64,000 nt of DNA from Stieleria maiorica (GTDB taxonomy: Bacteria; Planctomycetota; Planctomycetia; Pirellulales; Pirellulaceae), in contig NZ_CP036264.1 of the NCBI RefSeq assembly GCF_008035925.1, positions 7,845,641-7,909,640 on the forward strand, in the 5' to 3' direction. The notes beneath the pieces are model-generated. The model made no database searches, had not been told where the DNA came from, and worked only from the letters and a program-made list of their open reading frames with translations. Shown one piece after another: positions 1 to 64,000 of this stretch; the first letter of the stretch is position 1, and each line of letters begins with the position of its first letter. Both the position numbers and the translations under genes were made by a program.

Positions 1-125
1 TCGGTGGCATGCCGGCTGCCAGAGTCAACGACATGACGGCCCACAGCAGCTGCGTCGCCCCGATCCCCAGCCCGGTCGGCAAGGTCCTGCCGCCGGGATG
101 TCCGACTGTGATGATCGGGGGCTGA
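1..125 (+). CDS. PAAR-domain protein, C-terminal end (5' truncated by window)
   Basis: Reading from base 3, an open frame runs to TGA at 123-125 and encodes about 40 residues starting GGMPAARVNDMTAH and ending in PTVMIGG. The PAAR motif, the D-M-T-A-H segment and the closing P-T-V-x-I-G-G are the signature of PAAR proteins, which form the sharp tip on VgrG-like spikes of type VI secretion and related contractile systems. Only the last part is visible, so an N-terminal or effector fusion cannot be judged. The stop is 6 bases before the GTG of the next gene, suggesting one transcript. No other secretion genes lie inside the window. Confidence 0.7.
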   Translation, partial: GGMPAARVNDMTAHSSCVAPIPSPVGKVLPPGCPTVMIGG

Positions 126-131
126 CGTCTC

Positions 132-1211
132 GTGCGACGGCGGCATCTCGAAACCTTTCAACCGGTCTGTCCCGTGTGCCGCGTCGCCCGCGGACAATTC
201 CATCTGCTTGATCTGGCAACGGTCATCAAAGAAGTCGATGACCACATCGTCGAAGGGCTGTTGCACTGCAGCGATCGGAATTGTCAACGCGAGTATCCCA
301 TCATCGATGGCGTGCCGTTGATCATTCGCGACATCCGCAGCTATCTGTCGGACAATCTGTTCCAAGTCTGCCAACGAACCGATCTGAGCGAAACGATCGA
401 AAGCGTCTTGGGGGATTGTGGTGGACATGGTTCGGTCTTCGACGCGATCCGCCAGCACGTCAGTTCGTACGCCTGGGACCACTACGGCGATCTGGATCCC
501 GACGAACCGCCCGGAGATCCCCGCCCGGGATCGATGCTTCGCGTTTTGCGCCGCGGGATCGCATTGTCGGGCCTGGAATCAGATCGGCCCGACAGCATGT
601 TGGACGTCGGCTGTTCCGTCGGCCGTAGCACGTTCACGCTTGCCGAAACACTCGATCGCCCGGTCCTGGGGATCGATTTGAATCTCCCGATGTTGCGAGT
701 CGCGGCGCGGGCGCTGCGCGAGGGCGTGGTACGATACCCGCGACGTCGCGTAGGGATTGTTTATGATCGCCGCGAGTTTCCAGTCTCGTTTCGCTGCGCG
801 GACCGGGTCGACTTTTGGGCCTGCGACGCCACCGCGCTGCCGTTTGCCGAAGAATCGATCGGCGCCGCACTCAGTCTGAACGTGTTGGATTGCGTCCACT
901 CGCCGATGGAGTTTCTTTCGTCGCTCGGAGCGGTCCTCCAACCGAACGGCCGGGCCGTGATCGCGTCGCCCTATGATTGGTCGTCATCGGCGACGCCCAT
1001 CGAAGGCTGGATCGGTGGCCACTCCCAACGTGGTCCCGATCGCGGTGCCAGCGAATCGATCTTGCGACAGATTCTTACCCCCGGTCATCCACAGGCAATT
1101 CAATCCTTGCGGCTGATCGCCGAAAACAACTGTCCCTGGCACGTCCGCATGCATGATCGAAGCGTCGTGTCCTACGACAGCCACTTGGTCGTCGCGCAAA
1201 AAGTGGGATAG
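132..1211 (+). CDS. Trm112-like zinc domain / SAM-dependent methyltransferase
   Basis: A 359-residue protein starting at GTG. The first 65 residues contain CPVC followed by LHCSDRNC and the segment REYPIIDGVPLII, which is the Trm112-like (UPF0434) zinc-ribbon pattern. After a helical linker, residues about 150-170 read MLDVGCSVGRSTF, the glycine-rich SAM-binding motif I of class I methyltransferases, followed by GIDLN (motif II acid) and a later ALSLNVLDCV segment resembling motif IV. The substrate is unknown. It follows the PAAR gene by 6 bases and converges on the giant gene to the right; the 1212-1479 gap between them shows nothing I recognise. Confidence 0.75.
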   Translation: MRRRHLETFQPVCPVCRVARGQFHLLDLATVIKEVDDHIVEGLLHCSDRNCQREYPIIDGVPLIIRDIRSYLSDNLFQVCQRTDLSETIESVLGDCGGHGSVFDAIRQHVSSYAWDHYGDLDPDEPPGDPRPGSMLRVLRRGIALSGLESDRPDSMLDVGCSVGRSTFTLAETLDRPVLGIDLNLPMLRVAARALREGVVRYPRRRVGIVYDRREFPVSFRCADRVDFWACDATALPFAEESIGAALSLNVLDCVHSPMEFLSSLGAVLQPNGRAVIASPYDWSSSATPIEGWIGGHSQRGPDRGASESILRQILTPGHPQAIQSLRLIAENNCPWHVRMHDRSVVSYDSHLVVAQKVG

Positions 1212-1479
1212 GCTTCCACGAATCCGTCGTGGACGACGCGAGGAGTCCTGGCCGTGCTTGGAACGAATGGACTCGTCGCCTCGTCCACTACCTGAAACAC
1301 CGAGCTGCTGCGGAGTTCGAGTATAGCGCCACACCTTCGTTTTCGATTGGGCTGGACAGTCGCCGTCCTCTCCGAGGTCGGCGCGGGACAAAGCTCTGCA
1401 TGTTCGTGTGCCGAGCTCGGAGAACACGGCGACTCTCCGAACGCATCGGCAACTACGCGACTTGAGTTACGGTAAACCC

Positions 1480-4400
1480 CTAGTGCCCCACCGGCAGCAA
1501 GCCGCCTGACTCGGGAATCCCTACCTCCACCCAATCACGATCCAATTGCCAAGCACCGTCGATTTCATGAGTCTGATTCGTGACGCGGATCTGCTGGACC
1601 GGGGCGTTGTTTTTGGTCGGATAGTAGAACGTGTGCACCGACATTCGCCGCAGCGGGTCGAACTGTCGCACGATGCGGATCGGCAGTCCATCGATCGATT
1701 CATCAAGACTGACTTTGATGGATGTCACGGGGATATCGGGGTCGGCAAACTCAACGACGTACCTGCGCCGCGCCACGCCGTCGGCAAACGTGGTGCCCAA
1801 CGGATCGATTCGCACACTGATCCCCGATCCAACGGCGATCGGTTCGCCCGACGTCTCGTCGACCGGGATCGCCCGATTCAGCCGCGCTACTCCGCCTCCA
1901 TCGCTGGCCTGATTGCCTCCGCCGGCAATCCCCGGCGGAAGCAATTCGATCGTGGTGGATTCTTCGGCGGGCCGCGACCAAACGCGCACTCGTGCCTTCA
2001 CCGCTCGGCGCGGCCAATCGCTTGACAGCAGATTCATCACCGGGGCCGGTTCCCCCGGTTCAAACGTCGCGTCATAGAAGGTGTAGGCTTGACCGACCTC
2101 TTGCCCGTCGACCGCTACCGGTTGAATTTCAATCCAAACTGCCGAAGGACGACGTGTGGCTCGCCAAAGCGGACGGTCATCCGAACCGGCGGGATCGCGT
2201 CGCTGCCAGGAAACAGGAAACGCGACGTCATGGGGCGGTTGATGCTGCGGGCGATGCACCCGGATCACGTGATCGGTCGCGGCGCCCTGGGACGTCACCA
2301 ACCCTGCCACGGCTTCGACGTTGTCGTCGTACGGATAGTCATAGATCTCCGTGCCCGCTTCGTTGACATACAACTGGTACGCTTCGCCACCTTCCAAGAC
2401 CACCGGTTCGATCGCCAGCGGTTGCGTCGCGGCTTCCTGTGCTGCGGCGTCCACCCACTGTCTGCCTTCGTATTGCAGCGCGAACAGCTCGGGCGATTCG
2501 GGGGCAGGTGCAACGCGTGTCGGCGAGCCCAGCGTGATCGGCACGTCGGGGCGATGGTCGTCTTGATAGGATCGCAATCGATACATCCCCGGCGCCAGCA
2601 AGTTCCGCAGTGCTTGTTTCAAGTCGGTTGAACTGGCCAAAGCTTGGAAACGACCACCGGTATCACGGCTCAACCGGTCGAATTCCTGGACGGCATCTTG
2701 TTGCTGCGAGCGATCCATTCCCAGGCCCAGTATGTGCACGGGGACCGGCGTCTGCATCCAAGCCTGGCGGACGTCGTTGTCGGTCGTCAGCGACGAATTG
2801 GTGGCCGACGGCGGGATGAATTGGTAATTGGCTCCATCGGTGATCGCGATGACGTGTCGATCGGCCGTGGCGTCGTCCGCCGAAAACTCTTGAATCGCTT
2901 GCATCACGGAAAGGTACAACGGCGATTGTCCCCACGGTTTCAATCCGCCGATTTCAGGGACCAACGATTGAGCCGCTGCGAGGTCAAAGTCGCTTAACCC
3001 CAGCATCGCTTCGACATCCCGCTCCGGCGTTAATGCAGGATCGATCAGTCCGCCAAAATCCGGCCGGGTGAGTGGTCTGACCGGCTCGTCAACACTCCAG
3101 CCCAAGCGGTGTCCGAATGCGCGGACACCGACCCGAATGTTTCGCCGAAGCCCTAGATCGAACAGCATTTCTTGCAGCGCCGACTTGGCGATTTCCATCC
3201 GCGAAGCGACCTCACCTGCATTCGCTTCGAGCGATTCCGCCATGCTGGCCGAGCAATCCAGGACAAACACGACTGACAGCTCGTCCCAGGGACCGTTCAG
3301 CGTGACTTCGCTTTTCTGGTACCGATGCGGATGGACATCGATCTTCACACCGCCCAGTTGTTCCAGGTTCAAGGGGCTGCCGTATTCATGGCCGCGAAAA
3401 ACGGCTTGTGCTTTCAACGCCAATCCCGCACCAGATACCTCCGCCGGCAAGACGACTTGATAGTGAGCATTGGACGTGGGCAGCGTCACCGCATCAGAGG
3501 GTTGGATGGATTCAAAATCAATCCGCTGCGATTCGCTACGCACCGACACGACGGCGGTTCCCTGCGGTGGCGCGAAGGCGTTTTCCGGTTCGGATCGGAT
3601 CACCAGCAATGACCTGATGTCGTCCTGGGGATCCAATTGAATTGTCCGCGCCGAGGTGGTCGACAGCCAGCCAGGAAGGAATTGACGACTCGCTTCCAGC
3701 TGTGATCGGGCCTCGGCAAGTTCAACGAGTCGTTCACCGCCGGACGCCGAATCAATCCCCTGGCGGTCCAATTCGGCGACCGATGCCAGATAGTCTGTCG
3801 CGGCAAGATCGTAAAACGGACGCTCGCCACCGGCCGGTCCCCAAAAATCAGCCAGGGATCGCTCGGCATGCCACATCAACAGCGCCTTGATGTCGATGTC
3901 GCGAAGCAGCGCGATCGGATCGTCGGCTGGGCGAGGAAACCAGATCGATGCGGCGGCTCGCGTTCGACGCGCTTCGGTGGCACATCGGTTTCGTTGACCC
4001 GACAACGTCGTCTCGACACCCATTCCTTGCATCTGACGCTCGACAGAATCCAGAAATGATGCGATCGGCGTGTTGGCGGCATCACCCGCGCCGCCCGTCG
4101 TCTCGCCGAGCAATAAATCCAGCGGATGCCGTTGCCAGCTTTCCAGGCGAGCGGAATAGGCGAGTTCAGATGATGGAATCGAATCGGCTTGGTCGTCGTC
4201 GCTGGGCGGTTCCAGGTTGGCGTGAACACGTGTGGTCAATTCGTTCATCGCAGTCCGCAGATCACGTCGGGACTCCCAATTGACCAAGGGGACGGACAAG
4301 ACGGCTTGGATCTCTCCGACCGTCTCCAGCTGATTGGTCAGACTTTCGCGGATCAGTTCACGCGTCCGCAGGGTCAGTTTTTCCTGCAGGCTGTCGATCG

Positions 4401-6447
4401 TGGGGCGGATTTTTTCCTCCGCCAACGCACCGATGCTCCGCAGGGATTGAACGACCGTTTGGTCGTCGATCGAGGTCGGCATCGCGTCGAGTTCGGCGGC
4501 AAGACGCTCGGTTTCACCGATCAACGGCACGATCACGTTTTCAATGTCGTCTTTCGTTTCCGCGGGATCCGATGCGCGGTCCGGGTGGGCGATCCACTGT
4601 GCGTAGTAAGGCGCGAGCGCCATCGATCGATCGCTGATTTGTGATGCGGTGATTGCCGTTGTCAGCGCGCCCATCGATGCGGTGAGGCTCGATTGTGTTT
4701 CTTGAAGACTTTCGGCCAGGCCCTCTTGCTGACGCAGAAACACGCGGTCTTCTGCCATACGACGCGATGCGTCTGCCGGCGCCAGCAACCATCGGGTCCA
4801 ACGATGGACGCGAAGGTCTGCGGGGATCCCATCGTCATCACGCGGGACCGTTCGGTCTTCGATCTCACTTTGCAGCGTCAGTAACGTGCCCAACACGTCC
4901 GCTTGTTGCCACAACCGTGGCGTCTGGTAGCGATCTAACATTCGGGCAAACTGCGTGCTGCGATAGTCCGACGTCGCAAGCTCCTCAAATTCTGCCCGAA
5001 CGCTCGAAAGCAGTCCGGCGTTTGGCCGGGTGGAAAACTCTTGCAATCGATCACGAAGCTGCGCGCTTGAAGTCATGTCCTGCGTGCCGAAAAACTCCGC
5101 CAGCGGCAGCGAGTGGACACGCAGCGCACGTGGCAGCGGCGGGCGGTTGCCCGAGACCAGCGAATAGGCGTTTGAATAGGTTGGCGATTGCGGCAATCGG
5201 GCCATCCGGGTTTCAATCGCCTTGATCTCGCCGACCACGCGATTAAACGTCCGCTTGGCCAAGGTTTGATAACCCTTGCCGGCGGTCGCCAGTTGCTCCA
5301 GCCACAACAGACTGTGTTCCAAGTCTCGGAACGCGATCGGTTCGCGGCGATAGAGTTGTTGTTCGCGATGCTCGTCCAAAGATCGCCAAAGTGAGTCAAG
5401 CTGGGCATCCGAAATCGTCGGCCCAGATCGACTGACTGTGGGGCGAGCGGTCAACTGGTTCAATCGCTCCGGATTCAAACTCCGCGTCAGGTGAAAGTTC
5501 GAATCGGCATGGACCTTCATCAGGACGGGCGTTTGGCGATCACCGCGGCTACGCCGTGCCCACCAACTGACCTGAGTTTGAACGTAACGGTGAAGCTCGA
5601 CAAGGTCGACCCATCCATCGCCGTTGCCATGGTGTGACACTTGATCGGCGGCGCCGGCGAGTCCCAATTGCAGGAAGTGCCCGAACACTGATCCCGCCAG
5701 ATCTGCTGAAACATGGGCCGTTTCGTCCGATCCGGCCGACAACATCACCGCCAAATCGACCTTGGTCTTTTCCTTCGCCACGCGTTCGGCAAACGCGGCT
5801 TGGACCTCGTCGGCGAATCGATTCACCCGCAGGCCGATGTTCCAATTGACCTGCATGCGGTTGCAGTCGAGGATCAGGAGCGTCTTGCGTTTCGCGCCCA
5901 GCGGCTCGATGCGGTCCAGCAGTTCGTCCAAATCGATCCACGACTCGGAATCGGTCGCCGAGGCCTTGGGTGGGATCAGCCGGATCGAATCGCCACCGCC
6001 ATCGGCAACCCCGTGCAGACTGACCCAAACGATCAACGGCAATCGCCGGCTTTGCCCCTGTGCCCGCGTTACCTCTCGCTCCAAGCGTTGGTAAAAATCG
6101 GATGCTTTGAAAATCGGGGCATCATCGCCACGCACAGTGATCGTTTCGCCGTCCATGACGCCCAATTTCCCAAAGTCCTCTTTGGCCCAGGCGTTCGGCG
6201 GCAGCGGCCACGAGTACTCCGCCGCCGACAGCACCACCACCGCAGTGCGTTTGGGGGAGAGCAACAACAGCCAAATCAGCCAGGCGAACAACAGCAATGC
6301 GGCCAGCAACAGCACGCCCCACATCACCTGCCGCCAGCGCCGCCACAGGATTCCGAAAACGTCGGCGCCGCCGGCGCGATCGCCCTGCCAGACCTTGCGA
6401 TCGGGTTGGCTGGCCTTGCCGGCGGGCTGAGTGGATGAAGTCGACAT
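1480..6447 (-). CDS. giant membrane-anchored caspase-like (C14) and vWA protein
   Basis: About 1655 residues when started at ATG 6447 (an upstream-extended start at 6534 would overlap the preceding gene). A single strong membrane segment (about residues 42-64) follows a short cytoplasmic tail. Next comes a caspase-like fold: WVSLHGV carries the candidate catalytic His (about 145) and LLILDCNRM the candidate Cys (about 195), at normal dyad spacing for peptidase C14. A long helical middle of roughly 700 residues has no recognised domain. Around residue 1055-1260 is a von Willebrand A domain with MIDAS DCSAS. The C-terminus is beta-rich. It lies 40 bases after the HEAT-like lipoprotein gene and probably shares its transcript. 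Protease activity is inferred from the dyad only; the target is unknown. Confidence 0.75.
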   Translation of the reverse strand: MSTSSTQPAGKASQPDRKVWQGDRAGGADVFGILWRRWRQVMWGVLLLAALLLFAWLIWLLLLSPKRTAVVVLSAAEYSWPLPPNAWAKEDFGKLGVMDGETITVRGDDAPIFKASDFYQRLEREVTRAQGQSRRLPLIVWVSLHGVADGGGDSIRLIPPKASATDSESWIDLDELLDRIEPLGAKRKTLLILDCNRMQVNWNIGLRVNRFADEVQAAFAERVAKEKTKVDLAVMLSAGSDETAHVSADLAGSVFGHFLQLGLAGAADQVSHHGNGDGWVDLVELHRYVQTQVSWWARRSRGDRQTPVLMKVHADSNFHLTRSLNPERLNQLTARPTVSRSGPTISDAQLDSLWRSLDEHREQQLYRREPIAFRDLEHSLLWLEQLATAGKGYQTLAKRTFNRVVGEIKAIETRMARLPQSPTYSNAYSLVSGNRPPLPRALRVHSLPLAEFFGTQDMTSSAQLRDRLQEFSTRPNAGLLSSVRAEFEELATSDYRSTQFARMLDRYQTPRLWQQADVLGTLLTLQSEIEDRTVPRDDDGIPADLRVHRWTRWLLAPADASRRMAEDRVFLRQQEGLAESLQETQSSLTASMGALTTAITASQISDRSMALAPYYAQWIAHPDRASDPAETKDDIENVIVPLIGETERLAAELDAMPTSIDDQTVVQSLRSIGALAEEKIRPTIDSLQEKLTLRTRELIRESLTNQLETVGEIQAVLSVPLVNWESRRDLRTAMNELTTRVHANLEPPSDDDQADSIPSSELAYSARLESWQRHPLDLLLGETTGGAGDAANTPIASFLDSVERQMQGMGVETTLSGQRNRCATEARRTRAAASIWFPRPADDPIALLRDIDIKALLMWHAERSLADFWGPAGGERPFYDLAATDYLASVAELDRQGIDSASGGERLVELAEARSQLEASRQFLPGWLSTTSARTIQLDPQDDIRSLLVIRSEPENAFAPPQGTAVVSVRSESQRIDFESIQPSDAVTLPTSNAHYQVVLPAEVSGAGLALKAQAVFRGHEYGSPLNLEQLGGVKIDVHPHRYQKSEVTLNGPWDELSVVFVLDCSASMAESLEANAGEVASRMEIAKSALQEMLFDLGLRRNIRVGVRAFGHRLGWSVDEPVRPLTRPDFGGLIDPALTPERDVEAMLGLSDFDLAAAQSLVPEIGGLKPWGQSPLYLSVMQAIQEFSADDATADRHVIAITDGANYQFIPPSATNSSLTTDNDVRQAWMQTPVPVHILGLGMDRSQQQDAVQEFDRLSRDTGGRFQALASSTDLKQALRNLLAPGMYRLRSYQDDHRPDVPITLGSPTRVAPAPESPELFALQYEGRQWVDAAAQEAATQPLAIEPVVLEGGEAYQLYVNEAGTEIYDYPYDDNVEAVAGLVTSQGAATDHVIRVHRPQHQPPHDVAFPVSWQRRDPAGSDDRPLWRATRRPSAVWIEIQPVAVDGQEVGQAYTFYDATFEPGEPAPVMNLLSSDWPRRAVKARVRVWSRPAEESTTIELLPPGIAGGGNQASDGGGVARLNRAIPVDETSGEPIAVGSGISVRIDPLGTTFADGVARRRYVVEFADPDIPVTSIKVSLDESIDGLPIRIVRQFDPLRRMSVHTFYYPTKNNAPVQQIRVTNQTHEIDGAWQLDRDWVEVGIPESGGLLPVGH

Positions 6448-6487
6448 GGATTTGTCGTCCGTGGGGCTCGTCGCTCGTGGGGGAACG

Positions 6488-7486
6488 TTACTCGCGTCGA
6501 ACCGAATCGTGATCGGATTGCAGCGTCGGATCAAAACTTTCTGGCAACAAGAATCCGGCGGTCGTCGTCACAGTGGCTGTGGTGGCGTCCGCTTCGGTGT
6601 GACCGACCACCGCGATGCCTTGATCGGCCGTCGCATCGTTATTCGGCACCACCTCTTGAGCGGCGACGTCACTCGATTTGGATTCCGGCATCACGGCGTT
6701 TGCCGCGACCGCCGGAGTGACCTCACCGGCCGGCGTGGGAACTGCATCGACGGACGTCGGGCCTTCCATCGGCGCGGTCCCTCCGTCAATTGGTGTTGCG
6801 CCGCTGCAGGCACAGATCACCAGACGGGCTCGGCGACGCACATAGTGTGACGGTTCCACGAATTCATTGCAGTCGTCTTTTTCATAGACAATCTCATACA
6901 GCTTTTTTAGCAGCTTCGGGCTGCAACAACTGTTCGGACAAATGCATCCCCCTTTGCCGGTCACGGCTTCGCGCAGACCATCCAAAGTTGCGATCCGAAT
7001 GTCTTCGCTGCAATCGTCCAGCGCTGCCAACAGTGCGTCCTCGGCAGCCTCATTGCATTTCCCGCATCCTTGTTTAGCAAGGAACTTGATCGCTTTGGCT
7101 TTCTGCGGCGCTTTGTCTTGTTCGATCTTGGCTTCCGCGGCGGCTTTTTCCGCCGGGCTGGCATCGGGGCCCAAGTTGGACGGGTCCGTGATCGACTTGA
7201 TCGGCGGTCTTGCCTCCAAACCCGGGAAACGTGTTCCCAACCGATTGCGGACACGCCCGCCGACCGTCCGAATCCCGCCAAAGACCAAGTCCAGGCCCAA
7301 GAACTGCGGCAGCGTCATCCCTGGGGCCGCCGGGGCAGCCACGGCGACAATCGTGGTCGCACCGGCTTGGGCCGACGTCGGGGCTGCCGGCGCAGGCGCC
7401 GCCGGGGGAACCGACGCACAGCCGGCGCAAGTTGCCACTGCGATCAAGCAAACGCCGATCGAAAAGCGGTTGCGACTGTTGGTCAT
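6488..7486 (-). CDS. HEAT-like repeat lipoprotein
   Basis: About 332 residues from ATG 7486, chosen because a hydrophobic signal ending in CAGC with a following Ser/Pro/Ala-rich stretch begins there and a GAAGAG Shine-Dalgarno lies upstream; the longer frame to 7537 adds a basic tail in front of the signal. The mature protein has a Pro/Ala linker, then a segment with KFLAKQGCGKC...ALLAALDDCSEDIRIATLDGLREAV that resembles HEAT/armadillo-type helices, with clustered cysteines (CGKC, CICPNSCC) that could bind metal or form disulfides. The C-terminal part is low complexity. It precedes the caspase/vWA gene on the same strand, so the two are probably made together at the cell envelope. Function unknown. 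Confidence 0.65.
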   Translation of the reverse strand: MTNSRNRFSIGVCLIAVATCAGCASVPPAAPAPAAPTSAQAGATTIVAVAAPAAPGMTLPQFLGLDLVFGGIRTVGGRVRNRLGTRFPGLEARPPIKSITDPSNLGPDASPAEKAAAEAKIEQDKAPQKAKAIKFLAKQGCGKCNEAAEDALLAALDDCSEDIRIATLDGLREAVTGKGGCICPNSCCSPKLLKKLYEIVYEKDDCNEFVEPSHYVRRRARLVICACSGATPIDGGTAPMEGPTSVDAVPTPAGEVTPAVAANAVMPESKSSDVAAQEVVPNNDATADQGIAVVGHTEADATTATVTTTAGFLLPESFDPTLQSDHDSVRRE

Positions 7487-7596
7487 TGATCTCTTCAACG
7501 GATTTCGAAAGGCGCATCGATAGCCACGCATACGCACTTGTATCGGTCATTCCGTTGGTGACGTTTAAGCCAACTGCAGAAAGTTTGCGGCCCCAC

Positions 7597-8304
7597 CCGT
7601 TGGTGTTTAGCCTTTAGGCGACCCCCCTCGCTGCCATGCAGCGCCCCCGGGCGTCCTACGGCCCAATACCGCTCAGCTAAGCGTCGTTTCCTTCAGGGAG
7701 TGCCCGTAGGCTCGCGCCAAACGGCTGATCATCGTTTGACATCAGCCGGTTCGCGCCAGCGTCCGGGCGGCCTTACCTTCGCGGTATTCGGGAAAGCGTG
7801 ACGCCCAACACCGTTGGTGTTTAGCCTTTAGGCGACCCCCCTCGCTGCCATGCAGCGCCCCCGGGCGTCCTACGGCCCAATACCGCTCAGCTAAGCGTCG
7901 TTTCCTTCAGGGAGTGCCCGTAGGCTCGCGCCAAACGGCTGATCATCGTTTGACATCAGCCGGTTCGCGCCAGCGTCCGGGCGGCCTTACCTTCGCGGTA
8001 TTCGGGAAAGCGTGACGCCCAACACCGTTGGTGTTTAGCCTTTAGGCGACCCCCCTCGCTGCCATGCAGCGCCCCCGGGCGTCCTACGGCCCAATACCGC
8101 TCAGCTAAGCGTCGTTTCCTTCAGGGAGTGCCCGTAGGCTCGCGCCAAACGGCTGATCATCGCTTGACATCAGCCGGTTCGCGCCAGCGTCCGGGCGGCC
8201 TTACCTTAGCGGTATTCGGGAAAGCGTGACGCCCAACGCCGTTGGTGTTTAGCCTTTAGGCGACTCCCCTCGCTGCCCCGCAGCGCCCCCGGGCGTCCTA
8301 CGGC
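7597..8304. repeat. 214-bp tandem repeat, three full copies plus a partial fourth
   Basis: The segment starting CCGTTGGTGTTTAGCC recurs at 7597, 7811, 8025 and 8239, exactly 214 bp apart. Copies 1-3 are nearly identical; copy 4 stops after about 66 bp, at 8304, inside the end of the next gene, so that gene's TAG stop (8298-8300) lies in the repeat. Each unit contains several inverted repeats: CGCTGC-CAT-GCAGCG, GGCTGAT...ATCAGCC, and a long-range AATACCGC...GCGGTATT pair. In copy 4 the CAT loop has become CCC while the stem is kept. It contains no convincing gene and has no CRISPR-like spacing. It is probably a planctomycete intergenic repeat family that expanded locally. The remaining gap 7538-7596 shows nothing else. 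Confidence 0.9.
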
Positions 8305-11300
8305 AACGTCACATCTACCCGCATCGTGCGCTGCGGACCCACTGTGACTTCCACCGGCAACTCCGTGCGATGCACGCGGTTGCGAATCACCGCCCGTGCG
8401 GCCAGGCGATAGCTGCCCGGCGGAACCCCCGGAATCACGTAACCACCGCTCTCGTTCGACCGCACCGACATCCCCGCCTCGGCCGCTGCCTCGCTCGGTT
8501 CGGTTCCAGCGCCCGCATCATCTGCCGGCACAGCGATCAATCGCACCTCCACTTCCGGAACATTCCGCTGCCGAAACTGAATCGTCCCGACCAGATCAAC
8601 GGTTTGCTGCTTCACCCGCTTCGTACTCTCGGTCGCCGAAACGACTTCGATGTCGATCGACACCGGATCACTTTCGTTGCCCACGCGATCGATGCCACGC
8701 ACCAGCAACGATTTCTTTCCGGCGTCGGGCCCCGAATCGACGCTCAGCATCCACTGGCGATCGGACGTCCGCGAGCCCGTGAAAATGTTTCCCGCGGCGG
8801 GAAACTCGCCCGTCCCTTCCAGATCAAACGCCGCTTCGACCTTGGTGACGTCGGATCCCTCGTCCCACGCCCAGACCTCCAGATCAACTTGGCCGTTGAC
8901 GGCGACGAAGTCCAATCCGTCGGTCCGATTGATCGGACCGACGATTGGTGGCGCGGTATCGATCAACAGCTCGATGCTGCGGACCGATTGAACTTTGTCG
9001 TTGACGGTCAAGCTGGCCGCGACATCGATCAACAGGTTTTCCAGCCGCTCTGACGGCAGATCGATCAAGTGGTCCGACACGGCGTTGGTCAATTCAATCG
9101 TGCCGTCGGGAGCGGATTTGACAAACCCGATCATCACTCCGCGGTCGGTCGTCAACGTCACACTGTCTTCAGGGTTGGGAACGCCGGAATCGTCCAGGTC
9201 GATTCCCAGATCCAGATGATCGCGCCCGTTCTCGAACGATCCGACGGACGCGTCGATTTGGACGGCCACGGGAATCGACTTCGTCGCCCCCAGCACGCCG
9301 TTCTTGGACGACGTCGTCATCTGCAGGCCAACCAAATCGGTGACTTCGGGAACATTCGTCAGGTGTTTGCCGCAAGGGACATCAAAGATGAACGATCGCG
9401 GATACCCATCGACGTCGATGTAGACGCGAGCCACACGGGGCGGCGGAGTCGTCGTGGCGATAAACAGCTTCGTCGTCGGCGTGGATCGGCTGATCATGCC
9501 CTGCAACTTGCCTTTGGTCCGGCCGTATCGGTCGTCAGCCAGCCGGCACTCGACGCGGACCGGCGCCCCTTCAGGCAAGCGTGCCGGATCGGCGGCAGAG
9601 ACTTCGATGGTGATTTGTTGTTTGGTCGTATCGAATCCGACCCTTGGTACCACGAATCGTCGCGGTCGTTGGATCGCAAAACGCACGTATCGGAACGTGG
9701 ATTGTCCGGTCTGGCGATCTCTCAATTCGACCAGCATGCCGTGCGGCATGTCGACGGATTTGATCGGTTCGGCTGCCGCGTCATCCTTTTTCGCCGTGTC
9801 CTCTTTGGCAGCGTCCGATGCTTTTGCGGCTGTTTCGTCTCCGCCGCCCTGCTGGGCTTCGCCAGCACTCGGGAACGCGGGTTGCCCGTCTCCCGGGACA
9901 TTCAAGTCAAAACTTGCCAGCGGCAACGCACCGGCCAGCAACGTGGTGGGGTCCGCCGGAAGCCGCCCCGTCACTCTGCCGCCCAACGCGTAACAACGCA
10001 TCGAAATCTCCTTGGACCGAGAGGCGTGGTTAACGACGCCGAATCGAAACGTTTCCAATCGATTCGGATGCGGCAACAATTCCACCCCACCGACGTCGGA
10101 CACGAACGTCGCATCGCCTCGTCGAACGAACACCTCGGCGACCGGCAACATCACGTCGATCGAGCGACGGGTCAACAGAACCGGTGGCTGGACATCAGAC
10201 CGTGTCAGCTTGGACGGTTGGTAAACGTCAACCACCAACTTCGTCGTTTCCGATGCATCGTCTCTGCGGCTAATTTTCAACGGCAACGCGATCGAACTCT
10301 CCGCCGCGATCGTGATCGGATGTGAACGTCGAGTTCCGAATTGCGACGGAGTGTCAAAGAATCGTGGCCGAATCTCATCGGCTGTCGACCCTGATTCCCC
10401 AGTTTTAGCGCTCGCGTCAAGGTCGACGTCGATCAGTTGGCTTTCATATTCCAGTGAAACCGTGACCGACAGCTCGCGGTCGCTCGGGTTGTCCATCGTG
10501 ACCAGGATTTCGTCGTGATCGCCATATTGTAAGTCGACTTGTGCGGGAGCCGTCAAAGCGATTCGATGCAGGCCGTCCGACGGATCGGTCGATCGGCACA
10601 GCAGCTCAGCCTGCGTTCGGTACTGGTCTGCCCAATCCGCTAAAGCGGTCGAGGCTGTTCCGGTGTGATACGTCGACGCTTGCACAAAACGACTCGCCTG
10701 CCATCGCAGCGTCGATCGAAGCTGCGGCGCCAATGACAACGCGTTGACGTCGACGCGATCGAGTTGCCAGGCATCCCGTGGATCCAGCATCCGCAACAAC
10801 CGGATGGCCATTCGTGATGCCGCCGGTGACACGGCACACGACGACAACGCACGCTCCACTTCGGCTGCGCTGCGGTAGAACGCTTGCAACGCCATTCCGA
10901 ACTTCGAATGCGTCTGCCTAACGGCTGCCCTCTTCGACGCCGAATCGTCTGCCTGCATCGACCGATAGGCTTGTTCCAGCGACTCGAATGCCGCCCCGAC
11001 TTCCTGTGCCGCCGTGACCGCCGCGAATTCGTTTGCCGGGACACCGTCGATCCGGGACAGATGTACGTAGCGTGCTTCCAGCTTGGCTTGCTCGAACAGG
11101 TACCGCCAGTCTTCGGCCGTCGGACTTCCAGACACACCGCCCGGTGCCGCGGTCGCGACATCGTCGATTCCGATGTTGGCCAAGTCATAGTTGGCGGCCA
11201 ATTCGCGATCGCGCTGATCCGATGCGGTCAACAGTTGACTCCGCAAAGACGAACTCACCAGCGGCGTCCGCAGCAACAACTCAGCCTGATACGAATCGCT

Positions 11301-13649
11301 CGGTGTCGGTGTCCGCGTTAATAATTGCTCCGCAGAAGCATCGCCACATGTCGCTTCCACACTTGACTGGATGGATTCCAATTGTCGGCGCACTGCCGAT
11401 AGGGTTGTCACACTGGATTGTCCCGGTTGATCCAGCAGGTCGGAAAGTTCAGCCGCCAGATCCAGCAAGGTCGAAAGGTCTTCAGAAACCATGCTTCGTT
11501 CAACGGGCATGAACTGCGACATCCGATGCCAATGCAGATACGACGGCAGTCTGGCCAATACGACTTCCAACTGTCGCTCCGCTCGGCGGATTTCGACGAA
11601 ATCCTGCTCGGCTGCGGCGTAGATCGTCCCCGCGTCTTTGAACAGGTCCTCGCACCGCTGTTGCCACCGCAGACCGACGCGATCAAACACCAGTTGCTCG
11701 GCAAAGAAACGCACTTGATCGGCCCGTTCGACGTCCGATCGCATCCAACCCGGCGACAACAGGTCCAACGCCGCGATGCGTTCGCCGGCCAACGTCGTCA
11801 ACGCAGCGTTTTGAACCAAGCTCCAGTCCAGATCCGGATCTTCGGCCAGCCGTTTCAGGTAGGCCATTTCGATGTAGCCAGAAAACTCCGGACGCCATCG
11901 CGTTTTCAACCACTCGTCAAACGCCTTTCGCTGGTTCTGCTCCAATGACGCTTGCAACGTTTTCAGCTCAACGTCCAACTCGTCCCCTTGAATCATCGCC
12001 GCCAGCCGGGCCAGGGCCAGACTGTGGGCTTGGTCGGGGTTCAGCGTCGACAGCAGCGCGATCGTTTCTTCGGACGCTCCGCCAAAAAGTGACTTCAATG
12101 GCGGCGATGGGGTTTGGGACGCAGCCGGTTTCGTCGTGGGCTTGGAGGGAAACGAATCTTCCAGCGTCACTAGGATCTTTTCGTCATCGTATCCCTTGCC
12201 GCCGCTCAGTTGCTGTTCAAACGCCAACAGTTCGGCCTGCAATTCACGCCACAGGTGCGGCTTGTTCTCGATCGGGCTCAAACTTGGATCGACCGCCGAC
12301 CAAGCCAACGACGCAGTGTCGCGCTGCTGCCACGCCTTGGACAGCAGCTGCTTGGTTTTGACAGACGCGTCTTCCCCGGATGTGTTCCCGTCTTGGCTAC
12401 CGATCGGACCCGAGCCGTTTGCTTGGCCATCGGCACCCGTGTCGGGCCCGGTCGGGGCGGCGTCGCTGGATCCTGCGTTGCCATCGGCCTTGGCTGATTC
12501 GTCGTCGGCACCAGCCGAGGCGGCTTGGCCGGCAGGGTCCGACGGTCCACCGGCGACATCGTTTGCGGCGCCGGCGGACCCCTTGGTGGTTTCGTTGGAT
12601 GGGATGCGATGGGAAGCCAAGGTGACCTGCTGCCTTCGCAACAAACCCCGAACCCTTCCCGAACGCGACGACGATCCGCTGCTGCCGCCGTCTTCATCCA
12701 GCGGCACGATCAAAGACGCGGCGGTCAGGTGCTTCGTCGAGTCTCGCTCGAACAACGTCAGCAATTCCGGATCGGATTTCCCCGGTTGGCCGCCGCCCCA
12801 AATCAGCTGAGGAGACTGTCGTGCCCCTCGGTCGGTGCTTTGCGCGACCCATTTGGCGACGTTGGCCGACGTGAATCCGACCAATTCACTCAGCTTGATC
12901 GTTCGGTCGTGATCCAGGTCCGCAGCCCCTTTCAGCCCCTCGCCGACAAACATCCCGAAAACACTGCGGCGGGCGGCGCGTGAAACGTGCGAGTACTGCA
13001 GCGACGAATGAGAACAATAGACCCAAAGCGAGGCGTCCCCGGTTTGACGAACCGCGTTTTCCAACAGCCGCGGAAATTCGTTGCCGACCACCCCCAGTCC
13101 CGGGTCGTAGTCGATCGTGCCCGCGTTGATCACAATCAATTTCGTTGCCGCCGGAGATTGGCGAACCTGGTCAAGCAGCGATGCGACGGAGATGCGACCG
13201 AGATCGGGTTGGCGAAGGTCGAAATTGTCGCACAACAAATAGGCCGACGTGTCGTCCGTCACGCCGTGCGCGTTGATGTACAGGATCAAATTGTCGCGCG
13301 CGTTGATCTTGGTCTCCGCCAAACGGCCGGCCAGGTTCTTGGCCGCTTGCGCCGACCGAAGCGTTTCACTCTGATCGCGAACCTTGGCTTCCCGGATCGA
13401 CGCGATCGCCTCCAGGTCTTCGGCGACAAAGGGAATCGGGGGCGTGTTGAACGCGTCGTTGCCGCGTGATCCGATCAGCACCAAGTGCGTTTGAGGTGCA
13501 AAGAACGGGGGGAACAACAGAAGAATCAGCACGACCGTCAGTGCCAACAGCCCGATCACGATCGCCGCTCGACGTAGGTCGCGTGCGAGTCGCGCGTGAC
13601 CCCGTTTCTTCGCGGCTGCCTGCCACGACGGTTGCTGATTTGGTTGCAT
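8298..13649 (-). CDS. giant membrane-anchored pseudo-caspase protein with carboxypeptidase-regulatory-like C-terminus
   Basis: 1783 residues from ATG 13649. A basic N-terminus and one membrane helix (about 28-50) lead into a caspase-like domain. The His position is kept (LYINAHGV, His128) but the segment matching the catalytic Cys reads LIVINAGTID, giving Ala/Gly at 176-177. This predicts a proteolytically dead fold. Residues about 350-440 are a Ser/Gly/Asp low-complexity linker, followed by a long helical region, then several beta-sandwich segments. The end (NVPEVEVRLIAVPAD... GGYVIPGVPPGSYRL) matches the carboxypeptidase regulatory-like fold. The anchor and domain order resemble the caspase/vWA protein at 1480-6447, so the two are probably distant paralogs. 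The last codons overlap a repeat unit. Confidence 0.7.
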   Translation of the reverse strand: MQPNQQPSWQAAAKKRGHARLARDLRRAAIVIGLLALTVVLILLLFPPFFAPQTHLVLIGSRGNDAFNTPPIPFVAEDLEAIASIREAKVRDQSETLRSAQAAKNLAGRLAETKINARDNLILYINAHGVTDDTSAYLLCDNFDLRQPDLGRISVASLLDQVRQSPAATKLIVINAGTIDYDPGLGVVGNEFPRLLENAVRQTGDASLWVYCSHSSLQYSHVSRAARRSVFGMFVGEGLKGAADLDHDRTIKLSELVGFTSANVAKWVAQSTDRGARQSPQLIWGGGQPGKSDPELLTLFERDSTKHLTAASLIVPLDEDGGSSGSSSRSGRVRGLLRRQQVTLASHRIPSNETTKGSAGAANDVAGGPSDPAGQAASAGADDESAKADGNAGSSDAAPTGPDTGADGQANGSGPIGSQDGNTSGEDASVKTKQLLSKAWQQRDTASLAWSAVDPSLSPIENKPHLWRELQAELLAFEQQLSGGKGYDDEKILVTLEDSFPSKPTTKPAASQTPSPPLKSLFGGASEETIALLSTLNPDQAHSLALARLAAMIQGDELDVELKTLQASLEQNQRKAFDEWLKTRWRPEFSGYIEMAYLKRLAEDPDLDWSLVQNAALTTLAGERIAALDLLSPGWMRSDVERADQVRFFAEQLVFDRVGLRWQQRCEDLFKDAGTIYAAAEQDFVEIRRAERQLEVVLARLPSYLHWHRMSQFMPVERSMVSEDLSTLLDLAAELSDLLDQPGQSSVTTLSAVRRQLESIQSSVEATCGDASAEQLLTRTPTPSDSYQAELLLRTPLVSSSLRSQLLTASDQRDRELAANYDLANIGIDDVATAAPGGVSGSPTAEDWRYLFEQAKLEARYVHLSRIDGVPANEFAAVTAAQEVGAAFESLEQAYRSMQADDSASKRAAVRQTHSKFGMALQAFYRSAAEVERALSSCAVSPAASRMAIRLLRMLDPRDAWQLDRVDVNALSLAPQLRSTLRWQASRFVQASTYHTGTASTALADWADQYRTQAELLCRSTDPSDGLHRIALTAPAQVDLQYGDHDEILVTMDNPSDRELSVTVSLEYESQLIDVDLDASAKTGESGSTADEIRPRFFDTPSQFGTRRSHPITIAAESSIALPLKISRRDDASETTKLVVDVYQPSKLTRSDVQPPVLLTRRSIDVMLPVAEVFVRRGDATFVSDVGGVELLPHPNRLETFRFGVVNHASRSKEISMRCYALGGRVTGRLPADPTTLLAGALPLASFDLNVPGDGQPAFPSAGEAQQGGGDETAAKASDAAKEDTAKKDDAAAEPIKSVDMPHGMLVELRDRQTGQSTFRYVRFAIQRPRRFVVPRVGFDTTKQQITIEVSAADPARLPEGAPVRVECRLADDRYGRTKGKLQGMISRSTPTTKLFIATTTPPPRVARVYIDVDGYPRSFIFDVPCGKHLTNVPEVTDLVGLQMTTSSKNGVLGATKSIPVAVQIDASVGSFENGRDHLDLGIDLDDSGVPNPEDSVTLTTDRGVMIGFVKSAPDGTIELTNAVSDHLIDLPSERLENLLIDVAASLTVNDKVQSVRSIELLIDTAPPIVGPINRTDGLDFVAVNGQVDLEVWAWDEGSDVTKVEAAFDLEGTGEFPAAGNIFTGSRTSDRQWMLSVDSGPDAGKKSLLVRGIDRVGNESDPVSIDIEVVSATESTKRVKQQTVDLVGTIQFRQRNVPEVEVRLIAVPADDAGAGTEPSEAAAEAGMSVRSNESGGYVIPGVPPGSYRLAARAVIRNRVHRTELPVEVTVGPQRTMRVDVTLP

Positions 13650-14073
13650 GGTAATCCGTTCTGCTCAAATCAATGATTGGTGTTCCGAAAGGCATCGTGC
13701 CGCGGAACAGAGAGTTTTGTGTTGTGGCCTCAAGCCCCGTCGCGTGGTGCGCCCGTTGCGACGCAGGTGCATTGCGATATCTTCTTGTCGACGATTCCGC
13801 ACGTCGTCCACTCGCTCGCATCACGCAGGTATGCTTTTGCCGAAAGATCGGTTTGCGACGCCCCGCAGCGTGTCAAAGGTTGACGAACATGACGGATGGA
13901 GGAGGGATTTTACAATCTTCTTACCCCGAAATCTTCTTACCAAACTCACTCCTCCCGGACGCGGTCCACTCACCCCGCTATTCAGGCGAAGATGTAGGCG
14001 GTTTCCCTTCCTTGCATTCACGGTAGGATCATCCATTCGCCGCCAACGAGATGGCCGCATTCTTCTCCCCTCA

Positions 14074-14113
14074 TCATTCTGCCCCGTATCGTTCTGCCCC
14101 GTATCATTCTGCC
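14074..14113. repeat. 15-bp tandem microrepeat in gene leader
   Basis: TCATTCTGCCCCGTA (14074-14088), TCGTTCTGCCCCGTA (14089-14103) and TCATTCTGCC (14104-14113) form 2.7 copies. They end 38 bases before the ATG of the methyltransferase gene. The rest of the 13650-14151 gap between divergent genes shows no gene or clear terminator that I can support; it must hold the two divergent promoters. Confidence 0.75.
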
Positions 14114-14151
14114 ATCCCCCGAAACATCCCGAACCGTTCGTCTGCCGCTCC

Positions 14152-15798
14152 ATGTCAACCGAATCTTCCCAACCCTTCAGCTACGACGAATACCCCTACG
14201 CCAGTTATCCCTACGCCAGCAGCCACCCACGTAATCTAGCCGCCCTGGCACATCTGTTCGGCATGAAGCCGGCGGACGTTTCGCGATGTCGCGTCTTGGA
14301 GATCGGTTGTGCCGCCGGCGGAAACTTGATCCCGATGGCCGCCCGTTACCCCCAGTCACGATTCCTGGGGCTGGATGCATCGAAACGTCAAATCGACGAG
14401 GGGATTCCCGCCATCGACGCGCTTTCGCTGGACAACATCACCCTGCGTCACCAGGACATCTTGGAGTTTGATGCCTCCGAAGGCGAGTTCGACTACATCA
14501 TCTGCCACGGCGTTTATTCCTGGGTGCCGCCAGCCGTTCAAGCAAAGATCCTCTCCGTCTGTCGCCAGCATCTCAGCGAAAGCGGTCTGGCCTACATCAG
14601 CTACAACACTTACCCGGGATGGTACCTGCGTCGTGGGGTGCGCGAGATGATGAGCTATCACGCGTCGGGCTTTGACGAAACGCAGACCAAGATCAATCAA
14701 TCCCGAGCCTTGGTCGACTTTCTCGTGTCCGCCGTCCAGCCGAATCAAGACGCCTATGAAAAACTGTTGCACGAAGAGCTTTCTGTGGTGCGCGGTTCCG
14801 AAGACAGTTACATCTACCACGAGCACTTGGAAGACTACAACGAGCCGCTGTTCTTTCACCAATTCGTCTCCCGCACCGAGGCGAATGAGTTGCGGTTCAT
14901 GTGCGAGGCTCAGTTCGGCAGCATGATCCCCAGCGAATACTCCGAAGAGACTCGGCAGACGTTGTCGAAGATCGCGCCGGGATTGGTTCAGATGGAGCAG
15001 TACTTGGATTTTTTGCGGAACCGAAAGTTTCGGCAATCAGTGCTGTGTCATCGTGAAGTCCAGCTCGATCGGGCGATCCAGCCCGAGCGTCTGGAGGGCT
15101 TATATGTCAACGCTCCGCTGGCGGAGTTGGACCCGGAGGACACGTCGGCCGAATCGCCTGCCCGGGTTTTTGAACACGCGTCGGGACGCACACTCACCGT
15201 CGGCAACGCGGTGCAAGCCGAGGCGTTGCGTCACTTGGCAGCGATCTGGCCCAGCGACATTTCAATCGACGCGTTGACCGAGGTCGCCCGCCAAGCCATC
15301 CCCGGCGAGCAGCGTCCGGGAGTCCAGGAATGCAAGAAGGAACTGTATGAAACGTTTTTGGAACTCTACTCCTCCAGCCTCGTCGGGCTTTACGCCACCC
15401 CCGCCGGATGCAGTTCGGAAATCGGTACCACACCGGGCACGACGGCGCTGGTTCGCTGGCAAGCGGAGACGGGCAGCCGGGTGACCAACCTGAGGCACGA
15501 ATCGGTTCATTTGGACGACTTCGAACGCGAGATCGTCAAGCGGATGGATGGCCAAGCGACGATCGACCAGATCACCGCCGACCTGCTCCAGTACGGCGTC
15601 GCCCTGCAGTCCGGGGCGCCCGATTCCGAACCGTCCCTGCCCCGGGCAGAGGTTCAGTCCGTCACGCCGACCTCCATCACCCCGACGCACGAGCAACTCC
15701 GCGCCGTCGTCGGGCAAAAGCTCCGCCGTTTCGCCCAAACCGGCCTGCTCACCCCGCCGACCGACCCCACGCAGAAATACTCACCAACGGCCAGTTGA
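14152..15798 (+). CDS. methyltransferase with MethyTransf_Reg-type regulatory domain
   Basis: 548 residues from ATG 14152. An in-frame extension upstream to 13648 is rejected because it runs through a Ser/Pro-rich microrepeat and the family starts with the aromatic segment that follows this ATG (FSYDEYPYASYPY). Residues about 45-60 carry CRVLEIGCAAGGN, the SAM-binding motif I, then FLGLDAS (motif II) and FDYIICHGVYSWVP (motif IV). The middle part (AYISYNTYPGW...REMMSYH) and the following helices fit the regulatory domain found C-terminal to such methyltransferases. The C-terminal about 170 residues form a winged-helix-like extension. Substrate unknown. It is the last gene before the tRNA that marks the island boundary. 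Confidence 0.8.
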   Translation: MSTESSQPFSYDEYPYASYPYASSHPRNLAALAHLFGMKPADVSRCRVLEIGCAAGGNLIPMAARYPQSRFLGLDASKRQIDEGIPAIDALSLDNITLRHQDILEFDASEGEFDYIICHGVYSWVPPAVQAKILSVCRQHLSESGLAYISYNTYPGWYLRRGVREMMSYHASGFDETQTKINQSRALVDFLVSAVQPNQDAYEKLLHEELSVVRGSEDSYIYHEHLEDYNEPLFFHQFVSRTEANELRFMCEAQFGSMIPSEYSEETRQTLSKIAPGLVQMEQYLDFLRNRKFRQSVLCHREVQLDRAIQPERLEGLYVNAPLAELDPEDTSAESPARVFEHASGRTLTVGNAVQAEALRHLAAIWPSDISIDALTEVARQAIPGEQRPGVQECKKELYETFLELYSSSLVGLYATPAGCSSEIGTTPGTTALVRWQAETGSRVTNLRHESVHLDDFEREIVKRMDGQATIDQITADLLQYGVALQSGAPDSEPSLPRAEVQSVTPTSITPTHEQLRAVVGQKLRRFAQTGLLTPPTDPTQKYSPTAS

Positions 15799-15831
15799 TT
15801 GACTCATTGCGTGAGAATCAACGCAGCGATG

Positions 15832-15854
15832 CCAGCCCGACGCGTCAGCGAGGG
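15832..15854. repeat. candidate dispersed planctomycete repeat
   Basis: A short G+C-rich sequence beginning CCAGCCCGACGCGTCAGCG resembles an intergenic repeat I associate with Rhodopirellula-type genomes. Only one copy occurs in this window, so the identification rests on recall. The remainder of 15799-16132 has no gene; it contains a TATATTAC stretch at about 16023-16031 that could be part of the tRNA promoter. Confidence 0.35.
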
Positions 15855-16132
15855 GCACCACGACCGCCGGGACAAACGACAGAAAAAAGGGGGCAGAAAA
15901 ATGGATCGAAGTGCCGGGGAGCCAGACAAGAAAATGTTGTGCCGGTTTTTAAGACCTGAAACCCGGAAAAAGGTGGATCGGCGGAGTTTTCGGTTAGGTA
16001 TTTGCAGCGGGCGGGGGTGAGGTTATATTACGCCCTCGATCGGGAACCGTCTGGCACGAGCAAGACGAGGAATCCCGAGCGAAGCAATTTGCGAGAGGCG
16101 ATCCACACCGGAGCGTCCCCCGCAACCCACAT

Positions 16133-16206
<74 letters not shown>

Positions 16207-16361
16207 CTTGTTTTTTACGGCATTTTTGACTCCTAGCCGTCTTTTACGTTGAGCCCCCCGGGGCAAATCCGGGGCAACATTGGACTTGCACTGTAGTTGC
16301 ATCGCTGGTTTTTCCGGCACCGCGAATCGATATTCGATCGCAGCAACCACAGGAGCTTCTC

Positions 16362-17579
16362 ATGTCTTGGCTCGAACAAGATAAGTCCAAAAACTTCCAC
16401 GTTCGCTTTCGATTTGGCGGCACCAAATTCCGGCGGTCCCTGAGGACCAAGAGTCGGCCAAAGGCCGAGGATCGGCTGAATCGGCTCGATGAAAATATTC
16501 GACTCGTTGAAAGCGGTCGTTTGCAGATGCCGAGCGGAGCCGATGTGGCCACCTTTCTGCTCTCCGACGGCAAGCTGAATGGGTCCGTCCGTTCCCATTC
16601 CGGAATGGATCTTGGCACGATGTTCGACCGATTTATGGAGGCCCTTCCAGATGGAGCACTGGAGCAAACGACACTGAGTTGCATCAATACTCATCGCCGC
16701 CACTTTGAGCGTATCTTGGGAGCATCGTGCAAAATCGAGCAATTAAGCGTTGCAAGGCTGCAGCACTACGTCAGCAAGCGATCGAAGGAACCGGGGCAGC
16801 GAGGAAAGTCAGTCGGTAGGAGCACGATTCGCAAGGAGATTGGAACGCTTGGCATGATTTGGCAATGGGCCAAAGACAACAAGCACATCAAAGGGTCGTT
16901 CCCGAGAAAAGGTCTTCGTTTTCCCAAGGAGCAGGAAAAGCCACCATTTCAAACATGGCAGGAGATTGAAAAGCAACTTGAGGTCAATAATCTCGACAAG
17001 AATCGGGAGGCGGAACTCTGGGACTGCCTGTTTCTGACGTTGTCAGAGATCGACCAGGTGCTTGAGCACCTCAAGGAATTGGACCGGTATCCGTTCATTT
17101 ACCCGATGGTTGCCACTGCCGCCTACACAGGGGCTCGACGCAGCGAGCTATTTCGTTCCTTGACTACCGACATCAGTGATTCGTCAATGGTCCTGCGTGA
17201 ACGAAAGAGGATGCGGGGGAAACGCTCATTTCGACGCGTGCCAATCGCTCCCAAACTGCGAGACATCCTGGACAAATGGTTCGCCGAACATCCCGGTGGC
17301 CAATTCACTTTTTGCAAGATTCAGGATGGTCAGCCGGTTGGCCTAAACGCTGATGATGCCAGGGGGTATTTCCGACGCACCTTTGGCAGCGGACCCTGGA
17401 AGAACGTTCCTGGGTGGCATTGTTTTCGGCATTCGTTCGTCAGCAACTGTGCCATGCGGGGAGTGGATCAACGCATGATCGATTCCTGGGTGGGGCACCA
17501 AACCGACGAGATGAGGCGGCGCTATCGACACTTATTCCCCGACAGTGAGCTAGCCGCAATCCAGACGGTGTTTGCCTGA
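16362..17579 (+). CDS. int: tyrosine recombinase / integrase
   Basis: 405 residues. The C-terminal half carries the tyrosine-recombinase catalytic set: Arg259 in YTGARRSEL, His353 and Arg356 in WHCFRHSF, His379 in SWVGHQ and the nucleophile Tyr388 in RRRYRHL. The N-terminal part (WLEQDKSKNFHVRFRFGG) matches the arm-binding AP2-like domain of phage and island integrases, followed by a SAM-like core-binding helix bundle. Its position right behind tRNA-Pro implies that it integrated the element found to the right. ATG at 16362 follows an AGGAG-type ribosome site (AGGAGCTTCTC). Confidence 0.92.
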   Translation: MSWLEQDKSKNFHVRFRFGGTKFRRSLRTKSRPKAEDRLNRLDENIRLVESGRLQMPSGADVATFLLSDGKLNGSVRSHSGMDLGTMFDRFMEALPDGALEQTTLSCINTHRRHFERILGASCKIEQLSVARLQHYVSKRSKEPGQRGKSVGRSTIRKEIGTLGMIWQWAKDNKHIKGSFPRKGLRFPKEQEKPPFQTWQEIEKQLEVNNLDKNREAELWDCLFLTLSEIDQVLEHLKELDRYPFIYPMVATAAYTGARRSELFRSLTTDISDSSMVLRERKRMRGKRSFRRVPIAPKLRDILDKWFAEHPGGQFTFCKIQDGQPVGLNADDARGYFRRTFGSGPWKNVPGWHCFRHSFVSNCAMRGVDQRMIDSWVGHQTDEMRRRYRHLFPDSELAAIQTVFA

Positions 17580-17592
17580 CGAAGTGTAGAGG

Positions 17593-17805
17593 CTAGGGGA
17601 GCAGGTCCTTTGGGCTGACTCCCAGAGCCTTAGCCAGTTTGGCGAGATTGACGATCGCGATGTTGCGTTCTCCTCGCTCCACCCCGCCGATGTAGTTTCG
17701 GTGCAAGCTGCTGCGAAATCCCAGTTCCTCCTGGGACCAGCCTCGTTCTTCGCGAAGCTCTCGCACGGAATTTCCAACAATTTCGCGAATATCTTTCTTG
17801 GCCAT
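17593..17805 (-). CDS. XRE-family HTH repressor
   Basis: 70 residues, nearly all one Cro/cI-type helix-turn-helix: REERGWSQEELGFRSSLHRNYIGGVERGERN is the helix 2-3 and recognition region, followed by ALGVSPKDLLP. A protein this short acts as a DNA-binding repressor dimer. It is convergent with the integrase, 13 bases apart, and is probably a regulator of the element. Two related palindromes directly in front of its start suggest autoregulation. Confidence 0.88.
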   Translation of the reverse strand: MAKKDIREIVGNSVRELREERGWSQEELGFRSSLHRNYIGGVERGERNIAIVNLAKLAKALGVSPKDLLP

Positions 17806-17816
17806 GCTTTACATGA

Positions 17817-17855
17817 CACTTATAAGTGGCAAAAATATCTACACACTATGAGTGT
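17817..17855. promoter_or_regulatory. paired palindromic operators for the XRE repressor
   Basis: CACTTATAAGTG (17817-17828) is a perfect 12-bp palindrome. ACACTATGAGTGT (17843-17855) repeats the same half-sites (CACT...AGTG) with a 3-base centre. The two centres are about 26 bp apart, between two and three helical turns. They lie 11-50 bases upstream of the XRE start codon and also in the space shared with the next gene's end, so autoregulation is the simplest reading. Confidence 0.6.
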
Positions 17856-17866
17856 TTATCGCAGGG

Positions 17867-18457
17867 TCAATTGTTAGGGAGAATCAATTCCGGCGGTCGT
17901 TTCCGGTAGTGATACTTGGAGAGCCTCACTGGACCGATTGAAACCCCCAACATCACGAGAACCAAATAGCTGACGTAAATCCAATCCGGAACCGGACGGG
18001 GAGTCTCCAGAAACAGAAACAAGCTGAAGAGCAAAATGAACAGGGTTCCAAAAGTTGTCGCAACGACGGTGCTGTTGCCGGTTCTGCCGGCCGGTGTGCG
18101 CCCTCGGCTTGGATGTCGCGATTGGAACATCAGCAGGTGCTCGCCCGCAATTTCGTTGATGGCCCGCTCGATTTCATCGATGCGACGCAAGTGGTCCTCT
18201 TTGGCACGAGCATGCTGGACGGTCGTACGTGCCAACCACAAGAGAGCTGCCGGCACGATCAGAAGAATGATTGTCTGTGAGTTTTGCGGCAGTGCCAACA
18301 CGGTTGCCAAGCTTGCTGTGATCAGGCCAGCAAATAGCGGCAACCGTCTGTCCAGGGCGGTAAGTCGAAACAACAGCAAGGAGTTTAGCGATCGGTATTC
18401 CTCAAGCAGAATGTCGATCCGGTCCTTCGAATCCAAACAGCTTTCGGGCGTTTTCAT
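17867..18457 (-). CDS. four-helix membrane protein of unknown function
   Basis: 196 residues. Hydrophobic segments occur at about 41-60 (LPLFAGLITASLATVLALP), 65-85, 128-150 and 160-178, in two pairs separated by a charged coiled-coil-like stretch (HARAKEDHLRRIDEIERAINEIAGEH). Both tails are predicted cytoplasmic. I do not recognise a named family. It lies behind the XRE operators on the same strand as the repressor and may be an accessory gene of the mobile element. Confidence 0.6.
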   Translation of the reverse strand: MKTPESCLDSKDRIDILLEEYRSLNSLLLFRLTALDRRLPLFAGLITASLATVLALPQNSQTIILLIVPAALLWLARTTVQHARAKEDHLRRIDEIERAINEIAGEHLLMFQSRHPSRGRTPAGRTGNSTVVATTFGTLFILLFSLFLFLETPRPVPDWIYVSYLVLVMLGVSIGPVRLSKYHYRKRPPELILPNN

Positions 18458-18511
18458 GCAAAGGAGCTAACACGAAAGGATTTTAATTCCAACTACAACC
18501 CAGAAAATCCG

Positions 18512-19204
18512 ATGTTCCCTCAACATTCTTTCACTGTGCTGAATGATCCGTCTTCCGTGTCGTGCTGGAGTGCCACCCTCAGTCGACTGTTTCAACGTTG
18601 TCGCGAGTTGACTGCTCAACTAAACGCCGAGATTCGGGCCGGCAGACTCGCCAAACAAACCTGTATCAAGGGCAATTTGAGCGAGAGCGTATCAGAATCG
18701 AAATCGTTTCTACGTGACCTTCTGTCGCTGGATCGCGACTACGACATTGACCTACTCTCGCCATTTGAGGGTGTGGCACAAATCTCAGGTGGTGTGTGGT
18801 ATGCAGGTCAACTGTTTGGCAAGACGCGAGATGACGCTGTTCTCAAGTTGCATTTTCAGCCAGGTGTGAATGATCTCCCGGTACACTCGCACGATTTCTC
18901 AGATCGCGTGATCATCGTGGTTGGCGGAAAGGGGGTATTCAAGGTTGCATGCCAGGCTCATTCGAACCCAAATGACACCGTTATGCGAGACGTCGAGGTT
19001 GGGCTTGGAGATGTTTTGGCGTTTTCACGCGGTGTAAAGCACACGTTTCAAACATCGCGGGACGATTTGCAATTGTTCTCCTATCACGCACCGTTCATTC
19101 GCCTGGATGACCCCAGGCAGTTCACAATTGATTCCGCGGAAAACCGACTCAAAACGTTGGGTGGCAGCCGAGTTTCGTTTGATTCCGCTGGGGCCGCTCC
19201 TTAG
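18512..19204 (+). CDS. cupin-like protein
   Basis: 230 residues. The core from about 105 to 190 (LKLHFQPGVNDLPVHSHDFSDRVIIVVGGKGVF ... VEVGLGDVLAFSRGVKHTF) has the two cupin motifs: G(x)nHxH with a following acidic residue, and GDVxxFxxGxxH. His at 128, 130 and the later 184 would form the metal site. The helical N-terminal 80 residues are unassigned. Small-molecule sensing or an isomerase/oxygenase role are both possible; the context gives no pathway. Confidence 0.65.
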   Translation: MFPQHSFTVLNDPSSVSCWSATLSRLFQRCRELTAQLNAEIRAGRLAKQTCIKGNLSESVSESKSFLRDLLSLDRDYDIDLLSPFEGVAQISGGVWYAGQLFGKTRDDAVLKLHFQPGVNDLPVHSHDFSDRVIIVVGGKGVFKVACQAHSNPNDTVMRDVEVGLGDVLAFSRGVKHTFQTSRDDLQLFSYHAPFIRLDDPRQFTIDSAENRLKTLGGSRVSFDSAGAAP

Positions 19205-19365
19205 AATTGAGGCACCGTATTCCGGCCATCCCCCGGCTTCGTTAAATAAGGGGGAATTCCTTCGTTTCCAATCTCCGTTTCCCTTCGTTTGTTTTTTCGC
19301 AGGCGTGCGCTGGTGCCGTTGGTCATCCGCGTTCGTGTGTAGAAGAACCAACGGAGGAACAAGAA

Positions 19366-19521
19366 ATGGACAAACATCGGAAAATAAGGGAATGGCAAAA
19401 TGCTCAGATTAAGAACTATGAGTTGCGTGCCGCAAAGCGATTGCTCGCTAACGCCGTGGTGTTCTTGGTGGTCTACACCTTGCTCATGACGTTTTCGATT
19501 GTCGCCTCCAGCATGCACTAG
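19366..19521 (+). CDS. 51-residue single-span membrane protein
   Basis: ATG 19366 lies 7-8 bases after a strong GGAGG Shine-Dalgarno. The product begins MDKHRKIREWQNAQ, a basic amphipathic stretch, continues with one hydrophobic helix (ANAVVFLVVYTLLMTFSIVA) and ends SSMH. A rho-independent terminator follows the TAG by 22 bases, so this is a complete small transcription unit. The family is unknown. Confidence 0.6.
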   Translation: MDKHRKIREWQNAQIKNYELRAAKRLLANAVVFLVVYTLLMTFSIVASSMH

Positions 19522-19543
19522 TTTTTAAATTGGTTTTTTGCCG

Positions 19544-19571
19544 CGCTCGCCCATTTGGACGAGCGTTTTTT
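19544..19571 (+). terminator. rho-independent terminator
   Basis: CGCTCG (19544-19549), a 10-base loop, CGAGCG (19560-19565) and then six T residues. It ends the small membrane-protein transcript; the opposite strand lacks a U-tract. Confidence 0.8.
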
Positions 19572-19576
19572 ATGCG

Positions 19577-19786
19577 CTAGGCGTCCACGTCCCTTGGAGC
19601 ACCCTCGTCGCATTTTTTGCATTCAAGCTCAAAGCCGATCATTGATTCGCGTCCTTGCTTGTTTAATACCCACTCACGGGTAATCAAGGGTGGATCATGC
19701 CTGACATGCTGGAAATGCCCACAGTGAAGTTCAGCCACCCAGTGCTTTTCGTCATCTAGGTGGTATCCGCAGATAGGTTGCTTCAT
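19577..19786 (-). CDS. DUF3565 family protein
   Basis: 69 residues. MKQPICGYHLDDEKHWVAEL-CGHFQHVRHDPP ... GFELECKKC matches the DUF3565 pattern, a small bacterial family with conserved GYH, CGHxQHxRH and ECxxC segments that probably bind a metal ion. It is full length for the family. Function unknown. Confidence 0.8.
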   Translation of the reverse strand: MKQPICGYHLDDEKHWVAELHCGHFQHVRHDPPLITREWVLNKQGRESMIGFELECKKCDEGAPRDVDA

Positions 19787-19830
19787 TTCTGAGTGGCAAT
19801 AGCGATGGTGACCATAAGTATTTTCAATTC

Positions 19831-20055
19831 TTAGCTGCTTGGCTCTGTGCCAAGCGAGACCGCGAACTCTTCAAGAAGCTTGAGTGCCCGCTCTCGGCGT
19901 CCAGCTACGAGTTCGTGAAGAATGTCGCTTGCTGAGCATTCGTCAAGGACTGCCCAAAATGGAAGGCACGCCTCGTGTGTCCTACCCGATGGGGCAGATT
20001 GTCCGAGCGAACATAAACCAGTGGCATCGATGATTCCGTGAAATTCTCTAAGCAT
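19831..20055 (-). CDS. small hypothetical protein
   Basis: 74 residues. The C-terminal half (SASDILHELVAGRRERALKLLEEFAVSL) would form two amphipathic helices; the N-terminus has no motif. No clear Shine-Dalgarno is visible. It sits downstream of the HTH/nucleotidyltransferase pair on the same strand. Another frame overlaps it, so it may not be a gene. Confidence 0.35.
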   Translation of the reverse strand: MLREFHGIIDATGLCSLGQSAPSGRTHEACLPFWAVLDECSASDILHELVAGRRERALKLLEEFAVSLGTEPSS

Positions 20056-20109
20056 GGATTAGAGGTACCACGTTTTGCATCGTTTAGTAAAGTTCTATCT
20101 AACAAAGAA

Positions 20110-20616
20110 CTACAACTTGGATTGCTGGTGGTCTGCCCAGAGTTTCGGACGTTGTTCTTCAAGAATTGTCTTCAAGGCCGTCTCCAGTGCTGGAATTGCT
20201 GCAAGATCTTTTTGTCTTCCAGCAGCTTTCTTGCTGTGAATTACCCGAGCAAGGGACAGCACCGGAACGACCACCGAGCCAAGGTCAATTGCAATGGCTC
20301 GTTCGTATTCTATCTCGAAGCTCTCCAAGCCTTGGCAGGTAATGACAATGTCAAAAAGCTTAACGCAATCACCGGCAAGTGTTGGTGGATTGTGCCCCAT
20401 CGGTGGCACGTAGATGCCTCCGATTTTGGATAACACGCTTGGTAGTTTTGGATCCGGAAGTTCGGCAAACCAAAGATCAATGTCCTGTGTTACGAGGGGA
20501 ACGCCTTGAAGAACCGCTGCAGAGGCACCAACGACCATAAACTTCACATCGGCCGCGACCAGTTCCGCAAGAAAGTTAAGCGTTCCGGATTCACTTAGGA
20601 AGTCTGATTCTGCCAA
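20110..20616 (-). CDS. nucleotidyltransferase-like protein (toxin-type partner)
   Basis: 168 residues. KFMVVGASAAVLQGVPLVTQDIDLWF has the nucleotidyltransferase-fold GxS ... DxD signature also seen in AbiEii/MNT-like and DUF6036 proteins; a third acidic residue may be the Asp in DIVITCQ. Its start codon lies inside the end of the upstream HTH gene (26-base overlap), so translation is coupled. HTH plus nucleotidyltransferase pairs often behave as toxin-antitoxin modules on mobile elements. Toxicity is inferred from arrangement only. Confidence 0.65.
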   Translation of the reverse strand: MAESDFLSESGTLNFLAELVAADVKFMVVGASAAVLQGVPLVTQDIDLWFAELPDPKLPSVLSKIGGIYVPPMGHNPPTLAGDCVKLFDIVITCQGLESFEIEYERAIAIDLGSVVVPVLSLARVIHSKKAAGRQKDLAAIPALETALKTILEEQRPKLWADHQQSKL

Positions 20617-20959
20617 GCTCCAAGGCTCTCCTTAGCCGGTTAATTGGTGGTTCATCCAAGAGGGTCAGGGTGTGCCGAATTGTGTCGCGATCAACATCAG
20701 GATGCTTCTGGGCAATTGCATCAACTCGAGCAAGTAGTTTTAAGTGCCGAGTAAGAATCGCCTTCTCGTCAAAGAGCAAGGTACTGGGTGGAAGATCAAG
20801 AGTTCCAGCAATTTTCAGGATGCTCTGTGGAACTGCCGATTCTTTGTTGGCAAGAGAGTAGTAGGCATTGGAGCTAACACCGGCCGCGCACAGAAGTTGT
20901 TGAAGCGAAATTCCTCGACGGCGACACTCTCGCTTTACCAATTCATGGTCAATTCTCAT
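20591..20959 (-). CDS. HTH regulator, antitoxin-like
   Basis: 122 residues. The first 60 form an XRE-type helix-turn-helix (RRRGISLQQLLCAAGVSSNAYYSLANKESAVPQSILKIAGTLDLPPSTLL). The C-terminal half has helices (RVDAIAQKHPDVDRDTIRHTLTLLDEPPINRLRRALELGR), suitable for contacting the coupled nucleotidyltransferase. Two palindromes overlap or precede its start, consistent with autorepression. Confidence 0.75.
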   Translation of the reverse strand: MRIDHELVKRECRRRGISLQQLLCAAGVSSNAYYSLANKESAVPQSILKIAGTLDLPPSTLLFDEKAILTRHLKLLARVDAIAQKHPDVDRDTIRHTLTLLDEPPINRLRRALELGRIRLPK

Positions 20960-20984
20960 AAGTTGAGATTACCACGAAATGGTA
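20954..20984. promoter_or_regulatory. palindromes at the HTH/nucleotidyltransferase promoter
   Basis: TCTCA-TAAGT-TGAGA (20954-20968) covers the start codon of the HTH gene. TACCA-CGAAA-TGGTA (20970-20984) is a second perfect 5-5-5 palindrome immediately upstream. Both lie in the only gap before this operon (20960-20996), so operator function for the HTH protein is likely. Confidence 0.55.
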
Positions 20985-20996
20985 GAGTTGAGCAAA

Positions 20997-21908
20997 CTAG
21001 CCTAGATGAACGTTGTTCTGGATTCGCAAACGAACCTCATCCAGCGCCTGCTCTAAGGCCTGTTCCATCTCGTGGTAATTGCCTTTCTTGTTCGCGCTAA
21101 CGGTGATCTTCCAGCCATCTTCGGTTAAAAACGTCTGCTTCAATCCGCGTCGCTTGGGGGCAGACTTTCCTTTGCGTTCCCGAACCTTGCCTTGCATTTT
21201 CTTTACGGAGGTTGATCCCGTTAGGCTTTCGCCACTGGCCAAGGCAGCTCGACGCTGTTCGTCGTTAGGAAGTTTCGATAGTTCGTATGCAGCCGTCGGC
21301 GAAAGGTCACCCGACTCAACTCGATCCTGAATGTCGACTGGAAGCTTTAGAAGCGAAAGAGACCTGGTGATTCGGGAAGGATTGACGCGAATCGCAACGC
21401 CTAGCTCTTTTCCAGTCCAGCCATTGAGTTTCATCAACTGTTCGAACGCTTTTGCCTCTTCAATCGCCTTGAGATCCTCACGCAGTAAGTTTTCAATCAA
21501 CTGCTGCTCCAGGATTTCCGTCTTGCTTAGCTCTTGCTCCTGAAACTGGCAGTTGATGCTGGGAAGACCCGCGGCTTTTGTTGCCCGATAACGGCGTTCA
21601 CCGGAAATAATGATCCACTTGTCGTGTGCTTCCGACCAGCGCACGTGAATGGGGTGCAACTGCCCCTTGTCCTGGATGCTATTTGCTAGACGCTGAATTT
21701 CGTCATCGCTGAATTTGGTGCGAGGCTGATCTGGATCGGGGATAACGCTGTCAATGGCTACTGTTCCAAAGTTACGCAGCGCCCGTCGCCCTACGTCCTT
21801 GCTGTTGGGCACCGGGCTCAACTGTGGCTTTTGATCCACGCCGCGAATGCCCATCGACTCATCAAGCTTGTTTCGTATCTTTTCTAACGTATTTCGCGTA
21901 TTTGCCAT
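20997..21908 (-). CDS. parB: ParB-family partition protein
   Basis: 303 residues from ATG 21908, one base after the parA stop (a GTG at 21917 would overlap it). Residues about 50-140 form the ParB/Srx CTPase domain, with PDPDQPRTKFSDDEIQRLANSI, GQLHPIHVR, the GERRYRA box and ENLLREDL. A KorB/Spo0J-type HTH follows (NGWTGKELGVAIRVNPSRITRSLSLLKLP). After a basic linker, the C-terminal segment can dimerise. It loads on a centromere and partners ParA. Together with the initiator gene it marks a plasmid-type backbone. Confidence 0.92.
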   Translation of the reverse strand: MANTRNTLEKIRNKLDESMGIRGVDQKPQLSPVPNSKDVGRRALRNFGTVAIDSVIPDPDQPRTKFSDDEIQRLANSIQDKGQLHPIHVRWSEAHDKWIIISGERRYRATKAAGLPSINCQFQEQELSKTEILEQQLIENLLREDLKAIEEAKAFEQLMKLNGWTGKELGVAIRVNPSRITRSLSLLKLPVDIQDRVESGDLSPTAAYELSKLPNDEQRRAALASGESLTGSTSVKKMQGKVRERKGKSAPKRRGLKQTFLTEDGWKITVSANKKGNYHEMEQALEQALDEVRLRIQNNVHLG

Positions 21909-21909
21909 C

Positions 21910-22725
21910 CTAAGCACCCACTATCCGTTTCTTAGATTTCTCCGCAATCCGTGTCACAATCTCTGCTGCAAGGTCACGCGTCCTCTCCGCAGCAGTTGAC
22001 TTCGCACTGTAGTATTCCACTGGTTGCCGGCAAGCCAGCGAGACCTTAAACGCCGAAGCTTCTGGCACGATCGTGTCCAGCACCATTTCTTTGTAGAGTT
22101 CCCTTAATCGCTCTTCGTAAGAGCGGTGAACCAAGAGCCGTCTGTCGTATCGAGTCACCAAGTGCCCAAGTCGACGAATCGTTGGGTTAAGCTTCCTGGC
22201 GTTATCAATGGCCTGATGAACTGCGCGCAGCCCTTGTGTTCCAAAGTCTTCGGGAGGGACCGGGATCACCACGTAGTCAGCGGCAACCATCGCATTCCAA
22301 CTGCACTGATAGAGGTTCGGTGGACAGTCGATGAGGACAACATCATAACCGTCGTTTTGCTCCAGAAATTCTTTCAGAGCGTATTGTGCCAAGCCTGCTT
22401 TTTCCGGCTCTGGAATGTTGTGCCGGGCAAGATGTTGGTTGCAGGGGACAATTGAAATGCCATCGAAGTCAGTCTGAAGAATGAGCTGTTGTTGGTCGAG
22501 AAAAAAACACTCTTCATCAAACAAAGCTGCAAGCGTTCTGCCAGCTGGCAAGTTCTCGATAACTTCTGACCCAAAAAATCCCTGGCTTAGTGAACCTTGC
22601 GGATCAGCGTCGATTAGCAAAACGGAACAGCCCGATGCCGCAAATGCTCCCGCTAGATGAAAGCATGTTGAGCTCTTTCCGCATCCTCCCTTTTGATTGA
22701 TCATGCATAGCGTGATGCTGGCCAT
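21910..22725 (-). CDS. parA: ParA-family partition ATPase
   Basis: 271 residues from ATG 22725, preceded by AAGAGG; the frame continues upstream to 22794 but that extension translates the palindromic repeat. The deviant Walker A NQKGGCGKSS has the signature lysine of ParA/MinD ATPases; DADPQGSLSQGF is Walker A' and VVLIDCPPNL Walker B. There is no N-terminal HTH, so it is a short ParA (type Ib or chromosomal type) and probably does not itself bind the operator. It forms an operon with parB. Confidence 0.93.
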   Translation of the reverse strand: MASITLCMINQKGGCGKSSTCFHLAGAFAASGCSVLLIDADPQGSLSQGFFGSEVIENLPAGRTLAALFDEECFFLDQQQLILQTDFDGISIVPCNQHLARHNIPEPEKAGLAQYALKEFLEQNDGYDVVLIDCPPNLYQCSWNAMVAADYVVIPVPPEDFGTQGLRAVHQAIDNARKLNPTIRRLGHLVTRYDRRLLVHRSYEERLRELYKEMVLDTIVPEASAFKVSLACRQPVEYYSAKSTAAERTRDLAAEIVTRIAEKSKKRIVGA

Positions 22726-22755
22726 GGTACCTCTTGAAATGGCTTGCAACTTGGC

Positions 22756-22783
22756 AATTGCATTATGCAATTCTGCGTAAGTT
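22756..22783. promoter_or_regulatory. 17-bp palindrome, copy 1 (candidate centromere or operator)
   Basis: AATTGCAT-T-ATGCAATT (22756-22772) is a perfect 8-1-8 inverted repeat, followed by CTGCGTAAGTT. The same 28-base block occurs at 23092-23119 with one mismatch. The block lies 31 bases upstream of parA. Candidate roles are a parS-type ParB site or an operator. Confidence 0.65.
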
Positions 22784-23091
22784 GCCGTAATCACTTTCGA
22801 TACGCTGGCATAAGCAGGTAAGGGTCGTCAAGCAAATTCTTGGTGCCAGGGAGTATGTACGTGTCGTTTGCGTCGCACTTTGTGCAACTCAAAAGCATGC
22901 CGGGTTCGCATCAACGGTTATTCAAGCACGTACCTAGAAACGCAAAAGGAACTTGCAAGGCCAGCCTGTGGCGATTCTGCCTAGACAAGGCAAACGCTCA
23001 AGCGTCAACCCCGGACCTCCGTAGGCAACTCCTCTGACGCTGACGAATGAACCTCCTTCTCGGGAGTCGACGCGCTACCACCTGCAGACTG

Positions 23092-23119
23092 AATTGCATT
23101 ATGCAATTCCGCGTAAGTT
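23092..23119. promoter_or_regulatory. 17-bp palindrome, copy 2 (candidate centromere or operator)
   Basis: A second copy of the 28-base block: AATTGCATTATGCAATT then CCGCGTAAGTT, in the same orientation as copy 1 and 336 bases away. Both lie in the 443-base gap (22795-23237, plus the parA leader) between divergent parA and rep. Apart from these copies the gap shows no supported gene. Confidence 0.65.
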
Positions 23120-23237
23120 CCTGATTCGCTTCCAATTCTCGGTACATTTAGTCGGAAGGGTCGGCAAAAAACTGGTTTCAAAATCGCCTGCAAGATGCTA
23201 CTTCCTTTAACTGGATTAAAGTGCATCAGCAGGGGAC

Positions 23238-24500
23238 ATGGCTAAACTTAAAAAACAACAACAAAGAACCACCGGCGTCGGTCAGCTCTCACTGGTCGAG
23301 CATGCCCTCTGCCCACTCGATTCCCGCAATTCTTTAGTCGAAAATCTTGTCTACGATGCCGAGTATTTCTACAGCTATGGCAAGACTCGAAAAGCTGCCC
23401 TAGCTCGCGTGTTCTGTCCACTGGGATTGTCCGCCTCGGATGAACTCTACCTTTGGGGCCTGCTTGCCCTGACAATGCTCCAGCCAGAGCCAGAATCTGA
23501 GCTTTTTGCGACACCGCACTGGTTTCTAAGACAACTTGGTGTCATCAATCAAAATAGCAAGCGTGGCGGGCGCCAATACAAGCAGTTTGCGGAAGCGATC
23601 AAACGCTTGTCGGCTGTGACCTACTTGAATGACGGATTCTACGATCCTGTGCGTGGAGAGCATCGCCGAGTCAGTTTTCGCTTCTTCAGTTACAGCCTAC
23701 CAGTCGACCTGAAGTCTTGCCGGGCATGGCGAATCAGCTGGGACCCGATCTTCTTTGAAATGGTCAAGGACTCGGCAGGGCACTTTCGCTTTGACCTAGC
23801 CGTCTACCGTGAGTTGGATGCTGCAAGCAGACGGCTGTTTTTGTTTGTCAGCAAAATTCTCTCGCGCAGAACGCGAGTCAACGCATTGCGATTAGAGCAT
23901 GTCGCGGTGAATCTGCTTGGATTTAGCTCCTCACTCCAAACTCGGGAGATGAAAGCCAAGGTCAGCCGATGCCTCAAGAAGCTCGTAGAGCTGCACGTGC
24001 TGGCTGATGTTGAGATATTCAAGACTTCACCTGGTAAGTACTTCGTTCGCCTCTCTCGGGGCCCATACTTTGCTCAGAAGCAAAAGCACAGTTACGCACC
24101 GGCCCCGCAAGACTCCCCTCTATTTGAAACTCTGCAGGCAATCGGCTTTGAAGATGCGGCGGCGGCGAGATTGATCAACCGCTTCCCTACCCGCGTTCTG
24201 GCTGAATGGGCAGACATTACCCAGGCAGCTCAAGAACGCTTCGGCAATGAGTTTTTTCACAAGAGCCCAATGGCATATTTGGTTGATTCCGTATCTAAGG
24301 CGACAGAAGGCAATCGCTCAGCACCTGACTGGTGGCACGAACTGAATCGTTCAGAGCGTCAAAAGCACGAGATGAATGCGGCCAGTGAGAAGTTGTTTTC
24401 CCGAATCCGCACCGAGCTCTTCGGTGGTGTTGCCGATTCCCCAAAAGCCCCAGCCAGTAACACCAAAGTGACGCACATTAGTGAGCTATTCAAAGGCTAG
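23238..24500 (+). CDS. RepA-like plasmid replication initiator
   Basis: 420 residues. The central part (LFATPHWFLRQLGV ... KQFAEAIKRLSAVTYLNDGFYDP ... VSFRFFSYSLP ... ISWDPIFFEMVKDSAGHFRFDLAVYRELDAASRRLFLFVSKIL) fits the winged-helix replication initiator proteins of the RepA/RPA group: paired winged helices with a short-residue DNA-reading helix. The N-terminus is basic. It is divergent from parAB across the palindrome pair and is followed by iteron-like repeats and DnaA boxes, the expected neighbourhood of a plasmid initiator. The exact family needs a profile search. Confidence 0.8.
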   Translation: MAKLKKQQQRTTGVGQLSLVEHALCPLDSRNSLVENLVYDAEYFYSYGKTRKAALARVFCPLGLSASDELYLWGLLALTMLQPEPESELFATPHWFLRQLGVINQNSKRGGRQYKQFAEAIKRLSAVTYLNDGFYDPVRGEHRRVSFRFFSYSLPVDLKSCRAWRISWDPIFFEMVKDSAGHFRFDLAVYRELDAASRRLFLFVSKILSRRTRVNALRLEHVAVNLLGFSSSLQTREMKAKVSRCLKKLVELHVLADVEIFKTSPGKYFVRLSRGPYFAQKQKHSYAPAPQDSPLFETLQAIGFEDAAAARLINRFPTRVLAEWADITQAAQERFGNEFFHKSPMAYLVDSVSKATEGNRSAPDWWHELNRSERQKHEMNAASEKLFSRIRTELFGGVADSPKAPASNTKVTHISELFKG

Positions 24501-24568
24501 GATCTCATCAACCATCCCATGACCGATTCAAAAAGAAAAACAAATCCCTACAAGCAAAATATCTTTGT

Positions 24569-24603
24569 TTGTACAGGTACTCTTGTACAAGTACTTTGTA
24601 CAC
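24569..24603. repeat. iteron-like direct repeats
   Basis: TTGTACAGGTAC (24569-24580), TTGTACAAGTAC (24583-24594) and TTGTACAC (24596-24603) repeat with 13-14 base spacing, 68 bases after the initiator gene and beside an A-rich tract (24528-24560). Short period, direct orientation and position fit iterons, though only two copies are complete. Confidence 0.55.
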
Positions 24604-24780
24604 TCACCGACTCCCCTTCCCTAACGGGCAAAATCCCAAGTTACTTCAGTGGGTTATGGAAAACGGTTCTTGATGTGAATCAAAAAAACGTGACGGGACC
24701 GACACGCTTTTTGCTGGAACTGCGACGACTGCGACACGTCTTTTGCCATCCAATGTGTGACGATACCGACACCTACTAGG

Positions 24781-24826
24781 TCGTGTTATCCACAGGCGCT
24801 ACTCCCCTCGCCTGTGGATAACACGA
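24781..24826. other. origin-like inverted repeat of two facing DnaA boxes
   Basis: Two 18-base arms (24781-24798 and 24809-24826) are perfect inverses around a 10-base loop; the core reads CGTGTTATCCACAGGCG. Each arm contains the consensus DnaA box TTATCCACA, so two boxes point towards each other. No T-run follows, so it is not a terminator. It probably is part of the element's vegetative origin. The rest of 24604-25100 has no supported gene. Confidence 0.75.
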
Positions 24827-25197
24827 GACCGATTGTAGTCGTCGCGTTTGTTGCCAACACTCTCAGAATCCAGTTGCCTATTGATCCCCAATGCATACTG
24901 TTTAGCATTCCAAGCACACGCTTTGGGCGCCCTGATTTTCCCAGGAACCGTCGAGTGTATTCTTGCTTGCGAATTGCATCCTGTACGGTAATTTTTTCTG
25001 CGCGGATTTGGGATCGGATCCCTGATTCCGTGGCTGTTGATTACGTCAAACGCGTTGCTGCAAGTGAGCTGCAAATTCAGCTCTCACGTGGTGACGGGCA
25101 TGACAGACTTTAGCAGACAGTTGCACTTGGTAAAGCCAAGCTCACCACTTGGCCTAAGAGAGCAGGAGTTAACCACCTGCTACGCAACTGGCCCGTA

Positions 25198-25257
25198 GAG
25201 CCGGATGCATCGAGAGGTGCTTGTCCGGTTCGACGGAGGCTTTGTCGAGTAATCCGT
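25198..25257 (+). ncRNA. group II intron domain V and candidate domain VI
   Basis: Bases 25198-25231 fold exactly as a group II domain V. The 14-base 5' arm starts GAGCCGGATGC, a GAGA (GNRA) tetraloop sits at 25212-25215, and the 16-base 3' arm ends TCCGGTTC. This gives 9 base pairs, a 2-base bulge on the 3' side, 5 pairs and the loop, with the catalytic AGC triad at positions 2-4. The next hairpin, ACGGA (25233-25237) with TCCGT (25253-25257) and unpaired A residues near its 3' side, is a reasonable domain VI. Upstream, AGCAGG/CCTGCT (25161-25181) may belong to the same RNA. No reverse transcriptase precedes it. Confidence 0.85.
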
Positions 25258-25347
25258 TTTCTTGCTGCCGACATTCGTAAGCCGGCAGATTGTAGAAACG
25301 AGTAATCCGACAATTCGATCCGATGCAGTGACATCTTGTCTCAAGGC

Positions 25348-26452
25348 GTGCGCCTTGGGCGAGGGCGATGCGGAAAAACCTAGCGAGTTACTTCGTAGGT
25401 AATTTGTTAGGCCGTCATAAACCGAAGTAGGTGAGGTGTTTTCGATGAAAATGCGTAATCCTGCACAAGGGGTTCGAAGTCTCGGACTTCGTTCAACTTG
25501 TCCGGCGTGGGGAGTTTCGAGCCTGGCAACAGGCCGAACCGGAGCGGACTTTCTCCGGAGACCGTGGGCAAATCTCACGGCTGCGAATAGCTCAACCATG
25601 AAAGGCCTGCAAAGGCTTGCCGGTGAATCTTGCGAGAGACGGTGCCGAATTGCGAAAGACCTTGGTCGATGGGTAAGGGGATGCTTCTACGTTCGGTCCC
25701 CAGAAATCGTCATGAACTGTGTTCATGATGCAAACTGTGCTGGTTTTGGCAAACCAACATACGGCCAACGTTCCTCCCGTTTTGCGCGGGATAGCGACGT
25801 GAATCGCAAGGTGGAGGTTATGACTAACGCAGGAAGCTCTGTGGTTGCCGGCTGGTTACCGGTGCCTGGGTATGAGTCATCCAGGTGTTTCAAAAGCCAT
25901 AGAGTGGGAGTGTGGCCTGAGTAGAAAGTCAGGTGGTTTCTTCGCGGGAGCGGGGATTCGGCTTGAGCGATTTTTCCTGCAAGGCAGTGGGAGGTCGTTG
26001 ACGTCGCATCAGGTGGTGCTGGCGGCAATGTCACGACGAAAGGGCTGACGGGCAGCATGTAGCTGTTGAAGTTCTGTACGGGCGATCTCGTTTTTGAAAT
26101 CGCCGGTCCTTGGAAGGGCGCCAAGCGGTCACAGTTGGCTAGTGTGGGAGCACTGGCCAGTTGTGGCGGCGAGCCAACGGCGGTACCTCGGAGTGCGTTT
26201 GGACTCCGGCGGTGCCGTCGCAGGTTTTTTGTGTGAGTGGTTCCATGAATTGGCGGGGCACAATTCAATGAATGTAGTTCCGGCAACTGAAATGGAATCC
26301 TGCCATGAAGCTCACCATAGTGCTTTGGCTTTGATGCCAGGATGCACTCCGGCGATGCTTTCTTCGCGTACTCGCTGCGTTCTTTGAAAAACTGCGTTTC
26401 GGCTTTGCGGGAGCTTGTGCCGATGAATCAGGCTCCCATCTTCTATTCTTGC
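25348..26452 (+). ncRNA. group II-like 5' region (domains I-IV), downstream of its own domain V
   Basis: The segment begins GTGCGCC at 25348, the usual group II 5' splice sequence, with a small CGCC/GGCG hairpin next to it. It continues with many strong hairpins: CGAAGT/ACTTCG (25475-25491), GCCTG-GCAA-CAGGC with a GNRA loop (25521-25534), CCGGAG/CTCCGG (25539-25558), CCGTG/CACGG (25562-25580), CATGAA/TTCATG (25711-25727), CCTGG/CCAGG (25865-25885), CCTGA/TCAGG (25916-25933) and CGGAGT/ACTCCG (26189-26208). No domain V occurs further downstream, so the only one is at 25198. The open frames here are not protein-like. It leads straight into the ORF at 26467. The 3' boundary and sub-domain assignment are not resolved. 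Confidence 0.6.
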
Positions 26453-26466
26453 GAGGAGGTTCGAGT

Positions 26467-27120
26467 GTGGGCGGGTATCGAGCGGTTGTAACTTCAGTGG
26501 ATGGATTTGTTCAACAGATAGCATGCTCGTATCTGCGGCATGGCTACTGGTTCTACGTGTTGGGGAGAATCCCGAGGGACAAAGACCCGGCCATCATCGA
26601 CACCAAGCTTATCGAGAAATACGGAATTGCCATCTCCGAATCCACTCGGGCACGACGCAAAAAATCTGGGTTTGCCAATCTCCAGTACATTCGACACGAA
26701 TCGTTGTTCGTCATGATGGCGACCAAAGGGAAACACAAGTTCTTTGATGAGGAATCTAAACTCATCCGCGACATCCGGCGTGTGCCCATTCGTTACGCCG
26801 GTTACTCGATCAGTTACAGACCCGGCGGTCGAAAGAAAGACGGCAGCCGCGATGACAAATGGCATTCACATGTCGCGATGGAGCGTCGACAATATCTTGA
26901 GCTAAAAGCCTGGTTTGCAGAACGTGCCCGCCGAGATTCACCCAAGGCACTTGCATTGGCGTTCTATCGGCTGCCGATTGCTCCGTATGCGCCGATCCGT
27001 CGCCAGCTGCTCATGATCCATCGCGAAGTAAATCGTATTAGGAAAAAAGCTGGCAAGCCTCCGCTGCCAACTGAAATCCTTCCCTTGAAACGCAAAATCG
27101 TCAAGCCGTTTGGCCGATAA
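26467..27120 (+). CDS. intron-associated hypothetical protein (not a reverse transcriptase)
   Basis: 217 residues from GTG 26467, chosen because GAGGAGG lies 7 bases before it; an upstream TTG at 26449 has no ribosome site. The protein is basic, with segments SVDGFVQQIACSYLRHGYWFYVLG, RRKKSGFANLQYIRHESLFVMMATKGKHKFFDEE and a C-terminal PYAPIRRQLLMIHREVNRIRKKAGKP. I see none of the reverse transcriptase motifs (no YxDD), no HNH and no clear LAGLIDADG. I recall similar uncharacterised planctomycete proteins but no family name. Its position in the domain IV place of the structured RNA suggests a maturase or endonuclease-like helper; that is inference. Confidence 0.7.
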   Translation: MGGYRAVVTSVDGFVQQIACSYLRHGYWFYVLGRIPRDKDPAIIDTKLIEKYGIAISESTRARRKKSGFANLQYIRHESLFVMMATKGKHKFFDEESKLIRDIRRVPIRYAGYSISYRPGGRKKDGSRDDKWHSHVAMERRQYLELKAWFAERARRDSPKALALAFYRLPIAPYAPIRRQLLMIHREVNRIRKKAGKPPLPTEILPLKRKIVKPFGR

Positions 27121-27199
27121 GGAGTGCTGTGTTTACCCAAACTAGCTGTTTGCATTTCGGCAAGCGATCTTCAATGAGCGACTGCAAATCTCGCCGCTG

Positions 27200-27787
27200 T
27201 CAGTGTGCGTGGCCGCTAGGATGGTCGTGATGATCCTTAGGCTTTGAATTGTGATCAGAGTCTCCGTGTTTATGACCTGATCCAAGTGATTCCCTGAGTA
27301 TTGTTTTCTGTTGGTCCGAGAGGTCGGGTAGGCTGCGCACAAAGCTGACGATTTTCCAGATGTCATCATCAGTATGTGTTGGACCAAGTGCTGGCATTCC
27401 GGTCATGCGAAAGCCGTTCTTGATGATCCAAAACAGTTCAGCATCGCTGCGTTGGCCGAGCGATTTTGTCAGATTTGGTGCTGGAGGATTGAGACCCTTG
27501 GCGAATTCTTTTGGTGAAACACCAGGAGCGCCATGACATGCAAGGCATGTATCGGAGTAGTGATGAAAGCCAGAAGCAGTGGCTTGCGCATCACCAGCAA
27601 AAGGGTTGGACATCTTGGGGACTCTCCATGCCATTGAGCGATCGATCGCAAACTTGGCCATGGCGACCTCAGCTTCACTGGGGGGCGTTGTAGCGGCAAA
27701 ATTGATAACACCAGCGGAGATCACCAGTAGGGGAAGGGCAATCGAGATCAAAACACCGAGTAGTAATCCAGCCAAGTAACGTTTCAT
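27200..27787 (-). CDS. membrane-anchored mono-heme cytochrome c
   Basis: 195 residues from ATG 27787 (GGAG upstream; a longer frame to 27826 adds no signal). One N-terminal helix (YLAGLLLGVLISIALPLLVISAG) anchors it. The CLACH heme site is near residue 80, and the axial Met is probably in FRMTGMPALGPTHTDDDIWKIVSFVRSLP, the normal C-terminal helix of class I cytochrome c. The His-rich tail (GHKHGDSDHN ... HDHPSGHAH) is typical of metal-island proteins and could bind Cu or Ag. It is divergent from the ATPase gene. Confidence 0.85.
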   Translation of the reverse strand: MKRYLAGLLLGVLISIALPLLVISAGVINFAATTPPSEAEVAMAKFAIDRSMAWRVPKMSNPFAGDAQATASGFHHYSDTCLACHGAPGVSPKEFAKGLNPPAPNLTKSLGQRSDAELFWIIKNGFRMTGMPALGPTHTDDDIWKIVSFVRSLPDLSDQQKTILRESLGSGHKHGDSDHNSKPKDHHDHPSGHAH

Positions 27788-27971
27788 GTAGCTCCAAAGC
27801 AAAGTTTTTCTGCTTAACCGTATCATGCCCTGTTACCGTCAGCCAGAGAACGGTTTGCTGACTAATTCGCTCCGAAATCTCATCGGCTGTTCGTGCGAAA
27901 AAAACGCAAAGCACCAGCGTTTCGTCTAAGCAAACCGTTCGCTCAGCCCTTGGCTTTTCGGTGTAAACGGC

Positions 27972-27988
27972 ATACCGTATAGGGGTAT
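27972..27988. promoter_or_regulatory. CsoR-type operator, site 1
   Basis: ATACCG-TATAG-GGGTAT: 17 bases with 6-5-6 symmetry (one mismatch in the arms), 61 bases before the P-type ATPase start. A TTGGCT at 27950-27955 is placed as a possible -35, so the palindrome would cover the -10 region. The same architecture recurs at 30513, 42591 and 45328. Confidence 0.7.
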
Positions 27989-28049
27989 CCGCTGTAGGAT
28001 TAGCATCAGAGCTTTAGAAGAGCCATGAGCCAGATCATAGGGTGATAAA

Positions 28050-30431
28050 ATGAGAAAAACGGACACTCAAACAATTGACCCCGTCTGCGGAATGGCGGTC
28101 GATTCGGAATCAGCGCGGTCGTCTAGCCACCAGGGCGAGAGATTCTTCTTTTGCAGCGAATCCTGCCAGCAGAAGTTTGACGATGATCCATCTGCGGTGC
28201 TCTCGAAAGCTGCCCGGAGGGAATCGAAGCCGCACGAGGTTGCTCATAGCGAACATAGCTGCTGTTCGCACGAAGAAAAGGAGTCCGACGCTAAGAAGGC
28301 CGCCAGCGATCCGACAGCCATCTACACCTGTCCGATGCACACCGAAATAGAGCAGGTTGGTCCGGGGGACTGTCCCATCTGTGGCATGGACCTTGAACCG
28401 AAGTTCGTCGACCTATCGGATGAAGGTGACGAGCAACAGTACCGGGACATGAAACGTCGGTTCTGGGTCGGAGTGGTCTTGTCAATGCCTTTGCTGGTAC
28501 TGGCGATGGGACCAATGGTTGGCTTGAATCTCGCTGAAGCGATGTCTGATCGGGTTTTCGGTTGGACGCAGCTCGCATTGGCAACTCCGGTCGTGTTCTG
28601 GTGTGGATGGCCGCTGCTGGTGCGCGGAGTGAGGTCGTTTCGTACGATGAACCTCAATATGTTCTCGTTGATTGCAGTGGGAACGTTGGCTGCGTTTCTG
28701 TTCAGCCTGTTCGTTGTGCTGTTTCCGGCGATGATACCCGAAGCGTTCTTCGAGAACGGGAAACCGCCGCTGTATTTTGAGGCTGCGGCGGTGATCATCA
28801 CGCTGGTGTTGTTGGGACAGGTATTGGAACTGCGTGCTCGGCAGCAGACTGGCGGGGCAATTCGCGAACTCATGCAACTTGCACCCGAGACGGCTCATCG
28901 CATCACGGACGATGGCGAAGAGGAGGTTGCCCTTGGGGACGTGCATCAAGGCGACAGGCTTCGCGTGCGTCCGGGCGAGAAGGTACCGGTGGACGGACGG
29001 GTTGTCAGCGGTAGTAGCAGTGTCGACGAGTCTATGCTGACGGGTGAGCCAATTCCCGTGAAGAAGGGTGAGGGTGACGAGATCACGGGCGGCACGCTGA
29101 ACCAGACCGGTGCGTTGGTTATGGAAGCGGTAGGCGTTGGCGGCGATACCGTGCTTCATCGCATTGTGCAAATGGTTGCGGAGGCTCAACGAAGTCGTGC
29201 CCCAATTCAAAAACTGGTTGATGTTGTTTCACGATACTTTGTGCCGGCGGTCATTGTCTGTTCTATAGTTGCCTTCATTGGTTGGGCTATGTTTGGCCCG
29301 GAGCCTCGCTTGGCTCATGCCTTTGTCGCGGCGGTGGCTGTTTTGATTATCGCTTGCCCTTGTGCTCTGGGCTTGGCCACACCAATGTCGGTGATGGTTG
29401 GCGTTGGACGCGGTGCGAAAGAAGGTGTTTTGATCAAAAACGCTGAAGTGTTGGAAGTGATGGAGAACGTAGACACGGTAGTCGTCGATAAGACTGGAAC
29501 TCTCACACAGGGTCGCCCTGAGTTAACGGAGATCAAGCCCATTGGGGACTGGAGCGAGGACGACGTGCTGATGCTGGCTGCCGCCGTAGAAGCACAGAGC
29601 GAACATCCGTTGGCCCAAGCCGTCGTTCGGCGAGCGAAAAACGACGAGTTGCCGGTTGCTGATGCAACTGATTTCAGCAGCATTACCGGTGGCGGAGTTA
29701 GCGCGAACGTTGATAGGCACGAAGTCTTAATCGGGAAAGCTGACTTGCTTGACAACGAATCGATTACTGGTGTTGATGTAGGGCGGGAGCAAGCAACACA
29801 GCGTCAATCCGAAGGGGCGACTGTGATTTTTGTTGCCGTTGACGGAAAATTGGCCGCTATCATGGCGATCACTGACCCCATCAAAGAAAGCACGCCTGCA
29901 GCTCTGAAAACACTGCATGAACTTGGTTTGAAGGTTGTCATGCTGACCGGTGACGCACAACCGACCGCGAAAGCTGTCGCCGAAAAACTTGGGATCGATG
30001 AATTTCACGCCGGTGTTTCACCACAAGACAAACACAACTTTGTGAAACGTCTAAAAGAAGAGGGAAAGGTGGTCGCCATGGCCGGTGATGGAATCAATGA
30101 CGCCCCAGCCTTGGCGGAATCGAATGTTGGTATTGCTATGGGAACGGGAACCGGAGTTGCGATCGAGTCAGCTGGAATAACGCTGGTCGGCGGTGATCTA
30201 CGAGGAGTTGCCGCGGCAAACAACCTGAGCCGCAAGACAATGAGTAACATTCGCCAAAACCTTTTCTTCGCCTTCATCTATAACGCGCTGGGCGTTCCGG
30301 TGGCAGCTGGGCTGCTGTATCCATTCTCCGGCGTCCTGCTCAGTCCGATGCTTGCTGCTGCTGCGATGAGTTTTAGCAGTGTGTCAGTCATCGCCAATGC
30401 ACTTCGTTTGCGAGCTGCCAAGTTGGTGTAG
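28050..30431 (+). CDS. copA: P1B-type heavy-metal (Cu+/Ag+) transporting ATPase
   Basis: 793 residues. It starts with a YHS domain (DPVCGMAV ... [12 protein letters not shown]), then a His/Cys-rich linker, then a heavy-metal-binding domain [22 protein letters not shown] (about 92-117) instead of the usual ferredoxin-like CxxC repeats. Eight membrane helices are expected. [10 protein letters not shown] (about 435) is the transport motif of Cu+/Ag+ pumps. DKTGTLT (about 480) holds the phosphorylated Asp, SEHPLA is the nucleotide-binding HP motif and [10 protein letters not shown] (about 678) closes the P domain. It exports monovalent copper or silver from the cytoplasm. The upstream palindrome implies CsoR control. 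Confidence 0.92.
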
Positions 30432-30512
30432 CGGACCAGATTTGTTACCAACTTCCCTGCCCGCATTACCGTTCAAGAACGAACAATTTTGCTAAACCGA
30501 GCGAAATCCTCT

Positions 30513-30529
30513 ATACCCAAGGAGGGTAT
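30513..30529. promoter_or_regulatory. CsoR-type operator, site 2
   Basis: ATACCC-AAGGA-GGGTAT: perfect 6-5-6 palindrome of 17 bases, 28 bases upstream of the broken small gene and about 500 bases before csoR. It probably drives and represses the csoR-channel-phosphatase transcript. Confidence 0.8.
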
Positions 30530-30556
30530 CCGGCGAATTAAGTCGTAGGGGATTTC

Positions 30557-30957
30557 ATGGACGAATACCTGAGATCGCAAAGAGACATGCAGAAATGTCG
30601 CTTCGCGGCAGTCTCGGGCAGTTGGTCGGCAGACCGCCGGTCGAACTCCCGCAGGTCGCTGGTTTCAACACGCCCGGCTACCCGCAAAAGATGATGGGGA
30701 TGTCGATGAGCGAAGACGAGATAAAGATTTACTGGAACCGAGGCGAAGTACAGGGAATGCGTTCGAACTACCTGATGGCGGTGAAGGTGCTGATGACCGT
30801 TACGCGGGTGCTTCCGGATGATCCCTACCATTTGGTCATGGAAACTGACTAGCCGGTTAAAAAAGGAGCTGTGTTTTCGGAAATCGTCCGGCGGTTCGGT
30901 GATCCGGACCACTACGAGCCAGCACCGAAGCACTCGATGATGAACATGAAGAGCTAA
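30557..30957 (+). pseudogene. broken small gene between copA and csoR
   Basis: From ATG 30595 a good protein-like frame (SMSEDEIKIYWNRGEVQGMRSNYLMAV ... LPDDPYHLVMETD) meets TAG at 30850-30852, then continues in the SAME frame as PVKKGAVFSEIVRRFGDPDHYEP to TAA at 30955-30957. The sequence on both sides reads as one domain, so the TAG looks like a recent nonsense mutation (or a readthrough codon). A separate ATG at 30557 (MDEYLRSQRDMQK), closer to the operator, is 2 bases out of phase and may be the original start, implying a frameshift as well. I do not recognise the family. Confidence 0.6.
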
Positions 30958-31019
30958 TCCTGTCCTCAATCGCAAGAATACGCTAGTATTTGACGTTCGC
31001 TGAACGCTACCTGTGTGTC

Positions 31020-31355
31020 ATGGTTGTAAAGCGAAACACGAGGAAAACGGTGTCACCGGTAGGGAACATGCTGAAGTCCGATGAAAAGAAGAAGGTGCTG
31101 AACCGCATCAAGCGTATCAGCGGCCAAGTTGAGGCGGTCGGTCGGATGATTGACGACGAGGAATACTGCGTTGATGTCTTGATGCAGATTTCAGCAGCGA
31201 CTGGCGCATTGGCCAAAGTCGGACAAATTGTACTGGAAAATCATCTAAAAACCTGCGTCATGGAAGCTATGAAGAATGACGACAATGCAGACCGCGATCA
31301 GAAGCTTGAAGAGCTGATCAAGCTTTTTCGCAAGTACGCCGGTGTGATTGATTGA
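31020..31355 (+). CDS. csoR: CsoR/RcnR-family copper-sensing repressor
   Basis: 111 residues from ATG 31020; ATG 31068 would give the normal 95-residue family length and has AGGG before it, so the first 16 residues may be untranslated. KVLNRIKRISGQVEAVGRMIDDEEYC is the family's first helix. Cys50, His75 and Cys79 (EEYC, NHLKTC) have the C-x24-H-x3-C arrangement of Cu(I)-binding CsoR. It is expected to bind A/T-flanked GC-rich palindromes and to release them on Cu(I). The four matching palindromes in this window are its likely targets. Its stop overlaps the next gene's start (TTGA). Confidence 0.9.
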   Translation: MVVKRNTRKTVSPVGNMLKSDEKKKVLNRIKRISGQVEAVGRMIDDEEYCVDVLMQISAATGALAKVGQIVLENHLKTCVMEAMKNDDNADRDQKLEELIKLFRKYAGVID

Positions 31356-32419
31356 GCGGCTTCGGAACTTTGTTGTGTACGATTGTCGGGCTGCTACTGA
31401 CATCGACCAGTATCTTTGAAACTTGGATGGCCGTGCTGTATCCGCGTGCGGTGTCCGGGCCAATCACGGCGTTGACCTACCGCATTTATCACCACATATC
31501 GCGGCGTATTCTTGGCCCGAAAAGTAGGCTGCTCCTGTTGAGCGGACCGGTGTTGATTGTGACTCAAGCCACAGTCTGGGCCACACTTCTGCTGCTTGGT
31601 GTCACTCTGATTGTTTGGCCACAATTGGGGGTCGGCATTGTCGGATCCAATGCCTCGCCAACGGAAACAGGCTTTGTCACGGCGATATACTACGCAGGAT
31701 TCTCGGTGACGACGCTGGGCGTCGGCGACCTAGTTCCCAAGACCGCGTTTGCTCGAATGGTGACGATCACCTCAGCAGCCATTGGCTTCAGCTTTTTTAC
31801 GCTGGTTTTGGCGTACATCATTTCGGTCTATAGCGCCCTTGGTAGACGCAATCAATTCGCGTCGGAGATCGACTACCGCACCGGAAGAACCGGGGACACG
31901 CTGGCGTATTTGCAGCTCCATCTCGCCAGTGATGATCGGGCACTGCTTAACCAAGACCTGTGCGACCTGGCATCCAAACTGGCCGACCTTCTTGAATCGC
32001 ATCATTTCTATCCGGCACTGCACTACTTTCGTTTCAGCGAGCCAAGATACGCGATGAGTCGCATGCTGCGATTCTGTTTGGAAACGGCATCGCTCTTACA
32101 TGCAATCAGTGAAGTGCAAGCCAATCGGTCGCCGGTAAATTCTGAAGCGACAGAACGACTCTGGCACGCGAGTCTGCAAATGCTGGAGGATGCCAAGAAG
32201 CACTTCGTGATCTGCCGAGTTTCTCGTGATGAAGTAGACCTGTCTCTGGCCAGACGATTTTCGGATCAGGTTCGTTCGATTGTTTCCTATCAATCGACGC
32301 TTGATCCGGACACTTTTGCCTCCGCCTACTCGTCCAGTTGCCACAAATGGTCCAACGATCTGGCCTCTCTGGAGCAATGCACCATGACTTCTCCGCATTG
32401 CCACCACAATTCCGACTGA
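31352..32419 (+). CDS. potassium-channel-like membrane protein
   Basis: 355 residues from TTG 31352, overlapping the csoR stop by 4 bases. Hydrophobic segments at about 5-25, 60-85, 110-118 and 130-155 surround TTLGVGDL (about 119-126), the K+ selectivity filter with TxGxGD. This is a two-helix ion-channel module (Ion_trans_2) preceded by extra N-terminal helices. The C-terminal about 190 residues are soluble and helical without a recognised RCK domain. Coupling to csoR suggests the channel is expressed under metal stress, perhaps for membrane-potential balance; that is inference. Confidence 0.8.
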   Translation: MSGFGTLLCTIVGLLLTSTSIFETWMAVLYPRAVSGPITALTYRIYHHISRRILGPKSRLLLLSGPVLIVTQATVWATLLLLGVTLIVWPQLGVGIVGSNASPTETGFVTAIYYAGFSVTTLGVGDLVPKTAFARMVTITSAAIGFSFFTLVLAYIISVYSALGRRNQFASEIDYRTGRTGDTLAYLQLHLASDDRALLNQDLCDLASKLADLLESHHFYPALHYFRFSEPRYAMSRMLRFCLETASLLHAISEVQANRSPVNSEATERLWHASLQMLEDAKKHFVICRVSRDEVDLSLARRFSDQVRSIVSYQSTLDPDTFASAYSSSCHKWSNDLASLEQCTMTSPHCHHNSD

Positions 32420-32505
32420 AATTCTTGGCAAGACGAAGAAACGGAAGTCTCGTGCATCAAACGGTGTGGAACCATGTGCCATGAGATCAGGAGAGTCGGT
32501 TTTTG

Positions 32506-33954
32506 ATGAGTCTCGAATTCTGGAAGCGATTACCAATTCGTCGGCAGTTGATGTTGGCTGTCAACGGACTGCTGCTGATGGTCGTCGTCCTGTTTCTGAT
32601 CGTCGGCCACGGGTTACGAATCCGTGATGCGAAACAGGAAAAGCGAATCGCGTTGGTCGAAGAAGCTAAGACGATTTACGAGTCAGTGGATGCAATCGCC
32701 AATCGAGGCAATGAATCGATTCAGCAATTGATTGACGACGTTTGCGCTCGAATGAATACGACCGAATCGCCGGGGCATCACATTGCCGTCGAGTGGCAGG
32801 GAAGTTCAATGCAGGCTAAGTCTCATGGCCGAGCTTCGCACGACATGTTTCAAGCTATGCGGGCGGCATCCCGAGGAGGCAGTGGCCAGCCATCCGATTC
32901 ACATGCACTGGTCGTCGCGAAATTTGAGGGGCCTCTTGGCACGATCTATATCTCTGAGGCAGAAGAGTCGGTGCTGCGGAATGCTCGTCATGAACTGCTT
33001 CGCCAAATTGTTGCCGTGCTTCTTGCTGGTGCGTTGGCTGGCTTGATGGTCAATCTTGTCCTGAGGCGGGTCGTGACCAAACCACTGCGGCGACTGGTCA
33101 CAACTCTGGGGCGCATTGGTGACGGTGATCTGGACCCTAAAGCGGAAGAACGCAGTTGTGAAGAACTGAGTTACCTCTCGGAACAGGTCAATGCGATGAC
33201 CAAGAAGCTGGCGGCGGCAGACCGAGACCGACGTCTTCACATGAAGAAGGCCCGTGACATTCAGCAGAATCTACGTCCGACCAATGGAAAGGTAAGAGGC
33301 ATCGACACTGCTGAGTTGTTTGAACCGGCAGACGATGTTGGAGGCGATTACTACGACGTGATACCGCTGGGCGAATATCAGTGTTTATTGTGTCTTGCCG
33401 ATGTGTCCGGCCACGGAGTACCGGCGGCAATGGCTGCGACAGTCATCAAAGCCCTGGTCTTGGAGGCCGTTGAGGTAACGAACAGTCCAGCAGAGATTCT
33501 CAACCGCATCAATCGCCGATACGCGGAGATCATCATAGAGGGGCATTTCGCCACGATGGTGGTCGTATTAGTCGACCGCCAAAAGATGACGCTCACTTGT
33601 TCCAACGCAGGACACGAGCATCCTTTTATTCAGGAGTCGGGGAAGACTGTGCATCGACTCCAAGCTAGCGATCTCTTGTTGGGTGTCGATGAGAGCGTGA
33701 CTTACGCGGAGGAAACTGTTCCTGTTGCAAGTGGAACAAGAATTGTACTGGTGTCTGACGGAGTGACAGAGATGTTTGATCAAGATGAGACCCAGTTTGG
33801 TACTGAGCGGGTTCGGCAAGTTATGGAAAACTCGTCCGCAACCGATGTCCGACAGCTCGTCGACGACTTCTCCAAGGCGCTCGCCAGATTTCGTCAATCT
33901 CGACCACCTTTTGATGATACGACGTTACTTGCTGCAGAATTGACCAGCATGTGA
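32506..33954 (+). CDS. HAMP / SpoIIE-type PP2C phosphatase (RsbU-like)
   Basis: 482 residues from ATG 32506. A membrane helix (LMLAVNGLLLMVVVLFLIVGHGL), a periplasmic sensor segment of about 120 residues, a second helix (IVAVLLAGALAGLMVNLVL) and a HAMP linker are followed by the catalytic domain: DVGGDYYDV (about 277), DVSGHGVPAA, and FDDTTLLAAEL near the end provide the metal-binding aspartates of PPM/SpoIIE phosphatases. Such proteins dephosphorylate anti-anti-sigma factors; none is visible here. It ends the csoR-led transcript. Confidence 0.87.
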   Translation: MSLEFWKRLPIRRQLMLAVNGLLLMVVVLFLIVGHGLRIRDAKQEKRIALVEEAKTIYESVDAIANRGNESIQQLIDDVCARMNTTESPGHHIAVEWQGSSMQAKSHGRASHDMFQAMRAASRGGSGQPSDSHALVVAKFEGPLGTIYISEAEESVLRNARHELLRQIVAVLLAGALAGLMVNLVLRRVVTKPLRRLVTTLGRIGDGDLDPKAEERSCEELSYLSEQVNAMTKKLAAADRDRRLHMKKARDIQQNLRPTNGKVRGIDTAELFEPADDVGGDYYDVIPLGEYQCLLCLADVSGHGVPAAMAATVIKALVLEAVEVTNSPAEILNRINRRYAEIIIEGHFATMVVVLVDRQKMTLTCSNAGHEHPFIQESGKTVHRLQASDLLLGVDESVTYAEETVPVASGTRIVLVSDGVTEMFDQDETQFGTERVRQVMENSSATDVRQLVDDFSKALARFRQSRPPFDDTTLLAAELTSM

Positions 33955-34058
33955 GGTGCCATCATCCGGCAATCCCGTGAAGAATTCAGCAATGAGCCGT
34001 TCTTCGTATCGCTGAGAGGAGGCCCCGGCGATGCTGCAAACAACTTTCCGCATGGACA

Positions 34059-34343
34059 CTAGTGGCAACAGCTTGCGGACCCACTGTTTGTGCTGCGTGA
34101 GACCGGCGGGTTAGCAGCGTAGTTTGATTCCGGAACAGATTTCGACTGGAATCCATTCGGGTCGGTCTCTACGTCGTCGTACTGAACCCTTTCAACCGCC
34201 TGTTTTAAGTAAGCGTCCTTTGCTTGTTGACTCACAGCTTGCTGTTTTCGCCATGGAGGTGATGAGCAGCCATTTGCACTGAGAAGGGAAACTGCGATGA
34301 GAACGAACCCGATGTGGAGTGATTGAACTGACATGACTGACAT
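34059..34343 (-). CDS. small lipoprotein
   Basis: 94 residues from ATG 34343 (or the in-frame ATG 34334). The signal LHIGFVLIAVSLLSANGCSS has a near-lipobox SANGC. The mature part is short, polar and ends SGSASCCH, a potential metal-binding tail. It is the last gene of the leftward pump operon, 121 bases after the CPV/CCxGC protein. Family unknown. Confidence 0.6.
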   Translation of the reverse strand: MSVMSVQSLHIGFVLIAVSLLSANGCSSPPWRKQQAVSQQAKDAYLKQAVERVQYDDVETDPNGFQSKSVPESNYAANPPVSRSTNSGSASCCH

Positions 34344-34464
34344 CCTTGTCGTTGGTCGTGTAAAAAAGGGCAGGGACGGCGTGCTGCTTTATCACGCCCG
34401 AAAGCTTGAGTCCACAGGACACCGCCCCCGCAAAACGTTCGACGGGCGAACCCGCCGTATTTCG

Positions 34465-35877
34465 TTACCTGATGATTGGTGCATTGACTCCTTGCTGAGC
34501 AAGAACCGCAAGGTACTTCTGAGGCTCCGCTGCGATCTTCTTGGCACAACCGGGGCAACAGATGTAGACAGCCTTTCCGTTGGCGTTGACTTTGTAAGGT
34601 CCTCCCATCGCATCGAGAGGTTCGTCCATCACCGGGCACTTCTTTTGTGCAGCGACAAACGGAGCGTCCGCCGATGTGACTGCGAATACACCGGGTCGCA
34701 CCTGATTTGTTCCTGCCGGAACAACAGCCGCTGTGTTCTGCGTTTGCAAAGCAGGTGGGTTCACGCCTTGTCGAGCCAGCACGTCGAGATATTTTTGTGG
34801 CTCGGCGGCGATCTTCTTTGCACAACCGGGGCAGCAAATGTAGATCGCTTTACCGTTGGCGTTCACCCGGTACGGTCCGCCCATCGCGTTGAGTGGTTCG
34901 TCCATCACGGGACACTTCTTCTGTGCAGCGACAAACGGAGCGTCGGCGGCAGTGACTTTGAAGACGCCGGGCCGAGCTTGTTCACCAGCAGCCGCAATCG
35001 AATTGCTTCGAGGTTGGTTGCCGTAAACCATCGCCAAGTATTTGGCGGGTTCCGCTTGAACCTTCTTGATGCAACCTTTGCAGCACAAGTAGATCGGCTT
35101 GTCTCCGACCATGACTTTGATTGGCGTCCCCATGCCCCCGAGTGGTTCATCCATCACGGGGCAAACTTTCTGAGCGGCGATCGCAGCGGCGTCGGCGGCT
35201 GTCGAGGTTGCGACCGTTATCTGTGGTCGGCCCGCCGCGTATTTGGCTGGGTCGGATTTGATGGCGTTCACACAGCCACCGCAACAGGCATAAACCGTTT
35301 GTCCATTCACATCGACGGCAACGGGCTGTCCCATGCTGCCGAGCGGCTTGCCACTAACCGGGCAGATTTTCTGCCGTGCAATCGCAGCGGCGGCAAGCTG
35401 ATGCTGGCTGGCCGGGATCGTGGCTACCTCTTGAAGCGTAAGCGGGCGACTGCCCATGCCCGGCAGTCCGACAAGTTGCATTTCAACTTCGATTTGCTGT
35501 CCGGCGATTTGTGAAAGGTTGACGGGAGCTGTCAGTGCTCCTTTTCCGTCAGGCAACAGGTCGTAGCGATAGCGTTTGGCGTTCCCTTCGACTCGCAGCG
35601 ATGCCGCACCGCGACCTTGTTCAACGGAAATTCTCTGACCGCTGCGGTCGAAGACGAACATCTTGATACCGCCTTGCGAAACGAGCGTCTCGAATTGCAG
35701 GCCACTAGCCTGCTTCATTGTGCCACCGTTGGGGCCACGCTGTGGAGCTGATGCCTGATGCGGCATCGCGTGCTTGTGACCGTGGGCTTCGTGGTGAGTT
35801 TGTGCATGGGCTGTGAAAGGGGCAGCGGCAATCAGCATCCCTGCCAGTACAAGCTGTGTGATCGAGTGAGTTTTCAT
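34465..35877 (-). CDS. exported protein with four tandem CPV-CCxGC (YHS/TRASH-like) metal-binding modules
   Basis: 470 residues from ATG 35877, where a signal peptide starts (ITQLVLAGMLIAAAPFTAHA) behind a GGAG site; the frame open to 35991 is not needed. After a His-rich segment comes a beta-rich domain (RGPNGGTM ... VFDRSGQRISVE) shared with the protein at 62631-63536. Four modules follow, each with CPV[MS]xxPLxxMGxP, a VYxCCxGC segment and ending PxKY. The paired cysteines resemble TRASH/YHS treble-clef sites, so periplasmic Cu/Ag sequestration or chaperoning is likely. Modules 3 and 4 are the most similar and probably duplicated recently. Confidence 0.8.
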   Translation of the reverse strand: MKTHSITQLVLAGMLIAAAPFTAHAQTHHEAHGHKHAMPHQASAPQRGPNGGTMKQASGLQFETLVSQGGIKMFVFDRSGQRISVEQGRGAASLRVEGNAKRYRYDLLPDGKGALTAPVNLSQIAGQQIEVEMQLVGLPGMGSRPLTLQEVATIPASQHQLAAAAIARQKICPVSGKPLGSMGQPVAVDVNGQTVYACCGGCVNAIKSDPAKYAAGRPQITVATSTAADAAAIAAQKVCPVMDEPLGGMGTPIKVMVGDKPIYLCCKGCIKKVQAEPAKYLAMVYGNQPRSNSIAAAGEQARPGVFKVTAADAPFVAAQKKCPVMDEPLNAMGGPYRVNANGKAIYICCPGCAKKIAAEPQKYLDVLARQGVNPPALQTQNTAAVVPAGTNQVRPGVFAVTSADAPFVAAQKKCPVMDEPLDAMGGPYKVNANGKAVYICCPGCAKKIAAEPQKYLAVLAQQGVNAPIIR

Positions 35878-35980
35878 CCTTGTTCTCCCGGTAATTGTGT
35901 GAGCGTGAAAGTGATCCAAGGGCCTCCGAGACACTTGGATGCTTGAAGGAATGTTTCCTTCACGATGAGTCGAAAGTTTT

Positions 35981-38900
35981 TCAGGCGGCATTCATTAGGT
36001 CCTCCTGTTGGTCTGAGGGTATTTCTTCTGTGCCTTCCCAAAGCGGATCGCTAAATCCGAAGCGCATCTTGGTTTCCAAGTAAGCGGAATAGAGCGTGGG
36101 CACGATGAAGGACGTAAATGGTTCAGCCAGCATCCCACCGAAAACGGGAATGGCCATCGCACGAGCCACGTCGGCTCCGCGTCCGGTTGCAATCAACACA
36201 GGCACGAGTGCCGCAAGTGTTGTGACCGTAGTCATCACGCACGGTCGAATTCGCTTGAGTCCGGCGTCATAGACCGTATTGCGAATGTCTTCGACGCTGC
36301 TGACCTTGCGTCGCTTTAGCAATTGGTGGATGTAAGTCGCCATTACAACGCCGTCGTCAACGGCCAATCCGAACAGAGCGATAAACCCGACCCAGACAGC
36401 GGTGTTCAGTTCCACTTCCATCCATGCCACGAGCACCATGCCACCGGCGAAAGCGACGGGAATTCCAGTGAAGACTGCCATCGCAATTGGCAGGTTGCGA
36501 AACTCGAAGTAGATCAGAAGCAGATTGATCATGATGACAACGGGAATGATCCACATGAGCCTCGTGTTGGCTTCGATTTGGTTGCGAAAGCTGCCCACAG
36601 CTTCGAGCGAATAGCCTGCGGGTAAAGCAAGCCGGTTGGGATCAGATGGCGGTAGCAGTTGAGCTTCGCGAAGTTGTTTTTCAATCGCGGTGACCGATTC
36701 CAAATCACCCTTGGCGCCATTAGTCATAAACGACACGTGAGCAACTAAGCGTCCGTTTTCGCTGTTGATCGCACCCGGCCCCCACGTCGTCTCTAGTGTT
36801 GCGAGTTCCTCAAGCGGAACAACAGCTCCGCTGTGCGTCACGACTGGCAATCGGCTGAGTTGGTCGATTCGTTCTCGAAGGTCTCTGTTGTATCGAAGTC
36901 GAACCGGATAACGCTCACGGCCCTCGACGGTCTTGATCAGGTTCATTCCACCAAGGGCGGTCTCGATGACTTGGTTGACCATCGAAGCACTCATGCCGTA
37001 GCGGGATGCCGCCTCGCGGTTGACGGTGAATTCGATGTACGGTTTGCCGAGTACGATATCGGGGTTAACGGTTCCTGCGTTGACCAGCGGTGACGTCTTG
37101 AGCGTGGCGGCAACATCCATCGCGGCATCTGCCAGTGTGTCGAGCTTGTCGCCGTAGACGCGAATGGCCATCGGTGCTTTAATCCCCGATTGCAGCATCA
37201 CGACTCGACCTTCGATTGGTTGCAAGGCGGAAGCAGGTGTCACACCGGGCAACGTAGCGACTTTGTTGATCTCATCCCACACGTCACGAGGCGTGACGCC
37301 TTCACGCCACTCGCTTTCCGGTTTGAGCATGACATAGGTTTCGACCATCGCGGCGGGAGCCGGGTCGAGTGCCGATTCGACACGCCCAATTTTCCCCAAC
37401 ACATCTTTGACTTCGGGAATCTGCCCGATCAGTACATCCTGAGTCTGCAACACCTGCATCGCCTGCGAGAAACTGGCAGCCGGATAGAGCGTCGGCATGT
37501 AGAACCAACTGCCTTCATCCAGTGCAATCCAGTCATCACTTTGCAGTCCGGTGAAAACGTGCTTGGCATCGACGTAGCCGGGAAACTGATTCAGGTCCGC
37601 TCCGAAAACGTTGGCGACCTTTTCAACTGGCCGCAGCACTGCTGGCATCCCAATCCATGCCCCGAGGCCAACGACTAACAACAGTGCGGGAAACGAAAGA
37701 GCAAACACCTTGTGGTTGAGTGCCTGCCGAAGGCGAGCGGCGTAGAGCCAGCGGACGAATCGGCTGGACGGAATTTCCTCGATTGGGCGAATGCGTTCCC
37801 GCAATAACTGCCATGCAAAGATGAAGCCAACGATTGTTGCGGCAAAAGTGACCATCCATGAGTCGATTCCGAAGTGCTCGGCAAGTCGTCCTCCCCACAT
37901 GAAGTGAGCGGCTGCTCCCAGCAATGCCGCAAAACTGACTCCCGCCACCGACGCGGTTCGCTTCCGGTACTTCGCACTGCGAAGCATCAGTCGTGACATC
38001 GCAGGAACGATCGTCACGGCAGTGATCATCGCTGCTGCGATTGCAAACGTCTTGGTGTAGGCCAGTGGGGAGAAGAGTCGATAGTCACGGCCTGTGAGGA
38101 AAAACACCGGTAGAAAACTGACAATGGTCGTGGCAACTGCGGTGACAACCGCTGGAGCAACTTCGATCGCTGCCTCGTAAACGACATCAACGCGGCTCTT
38201 GCGACTCTCAACAGTCATTGCCTCACCATCAGCCTGTTCTTTCTCCCAGTCGGCAAGGTGCTGGTAGATGTTCTCCGAAACAATGATCCCCATATCGACC
38301 ATCGTTCCGATGGCAATGGCGATTCCCGCTAGCGACATGATGTTCGATTCGACGCCGACAACGTGCATCGCGATGAACGACATCAGCACGGCAGCGGGGA
38401 GACAGATTGCGACGATGAAACTGCTGCGAATGTGCAGCAGGAATAGCAGGATGATGATTGCGGTGATCAGAATCTCGTCACGCAGGGCATGCGTGAGTGT
38501 TGCCATCGTTTCATTGATCAGCCCTGTGCGGTCATATACGCCGTGAATCGTAACTCCCTTGAGCGCTGGCGTGATTGCAGCAATCTTCTCTTTCACACGG
38601 TCAATGACCACGCGAGGGTTCTCGCCATAACGCATCACCACGACGCCGCCGACCGCTTCGGCTCCGTTGTAGTCGAGTGCTCCCCGGCGGAAGTCCGGTC
38701 CAAGCTGAACTTTGGCCACGTCCTGAACGCGAACGGGAACGCCATCACGCTGAGTGATTACGGTTTCCTCGATATCGCGGATTGCTTTTCGCTGATCGCC
38801 GTCGGTCCCAAGGAATCCCTTGCCACGAACGATGTATTCCATACCGGTCGTTTCAACGGTCTTAGCCCCAACATCCAAGTTGGAACCTTTTATGGCCATC

Positions 38901-39520
38901 GCCAACGCATCGAGTGGCACATCGTGAAAGCGAAGTTTGTCGGGATCGACTTCAATCTGATATTGGCGAACATAACCACCAATGGAGGCGACTTCGCTGA
39001 CACCTTCGACTGCCTGCAATTCGTACTTAATAACGAAGTCCTGCATGCTTCGCAGGTCGGCCAAACCCATCCCGTCTTTGGGTGGTTGCAATGTGTAGTA
39101 GTAGACTTGCCCTAAACCGGTAGCGTCTGGTCCCAGTTGAGGAACAACCCCATCGGGCAATTGCGATGCGGCGGTCCCAAGCTGTTCTGAGACGCGACTT
39201 CGTGCCCAATAGAAGTCGATCTCATCCTTGAACGTCACCTGCACAAAGCTGTAGCCGAACATGCTTTTGCCGCGAACTGATTCCGCACCGGGAACAGCCA
39301 GCAATGAAACACTCAGTGGGTATGTGACCTGGTCCTCGATATCTTTCGGCGAACGTCCGGGCCAAGGCGTCAGAACGATGACTTGGTTTTCACCGACGTT
39401 GGGAATCGCATCAATCGGTACGGCCTGATAGGCAAACCAGCCACCGACACTCATCCCGACTGCAAGCAGCAGGACAAGCCAAGGCTCTTTAACACAAAAT
39501 CGAATGATAATGTTTAGCAT
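35981..39520 (-). CDS. cusA: HME-RND metal efflux pump, copy 1
   Basis: 1179 residues, longer than the usual ~1040. An N-terminal helix and PIDAIPNVGENQVIVLTPWPGRSPKDIEDQV start the family. TM4 has GIAIAIGTMVDMGIIVSEN, the proton-relay region of heavy-metal RND pumps, and the periplasmic cleft segment VVMLQSGIKAPMAIRVYG has methionines suited to Cu(I)/Ag(I). The extra length comes from an inserted membrane segment (AALLGAAAHFMWGGRLAEHFGIDSW) in the central loop after TM6. GGAG precedes ATG 39520. It is 10 bases after the adaptor gene, in one operon. It expels periplasmic metal through adaptor and TolC. Confidence 0.92.
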   Translation of the reverse strand: MLNIIIRFCVKEPWLVLLLAVGMSVGGWFAYQAVPIDAIPNVGENQVIVLTPWPGRSPKDIEDQVTYPLSVSLLAVPGAESVRGKSMFGYSFVQVTFKDEIDFYWARSRVSEQLGTAASQLPDGVVPQLGPDATGLGQVYYYTLQPPKDGMGLADLRSMQDFVIKYELQAVEGVSEVASIGGYVRQYQIEVDPDKLRFHDVPLDALAMAIKGSNLDVGAKTVETTGMEYIVRGKGFLGTDGDQRKAIRDIEETVITQRDGVPVRVQDVAKVQLGPDFRRGALDYNGAEAVGGVVVMRYGENPRVVIDRVKEKIAAITPALKGVTIHGVYDRTGLINETMATLTHALRDEILITAIIILLFLLHIRSSFIVAICLPAAVLMSFIAMHVVGVESNIMSLAGIAIAIGTMVDMGIIVSENIYQHLADWEKEQADGEAMTVESRKSRVDVVYEAAIEVAPAVVTAVATTIVSFLPVFFLTGRDYRLFSPLAYTKTFAIAAAMITAVTIVPAMSRLMLRSAKYRKRTASVAGVSFAALLGAAAHFMWGGRLAEHFGIDSWMVTFAATIVGFIFAWQLLRERIRPIEEIPSSRFVRWLYAARLRQALNHKVFALSFPALLLVVGLGAWIGMPAVLRPVEKVANVFGADLNQFPGYVDAKHVFTGLQSDDWIALDEGSWFYMPTLYPAASFSQAMQVLQTQDVLIGQIPEVKDVLGKIGRVESALDPAPAAMVETYVMLKPESEWREGVTPRDVWDEINKVATLPGVTPASALQPIEGRVVMLQSGIKAPMAIRVYGDKLDTLADAAMDVAATLKTSPLVNAGTVNPDIVLGKPYIEFTVNREAASRYGMSASMVNQVIETALGGMNLIKTVEGRERYPVRLRYNRDLRERIDQLSRLPVVTHSGAVVPLEELATLETTWGPGAINSENGRLVAHVSFMTNGAKGDLESVTAIEKQLREAQLLPPSDPNRLALPAGYSLEAVGSFRNQIEANTRLMWIIPVVIMINLLLIYFEFRNLPIAMAVFTGIPVAFAGGMVLVAWMEVELNTAVWVGFIALFGLAVDDGVVMATYIHQLLKRRKVSSVEDIRNTVYDAGLKRIRPCVMTTVTTLAALVPVLIATGRGADVARAMAIPVFGGMLAEPFTSFIVPTLYSAYLETKMRFGFSDPLWEGTEEIPSDQQEDLMNAA

Positions 39521-39530
39521 CGTGCTTCTC

Positions 39531-41732
39531 CTAATTCGGCATTCGTGCGATGGAGGGAGCCGAATCAGGCTCAGCGACCGCCATGTCTCTCACCACTTCG
39601 CCGCAGCGAAGCATTTCATCTCCCCAATACGGATTGGCAAGTTCGCCACCGGGTTGCATCCAGTCGCCGCCACCGCCCGGAACCATGGGGCAGTAGTAGT
39701 GGGTGAGTGCCTTGGCGGTTTTGGGTCCGCGAGCGATGATTGCGGCCCGCAGCATGCCATGACTGACAGCCCGATAAGCCTCGCGAGCCGTCTCCAGCGA
39801 GCCATCCATTCGCAACGCGGCTCTGCGAGACTTGGCTAGTTGCATCTGCGCGTCGTCGGGCACCTCGGCAGACATTTCCAGACGTGACAGCGAATCCAAC
39901 ATTGTGTTGAGCGCAACCGGTGGCGGAGTCATGTCCGCAGCCATTGCACATTGGATTTCGAAGTAAGCATCGTAGGCTTTGTCGAAGTCGCTGGCCGCAT
40001 TGTCAGCCAGCATGATCGGTTGGCTGTTGGGAAGTTCGAGTGGCCCCGGTGAATGACTTGGCGCTTTACTCGGGTCCATCAGCGAGGGGTTCCCCGCAAG
40101 CTGCATCTGTGAGTCGATCAGGAAGTTGCCACCGGTAGCAACTGTTTCACCTGCGGCCAGCCCTTCGATAATCACCGCTTCGTCGTCGTTCATCGAGCCT
40201 ACCGAAACACGGCGAATCTCAAATCGTCCCGGTTCGGTTTCCACATAGATCACTCCATTGTCACCGGTCAGCAGGACTGAATCACGCGGCACAGTGACAA
40301 CTCGTTGCTCTGGCTGCGGCTCGGTCGCGTAACCAAGCTGGCTTGTCGGCACAAGGTCTCTTGCGCACAGGGGGCACTTGCCGGGTTGTTCGCGAATGAC
40401 TTGCGGATGCATGGGGCTGATGTACTTACCAGCCAATGCCGGATCGTAGATCGCGTCCATCGGCACGGCGGGAACAGTAACGCGGGCGGTCGCATAGTCG
40501 CCCGGTCGCAGCTTGCCATCGAAATTCATCACTTCAACTCGCACGCGAACGGTGCGGGTACGCTTGTTGACCGTGGGATCGATGAACGCGACGCGTCCCG
40601 TAAACACTTCTCCCGGTATCGACTGAATTTCCGCTTCGACTTGCTGGCCGAACCGCACGTTGGCGGCATCGTCGGGAAACAGATCAAGCATCATCCACAC
40701 GCTCGTCAGGTCAGCAATGCGAAACAGCTTTTGGCCTGTCTTCAGGTAGTCACCTTCAACCGCCGTCTTCTCAATGACAGTTCCGCTTTGTGGTGACTTG
40801 ATACGAATTCGAGATTGCGGATTGCGACTCGATTTGAGTGAAGCGATTTGCGCTTGGGTCATACCTAGCTCGCTAAGGTTTTCGCGAGCCATGTCCTGTA
40901 AGTTGCTGTCTCCAATCTGGAATCGCTTGGACGAACTGCCTTCAAGGCTGGTGACGAACTCGGTTTGTGCAGAATAAAGTTGGGGACTGTAAATCAACGC
41001 GAGGTCTTCACCTTCTACGACTTCCACGCCAACGTAGTCCGCGTACATATTTTCCAGCCGTCCGTCGATGTAGGCTGAAATTGTCGAAAGCCGACTTTCA
41101 TCAAAATCAATTGAGCCGATCGTACGAATCGTTCGCGTCATTTCGCCCATCTTGGACATGGCCGTCTGAATCCCGACCAGCCTGCGAGCCGATGCTTCGA
41201 TGGTGACAGAGATTCCGTCGCCTCCACCACTGCTGGTTGCTTCGACAAGTTCCATCGCACACACTGGACAACGACCCGGCTCGGTCGATGGAGGCGTACA
41301 CATCATGGGACAGATGTAGCGTTTGTCTTGGCCACCACCACCTGATTCAGCGGCGGTTTCACCTGATGAACCGGAGAAGCCGTAAGCCGTCACCCACTCA
41401 GTTCGCTGAGCGACACCGATCAGAAACAACAGCAACGCTCCGACGGCAACAACTCCCGCCGATTTCACGCCGAAGCGAGTCAGCCATGACCAACCGCCAA
41501 GCTGGGTTTTGACTTTTGCGGGCGAGCGTTGTACCGCTGAAGCGTTGGTTCGGGCGGCTGCGTCGTCAGCGTTGCTTTCCTGACTGCTTTCACCGAGCGG
41601 TTCTTGAACGTCTTTTGGTTCTGAGCTTTCTGCCTCTGTCGTCGCATCAGAAACTGCTTCGGTGTGTTGGTCTTCTGATGGATTGACGGCGTCCTGCTCA
41701 TCATCCAGAGCTGGTTTTTTGTCGTGTTTCAT
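39531..41732 (-). CDS. cusB: RND periplasmic adaptor with heavy-metal-binding domains, copy 1
   Basis: 733 residues from ATG 41732 (an open frame to 41843 adds no recognisable part). Acidic N-terminal tail, one membrane helix, then a heavy-metal-binding motif CPMMCTPPSTEPGRCPVCAMEL. The adaptor core follows, with GSIDFDESRLSTISAYIDGRLENMYADYVG and a lipoyl/barrel region, then a second motif SPMHPQVIREQPGKCPLCARDLV inserted before the membrane-proximal domain. The C-terminus (YYCPMVPGGGGDWMQPGGELANPYWG) is DUF3347-like. It links the pump to the TolC-type channel and has at least two sites to hand over metal. Confidence 0.9.
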   Translation of the reverse strand: MKHDKKPALDDEQDAVNPSEDQHTEAVSDATTEAESSEPKDVQEPLGESSQESNADDAAARTNASAVQRSPAKVKTQLGGWSWLTRFGVKSAGVVAVGALLLFLIGVAQRTEWVTAYGFSGSSGETAAESGGGGQDKRYICPMMCTPPSTEPGRCPVCAMELVEATSSGGGDGISVTIEASARRLVGIQTAMSKMGEMTRTIRTIGSIDFDESRLSTISAYIDGRLENMYADYVGVEVVEGEDLALIYSPQLYSAQTEFVTSLEGSSSKRFQIGDSNLQDMARENLSELGMTQAQIASLKSSRNPQSRIRIKSPQSGTVIEKTAVEGDYLKTGQKLFRIADLTSVWMMLDLFPDDAANVRFGQQVEAEIQSIPGEVFTGRVAFIDPTVNKRTRTVRVRVEVMNFDGKLRPGDYATARVTVPAVPMDAIYDPALAGKYISPMHPQVIREQPGKCPLCARDLVPTSQLGYATEPQPEQRVVTVPRDSVLLTGDNGVIYVETEPGRFEIRRVSVGSMNDDEAVIIEGLAAGETVATGGNFLIDSQMQLAGNPSLMDPSKAPSHSPGPLELPNSQPIMLADNAASDFDKAYDAYFEIQCAMAADMTPPPVALNTMLDSLSRLEMSAEVPDDAQMQLAKSRRAALRMDGSLETAREAYRAVSHGMLRAAIIARGPKTAKALTHYYCPMVPGGGGDWMQPGGELANPYWGDEMLRCGEVVRDMAVAEPDSAPSIARMPN

Positions 41733-41974
41733 GGCAATTCTCGTGACGTACGTGTCCGTTACACGAAGTGATCGTGCGGATGACCCGGTGTTACGCGATT
41801 GGACAACGGCGATCCTTGTCGCGCAGCAACGAGCGGCATTCATTGCGTTGAGGAAAGCTGCATTGAGCAGACTCGGTCGCGTGCGGATACGTGCAGCGGC
41901 AACGGTCTTTAGTGCAGTTCGTGAGGCGGAAGTCTGCTACGACGAGCGCGCACAATTCCACAAGATCAGCGGAT

Positions 41975-42550
41975 CTATAACCGCCAAACGCAGAAAGCAA
42001 TCTGCGAGAAGTGAGGCTGAATCGGGCGACGAGCGAACTCGAAGGAACCCGAGAGCGGTGGCTGGACTGAGGTTGCAAAATCAACGACACAGGCAATGTT
42101 GACCGTCAATACCTCTCGCAGCTCCGTAGCGGGAGAGCGAGGCACAGGTGCATCAAAAGGCTTCGGAGCCGTCACGCAATGGCAGGCCGCTGCAAGAGCA
42201 GCAACTTGAATGCGCGAAGCGTGTTCGCCCGTTGGCTGCTCGCTGTCTACGGGAACGGGACCTTCCTGCAACTCCATCCCTTCAAAGGGATCGTCGGCAA
42301 AAGTAGAGAGATGGTGCTGATTCTTGCGGCCATGTCCACAGCATTCATCTTCTTCGCTCGTCGCTTCACCGCTGCAACAGGGGCACTTCGCTGTTTCCGA
42401 TTGAACCGCGCAACAACCGCAACCTTGGCACGTAAATCCCGTCGCGACACCAGCGGAACAGTCCTGCTGAAGTACGTACGCCAAGCTCGGCTGCATTGTC
42501 ACGACGACGATGAGTAAAAGATTGACGGCGATGTGGTTTACGCGGGCCAT
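41975..42550 (-). CDS. Cys-rich exported protein at head of pump operon
   Basis: 191 residues. A signal (IAVNLLLIVVVTMQPSLAYV) precedes a dense cysteine region (CQGCGCCAVQ, KCPCC, DECCGHG) and later ACHC; the rest is not similar to a known fold. It is the first gene of the leftward operon and faces the TolC gene across an operator. It is probably a periplasmic Cu/Ag-binding protein. The distal gene at 63763 has the same style, suggesting a family placed at the head of such clusters. Confidence 0.65.
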   Translation of the reverse strand: MARVNHIAVNLLLIVVVTMQPSLAYVLQQDCSAGVATGFTCQGCGCCAVQSETAKCPCCSGEATSEEDECCGHGRKNQHHLSTFADDPFEGMELQEGPVPVDSEQPTGEHASRIQVAALAAACHCVTAPKPFDAPVPRSPATELREVLTVNIACVVDFATSVQPPLSGSFEFARRPIQPHFSQIAFCVWRL

Positions 42551-42590
42551 GTGAGTTGTTCGGAAGTTTCCTTCAATCCGATCCGATGAT

Positions 42591-42607
42591 ATACCCTGTG
42601 ACGGTAT
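42591..42607. promoter_or_regulatory. CsoR-type operator, site 3 (divergent)
   Basis: ATACCC-TGTGA-CGGTAT, 6-5-6 with one arm mismatch, between the divergent Cys-rich gene (start 42550) and the TolC-type gene (start 42703). GTATACGGAGTATAT directly adjoins it and offers extra half-sites. One operator could therefore control both the leftward pump operon and the outer membrane gene. Confidence 0.72.
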
Positions 42608-42702
42608 ACGGAGTATATCGGAATTTTGGCCGATTGGTACAAGTCCAATTTGTCAGAACCGGCAAGAATGCCACCTTATTGTAATTTGCGGAGCAGCAAA
42701 TC

Positions 42703-44346
42703 ATGGAAGTTCGACAAACAAATCCATCTGCAAAAAGCCGGAAGCGGCGATTGCTCGTGGTAGTGATGGCATTCTCCGTTGGTGGCTGTGCGACATCTCG
42801 TGACGTTTTGCAGAGCGATCTATCGCACACAAGGCAAGTGCCACGGGCTGTAGCCAACAGTGGGAATGTTATTGATGCGCAGGACGATGCCGAGCACTCC
42901 GCACCCAAGATAGCATCCCCTGTGGAAACCGTTGGATACGACGAAGAGCTGGCCATTTCGTCACCGTTGCGTCTCGCTTTGCAAACCGAGGGCGGTGAGG
43001 TCTCAGGCACTGATGATCATGAAGCTGTAGACGAAGCGTCGAATGAGGCTACAACGGACGAAGGCGAAGCGGTCAAAAATGGTTCGGACGAACTTGCTGA
43101 ACCGATTTCAATGGGCGTTGCCAGTAATGTCCATGTCACTCAGCAGCCCGTCAACTACTTCGTGTCCACAGCACTGGCTAATCATCCCAAGATTCGGGCA
43201 GCTCGCAATCGAGTCGCGGCTACGTCGAATGTGATTCCGCAGGCACGTGCTCTGCCCGACCCGAAATTCAACAACACGTTCTGGCCTATTCAAGATCAGG
43301 CTTTGCAGACCGCAGGCGGTCGCGTGGGACATCAGTTCCAGCTTTCGCAGGGCGTGCCGTGGCCTGAAAAGCTGAGTGCGAAGGCTGCGATTGCCAGCCG
43401 AGAAGTCCAGATGGCTCAGGCGGAGGTGCAACGGATTGAGCGCGAAATCACCGAATCCGTTCGGTTGGCCTACTACGAAGTCTGGTTCGCAACGCGGGCC
43501 ATCACAATTATCGAAGAGACTCGCGAGTTGGTCGATGATCTGACCCAAGTGGCTGAAGCCCGTTACAAGAGTGGTGGAACACAGCAGGATGTGCTTCGAG
43601 CACAACTCGAAGCGGATCGACTGGATGACCAGCTTGTCGTTTTGCGAAAGCAGAAGAAACAAGCCCAAGCTGATCTGGCTGCGTTGTTGCAGCAACCGGT
43701 GTCGCTGATTCCCGAAACGCAACAGGACATCGGCCTGACCAATGTTCCCAAGCAACTTGACGAACTGCTCGGCCTTGCGGAACAGTGCAGTCCGGAACTT
43801 CGTGCGTTAGCTTGGGAAATTCAACGAGACAGAGAAAAGCAGCGACTTGCCTGCCTTCAGAAGTATCCCGATTTCAACCTTGGCCTAAATTACTCGATCA
43901 TCAACGATGACACGAACGTTATTAGTCCGGTTGCCAATGGTCACGACAACATCAGCTTCGTTGTCGGCGTGACGCTTCCTATCTGGCGTGAAAAGATCAA
44001 CGCGGGCATCCGCGAGGCATCTCATCGAACAAGCAGCACGACGCAACGGCTGGAAGCCGAGCGTGATGCGATTCAGGGTAAACTTCGCCGCTTGATGGCG
44101 CAGGCAGATGCCTTGGTTGAGCAGGAAGGAATCTACGAGGACCGAATCATTCCGCGAACCGAAGACACGCTCAAGTTGTCGATCGCCGATTATCGTGGCA
44201 AGCGAACCGACTTCTTCACTTTAATTGAGACCTACCGCGAATTGCTAATGTTTGAGACACAATTGGCACGTATCGAAGCCACGCTGGCCGGAACGATCGC
44301 TCAAATTGAACGCACGGTCGGCTGCCCATACGGCGGAGAGGGTTAG
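42703..44346 (+). CDS. cusC: TolC/CusC-type outer membrane efflux lipoprotein
   Basis: 547 residues. The signal ends in VGGCATS, a lipobox, so the protein is lipidated. After an unusually long acidic, low-complexity segment of about 115 residues come two outer membrane efflux repeats: NYFVSTALANHPKIRAARNRVAATSN and the later LLGLAEQCSPELRALAWEIQRDREKQRLACLQKYPDFNLGLNYS. Long coiled-coil helices fit the periplasmic tunnel. It should form a trimer with the adaptor and pump encoded in the opposite direction, under the same operator. Confidence 0.88.
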   Translation: MEVRQTNPSAKSRKRRLLVVVMAFSVGGCATSRDVLQSDLSHTRQVPRAVANSGNVIDAQDDAEHSAPKIASPVETVGYDEELAISSPLRLALQTEGGEVSGTDDHEAVDEASNEATTDEGEAVKNGSDELAEPISMGVASNVHVTQQPVNYFVSTALANHPKIRAARNRVAATSNVIPQARALPDPKFNNTFWPIQDQALQTAGGRVGHQFQLSQGVPWPEKLSAKAAIASREVQMAQAEVQRIEREITESVRLAYYEVWFATRAITIIEETRELVDDLTQVAEARYKSGGTQQDVLRAQLEADRLDDQLVVLRKQKKQAQADLAALLQQPVSLIPETQQDIGLTNVPKQLDELLGLAEQCSPELRALAWEIQRDREKQRLACLQKYPDFNLGLNYSIINDDTNVISPVANGHDNISFVVGVTLPIWREKINAGIREASHRTSSTTQRLEAERDAIQGKLRRLMAQADALVEQEGIYEDRIIPRTEDTLKLSIADYRGKRTDFFTLIETYRELLMFETQLARIEATLAGTIAQIERTVGCPYGGEG

Positions 44347-44438
44347 AGAAACGCGCCCCATCCTCGGTGATCTCCCACTCACGTAAGACGAGGCCACTTT
44401 GCCGTAGAAAGCCCCGTTGACCGGCCCGTGCAACTGAG

Positions 44439-45092
44439 TCATTCCCAACCGAGCTTCGCTAGCTTTTGGCGAAGCTCTTTTCGTGCCCGGTTCAGTCGCG
44501 AACCAACAGTGCCTTCCGGGATGCCGACGGATTCAGCGATCTCTTGATAAGAAAGCCCCCGCTGTTCTTTAAGGAGCAGCACGGCTCTGAGCTCCGGTTC
44601 CAGACGTGATATGGCGGTTTCAAGCAGCTCGGCTTCTTCGGTTGCACCGATTCGGTCCGGATCGCTTGTCTCTGGTTCGGCGACAAGGGGAGCTGTAGCA
44701 CGTCGTTTGCATCGACGAAGGTGCTGCAATGCTTCGTTGGTTGCCAGTCGGTACAGCCACGTTTCCAGCTTTGACTGCCCGTTGAATTGCTCCAGCTTGC
44801 GAAACATCGTTAGGAAGACGTGCTGCGTCAGATCGTCGGCATCCTGCCTGCCGACCATACGGATCATCAAGCCGTAGACATGGTCGCTGCATTGCTCGTA
44901 AAGCTGCTGCATTGCGCAGCGATCACCGGCGAGACAGGCATCGACCAATTGCTGAGTGGAAGCAATCGAAGTCGATTCGCGAATCGTTGTGTCTCCGTTC
45001 TCTTGGCTTGCTTCATCCAAACGCATGACCTCCCGTGACATTCGCATCGAACGTGTGCTTTCGAGAAGAACATTGCTCAGTCGCCTGAGCAT
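44439..45092 (-). CDS. ECF-type RNA polymerase sigma factor
   Basis: 217 residues from ATG 45092; internal ATGs at 45041 and 45026 are alternatives, the latter with GGGAGG just before it. Region 2 reads DHVYGLMIRMVGRQDADDLTQHVFLTMFRKLEQFNGQSKLETWLYRLATN, and region 4 LLKEQRGLSYQEIAESVGIPEGTVGSRLNRARKELRQKL. No anti-sigma follows it; the only anti-sigma-like gene in the window is 16 kb away (60991-61881), next to the second pump. It is convergent with the TolC gene. The 45093-45327 stretch before it shows no gene. Confidence 0.88.
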   Translation of the reverse strand: MLRRLSNVLLESTRSMRMSREVMRLDEASQENGDTTIRESTSIASTQQLVDACLAGDRCAMQQLYEQCSDHVYGLMIRMVGRQDADDLTQHVFLTMFRKLEQFNGQSKLETWLYRLATNEALQHLRRCKRRATAPLVAEPETSDPDRIGATEEAELLETAISRLEPELRAVLLLKEQRGLSYQEIAESVGIPEGTVGSRLNRARKELRQKLAKLGWE

Positions 45093-45327
45093 TCTCAGAT
45101 TTTCGAGTGAAGAAATCCGAAACTAGGGCATCGAAGTTTCCAGCATTGTTGATGTCACGCGAGAGCGCAGCGGTCTTCGACCGGCTGTGATTCGACAGTC
45201 GCGCATTGGTTGCCGAATTGGCCACCGTCGAAAAACCCATGTGCATCATCAGGAATGTACGCACGCTCGTCGCCGCGCCGCAAAAACGGGCGTCGCTGGC
45301 GTAACTGCTTGAAATCATAAGGGTAGC

Positions 45328-45344
45328 ATACCCTGTCAGGGTAT
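45328..45344. promoter_or_regulatory. CsoR-type operator, site 4
   Basis: ATACCC-TGTCA-GGGTAT, a perfect 6-5-6 palindrome, 78 bases before the Met-rich gene at 45423. It shares the TGT-A centre with site 3. Confidence 0.8.
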
Positions 45345-45422
45345 TGGAGGGTGTGCCTGAATTCACCGTTTTGCCGTGCCCGAATCGGTACGCAATAGTC
45401 CTGATCAAAAGGAGGATTATCC

Positions 45423-46256
45423 ATGAAAACACCCAACAGAACAGCATTCGTGTGGGGCTTATTGGCGTCTGCCCTGCTGGTTTCCCCTGCATGTGCGCAG
45501 TCCTCGGACAAGCATCAGCATAGTGACGCAGGCTCAACGTCTGCCCCCGCTGATCTTGGAACGGAGCTGCGACAACTGCGGGGAAAGGTCGCGGAATTGG
45601 AAGCCGCTCTTGCCGCTGAGCACCGCGAGAAGTACGGCACAACCACCGCTGCCGATCAGTCAAAGATGAAATCCATGAAGGTGATGGGTGGTATGGGAAA
45701 AATGAGCGGCATGAAAGGCATGCCTCAGGATTCGGAAAGCCAAATGTCGGGCATGGGAATGATGGGTAATGGCATGGGTGGCATGGGTGGCATGGGAATG
45801 ATGTCCGGGATGAAAGGCAAGAAAGGAATGATGGGCATGGGGATGATGGGAATGAACCCCGCCATGTCATCCGACTCAATGGCCGCGATGGATATGCCCT
45901 CGGCTTTGCCCGGATTCCCCGGGGCGTCGCATGTCTATCACATCGGCCAGACCGGGTTCTTTCTCGACCATCCTAAACACATCACGCTGACCGACGAGCA
46001 ACAAAAGAAGCTCAACTCGATCAAGGAGTCATCGCTGCTGGCAACTTCAACGGCTGAACGCGAGATCGCAGAAGCCGAGCAGGAATTGTGGAAGCTGACT
46101 GCTGCCGATGAGCCGGACATTAAAAAGATCGAAGCAAAAGCTAAGCAGATTGCGCAGATCGAAGTTGAGACTCGAATCGCATTCATTCGCTCGGTCGGTG
46201 AAGCGGCCAACGTACTGACGAAAGAGCAGCGTCAGACGCTAGTTGGGGAGCGATAG
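45423..46256 (+). CDS. Met-rich exported protein with Spy/CpxP-like domain
   Basis: 277 residues with AAGGAGG before ATG. Signal peptide ending SPACA, a short coiled coil (LRQLRGKVAELEAALAAEHREKYG), then about 85 residues made almost entirely of Met, Gly and Lys (GMGMMGNGMGGMGGMG type), a Cu(I)/Ag(I)-binding composition. The C-terminus (HPKHITLTDEQQKKLNSIKESSL ... LTKEQRQTLVGER) has the LTxxQ repeats of Spy/CpxP periplasmic chaperones. The likely role is periplasmic metal buffering plus chaperone action. It is preceded by operator site 4. Confidence 0.8.
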   Translation: MKTPNRTAFVWGLLASALLVSPACAQSSDKHQHSDAGSTSAPADLGTELRQLRGKVAELEAALAAEHREKYGTTTAADQSKMKSMKVMGGMGKMSGMKGMPQDSESQMSGMGMMGNGMGGMGGMGMMSGMKGKKGMMGMGMMGMNPAMSSDSMAAMDMPSALPGFPGASHVYHIGQTGFFLDHPKHITLTDEQQKKLNSIKESSLLATSTAEREIAEAEQELWKLTAADEPDIKKIEAKAKQIAQIEVETRIAFIRSVGEAANVLTKEQRQTLVGER

Positions 46257-46316
46257 AAGTAAGGCCGAGTCGTACAGACGAAATAGTGACTGAACCAAAC
46301 AGAAAAGGAGAACCCT

Positions 46317-46787
46317 ATGCAAACGAAAAGCAAATTGATCGGTGGAGTCAGTGTGGTTGGAGCAATCGTCCTTGGCATGGCGATCGCATTCACCGGACTG
46401 GCACACGCTCAGGACCAGAAACACGATTCGCACGGCAAGTCACACGACCATGCCCACGTGATGAAGATGACGAAAATGACGCACATCAAAACGCAGGCCG
46501 AGGCAGAAGCACTTAAGCCCGGCGATTCGATCGCGATGGTGTGCAGCATGTGCAAGATCGTCACCGTGCATCCCGTCGGCAACGACAAATCGCACGTGAA
46601 GATGCTGACGGTCGGCCAGACGCATACCTGTGCGTTGTGTAGCGGGGAGGTGACTGTGCAAGGCACTGGCAAGGGCGAAGGCAAGCATCAGGAAGTCAAG
46701 CATGTCTGCGGCAAGTGCGGTGAAGATGCCATGTTCGTGGTTGCCACCATGGCTGGCGATCACGAGAAGCACAGTCAACACAAGTGA
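46317..46787 (+). CDS. exported triple-CxxC metal-binding protein
   Basis: 156 residues. A signal peptide (VVGAIVLGMAIAFTGLAHA) and a His-rich stretch lead to a domain with three cysteine pairs: CSMCKIV, TCALCSGEV and VCGKCGED, spaced like two zinc-ribbon-type sites. It lies 60 bases after the Met-rich gene and is probably cotranscribed. Family unknown; periplasmic metal binding is the simplest inference. Confidence 0.7.
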   Translation: MQTKSKLIGGVSVVGAIVLGMAIAFTGLAHAQDQKHDSHGKSHDHAHVMKMTKMTHIKTQAEAEALKPGDSIAMVCSMCKIVTVHPVGNDKSHVKMLTVGQTHTCALCSGEVTVQGTGKGEGKHQEVKHVCGKCGEDAMFVVATMAGDHEKHSQHK

Positions 46788-46901
46788 TTCTACTTGAGCA
46801 TCGCGGTGAAGAATCGACTGGCTCGTGCATCAAAGCTCACGGAGGTGCGCCTGGTGTGCGGGCTGCGTGTCGTTTACCCAACGTGAATCTGAAAGGCTGC
46901 T

Positions 46902-48251
46902 ATGTCGAATCGTGACAACATCTTCGAGAACGCACTTTTGCGGCTCGACCGTGCGGCTCAGTTTGCAAACATTGGCGCCGAAGCTCTGGATCGTCTGAAA
47001 CATCCGAAGTCGGTCGTGTATGTCAGCATTCCGGTTCGGATGGACGACGGATCGCTGCGAATCTTTAAAGGCTACCGTGTTCGTCACGACGACACTCGTG
47101 GTCCGACCAAAGGTGGAATTCGTTTTCACCCGCAAGTGCATCTTGGCGAGGTCAAGGCACTGGCGTTCTGGATGACGTGCAAGTGTGCGGTGGCGGGCAT
47201 ACCGTTTGGTGGTGGCAAGGGCGGCGTGATTGTTAACCCGAAAGAGCTTTCCCGCATGGAACTGGAACGACTCAGCCGAGGCTTCGTCCAGCAACTTGCC
47301 GATTTCATTGGTCCTGACACGGACATTCCGGCTCCCGATGTTTATACGAACTCCATGATTATGGGCTGGATGATGGACGAGTATTCCACCATCCAGCGGC
47401 GACGCACGCCGGGTGTCATTACCGGCAAACCGATTCCACTTGGCGGTAGTCTTGGTCGCGATGATGCCACCGGACGCGGAGCTTACTACTGCATCAAAGA
47501 ACTGGAGCGGAGCAACAACTGGACTCCCGACAACGTCCGAGTTGCCATTCAGGGATTCGGGAACGCTGGTCAGCACGTGGCCCGGTTACTTCATGCAGAT
47601 GGCTACAGGTGCGTGGCCATCAGTGATTCCAAAGGCGGAGTTTATCGTGAAGAGGGTTTGGATATTCCGCGAGCCATTGAACTGAAACGCTCTCAAACAT
47701 CCGTATCGAATGTGTACGGCGAACGCAGCGTCTGCGATTGTCCGGATTGCGGTTGCGTGGAATGTCATTGCAATCCTGATGATTCGGGCAGTGGTTCTGT
47801 CATCTCAAATGAGCAGCTACTTGAGTTGGATGTGGACATTCTGATCCCGGCTGCTTTGGAGAACCAAATCACCGGCGAGAATGCTTCGCGAATTACGGCA
47901 CCCTATATCGTCGAAGTCGCCAACGGACCCACAACGACGGAAGCCGACGACATTCTGAAGGAACTGGGAACAACGGTTGTTCCCGACATCTTGGCGAATG
48001 CTGGCGGCGTCACGGTCAGCTACTTCGAGTGGACTCAGAATCGGGCAGGCTACTACTGGAGTGAAGGGGAAGTGCATCAACGTCTGCAGAAGATTATGGC
48101 TCAGGAATTCGGGGCTATTCATGACTTGAGCGTCGAGACAGAAATCGACATGCGAACGGCGGCATACGCCCATGCTCTTAACCGTATCGGCGAAGCGATG
48201 GAATCACAGGGAACTAGTCGATACTTCAACGCAGCGATGCAAATGACATGA
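46902..48251 (+). CDS. gdhA: Glu/Leu-type amino acid dehydrogenase (glutamate dehydrogenase) with Cys-rich insert
   Basis: 449 residues. Dimerisation domain: GPTKGGIRFHP, then the catalytic lysine region PFGGGKGGVIVNP (about 100-112) and DIPAPDVYTN. The Rossmann domain has VAIQGFGNAGQHVA. These identify a glutamate dehydrogenase that makes 2-oxoglutarate, ammonia and NAD(P)H. Unlike normal family members it has CDCPDCGCVECHC at residues 278-290, in the loop before SNEQLLELDVDILIPAALENQI, with six cysteines and one histidine that could bind metal. It overlaps the reductase gene by 4 bases (ATGA), so it supplies reductant or responds to metal in that module. Confidence 0.9.
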   Translation: MSNRDNIFENALLRLDRAAQFANIGAEALDRLKHPKSVVYVSIPVRMDDGSLRIFKGYRVRHDDTRGPTKGGIRFHPQVHLGEVKALAFWMTCKCAVAGIPFGGGKGGVIVNPKELSRMELERLSRGFVQQLADFIGPDTDIPAPDVYTNSMIMGWMMDEYSTIQRRRTPGVITGKPIPLGGSLGRDDATGRGAYYCIKELERSNNWTPDNVRVAIQGFGNAGQHVARLLHADGYRCVAISDSKGGVYREEGLDIPRAIELKRSQTSVSNVYGERSVCDCPDCGCVECHCNPDDSGSGSVISNEQLLELDVDILIPAALENQITGENASRITAPYIVEVANGPTTTEADDILKELGTTVVPDILANAGGVTVSYFEWTQNRAGYYWSEGEVHQRLQKIMAQEFGAIHDLSVETEIDMRTAAYAHALNRIGEAMESQGTSRYFNAAMQMT

Positions 48252-50284
48252 ACGATAAGAATGGAAACCCAGTCCGCAAATCGATGTCCCGTCGCACGTG
48301 GCCAACAACCTACACAGCGTTAGTGCTGTTGTTTGTAGCGACGGCTTCGACCGCGATCGCTCAGGTGTCGCCCGAAGAGCACGCAGCACATCACCCCGGA
48401 GAAGCCAATGCGAATGACGGCGGTTCGGGAGCTCGTGGCATGGGAGGGCCGCCGGAAGGTGCCGGTCCGAAGAATGGCATGGGTGGCAAAGGCGGCGGGA
48501 TGATGGGCGGCGGCATGGGGGCGATGATGGATGGCATGATGGAGAAGATGGGCGCGCCCAAGCCCAAAGACCTCTATCCGTCTTTGATGGAACTGCCCGA
48601 TTTGCCGATGGAACGTCGCGGGGAATTGGAGCAGGAAGCTCACGGACGAATGATCGCCGGAACTCGGTTATTGAGCGAAGGCTTTGACGAACTATCACGT
48701 TCGGCTGCGGGTGATGACTTCGCTGCAATGCAGGCGGCAACGGCCAAGATTCGCGAAGGATTGAATGACTTTGAAAGCGGTCTCGCAGCTCATCGTGCTT
48801 TGAGTGAAGGAAAGGCTCCTCGAAACGTCGCATTGCAGTGGTTCAAACGTGAACTCAATATCGACGATGCCGTGAACACTGCCTCGTCAAACGCATTGCT
48901 GTGGGGCATGTCGCCGTTTCACACCAGCTTGATGGCTGTTCTGATCCTGTTTGCGGCGGCGATGATCTGGATGTACTTCTTTAAGATGCGACGCGCGGCA
49001 TCACTGCTGGAAAGACTCTCGACAGCGAACGCGAGTGCTGGCGGGGGCCAAGCCGGAAGTGGGGGAACCGGGAATGGCGGCGCGAACACACAATCGACCG
49101 CTCCCAGCACACTTCCCTCGGACTCTCGACCCTCAGCCCTCGACTCTCAACCGGTAAGCGATTGTTGTGCGACTGATGATGGCTGCCCAACCGAAGCTCC
49201 CGCCGATGGAGTTGACGCGAGCGGATTGATTCCGGTTGCGAAGAAAAAACTCTGTCGGCTGCGAGTTGCTAAGATCACCGACGAGACCGATGATGTCAAA
49301 ACGATTCGGATGGTCGCCTGTCATGGCGGACGGATTCCGTTTAGCTACTTGCCGGGACAATTCCTATCCTTCACGCTTCCCGTAGGCGAAAAGCCGATCC
49401 GGCGGAGCTACACGATTTCTTCCGCTCCCACACAAGCGTACTACTGCGAAGTCACCGTTAAGCGAGAAGACAAGGGTGCGGGGTCACGCTACATCTGTGA
49501 CCAACTGAAAGTCGGCGACACGCTGGAAGTGAAAGCTCCCAGTGGACGGTTCACTTTTACCGGCGAAGAGTCTGACAGTGTGGTGCTGGTCGCCGGTGGC
49601 GTTGGCATCACGCCTATGATGAGCGTGACGCGGGCGTTAACCGATATGTGTTGGCCGGGCGAAATTCATTTCATCGTCGCCTGTCGTGATCCACAGCACT
49701 TCATCTTCGAGTCAGAAATCAAACGACTCGACGAGCGGTACGACAACTTGCACGTGCATGTTGCGATGAGTCGCATTGAGAAGGACTTGGACGGTTATCG
49801 CAAAGGACGGCTGAGCAAAGAACTGCTTGCTGAATGGGTGCCTGATATCGCAACCAAGCGGGTTCATATCTGCGGTGCTCCGGCAATGATGGAAGCAACC
49901 AAGGGGATGCTGGCAGAACTCGAAGTTCCTGCGGACAACATTCACACCGAAAACTTTGGCTCGACACAAAAGCCGAAAGCCAAAGTTGCCAAAGGGCAGG
50001 AAGCTCACGAGCCGAAAGCGACGGGAGCCAAAGTCACGTTCGCGACTTCCGGCAAGTCAACGGAATTGCTGGCAGACGAAACAATCCTCGAAGCGGCAGA
50101 ACGTATTGATGTTGAAATCGACTACTCGTGCCGCGTTGGAACCTGTGGCATTTGTGTCGCGAAGCTGCTCTCCGGCGAAGTCACGATGGAAGTTGATGAC
50201 GGCTTGGAGCCGGAAGACCGTCAAGCCGGGATGATTCTGTGCTGCCAAGCGAAGGCGAAACAAGATGTGAGCGTTGAGGCATGA
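48248..50284 (+). CDS. membrane-bound FAD/NAD(P) reductase with C-terminal 2Fe-2S ferredoxin domain
   Basis: 678 residues. Signal or first helix at 22-38, a Met/Gly-rich stretch (about 60-105), a helical domain, a membrane helix (TSLMAVLILFAAAMIWMYFF, about 225-245) and a Ser/Gly linker. Then the ferredoxin-NADP reductase fold: RRSYTISSAP is the FAD-binding RxYSx motif, VVLVAGGVGITPM the NAD(P) site and VHICGAPAMM the C-terminal nucleotide motif. The ferredoxin domain ends with CRVGTCGIC and a later CC, the four ligands of a plant-type 2Fe-2S cluster. Electrons from NAD(P)H could pass to the membrane cytochrome encoded next (4-base overlap). Confidence 0.87.
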   Translation: MNDKNGNPVRKSMSRRTWPTTYTALVLLFVATASTAIAQVSPEEHAAHHPGEANANDGGSGARGMGGPPEGAGPKNGMGGKGGGMMGGGMGAMMDGMMEKMGAPKPKDLYPSLMELPDLPMERRGELEQEAHGRMIAGTRLLSEGFDELSRSAAGDDFAAMQAATAKIREGLNDFESGLAAHRALSEGKAPRNVALQWFKRELNIDDAVNTASSNALLWGMSPFHTSLMAVLILFAAAMIWMYFFKMRRAASLLERLSTANASAGGGQAGSGGTGNGGANTQSTAPSTLPSDSRPSALDSQPVSDCCATDDGCPTEAPADGVDASGLIPVAKKKLCRLRVAKITDETDDVKTIRMVACHGGRIPFSYLPGQFLSFTLPVGEKPIRRSYTISSAPTQAYYCEVTVKREDKGAGSRYICDQLKVGDTLEVKAPSGRFTFTGEESDSVVLVAGGVGITPMMSVTRALTDMCWPGEIHFIVACRDPQHFIFESEIKRLDERYDNLHVHVAMSRIEKDLDGYRKGRLSKELLAEWVPDIATKRVHICGAPAMMEATKGMLAELEVPADNIHTENFGSTQKPKAKVAKGQEAHEPKATGAKVTFATSGKSTELLADETILEAAERIDVEIDYSCRVGTCGICVAKLLSGEVTMEVDDGLEPEDRQAGMILCCQAKAKQDVSVEA

Positions 50285-51045
50285 AGGAACGAGAGAAAAT
50301 CGTCGTTACCGGCCTGGTCATGTTGATGTTGCTCGCATGGCTTGGCTTTCCGCTTCATCACGCACACCGGTTTGCAGGAAGTTTCTGGGGTGGAGTTTTC
50401 GGAGTCGCCGGGGCAACTCTGATGCTCGTTCCGCTCGCCTACTTGATCGTCAAACGCAGCAAGAGTCTAAAGAAGTCGGTCACCAAGCACGTCTCCATGC
50501 GGACACTATTAGCGTGGCACATTTACGCGGGCGTGCTCGGACCGATTCTGGCCATCATTCACAGCGGCCATAAGTACGAAAGCGTCGTTGGGATTGCTTT
50601 GACCGCGATGACGCTGCTGGTTGTCGTCAGTGGTTTTGTGGGCCGATACCTGATGTCCGGTTTCGCCAAGGAGATTCGCGAAAAGAAGACGATGCTGAAC
50701 GAGTTGCAAGCCGCTTATGACGAAGCTCTTGTGAATACACAAGCTGATCCGTCTGCCGCAAAATGCCTACGCCCTTTCTCCGGGTTCTTCACGCGCCTGA
50801 TGGCTGGGTTCTTTCTTCCGGAGCCGAGCACGGAGCCATCCGTTGCAAGAGCCGATTCGATCACTTTAGTGCGTCTTGCTGAATCAATCGCGGACGTCGA
50901 ATACGCCATTCGCACTCACGAGGATTTCAAGCAGTGGTTCGGCAAGTGGCTGAAGTTCCACATCGTGCTTTCCTTTGTCTTGTACGCTCTGATGTTCGTG
51001 CATGTGTATTACGCCGTCTACTTCGGCTTGCGTTGGTTTGAGTAG
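50281..51045 (+). CDS. cytochrome b-like membrane protein
   Basis: 254 residues with membrane segments at about 9-28, 36-56, 74-95, 100-120 and 222-250. Histidines sit in or beside helices: PLHHAHRF, LLAWHIYAG, AIIHSGHK, KFHIVLSF and FVHVYYA. Paired helix histidines suggest two b-type hemes, as in ferric-reductase-like or b561-type electron carriers. A charged cytoplasmic loop lies in the middle. It is translationally coupled to the reductase and lies 11 bases before the multiheme gene, so it probably carries electrons across the membrane. Heme ligation is inferred. Confidence 0.7.
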   Translation: MKEREKIVVTGLVMLMLLAWLGFPLHHAHRFAGSFWGGVFGVAGATLMLVPLAYLIVKRSKSLKKSVTKHVSMRTLLAWHIYAGVLGPILAIIHSGHKYESVVGIALTAMTLLVVVSGFVGRYLMSGFAKEIREKKTMLNELQAAYDEALVNTQADPSAAKCLRPFSGFFTRLMAGFFLPEPSTEPSVARADSITLVRLAESIADVEYAIRTHEDFKQWFGKWLKFHIVLSFVLYALMFVHVYYAVYFGLRWFE

Positions 51046-51056
51046 CAGGTGCTGCA

Positions 51057-51842
51057 ATGACACGATGGACGATCATCATTCTAGTTCTTGTCGCCGGAGT
51101 TGCGGTGGCCTATGGAGTGGGATGGATTCCGAGTGAGGCGACGGAAGTCGTTTCTCATTCGATGCACCAAGCAGTCAACCCGGGTCCGCTCTCAGCCGCC
51201 CACGCAAGTCTTGCGAACAACTGCAACGCTTGTCACACGCCGGTTAAGGGAGTGGACACGGCGAAGTGCATTCTTTGTCACGCCAACAATGAATCTCTTT
51301 TGCAACGCCAGCCAACCGCATTTCACGCCAGTGTCAACACCTGTAAGCAGTGCCATCTGGAACATCGCGGCGTCGATGCAAAATTGTCGTTGATGGACCA
51401 TTCGCTGCTGACGGGCATCGGTATGAAGAAAATGCAGGATGCCGAGCCGGGAACGGAGGAAGTCGCCGCCTACCTGCGGCTGAGTGAAAAACTCGATTCG
51501 GGCGTTTCACCGCACTCTCGCATCAGCTTGAATGAGTCTGTGTTGGACTGTGCGTCTTGCCATTCCAATGGCGACCGGCATCAGAACTTGTTCGGTTCTG
51601 ATTGTGCTCAGTGCCACGCGACCGATCGCTGGACGATCCCTGAATACAAACACCCTTCGCCGCAATCGACTGATTGCAGCCAGTGCCATCAGGCACCCCC
51701 GAGTCACTACATGATGCACTTCAACATGATTTCGGCTCGCGTTGCGGGAAAGCCTCATGCGAGAGTCGATCAATGCGGCCAGTGCCATCAGACAACTTCT
51801 TGGAACGACATTAAACGAGTCGGCTGGTACAAGCATCATTGA
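51057..51842 (+). CDS. seven-heme periplasmic cytochrome c
   Basis: 261 residues. One N-terminal membrane helix, then seven CxxCH sites in order: CNACH, CILCH, CKQCH, CASCH, CAQCH, CSQCH, CGQCH. Spacing is irregular, with a long non-heme segment between the third and fourth. Extra histidines (AFHAS, MDHS, YKHP, HYMMH) can serve as distal ligands. The protein would accept electrons from the preceding membrane cytochrome and reduce a periplasmic acceptor, possibly a metal ion. Confidence 0.88.
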   Translation: MTRWTIIILVLVAGVAVAYGVGWIPSEATEVVSHSMHQAVNPGPLSAAHASLANNCNACHTPVKGVDTAKCILCHANNESLLQRQPTAFHASVNTCKQCHLEHRGVDAKLSLMDHSLLTGIGMKKMQDAEPGTEEVAAYLRLSEKLDSGVSPHSRISLNESVLDCASCHSNGDRHQNLFGSDCAQCHATDRWTIPEYKHPSPQSTDCSQCHQAPPSHYMMHFNMISARVAGKPHARVDQCGQCHQTTSWNDIKRVGWYKHH

Positions 51843-51854
51843 GGATGACGTGTT

Positions 51855-52271
51855 ATGTCTGAAACAAGCCTGATTGAGCAAAACGTCATCTTGGTCGTCG
51901 GTTGGATACAACTCGCGATTGAAGTCCTTGGTGCCACACTGGTCACGATCGGCGTGTGCGTGGCCATCGTTCACCTGATCCGCAGCTTTGCGAGCGGACA
52001 GCCGGAAGACTTCGCTCCAACGCGACTGATTCTTGCGAGATACCTTTCGCTGGCGTTGGAATTCCAGCTTGGCGCCGATATTCTCGGGACTGCCGTTTCG
52101 CCCAGTTGGGACCACATTGGAAAGCTAGCAGCGGTTGCTGTAATCCGAACGGGACTGAACTACTTCCTGATGATGGAAATGAAGGCCGAGTCATTACCCC
52201 AAAAAACCGATGGTTGCCAGTCCGAATCAAGTGACAAAAGCGTCACTGAAAAATTTTCGGACAGTCCGTGA
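51855..52271 (+). CDS. DUF1622 membrane protein
   Basis: 138 residues. Three membrane segments; LEFQLGADILGTAVSPSWDHIGKLAAVAVIRTGLNYFL is the DUF1622 core. Function of the family is unknown. It ends the redox operon, 12 bases after the multiheme gene. The C-terminal tail is polar and short. A GCCGC/GCGGC hairpin follows without a close T-run, so no terminator is claimed. Confidence 0.82.
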   Translation: MSETSLIEQNVILVVGWIQLAIEVLGATLVTIGVCVAIVHLIRSFASGQPEDFAPTRLILARYLSLALEFQLGADILGTAVSPSWDHIGKLAAVAVIRTGLNYFLMMEMKAESLPQKTDGCQSESSDKSVTEKFSDSP

Positions 52272-52399
52272 AGAAACTGGTTCGAGCCGCATCTAAAGCG
52301 GCAATGTAGATTGGTTTTTCATCGTTGCGACGCAGGACGATTTTCTGCCCGGGCGACGATGGGCAGTTCACCTTGGTTCCGAACAAAGGATTCCCCAGA

Positions 52400-53041
52400 A
52401 TGAAGATTACACGATCTCCGCTCATGCTGCTGCTGCTCGCCATTGCCGTGGCCACGGTCAGCTTTGCTTCCGGCTCGGCCTCGGCTCACGAAGGCCACGA
52501 CGATGCCAATAAAGGGCATGATCATGAAGCGATGATAAAGAGAGAAAATAAGATCACCAAAGCCCTTTTGGCGTTGCCCTCCGAAGACCAGAAATTGGCC
52601 GAGGCACAACGGTTTTGCCCGATCATGACCTACGACCGCCTCGGCACGATGGGCACTCCGATAAAGGTCATGGTTGAAGGCAAACCAGTCTTTTTGTGTT
52701 GCAAGGCGTGTAAAGAAGACGCCGTCAAAGGTGGCGAGAAGACGGTGAAAACGGTCATGAAGTTGCGTGACGCGACCGAGACGCTCGCTAAGCGGCCAAT
52801 GGGCGAACGAATGGCCATCGAAGCTCAGAAGTATTGCGCCGTCGCAAACACCAGCTTCCTCGGTTCAATGGGAAAACCCATCAAGCTGGAAATTGAAGGC
52901 AAGCCAGTCTACCTCTGCTGCGAAGGCTGCTCAAAGAAGGCGAAGGCCGATCCCGCCGGAACTCTCGCCAAGGCTGAGAAACTGATCAAGGACGGGACGT
53001 TGGAAGGCCATGACCACGAGCACACGGATCACAAACACTAG
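52400..53041 (+). CDS. exported protein with two CPV-CCxGC-like metal-binding modules
   Basis: 213 residues from ATG 52400, where a signal peptide (LMLLLLAIAVATVSFASGSASA) begins. A His-rich linker follows. Module 1 reads FCPIMTYDRLGTMGTPIKV ... VFLCCKAC; module 2 YCAVANTSFLGSMGKPIKL ... VYLCCEGCSKKAK. Both lack one Cys or Pro of the CPV form but keep the CC-x2-C pair. The tail is His-rich (GHDHEHTDHKH). Paralog of the proteins at 34465, 62155 and 62631. Confidence 0.8.
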   Translation: MKITRSPLMLLLLAIAVATVSFASGSASAHEGHDDANKGHDHEAMIKRENKITKALLALPSEDQKLAEAQRFCPIMTYDRLGTMGTPIKVMVEGKPVFLCCKACKEDAVKGGEKTVKTVMKLRDATETLAKRPMGERMAIEAQKYCAVANTSFLGSMGKPIKLEIEGKPVYLCCEGCSKKAKADPAGTLAKAEKLIKDGTLEGHDHEHTDHKH

Positions 53042-53069
53042 ACGCACTCAAACAGCGGCCTCCTCGGAA

Positions 53070-53116
53070 CCGTAACGCCACAGCTGTCAAAAGCTCGCTG
53101 GCTTTGCGGTTTTTTT
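53070..53116 (+). terminator. candidate rho-independent terminator
   Basis: CCG and GCCA and AGC pair with GCT, TGGC and CGG in a bulged stem, followed directly by seven T residues (53110-53116). It lies 29 bases after the metal-binding protein gene. Confidence 0.5.
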
Positions 53117-53232
53117 GCTTGCTGTTGGCCACGCCTCAATGCTAATTCTTGTGGTCGTTGCTGAAGAAACCGGGATGCCGTGCATCCGAACGGTCAGACG
53201 AATGGCCGAGAAAGAAACGCGAGGCAAATAGC

Positions 53233-53436
53233 ATGAAACATTTCCTGCACATGTTGATCGGCTGCGGCTTACCGATGCTCCTGATTTTCGTTTTGCCTTA
53301 CTTTGGCGTCAGTGAAGGAGTGACATTAACCGTGTTTATGGTTCTGATGCTTGCCTGCCATCTGTTGATGATGCGTGGGCACATGACCGACCATTCCGAC
53401 CACCATTCCAAACGCCACGAGGACAGCCATGAATAA
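53233..53436 (+). CDS. DUF2933-like small membrane protein
   Basis: 67 residues from ATG 53233 (MKHFLHMLIGCGLPMLLIFVL). Two hydrophobic segments and a His/Asp-rich tail (DHSDHHSKRHEDSHE) fit DUF2933, often beside copper transport genes. An in-frame extension upstream to 53149 has no hydrophobic or motif content. It overlaps the next gene by 8 bases. Confidence 0.7.
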   Translation: MKHFLHMLIGCGLPMLLIFVLPYFGVSEGVTLTVFMVLMLACHLLMMRGHMTDHSDHHSKRHEDSHE

Positions 53437-53707
53437 ACTGAGTATTGCCCGGTTCGGTTTCGCAGTTGCGGTCGCTTGTGCCGTTTCCTATCTGGGCTGT
53501 GTCTTCGTGATGATGACTGTTCCGCAGGAAGTAGCGATTCGGTTCTTTAACAGCCTGATGCACGGTGTCGATGTCACGACGATCATGCGGTGGGACATGC
53601 CGCTTTGGGAAACGGTTCTCGGCGTTATCGAGATTTTTGTACTAGGTTGGCTGTTTGGAGCTTTGATTGCCGGATGTTACAACTGCTGCGGCAAATCGCT
53701 GACCTGA
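53429..53707 (+). CDS. DUF5676-like small membrane protein
   Basis: 92 residues. Two membrane helices (FGFAVAVACAVSYLGCVFVMM and LWETVLGVIEIFVLGWLFGALIAGCYNCC) with the LGWLFGALIAxxYN segment of DUF5676. It overlaps the DUF2933-like gene, so the two are coupled. Function unknown; commonly found in metal islands. Confidence 0.75.
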   Translation: MNKLSIARFGFAVAVACAVSYLGCVFVMMTVPQEVAIRFFNSLMHGVDVTTIMRWDMPLWETVLGVIEIFVLGWLFGALIAGCYNCCGKSLT

Positions 53708-53741
53708 CACAGTTCAATATCAATCGGCTGGCGGCATTGCC

Positions 53742-54102
53742 ATGTTCCTGATGAAGGCATACGGCAAGGGGACGGTCGCTGCTGGCATGGCTCTCTTGAT
53801 GTACTTCTCAATGGTCATCAACGAAAGTCTTGTGGTCCGCACGAGCACGTCCCGGAACTTCCACCCCGACCAAAGACATTCTGGATGCCTACAAGAAGCA
53901 CGGCGTCGACTGGGAAGTCTACGAAGTGGAATTTATGGAGCGAATGGCGAAGCGGAGTATTGAAACCCAGCTTCGCCAAGAAGAATTCCACTCAAGCTGC
54001 CTCCTTTGCAGCTAACACCTGCCGAAACTCTGGCATCGCCGACTTGTGCTGGAGTACCTACAAGAGAAGTGGGGCGACATTCCTGTCTCACATCCTGTGT
54101 GA
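53742..54102 (+). pseudogene. decayed DUF488-type gene fragment
   Basis: From 53830 the frame gives TPTKDILDAYKKHGVDWEVYEVEFMERMAKRSIETQL, which matches the C-terminal half of DUF488 proteins, then LLCS and TAA (54013-54015). The same frame continues as HLPKLWHRRLVLEYLQEKWGDIP to TGA at 54100-54102, exactly the family's ending. So the TAA is a nonsense change and the usual second Cys is now Trp. The N-terminal half is gone: upstream is an unrelated short frame starting MFLMKAYGKGTVAAGMALLMYF at 53742. Confidence 0.65.
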
Positions 54103-54139
54103 CGTACTGTCGTCGCAATCAGTCGGTCATCGAGTGCCG

Positions 54140-54340
54140 CTATCGGCAACATGGCCTCTCGATCTTACAGCAGTAAGCTCGCTTCGCGCAGCACGTTGGC
54201 TTTGCCACCTTCGATGAGTTCACATTTTCCGCAGCCTGCACATACTGACTGTCGACCTGGCTCGCATCCGCCGCTGACAACACTACGGTTGAGCCGATCA
54301 ATCCGAGACCAAGTACGCAAGTCATAACAGCCTTTAACAT
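54140..54340 (-). CDS. small Cys-rich exported protein
   Basis: 66 residues from ATG 54340, with GGAGGG about 9 bases upstream. Signal peptide (AVMTCVLGLGLIGSTVVLSA) followed by a short mature region ending KPTCCAKRAYCCKIERPCC: six cysteines in three CC pairs. A peptide metal buffer is the natural guess. It lies downstream of the second pump gene on the same strand, 165 bases away. Confidence 0.65.
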   Translation of the reverse strand: MLKAVMTCVLGLGLIGSTVVLSAADASQVDSQYVQAAENVNSSKVAKPTCCAKRAYCCKIERPCCR

Positions 54341-54505
54341 CGTTCATTCCCTCCAAGGAGAAGGTCCGCCCAGAACGTCACAGGCCGAGCAGCCGCAATA
54401 ACTGCACTCCCGCGTTCTCTGGTGATTTAGATGCAGGGCCTCACGGCTTCTTCACAAGAAATCAGTAAACTTATTCGCCTTGACTGACCGTGAAGCCGGC
54501 GAAAG

Positions 54506-57500
54506 CTATGCGTTTGCCGCGAACCTTGGATCGTCGATTCCAAACCGAAGCTTCCATTCCATCACCGAGCAGTAAAGCACAGGAACGACAAGCATCGTGA
54601 TAATCGCAATCACCATGCCGCCGAAACTTGGAATGGCCATGGGAACCATGATGTCACTGCCTCGACCGGTGGACGTGAGAACGGGAATCAAGGCAAGGAT
54701 GGTCGTTGCGGTGGTCATCAGGCAGGGTCGAACGCGACGCAATCCAGCGGTAACGGTGGCTTCGCGGGCGTGCTGAGCACTGGTGATGCGGTCTCTGCGG
54801 AAACTGTCTTCCAAGTAGGATGCGATCACAACCCCGTCATCGGTGGCGATACCGAATAATGCGAGGAAGCCGACCCAGACTGCAACGCTGAGATTGATCG
54901 TGTGGACCTGAAACAGTTCACGCATGTTCGTATCGAACAGGTTGAAGTTCAGGAACCAGTCGGTCCCGTACAACCAGAGCATGATGAAACCACCGGACCA
55001 AGCGATCATGATGCCGCTGAAAACAAGCGAAGTCGTGATGACGGATTTGAACTGGAAGTAGAGAATCAGAAAGATGATTCCGAGTGCCAGCGGAAGGACA
55101 ACCATCAAGGTTTTTTGCGAACGAAGCTGGTTCTCGTAGTTTCCGGCGAAGGAATAGCTGACACCGGCAGGCAGTACAAGCTCACCGCTGTCGATCTTTT
55201 CCTGCAAGAACGCTTGAGCATCTTCGACAACATCGACCTCGGCGTTGCCTGCCTTCATGTCGAACAGGACGTAGCCCAATAGAAAGGTGTCTTCGCTCTT
55301 GATAACTTGGGGGCCGCGCACGTAACGGATGTCGGCCAATTGTGCGAGCGGGATCTGTTGCCCCATTGGCGTTGGTACGAGGATGCGTTCCAGCGACTCC
55401 GCATCGTCTCGCAGCTCTCGTGCGTAGCGGACTCGAACCGGGTAGCGCTCGCGTCCTTCAACGGTCGTGGTGATACGACGTCCGCCGATTGCGACTTCGA
55501 TGACATCTTGAACGCTGCGGATATGCAGGCCGTAGCGTTTGATTGCATCGCGGTCGATGTCGATTTCCAGATATGGTTTTCCGACGATGCGGTCAGCGAT
55601 CACGGCGGACGCCTGAACCGTAGGGACTTGCTTCAGGAGTCCCTCGATTTGTAGAGCGACACGTTCAATGGTTTCGAGATCTGGGCCTTTGATCTTCATT
55701 CCCATCGGTGCCCGCATACCACTCTGCAACATCACGATACGAGCCGCGATCGGTTGCAACTTCGGAGCTGACGTCGTACCGGGAATGTCGGCGGCTTCTG
55801 TGATTTTCTGCCAGATATCTTCGGGCGAGTTGATTTCATCACGCCATTGCCGGAATGGGCGGCCATGCAGGTCTTCGATCAGCATGCCCTGTTCATCGCG
55901 GGCGTAGTTCTTATCTTCTTCGTCGTAGCGAAACTTTAGGCGATTGCCGTTCTGGTCGGTCTTGTATTCCGATTTGTAGGTGATAAACGTTTCGATCATT
56001 GAGATTGGAGCCGGGTCGAGTGGACTGTCGGCTCGACCTATCTTGCCAACGACCGAATCGACTTCGGGAATGGAGATGAGGAACTTGTTTTGCAATTGCA
56101 ACACGTCCATTGCTTCGCCGATCGAAGCGTGTGGCATCGTCGTCGGCATGTAGAGGAATGAACCTTCATCCAGAGGCGGCATGAACTCTTTGCCGATACC
56201 GGGTAGCGTTTCGCTGGCGGCTGTCCAAGGCTTCGACTCACGGATCGTCGATTGCTCGATACCGACATTCGAGGCGAGTTTCGGGATGAATGAAAATACG
56301 CGGTCAAAACCAAGCCACGCACTACCGCCAAACAGAAGAATTGCTGTTGGAATTGAAAGGAAGAACAACTTGTGAGCGAGACACCAACGAAGGATTGGCT
56401 CGTAGAGGAAGCGTTGGAAGATCGTGAAGAACCCAAGCAATCCTCCAATGAGCATCCCGACAAATAACAGATTTCGTGTGAGTCCTTTTTGCGGCCCAAG
56501 TGGCAACCAGTGTTCCGTCAGAATTACCCCGACAACCAAGACCGCGATAGCACTCGCAAGGAAGGGTGCGTAGTGGTTGTATTGGGTCGGAATGCGTGGT
56601 TCGAGCAGCTTGTAGAGGCCAAGACCGATTACGATAGTTCCAACCCACCACGAGACGAAGAACATCGCGAGCACGCCTGCGGCGACAAGAGCGATCATGG
56701 AGTATCTGCGAAGTGAGCCTGCCTGCATTCGCCCGCCCATCAGAATATGGGCTGCTGGTGGAATGATGGTGAGGGCCACGATAACCGATGCTGCGAGCGC
56801 AAACGTCTTGGTGAAAGCGAGAGGACGAAAGAGCTTGCCTTCCGCAGCTATCATTGTGAACACGGGAAGGAAGCTGACAACCGTTGTCGAAACGGCGGTT
56901 AGAACAGCACTTGCGACCTCGTTCGATGCGCGAAAGATGACGTGGCCGCGATCTTCATTCGGGTCGGCCTCGTCCAAGTGTTTGAGAATGTTCTCGCAGA
57001 GAATGATTCCCATATCGACCATCGTTCCAATGGCGATGGCAATGCCGGACAGTGCGACGATGTTGGCATCCACTCCAAACGTCTTCATGGCGATGAAGAC
57101 CATCAACACGGCCAGCGGCAACAAGGCACTGATGAGTATCGAACTACGCAGGTGCAGAACCATCACCAGAATCACGATAATGGTGACGAGGATTTCTTCT
57201 GATAGTGCAGTATTGAGCGTTCCCAGCGTTTCGTAAATGACTCCGGTGCGGTCGTAGAAGGGAACGACTCGGACTTGGCTGGTCGTGATCCAGCTTGGCC
57301 ATTTGTCACGGGGCGTTCCACGTAGGTGCTGAACCCAAGGATCGTGGTTGGGTGTCGAACCGGTGATCGCCGGAAGGTCGTGTGACTTGCCGTAGGCATC
57401 AACCTGCTCAGCCGTGGTCCGCGTGTAATCGACCAGCACTTTGCTGGGCAATCCGGGCGACACTTCTTCGATCTTCTTCTTGACGTTCTTGATGGCTTCC

Positions 57501-58495
57501 AGCGGGTTGAACCCATAGCGAACGACTGTCACGCCGCCCACAGCTTCGGCTCCCGCCTTATCCAGCGCCCCACGACGCAAAGCCGGCCCAAGTCTGACGG
57601 TTGCCACGTCCTTAATCGTGATCGGCACGTCATCGGCGACTCTGACGACGGTCTTCTCGATATCTTCAACCTGCTCGATGAATCCCAGTCCGCGAATGAC
57701 ATATTCGGCTTTATTGAGTTCAATGGTCCTCGCACCGACATCGACGTTGGACATACGAACGGCCCCAAACACATCGGTGAGCGACACCTTAGCGGCTCGC
57801 ATTGCATCGGGATCGACATCGATTTGGTATTCCTGAACGAAACCTCCAATCGAAGCAACCTCGCTGACGCCTTCTGCCGAGGCGATTGAGTAGCGAACGT
57901 ACCAATCCTGAATGGTTCGCAGCTCATGTAGGTCCCAACCACCGGTAGGATTTCCGTCTGGGTCTTGGCCTTCCAGCGTGTACCACAGAATTTGACCAAG
58001 GGCGGTGGCGTCGGGCCCGAGCGTCGGTTGCACGCCTTCGGGCAGAGTTCCGGCGGGTAGGCTGTTGAGCTTTTCCAGCACACGGGAACGTGACCAATAG
58101 AACTCAGCGTTCTCGTTGAAGATCACGTAGATCGTAGAGAAGCCAAACATCGAGTAGCTGCGGATGGTCTTGACTTCCGGGATGCCCAAGAGGGCAACCG
58201 TCATTGGATAGCCGATCTGGTCTTCGACATCCTGCGGGCTGCGGCCCATCCATTCGGTGAAAACGATCTGCTGGTTTTCGCCGATGTCGGGAATCGCATC
58301 GACGGGAACTGGGTCGCGAGGCAGACTGCCGACTTTCCAATCGAACGGGGCGACCATGACGCCCCAGCCCATGATTGCCAAGACAAGCAGAAAGACGACG
58401 AGTTTATTGTGCAGGCAGAACCAGATGGTGCCGCCGAGAATAGTGCGACGGGCGCTTTGAATATCGGGAGCTATGTCATTGGAAGGTTCGGTCAT
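54506..58495 (-). CDS. cusA: HME-RND metal efflux pump, copy 2
   Basis: 1329 residues from ATG 58495 (a TTG one codon earlier is also open), much longer than the ~1040 norm. Family start VDAIPDIGENQQIVFTEWMGRSPQDVEDQI, TM4 GIAIAIGTMVDMGIILCEN and cleft segment IVMLQSGMRAPMGMKIKG. Extra parts: a periplasmic insert with a PAITGSTPNHDPWVQHLRGTP segment, a group of added membrane segments in the middle (about 595-705), and a KSEYKTDQNGNRLKFRYDEEDKNY loop. It is only distantly similar to the pump at 35981-39520. No own outer membrane gene is visible, so it may share the TolC protein at 42703. Confidence 0.9.
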   Translation of the reverse strand: MTEPSNDIAPDIQSARRTILGGTIWFCLHNKLVVFLLVLAIMGWGVMVAPFDWKVGSLPRDPVPVDAIPDIGENQQIVFTEWMGRSPQDVEDQIGYPMTVALLGIPEVKTIRSYSMFGFSTIYVIFNENAEFYWSRSRVLEKLNSLPAGTLPEGVQPTLGPDATALGQILWYTLEGQDPDGNPTGGWDLHELRTIQDWYVRYSIASAEGVSEVASIGGFVQEYQIDVDPDAMRAAKVSLTDVFGAVRMSNVDVGARTIELNKAEYVIRGLGFIEQVEDIEKTVVRVADDVPITIKDVATVRLGPALRRGALDKAGAEAVGGVTVVRYGFNPLEAIKNVKKKIEEVSPGLPSKVLVDYTRTTAEQVDAYGKSHDLPAITGSTPNHDPWVQHLRGTPRDKWPSWITTSQVRVVPFYDRTGVIYETLGTLNTALSEEILVTIIVILVMVLHLRSSILISALLPLAVLMVFIAMKTFGVDANIVALSGIAIAIGTMVDMGIILCENILKHLDEADPNEDRGHVIFRASNEVASAVLTAVSTTVVSFLPVFTMIAAEGKLFRPLAFTKTFALAASVIVALTIIPPAAHILMGGRMQAGSLRRYSMIALVAAGVLAMFFVSWWVGTIVIGLGLYKLLEPRIPTQYNHYAPFLASAIAVLVVGVILTEHWLPLGPQKGLTRNLLFVGMLIGGLLGFFTIFQRFLYEPILRWCLAHKLFFLSIPTAILLFGGSAWLGFDRVFSFIPKLASNVGIEQSTIRESKPWTAASETLPGIGKEFMPPLDEGSFLYMPTTMPHASIGEAMDVLQLQNKFLISIPEVDSVVGKIGRADSPLDPAPISMIETFITYKSEYKTDQNGNRLKFRYDEEDKNYARDEQGMLIEDLHGRPFRQWRDEINSPEDIWQKITEAADIPGTTSAPKLQPIAARIVMLQSGMRAPMGMKIKGPDLETIERVALQIEGLLKQVPTVQASAVIADRIVGKPYLEIDIDRDAIKRYGLHIRSVQDVIEVAIGGRRITTTVEGRERYPVRVRYARELRDDAESLERILVPTPMGQQIPLAQLADIRYVRGPQVIKSEDTFLLGYVLFDMKAGNAEVDVVEDAQAFLQEKIDSGELVLPAGVSYSFAGNYENQLRSQKTLMVVLPLALGIIFLILYFQFKSVITTSLVFSGIMIAWSGGFIMLWLYGTDWFLNFNLFDTNMRELFQVHTINLSVAVWVGFLALFGIATDDGVVIASYLEDSFRRDRITSAQHAREATVTAGLRRVRPCLMTTATTILALIPVLTSTGRGSDIMVPMAIPSFGGMVIAIITMLVVPVLYCSVMEWKLRFGIDDPRFAANA

Positions 58496-58561
58496 CAAAG
58501 CGTTTTATTCTCGTTTCTGGTTTCCAAAAATGCGGCTGAAAGATTTGCACGACTCGTACTC

Positions 58562-60976
58562 CTACCCGTGATTGTGCCCGGCGTGCTCATCCGGCGGCGG
58601 CGCTTTCTCACCTAGCGGCTCGACCTTGTCCGCACACTTCAGCATCGAAGCACCGTAGTACGGATTGCGAACAGCGTCGTCGGTTTGAATCCAACTTGCT
58701 CCGCGACCCTCGAATGCCATCGGACAGTGAAGCTCGAAGAGCTTATCACTACCCGCCAGTCCGAAAACGCGTTGAAGCGTCAAAAGCTCGTCCGACAGTA
58801 GTGCGAAAGATGAACGAAGCGTTTTCAGGTCATTGGCCTTTGATAGTCGAGCTGCGATTGCCGAGAGACTGTTCAGTTCTGAATTCCAACGTTCAGCGGC
58901 TTTGCCCGTCAAGGACTGAGCATTGATTGTGCTGACGGTCTGATGAAGTCCCGCCACGGCGTTTGTGGCGGACGTGGCATCGTCTGCCGCCAACGCTTGC
59001 GAGATCGCAACGTAAGGATTGACGAGTTGGCTGAGTTGATTGCGAAACTCGGCGGGAACATCGAGGCTCTGTTCAGCCATCTGGTGTCCGGTGTGAGATA
59101 GCCCAAACATCTGCTGCAAACGTTCCGCGTGTCGCTTCGTCACCAAAAAGACCCGGTCAGCATCTTGTAGCGACTTCACCTCCTGGCCTTCGACCGCATC
59201 GTTTCTGAGCAGCATCGCGAACTCCTCCAGTTGCGCCCGCATATCGCCGGACAACTGATCAACCTTCAACGCGGCGATGCCTTTTCCAAGTTGAGTGTAG
59301 CCGTCACGAATCGCATCAAGTTCAGCACTTTCGATAGCTTTGCCGATCGTTTCGACAGACTCTATCGTTTGATGTAATTGCTTTTCCAACTCCGATGGGA
59401 GCGACATTCCCGAACGTCCTGCGATTTGCATCGGCTCGCCCTCGGCAACGGGCTTTTTTTCGCCACCGTGATCGTGCCCTCCACCGCCACCACCGCCTTC
59501 AGGCGTCATCATGGATGGCTTGGCAGAAATTTGCAGAGCACTATCCAACTTGAAGTTGCCGTTGGTGACAACCAGTTCGCCTTTTTTCAAACCGGCTTTG
59601 ACGAGGTAGTAGTCTCCGGCCCGTGGGCCAAGCACAATTTCGCGACCCTCATACGTCGGTTCTTCAGCGTCAGGAACCTGCACATAGACGATGGCTCGTG
59701 TTCCGGTCAGCAATGCGGCGGAAACCGGAATCACCAGTGGTTTGGCTGTGTCGCTCGGTTCCGCTGTGACATAACCAAGCGTTTCGGCTCGTACCAATGG
59801 CATCCCGCAAACATCGCAATCGCCTGGTCCGTCCTTGACGATTTCGGGGTGCATCGGGCTGATCCACTTTCCGGCAAGCGACGAATCAAGAACTCGTCCA
59901 CCCGCAGCGATCTTGGATTTCACAATTGCGCGAACAAACATCTCCGGCTTGAGACGTCCGTCTTCGTTGGACACATTGACTCGTACTTTCACCGTTCTTG
60001 TTGCTTCATTCAGCACCGGATCAATGAACGCGATTCGGCCATGAAAGACTTCACCGGGGTAAGCTTCTGTTGTGAACTCAACATCCTGTCCGTAGCGAAG
60101 CCAAGGCAAATCGGATTCATACGCATCCATTTGCACCCACAGATGATCCAAGTCGGCAACTGTGTAGATTCGATCTCCGGTGCGAACACGATCGCCTTCC
60201 TCGCGGTGTTTCTTGACGACGATTCCAGCGGCGGGAGAGTAGATCGTTAGGTGTGTACTCGGTTTTCCTCGCTGTTCGATTTCTCTGATTTGCTTCTCGG
60301 TAATGCCAAGCAGCCGCAGCTTTTCGCGAGCGGACTCGGCCAGATTCAACGGCTCCACAAATCGTGACGCTGGACGGTCGGCTTTCGATTGCTGAGCAGC
60401 AACCAGTTCTTCCTGAGCTGTGTAGAGTTCTTCGCTGTAGATATAGGCCATATGGTCGCCCTTGTTAACTTCCACGCCTTCAAACTCAACGAAAAGTCGG
60501 TCCAAGCGGCCAGCAACCCAGGCGGTGATATGGGCAAGACGTGTTCGGTCGTACTCAATTTTTCCCACCATGCGAACGTTGGCCGTAACGTAGCGATGAG
60601 CAACCGGAACTGTCTGCACGTTCATCAGCTTCTTCACATCCGAACTGATCGAGACGGTGCGAATGCCGCTGGCAGACTTCTTGACCGGCACCAAGTCCAT
60701 CCCACAGATTGGGCAGCTACCCGGTCCGTCACGACGAATCTGCGGATGCATCGAACAAGTCCAAATTTGAGCTTCGCTCTTCCCTGCGGAGGCATGGGCA
60801 TGCCCTGAATGGTTTTCCTGAGCCGACGTACCGCCGTCCGTCGAGCCGTCGCCACGCATCGACATGCCCAGCAACAAACCAACACCGAGCAACACGATGG
60901 CTTGGGCGATCCACAGCTTGCTGCGATGATGTTCGTAAATTTGACTGACTCGATTCATTGCGGTTGCTTTACTCAT
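58562..60976 (-). CDS. cusB: RND periplasmic adaptor with heavy-metal-binding domains, copy 2
   Basis: 804 residues. N-terminal helix (LWIAQAIVLLGVGLLLGMSM), then [23 protein letters not shown], the adaptor core (KIEYDRTRLAHITAWVAGRLDRLFVEFEG), a second site SPMHPEIVKDGPGDCDVCGMPLV, a Gly/His stretch (GGGGGGHDHGGEKKP) and a long helical C-terminal region ending in a DUF3347-like part (CPMAFEGRGASWIQTDDAVRNPYYGASMLKC). Same architecture as copy 1 but with a longer helical domain. It is encoded 66 bases before the second pump and just after the anti-sigma-like gene. Confidence 0.9.
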   Translation of the reverse strand: MSKATAMNRVSQIYEHHRSKLWIAQAIVLLGVGLLLGMSMRGDGSTDGGTSAQENHSGHAHASAGKSEAQIWTCSMHPQIRRDGPGSCPICGMDLVPVKKSASGIRTVSISSDVKKLMNVQTVPVAHRYVTANVRMVGKIEYDRTRLAHITAWVAGRLDRLFVEFEGVEVNKGDHMAYIYSEELYTAQEELVAAQQSKADRPASRFVEPLNLAESAREKLRLLGITEKQIREIEQRGKPSTHLTIYSPAAGIVVKKHREEGDRVRTGDRIYTVADLDHLWVQMDAYESDLPWLRYGQDVEFTTEAYPGEVFHGRIAFIDPVLNEATRTVKVRVNVSNEDGRLKPEMFVRAIVKSKIAAGGRVLDSSLAGKWISPMHPEIVKDGPGDCDVCGMPLVRAETLGYVTAEPSDTAKPLVIPVSAALLTGTRAIVYVQVPDAEEPTYEGREIVLGPRAGDYYLVKAGLKKGELVVTNGNFKLDSALQISAKPSMMTPEGGGGGGGHDHGGEKKPVAEGEPMQIAGRSGMSLPSELEKQLHQTIESVETIGKAIESAELDAIRDGYTQLGKGIAALKVDQLSGDMRAQLEEFAMLLRNDAVEGQEVKSLQDADRVFLVTKRHAERLQQMFGLSHTGHQMAEQSLDVPAEFRNQLSQLVNPYVAISQALAADDATSATNAVAGLHQTVSTINAQSLTGKAAERWNSELNSLSAIAARLSKANDLKTLRSSFALLSDELLTLQRVFGLAGSDKLFELHCPMAFEGRGASWIQTDDAVRNPYYGASMLKCADKVEPLGEKAPPPDEHAGHNHG

Positions 60977-60990
60977 TGATTAGTTGCTTC

Positions 60991-61881
60991 TCACAGTGCT
61001 GTCCCAACCTTCTTATCCAGCCAGCTGACCAGCGTGTTTACTTCATCAACATCGCGCACACCCACAGCAGTCAGTGATCGCGAACCTCTTTTCCATGTTG
61101 CCGCGATACTCGAATCGAGATCAACCAAACAACACTCTTTGTCGCCACATATTGCCATGTTTGACTGACGCTGGCCAAACCATTCTGTTTTCTCGTCATC
61201 GTGCTCAAACAAGACGAGAGTTGAGCCATCCAACCTTTTGCAAACTGCCTTTACGCATGTGCAGCAGGGCATTTTCAGCACGCTTGTGGAAGCCAGTGAA
61301 TAGCCTTCCGGCAGACCTTCGGACACGGCAGGACGATAGCCAACCAGCTTGACCGCACTATCTGCATTGACGGTTCGGCCGTTGTACTTATTCAACAAAA
61401 ACTGCTCAGCGGCGTCGGGATCGTCAGGAAGTTGGCGTAGATAGTGGTCCATCGTCGCTACGAACTCGGCACTGTGTTCTTGGTCGGCGGAATTTGCATG
61501 GTTGTTGGAGTGGGGGTGATCCATGCTGCGATTCATCCAATACCCAAAGCCCAGCACCAGAAGCACCGATGCGGCCAGTGCCAGTTGCCGGGATGAAGTC
61601 CACCAATACCGGTTCGTTTGCTGGTCGGACGCAGGTTGCGGCTTGACCGAGTCGCTCGATTCGTTTGCCACCAATTGGGCCGTGAGCCCCTCCCAGACAG
61701 CAGGCGGAACCTGTGGGTGCGGCATTCGGTTCACGGCTCGTGTTACATCCTTGAAGCCCGCTAATTCCGCAGCGCACGACTCACAACCCGCCAGATGCCG
61801 AGCCATCGCGGCCTGCGATTCATCAAATAACTCGCCGTCGTAGTACGCCGAAAGTCGGTCTTGAACTTCGGTGCATTTCAT
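60991..61881 (-). CDS. zinc-finger anti-sigma factor-like membrane protein
   Basis: 296 residues from ATG 61881, directly behind a perfect AAGGAGGT. Residues 1-40 have MKCTEVQDRLSAYYDGELFDESQAAMARHLAGCESCAAEL, the HxxxCxxC zinc anti-sigma (zf-HC2) domain. One membrane helix (ALAASVLLVLGFGYWM, about 103-120) and a periplasmic domain with CCTCVKAVC and CGDKECC follow; these cysteines could sense metal. No sigma gene adjoins it; the ECF sigma at 44439 is the only candidate partner in the window. It leads the second pump operon. Confidence 0.82.
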   Translation of the reverse strand: MKCTEVQDRLSAYYDGELFDESQAAMARHLAGCESCAAELAGFKDVTRAVNRMPHPQVPPAVWEGLTAQLVANESSDSVKPQPASDQQTNRYWWTSSRQLALAASVLLVLGFGYWMNRSMDHPHSNNHANSADQEHSAEFVATMDHYLRQLPDDPDAAEQFLLNKYNGRTVNADSAVKLVGYRPAVSEGLPEGYSLASTSVLKMPCCTCVKAVCKRLDGSTLVLFEHDDEKTEWFGQRQSNMAICGDKECCLVDLDSSIAATWKRGSRSLTAVGVRDVDEVNTLVSWLDKKVGTAL

Positions 61882-62154
61882 GGCGATACCTCCTTCAGGG
61901 AGTGTTCGGGGCGGAATAACTGCATTATGCCGTCCGCTCACCGCTTCAAGACGCAATCTTGGCGAGCATGTTTTTGGATGCTCTGAAGCGACCGTCCTTC
62001 ACGCTTTGGCAAAGAAAAACTCGAAGAAACGATGTTTGCGGGGCCTCGTTCGCAGTTTTTGGGATTTTCGCATGAAGATTCGCACGGCGAAAGCATCGAA
62101 ACCCGCGTCCGGCATCAATGCCATTCGATTCACCGTTGTCCTGCGAGCAAATCT

Positions 62155-62571
62155 ATGACGTCGAAATTACTGCTTTGTCTGGTACTCGGATCCGGGCTAC
62201 TTTTTGCTATTTCCGGTTGCAATACTACCGAATCCGATTTTACGGAAACAACAAATCCCGCTGCCCGTACTTTCTCGTCAGATCACCCAGAAACGGAGCA
62301 TGACCATTCGGGACACGATCACGGTGACGGGGATCATGCGGGCAAAACCGACATGGAAAAGATGACTGAGGCACTGGCGGACTTCTCCGAAGAAGACCAT
62401 AAGTCCGCAATGAAACAGCACTTTTGCCCGGTCAGCGGCGAGATGCTGGGCACGATGGGCGAGCCGGAGAAGGTCAAAGTCCAAGGCCAACAGGTTTGGA
62501 TTTGCTGCGACAGCTGCAAGGACAAATTGCTTGCCGATCCGGACAAATATCTCGCCAAGCTAAACGACTAA
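62155..62571 (+). CDS. lipoprotein with one CPV-CCxSC metal-binding module
   Basis: 138 residues from ATG 62155 (a frame open from 62032 has no signal in front). LLLCLVLGSGLLFAISGC is a lipoprotein signal with lipobox AISGC. A His-rich segment precedes one module: FCPVSGEMLGTMGEPEKVKV ... VWICCDSCKDKLLADPDKYL. It is the single-module member of the family seen at 34465, 52400 and 62631, and is followed by the last within 60 bases. Confidence 0.8.
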   Translation: MTSKLLLCLVLGSGLLFAISGCNTTESDFTETTNPAARTFSSDHPETEHDHSGHDHGDGDHAGKTDMEKMTEALADFSEEDHKSAMKQHFCPVSGEMLGTMGEPEKVKVQGQQVWICCDSCKDKLLADPDKYLAKLND

Positions 62572-62630
62572 ACAACGTGATGGCCTCCGCCAATCCTTTG
62601 TACTTCACTTCTCTCAAGGAAAGACCCAGC

Positions 62631-63536
62631 ATGTCTTTGAGTAACCTCACCCGCATATCTGCAATGGTCCTCGCAACTCTGGCGATGTCATCAAGTCTCA
62701 TTGCCCAACAGCACGACCACGCAGACCACCAGCACGCTACACATAGTCACGATGGCCACGATCATTCTGCCGTAGAGCAGGGGCCGAACGGCGGGACCAT
62801 TCAAATCGTAGGAACTCAGCGAATCGAGACGGTCATTGTTCCCAAAGGCATCATGTTCATGCTGCTTGATAGCGACGGGAAGGTAGTTGGTGCTCCGAAG
62901 GCGAGCGGGTCACTGAAACTCCGCGTCGGCGAGGGGAAGAAGGATTATCCGTACGAGTTGAAGCCACTAAAAAACAATGCAATTGGCGTCGCGGTCGATC
63001 TCTCGAGTGTGAGCGGCCACCTGCTACATATGGACGTGACGCTCAACGGAGTCGCTTCGCAGCCGGTTTCTTTTCATGCGATGGGCAAAGTTGCTGACGG
63101 AAAGCTCTCTGACGCAGTTTTGATCAGCTTGCAGGCCACATGTCCAGTCAGCGGTAAAAAACTTGGCTCGATGGGGGCACCGCCAAAAGTCATGGTCGAA
63201 GGCAAGCCTCTGTTCGTGTGCTGTGCGGGTTGCAGTGACCGAGTAAAGGCTGCACCGCAGCAGTACCTCGCCAAATACTACACGGCGAAGGGCGAACAGG
63301 TTCGGCCCGGCGTCTTCAAGGCAACGCTGGCCGACGCCAGTGCAATTGCTGCACAAAAGGTCTGTCCCGTGATGGATGAGCCTTTGGGAGGAATGGGGGC
63401 TCCCTTGAAAGTCAACGTGAAAGGCAAGGCAGTCTATATCTGCTGCGTTGGCTGTGCCAAGAAGCTGCACACGCAGCCGGACGAGTACCTTGCAAAGCTC
63501 ACCAAGATGGGCGTCAAACCTCCAGCGATGAAGTAG
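62631..63536 (+). CDS. exported protein with beta domain and two CPV-CCxGC modules
   Basis: 301 residues from ATG 62631 behind AAGGAAAG; the in-frame upstream region is out of keeping with a signal. Signal MVLATLAMSSSLIAQ, a His-rich stretch, then the beta domain QGPNGGTIQIVG ... MLLDSDGKVV, shared with the protein at 34465-35877. Two modules follow: TCPVSGKKLGSMGAPPKV ... VCCAGC and VCPVMDEPLGGMGAPLKV ... YICCVGC. It looks like the ancestor-size form of the four-module protein. Confidence 0.8.
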   Translation: MSLSNLTRISAMVLATLAMSSSLIAQQHDHADHQHATHSHDGHDHSAVEQGPNGGTIQIVGTQRIETVIVPKGIMFMLLDSDGKVVGAPKASGSLKLRVGEGKKDYPYELKPLKNNAIGVAVDLSSVSGHLLHMDVTLNGVASQPVSFHAMGKVADGKLSDAVLISLQATCPVSGKKLGSMGAPPKVMVEGKPLFVCCAGCSDRVKAAPQQYLAKYYTAKGEQVRPGVFKATLADASAIAAQKVCPVMDEPLGGMGAPLKVNVKGKAVYICCVGCAKKLHTQPDEYLAKLTKMGVKPPAMK

Positions 63537-63762
63537 GGGGCTGTATGAGTTCGCCCCCAAAGCAGATTCGATGTCGTATCGAACGCACGTGGGCTCGTCT
63601 CAACCTCGAAGGCATTGATGGCGCCGTGGATGAAGACGACAATGTGGAGATTTTGGGTATTTCGAATCTTTACATCGACATTGACTCAGGACGGAAATCG
63701 ACCAATACTATAGGCGTCAGAGTAGATACTCTCTTGAAGTCCAACCTCCCTTTCATTGCTGC

Positions 63763-64000
63763 ATGTTCACCCGTTACATCCACTTGCTGATGTGCCTGAC
63801 CGTGCTGGTTTGTCCAGCGATGGGTGGGGCTTGCTGTGCGGATGTGGGTGATTCTTCGGTTGAGCTTGGAGGTTGCGAGCATCACTGCTGTTGTGATGCA
63901 GAAGGGGAGCAAGCTCCGGCCGCTCCTGATTGTCCTGAGCCGTGCCACGATTGTTTCTGTGCGGGGGCCTTGCCTCCGGGGTTCAATGCGTCGGTCGAAC
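63763..64000 (+). CDS. Cys-rich exported protein, 3' truncated by window
   Basis: An open frame from ATG 63763 runs off the right edge (79 codons visible). Signal IHLLMCLTVLVCPAMGGA, then CCADV, GCEHHCCCDAE, CPEPCHDCFCAG: a very Cys-rich mature part like the protein at 41975-42550, which heads a pump operon. A further metal cluster may therefore begin here. TTGACT (63681-63686) and TACTAT (63706-63711) are a weak promoter candidate with 19-base spacing. Confidence 0.6.
   Translation, partial: MFTRYIHLLMCLTVLVCPAMGGACCADVGDSSVELGGCEHHCCCDAEGEQAPAAPDCPEPCHDCFCAGALPPGFNASVE

Follow-up and report, generated by a model that had tools for sequence, protein, structure and literature searches.

A probable circularly permuted group II ribozyme in Stieleria maiorica and its companion AcpG, a candidate reduced reverse transcriptase

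Introduction

Circularly permuted (CP) group II ribozymes are known as a class from the work of Roth et al. (2021, PMC8637638), with examples in Thermus pTT8 and in Comamonas testosteroni. As described in the available text of that paper, they have the order D5-D6-linker-D1, a linker of less than 100 nt with GGGCG and NU borders, a bulged adenosine in domain VI (D6), hairpins P1 and P2, and a loop-loop pseudoknot between P2 and D2. Further pseudoknots of the class join the P1 loop to the 3' end and D3 to D1. They are about 0.9 kb long and associated with plasmids, and the smallest of the four predicted circle lengths given there is 32. A gene for AcpG, a class-associated protein of unknown function in which no homology was detected, is found nearby, frequently but not obligatorily, and is often divergent or convergent. 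According to the same text, members of the class could not excise and reinsert as a unit, and the lack of an intron reverse transcriptase (RT) reading frame was the authors' reason to doubt a mere rearrangement. A CP group I intron of mushroom-coral mitochondria (Chi et al. 2019, as cited in PMC8637638) also back-splices as a permuted intron; it belongs to group I and orders misordered exons. Planctomycetota are not named in the main text of PMC8637638, and the open-access literature contained, among the matches listed, no published record of CP introns in this phylum.

The locus described here comes from Stieleria maiorica. The window, that is the whole stretch of DNA analysed, comprises 64,000 nt (NZ_CP036264.1, positions 7,845,641-7,909,640 of the forward strand; GCF_008035925.1). 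The locus very probably encodes a CP group II ribozyme and, downstream of it, AcpG, the protein dedicated to it; judged by its sequence, it is a member of the known class. It shares with the published RNAs the order D5-D6-linker-D1, the splice borders, the short linker, the bulged adenosine, P1 and P2, the P2-D2 pseudoknot, a nearby AcpG and the plasmid association. It differs from them in being longer (about 1.3 kb), in that all examined loci with both parts have AcpG downstream and on the strand of the RNA, and in the predicted circles, which go down to 12 nt in its relatives. With canonical bacterial group II introns that encode an RT/maturase it shares D5, D6, the IBS1-EBS1 logic and a reading frame after D4; it differs from them in its rotated order and in having no intact RT, no YxDD aspartates and no match to the Pfam family GIIM. 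What is new is that AcpG can be read as a shrunken group II RT, a maturase, as we infer below.

Layout of the ribozyme

The elements of the locus are collected in Table 1.

Table 1. Features of the locus and its neighbourhood (positions in the window).
Feature	Position	Strand	Basis
ParB	20997-21917	-	Pfam, NCBIfam
ParA	21910-22794	-	Pfam, NCBIfam
Rep-like protein, recurrent upstream neighbour	23238-24500	+	homologue in 25/85 AcpG loci examined
5' element with enclosing stem (25118-25124/25184-25190)	25118-25190	+	RNAfold of window and relatives
Hairpins P1 and P2 in the 5' element	25135-25153 (P1), 25161-25181 (P2)	+	RNAfold; names after Roth 2021
P2 loop TAACCA, partner of the D2 loop TGGTTA (25853-25858)	25170-25175	+	loop-loop covariation
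Domain V (catalytic; AGC triad, GAGA tetraloop, 2-nt bulge)	25198-25231	+	RF00029, 44.8 bits; covarying stems
Domain VI	25234-25324	+	36-locus alignment, covarying pairs
Predicted branch-point adenosine in TTC[TG]A[TC]CC, 7th nt from the 3' splice site	25318	+	invariant in alignment A5
Predicted circle of 38 nt, flanked by the 3' (25324/25325) and 5' (25362/25363) splice sites	25325-25362	+	conserved borders, variable content
IBS1 (GGGCGA)	25357-25362	+	5/6 pairs with EBS1; covariation
Start of domain I at the 5' splice site, GGGCGATGC	25363-25371	+	conserved in window and 8 relatives, also in A5
Domain I (approximate end)	25363-25840	+	covariance model R2 (25566-25712); fold z -8.2
EBS1 (ACGTTC), hairpin loop	25689-25694	+	covariation with IBS1
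D2-like hairpin CCGG-CTGGTTA-CCGG, partner of the P2 loop	25848-25862	+	covariation; pTT8 counterpart
Region of domains III and IV, approximate borders; last hairpin GGGAGC...GCTCCC near 26408-26438	25870-26440	+	conservation in window and 8 relatives, folding
AcpG homologue, 217 aa	26467-27120	+	profile match to Thermus TTHC007-type proteins; AF2 pLDDT 94.2

The domain V proposed in a sequence-only reading of this DNA scores above the gathering score (40) of RF00029, and the AGC triad, 2-nt bulge and GNRA loop of D5 and the bulged adenosine of D6 that mark the class are all present. In the alignment of relatives (A5, 36 of 39 candidate loci; L082, L086 and L096 excluded), 13 of its 14 pairs are intact in all 36 sequences and the remaining one is broken in two; two-sided changes occur at 9 of the 14. 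The match is the single one reported in the 9.9 Mb genome of the organism, with 150 of 586 first-look candidates scored. No second domain V, and with it no canonical order with D5-D6 at the 3' end, was found on the same scope, as the first reading had held for the sequence downstream.

The hairpin noticed after domain V is indeed domain VI, the end of which has to be moved from near 25258 to 25324 according to the alignment of relatives. It has an internal loop made of two copies of GAGTAATCC (25247-25255 and 25300-25308) as well as a variable inner hairpin, and the domain, this hairpin included, reaches TTCGATCCGAT at 25314-25324. By analogy with canonical D6, A25318 may serve as the branch point.

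The strong structure seen earlier on the 3' side of domain V is confirmed by the fold of 25363-26300 (-405 kcal/mol, z = -8.2 against 20 shuffles). D2 is visible by covariation, D3 and D4 solely as structured conserved sequence, and the names of domains III and IV are suggested by their order alone. The pseudoknot between P2 and D2, specific to the class, is present. The mean longest Watson-Crick run between the two loops is 4.33 vs 2.97 in shuffled pairings (p=2e-4; 45 distinct pairs from 47 loci, some P2 loops that are misfolded picks being retained). A pseudoknot of the P1 loop was noted by eye only.

On the minus strand of pTT8, which carries a published CP RNA, the element order is the same and the spacing similar: P2 at 5944-5927, D5 at 5911-5877, GGGCG at 5794 and the counterpart of the D2 hairpin at 5306-5293.

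Splice sites and the predicted circle

The 5' boundary of the ribozyme body at 25363 is GGGCG, the motif shared with the RNAs of Roth 2021. The group II 5' end had been sought at GTGCGCC (25348); this candidate was abandoned, as it is unconserved in eight aligned relatives and lies within a hairpin of the predicted circle. Because domain VI ends at 25324 and the conserved 5' boundary is 25363, the predicted circle is placed at 25325-25362 instead of the 25258-25347 given before. The class has GGGCG (5' splice site) and NU (3' splice site) as borders of a variable linker, typically of less than 100 nt, and the same arrangement is found here, with a linker of 38 nt.

Pattern matching located both borders in 48 of 52 loci, which makes their conservation in this set partly a matter of construction; the predicted circles of these loci measure 12-110 nt with a median of 32. 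The four loci dropped lack a pattern for the 3' splice site (L080, L092, L110) or the 5' splice site (L120). L113, the 5' splice site of which is doubtful, is among the 48 and was excluded from the EBS1 and P2-D2 tests. Since its content is unconserved and relatives have predicted circles of as little as 12 nt, we regard the circle as a probable by-product and the ribozyme body as the product that is conserved.

The pairing of the class between IBS and EBS is found for IBS1-EBS1. Over 47 loci, 94 of 141 variable positions are paired vs 55.5 after shuffling (p<=5e-5). The EBS1 column was chosen from the same data: the maximum of the first column-wise scan was weak (6 of 47 votes), and the register was then tested over the 47 loci. 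With the six loci that chose the column removed, 76 of 123 variable positions pair. The EBS1 strings of K2D and L130 look misread and were retained in the test.

The permuted order, the conservation of the splice sites, the covariation and the linkage to AcpG can be read from the sequences themselves. The order D5-D6-D1, the GGGCG and AU borders, the IBS1-EBS1 pairing, the P2-D2 pseudoknot and the adjoining AcpG agree with the CP group II intron that had been proposed.

Relatives and gene neighbourhood

Two RNA models were used: R1, which covers D5, D6, the linker and the 5' splice site, and R2, a covariance model of D1. Of the 67 loci whose upstream sequence spans 1.5 kb or more, 62 have R1 upstream of AcpG and on its strand. 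Overall, R1 is found in 63 of 80, 32 of the 80 belonging to the training set of R1; it is also found in 22 of 24 further loci (L034-L057). All 63 R1 loci carry R2 downstream, and D5-D6 and D1, for which separate occurrence in relatives was a concern, are therefore not generally apart. The R2 loci number 68, of which 63 have R1, three (L078, L098, L146) are truncated at the start of the locus and two (L074, L126) are truly without R1. D5-D6 is missing in five of the 67 loci (L074, L098, L126, L131, L142); in L131 and L142 the reading frame of AcpG is present and no RNA is detectable. An independent strict scan for D5 places one at most 3 kb upstream of AcpG on the same strand in 47 of the 67 loci, to which L120 can be added at 3.0 kb, and gives none on the minus strand in 572 kb and none in shuffled sequence. 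The distances of the RNA and of AcpG are correlated (r = 0.75, n = 39).

Among 60 related genomes, 22 have an AcpG homologue and 16 have R2, at 22 places in total. Each of these 22 places has AcpG downstream on the same strand and R1 upstream, and 21 are on contigs outside the training set of R2. R2 matches none of 26 canonical RT loci, each covering 1.5 kb on either side of the GIIM match, so that domain I may lie beyond; because of this limited span, the scan of the 60 genomes is the better control. On pTT8, R1 scores 25 bits (E 9.7e-5), a value that canonical introns reach equally (15-29 bits), and R2 gives no match. Searching phage records with 25190-25400 by blastn gave no match. R1 was also tried as a counter of CP introns across the phylum and rejected: 40 of 392 genomes were matched, but a score of 70 bits is reached in only 9 of the 392 and the D5-D6 of canonical introns also give 15-29 bits, so that 40 is not a number of CP introns.

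The plasmid-like island suggested at the outset is supported by the neighbouring genes for the Rep-like protein, ParA and ParB. The Rep-like protein has no Pfam family above the cut-off; the Rep of the K2D plasmid matches Pfam RPA. ParA is found in 12 of 85 AcpG loci, and in 60 of the 85 no homologue of the present Rep-like protein occurs in the stretch examined. On the K2D plasmid and on a 5.5 kb Planococcus plasmid, rep, AcpG and the RNA are found together. The ribozyme-AcpG unit travels with plasmid replication and partition genes. The locus is chromosomal in S. maiorica.

AcpG

The gene for AcpG, which had been overlooked at this locus, appears to start with the GTG at 26467, preceded by a putative AGGAGG at 26454-26459. 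It is homologous to the Thermus family (hhalign probability 90, E 1.5e-6), of which TTH_RS11295 would be TTHC007, as judged by size and place. The two share profile homology and a position adjoining the ribozyme; they differ in length (217 aa here vs about 260), in the same-strand linkage found here, and in the resemblance to group II RTs, which appears only in the branch of the present locus. AcpG has no Pfam, NCBIfam or PHROG match, and its 66 members give scattered weak matches only; a sequence search of the PDB yielded no relative, the two matches (E 0.035 and 0.92) being neither of them RTs. No AcpG was found in viral contigs.

Two AF2 models of AcpG (pLDDT 94.2 and 94.3) were compared with known structures by Foldseek. 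Both have 8h2h_D in first place (probability 0.69 and 0.91), from an entry on a group II intron with its RT, and 9p4j_E (retron Eco8) in second; both chains appear to be RTs from the entry titles and lengths. The E values of these top two are 2e-3 to 7e-3, none below 0.001, and the TM score is at most 0.34. The second search has an unrelated viral capping protein in third place. In a viral fold library several RNA-dependent RNA polymerases were among the matches listed, none at E <= 0.001.

The profile comparison points in the same direction, at modest scores. By hhalign, AcpG scores 35.1 (probability 30%) against 35 group II RTs and 34.2 (24%) against 47 that include the 35, a similarity that extends from RT5 to the thumb only. 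Controls reach at most 22.7 in 88 comparisons and 24.9 in 150 column-permuted RT profiles; the control families are clusters of reading frames from the fetched loci, possibly with frame artefacts, and 4 of the 26 clusters were excluded (AcpG, RT, Thermus AcpG and one fragment matching AcpG). Against 23 other RT reading frames (19 distinct) AcpG scores 16.3. Tests with 15-16 RTs are weak: AcpG scores just 23.3 against a 15-RT profile, and an unrelated family, presumably ParA by the look of its sequence, scores 29.4 against this profile and 20.3 against the 35-RT profile. Thermus AcpG alone gives no signal with RTs (16.2). The alignment runs from RT5 (RYADD) through FLG to the thumb, with IRYGDWF in some AcpGs, and both halves of AcpG fall in the same register at RYADD. 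The catalytic YxDD is absent: the second aspartate is missing in 66 of 66 members and the first in 62. The GIIM (maturase X) domain of Pfam has no match in the 66 members.

The earlier statement that there is no RT holds in so far as the window contains no intact one, because all three RVT_1 matches of the genome lie elsewhere. It needs amendment for the reading frame at 26467-27120, which resembles a degenerate RT. Among the matches listed in the open-access literature, no published record of AcpG as an RT was found.

Mechanism and origin

The transcript of the predicted ribozyme would present D5-D6 (25198-25324) before D1-D4 (25363 to about 26440). In the first step, A25318 would act as the nucleophile at the 5' splice site (25362/25363). 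This would release a 3' end that carries IBS1; held by EBS1 (25689-25694), it would in the second step attack the 3' splice site (25324/25325). The products would be the 38-nt circle and a T-shaped branched RNA. AcpG may aid the folding and the reaction of the permuted RNA.

On balance, AcpG is probably the vestigial, catalytically dead RT of the ancestral intron, which would have been rotated as a whole together with its reading frame, the RT being worn down to a back-splicing maturase of 217 aa. It would seem, with the same reserve, to be a minimal maturase: an RT encoded by a group II intron that has lost the catalytic aspartates and a large part of the N-terminal half and has kept the RNA-binding palm-thumb core. 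If AcpG is an RT relic, the layout D5-D6-circle-D1...D4-ORF would amount to a complete intron with its ORF, opened between the ORF and D5 and rotated. Such an arrangement could stem from two intron copies in tandem, each of which had lost its outer half. The origin of the class would then be plain, CP group II introns would not have discarded their protein, and the function of AcpG would be directly testable. The Planctomycetota offer dozens of natural RNA-AcpG pairs with one gene order, tight linkage and predicted circles as short as 12 nt for genetics and biochemistry.

Alternative explanations

The ribozyme may be as described and AcpG an unrelated RNA-binding protein, with a palm-like fold and a weak profile match that are convergent. 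The low TM score, the borderline Foldseek E values, the HHalign probability of 24-30%, the lack of family-library matches and of an RT signal in Thermus AcpG speak for this, as does the statement in the available text of Roth et al. (PMC8637638) that no homology was detected. Convergence is nevertheless doubtful: two models share the same two top PDB matches, the scores of 34-35 against group II RTs stand against at most 22.7 in all 88 control comparisons, both halves of AcpG keep one register at RYADD, the signal is group II-specific among the RTs tried, and the gene follows D4, the place expected of an intron ORF. Another proposal, in which the ribozyme has a role in replicating plasmids or controlling their copy number, for instance through processing or stabilisation of the rep transcript, and AcpG is linked to replication and not a maturase, is unlikely. 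It could draw on the 25 of 85 loci that have a Rep-like gene upstream, on the 12 with ParA, on the K2D and Planococcus plasmids and on one CP RNA near an origin (Roth et al., PMC8637638). The same source, in the text available, reports that the pTT8 ribozyme is almost wholly deletable with replication not significantly affected, with the caveat of a chromosomal copy; moreover, the present Rep has no homologue in 60 of the 85 loci, and the locus itself is chromosomal.

A dead remnant, in which a canonical group II intron survives as scrambled pieces with no present function, would suit the fact that ribozyme activity is so far predicted from sequence, and the copies without detectable D5-D6 (L074, L126). 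It is very improbable in view of the covariation of IBS1-EBS1 and of P2-D2 over dozens of loci, the linkage to AcpG and the unit of D5, D6 and 5' splice site in 62 of 67 loci. Least weight of all, and next to none, can be given to the idea that an orphan domain V hairpin happens to lie beside a structured RNA to which it is unrelated. The parts were discovered separately in the sequence-only reading, and D1 occurs without detectable D5-D6 in the same two loci; the relatives already refute this explanation, with R2 downstream in 63 of 63 R1 loci and the two parts pairing with each other.

Permuted order and linkage to AcpG

The locus in the window has the permuted order, with domains V and VI (D5-D6) ahead of domain I, together with splice borders, pairings and a linked AcpG gene. 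Its D5-D6 match RF00029 at 25196-25324 on the plus strand (44.8 bits against a cut-off of 40), the only RNA family match found by cmscan between 20 and 32 kb of the window at E up to 1. No further RF00029 match was found in the whole genome (150 of 586 candidates scored), so that an ordinary group II 3' end was not found elsewhere in it, in agreement with the sequence-only reading, which had seen no second domain V downstream.

A BLAST comparison of 25100-26500 with 72,556 plasmids gave one match, located at the D5 of plasmid pK2D_1 (Planctomycetes bacterium K2D). There a Rep gene is followed by 1.3 kb of non-coding sequence containing D5 and GGGCGATGC and then by a 233-aa ORF, with small ORFs interspersed; this ORF shares 37% identity with AcpG, the window ORF directly 3' of the RNA. 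Homologues of AcpG occur in 22 of the 60 related genomes, own genome counted, and 142 relatives came out of a profile search across 84,980 species genomes. The best 80 of these 142 (L067-L146) belong in the main to Planctomycetota, with others in bins labelled, possibly wrongly, Hydrogenedentes and Acidobacteria. Hosts named in the main text of Roth et al. are Thermus, Firmicutes and Proteobacteria (PMC8637638).

Upstream sequence reaches 1.5 kb or more in 67 loci. A strict structural scan detected D5 at most 3 kb upstream of AcpG, on the same strand, in 47 of these, and additionally at 3.0 kb in L120; it gave no match in 572 kb scanned on the minus strand or in shuffled sequence. A covariance model of D5-D6, linker and 5' splice site (R1), built from 36 sequences of which 32 belong to the 80 loci, raised D5-D6 detection to 62 of the 67 (63/80 in total). 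R1 also matched 22 of 24 further AcpG loci (L034-L057), the Leptolyngbya, Calothrix and K2D plasmids, all three in its training set, and, from outside that set, the 5.5-kb Planococcus plasmid pA26H1 (E 1e-13). A separate model (R2), covering the core of domain I, matched 68 of the best 80 loci and lay downstream in 63 of the 63 with R1. The proposed order of D5-D6 before D1 is thus borne out, and the two pieces do not generally occur apart: five loci match R2 without R1, three being cut at the locus start and two, L074 and L126, forming the exceptions.

R2 matches 22 places in 16 of the 60 related genomes. All 22 have R1 upstream and are followed, at 0.7-1.4 kb and on the same strand, by AcpG; GIIM-type reverse transcriptases (RTs) are present in 26 of these 60 genomes, and R2 there matches AcpG loci only. 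Six AcpG genomes have no R2 match: five (G001, G004, G019, G020, G022) contain partial or stop-containing AcpG matches, and G039 a divergent AcpG with R1 upstream at 54 bits (L057). RNA distance and AcpG distance are correlated (r = 0.75, p = 2e-4, n = 39), which could come partly from common descent of the hosts.

Several loci deserve separate mention. L074 (Rhodopirellula europaea 6C) retains AcpG and most of the ribozyme from 2974 onward; upstream of about 2974, where D5-D6 and the start of D1 would lie, it does not align to its relative L073. L126, with domain I matches at 6850-7006 and 2776-2920 (100 and 21 bits), no detected D5-D6 and a stop codon in the AcpG frame, is a decaying copy. 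L131 and L142 have AcpG with neither an R1 nor an R2 match in 4 kb upstream, and represent either diverged RNA or AcpG without RNA. Calothrix plasmid5 (L061) carries two RNA copies on the same strand (2617-2756 and 4768-4898, about 2.2 kb apart), both matching R1 and R2, with one AcpG found. Two complete AcpG/RNA units lie 15 kb apart on G045:C80, and the same-genus G012:C1 has three AcpG matches (3.70, 5.986 and 5.989 Mb), one partial and without its own RNA. pA26H1 (L059), with four listed genes, holds the D5-D6 unit and AcpG within 3075-4527 and would be a convenient minimal system.

Splice sites and pairings

Alignment of the window with eight relatives revealed a conserved D6 end, TTC[TG]ATCCGAT, and a conserved domain I start, GGGCGATGC, separated by variable sequence; the same borders were examined in wider locus sets. 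These two borders place the splice sites, branch A and circle of the window RNA.

Predicted elements of the window locus and elements of the Thermus plasmid pTT8
Feature	Replicon	Position	Strand	Basis
3' splice site, predicted	window	after 25324	+	alignment borders
5' splice site, predicted	window	before 25363	+	alignment borders
Branch A, predicted	window	25318	+	alignment
Excised circle, predicted	window	25325-25362 (38 nt)	+	between splice sites
ParB, ParA, Rep-like protein	window	upstream of RNA		
P2 (hairpin 5' of D5)	pTT8	5944-5927	-	
D5	pTT8	5911-5877	-	
GGGCG	pTT8	5794	-	
D2 hairpin	pTT8	5306-5293	-	

The splice motifs agree with the borders GGGCG and NU given by Roth et al. for circularly permuted (CP) group II RNAs (PMC8637638). 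GTGCGCC, earlier taken for the intron 5' sequence, falls inside the predicted circle, the conserved 5' border being GGGCG at 25363. Predicted circles measure 12-110 nt (median 32; 48 of 52 loci); none of the 48 is below 12 nt, the length in L085 and L088 (Planctomycetota) and in the cyanobacterial Leptolyngbya plasmid (L060). The 9-mer GAGTAATCC is present on either side of the D6 internal loop (25247-25255 and 25300-25308) and can pair with itself in a symmetric internal loop. Two exact copies are found in 12 of 36 aligned loci, and GTAAT occurs twice in 29.

IBS1, formed by the 6 nt that directly precede GGGCG, has its partner, EBS1, in a hairpin loop of domain I (25689-25694). Pairing is seen in 94 of the 141 cells at the three variable positions, where shuffled partners give 55.5 (p at most 5e-5), and among the 41 distinct pairs in 82 of 123, where they give 47.9; the EBS1 column was picked by a scan of the same data, and without the six loci that picked it 76/123 pair. 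The P2 and D2 loops show a mean longest Watson-Crick run of 4.33 against 2.97 when shuffled (p = 2e-4; 45 distinct pairs, 47 loci), as in TTCGCA/TGCGAA (L094) and TTAGCTA/TAGCTAA (Calothrix). The shuffles ignore phylogeny, so these p-values overstate certainty. Roth et al. present the P2-D2 pseudoknot as a peculiarity of CP group II RNAs, and name pTT8 as carrying one of these RNAs (PMC8637638). In pTT8 the four elements follow the same order as in the window with similar spacing, and the loops read from its sequence are CCCCCA (P2) and TGGGGG (D2).

AcpG and reverse transcriptases

AcpG is TTHC007, a protein of about 260 aa whose gene adjoins the pTT8 ribozyme in divergent orientation and for which Roth et al. 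report finding no homology to known protein classes (PMC8637638). From size and place, TTH_RS11295 of pTT8 (259 aa, 6164-6943) is taken as TTHC007. Single proteins, TTH_RS11295 and the window-type ORF, show no BLASTP similarity (E 0.024); for the Thermus family and that of Planctomycetes, cyanobacteria and Planococcus, hhalign gives a probability of 90 (E 1.5e-6, 167 columns).

AlphaFold models of AcpG from the window and L118 (pLDDT 94.2 and 94.3) both gave, among 350,542 PDB chains, 8h2h_D as Foldseek rank 1 and 9p4j_E (retron Eco8) as rank 2. The title of the 8h2h entry names a complex of a group II intron and its own reverse transcriptase, and both chains are probably RTs, judging from entry titles and lengths. 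Given low TM-scores and E-values between 2e-3 and 7e-3, this model-based match taken alone is a hint.

Sequence profiles offer a test independent of structure. An AcpG profile (73 sequences, no Thermus) compared with one of 35 group II RTs scored 35.1, with an HHalign probability of 30% and P 5.5e-4. The alignment takes AcpG 74-165 from RT motif 5 (VRYADD) through the FLG motif into the beginning of the thumb. Controls scored 13.0 (reversed RTs), at most 24.9 (150 column-permuted RT profiles) and at most 22.7 (22 unrelated families, forward and reversed, against either profile). Scores are 38.2 and 32.9 for the two AcpG halves, which share one register, and 31.9 and 25.0 for two RT halves. A set of 47 group II RTs, the 35 included, gives 34.2, and 23 other RT ORFs (19 distinct) give 16.3, a background value. 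Speaking against the resemblance, the score is only 23.3 with a smaller set of 15 RTs, against which an unrelated family that looks like ParA reaches 29.4; Thermus AcpG alone gives no RT signal (16.2), and AcpG is named by none of the family libraries. Around the YADD site AcpG retains Arg in 66/66 and Phe in 65/66, some members having IRYGDWF where RTs have VRYADDF. Asp is present at the first catalytic position in 4/66 and at the second in 0/66, so AcpG is not expected to copy nucleic acid.

Mechanism, origin and genomic setting

Branching and circle formation in vitro are reported for five other CP members (PMC8637638). By analogy, the window RNA would undergo two-step back-splicing to yield a branched RNA and a circle of 38 nt. 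Most likely AcpG is an RNA-folding helper, and the circle is probably a by-product.

Ordinary group II introns have the order D1-D2-D3-D4-ORF-D5-D6. A cut between ORF and D5, with the old ends joined via exon sequence, would give D5-D6-exon-D1-D2-D3-D4-ORF, the layout seen at the window locus (III and IV named by order). A rotation origin is proposed because the domain order equals that of a rotated whole intron; two tandem intron copies that lost their outer halves could produce this layout.

In its single-contig genome of 9.89 Mb, the window occupies 7.85-7.91 Mb. The ParB, ParA and Rep-like genes upstream, and the recurrence of Rep (25/85 loci examined) and ParA (12/85; ParB 2/85) at relatives' loci, support a plasmid-derived island, as had been supposed from the sequence; Rep of the K2D plasmid is a Pfam RPA protein. 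Elsewhere in the genome, G000:C1:8752688-8753269 (L160) is a group II-type RT fragment with a 360-aa open frame, intact RYADD and a GIIM domain, possibly an RT acting in trans or an intron remnant. Downstream of AcpG are a cytochrome c-like ORF (27200-27826) and a copper-type P-ATPase-like ORF (28050-30431), both judged from translation only.
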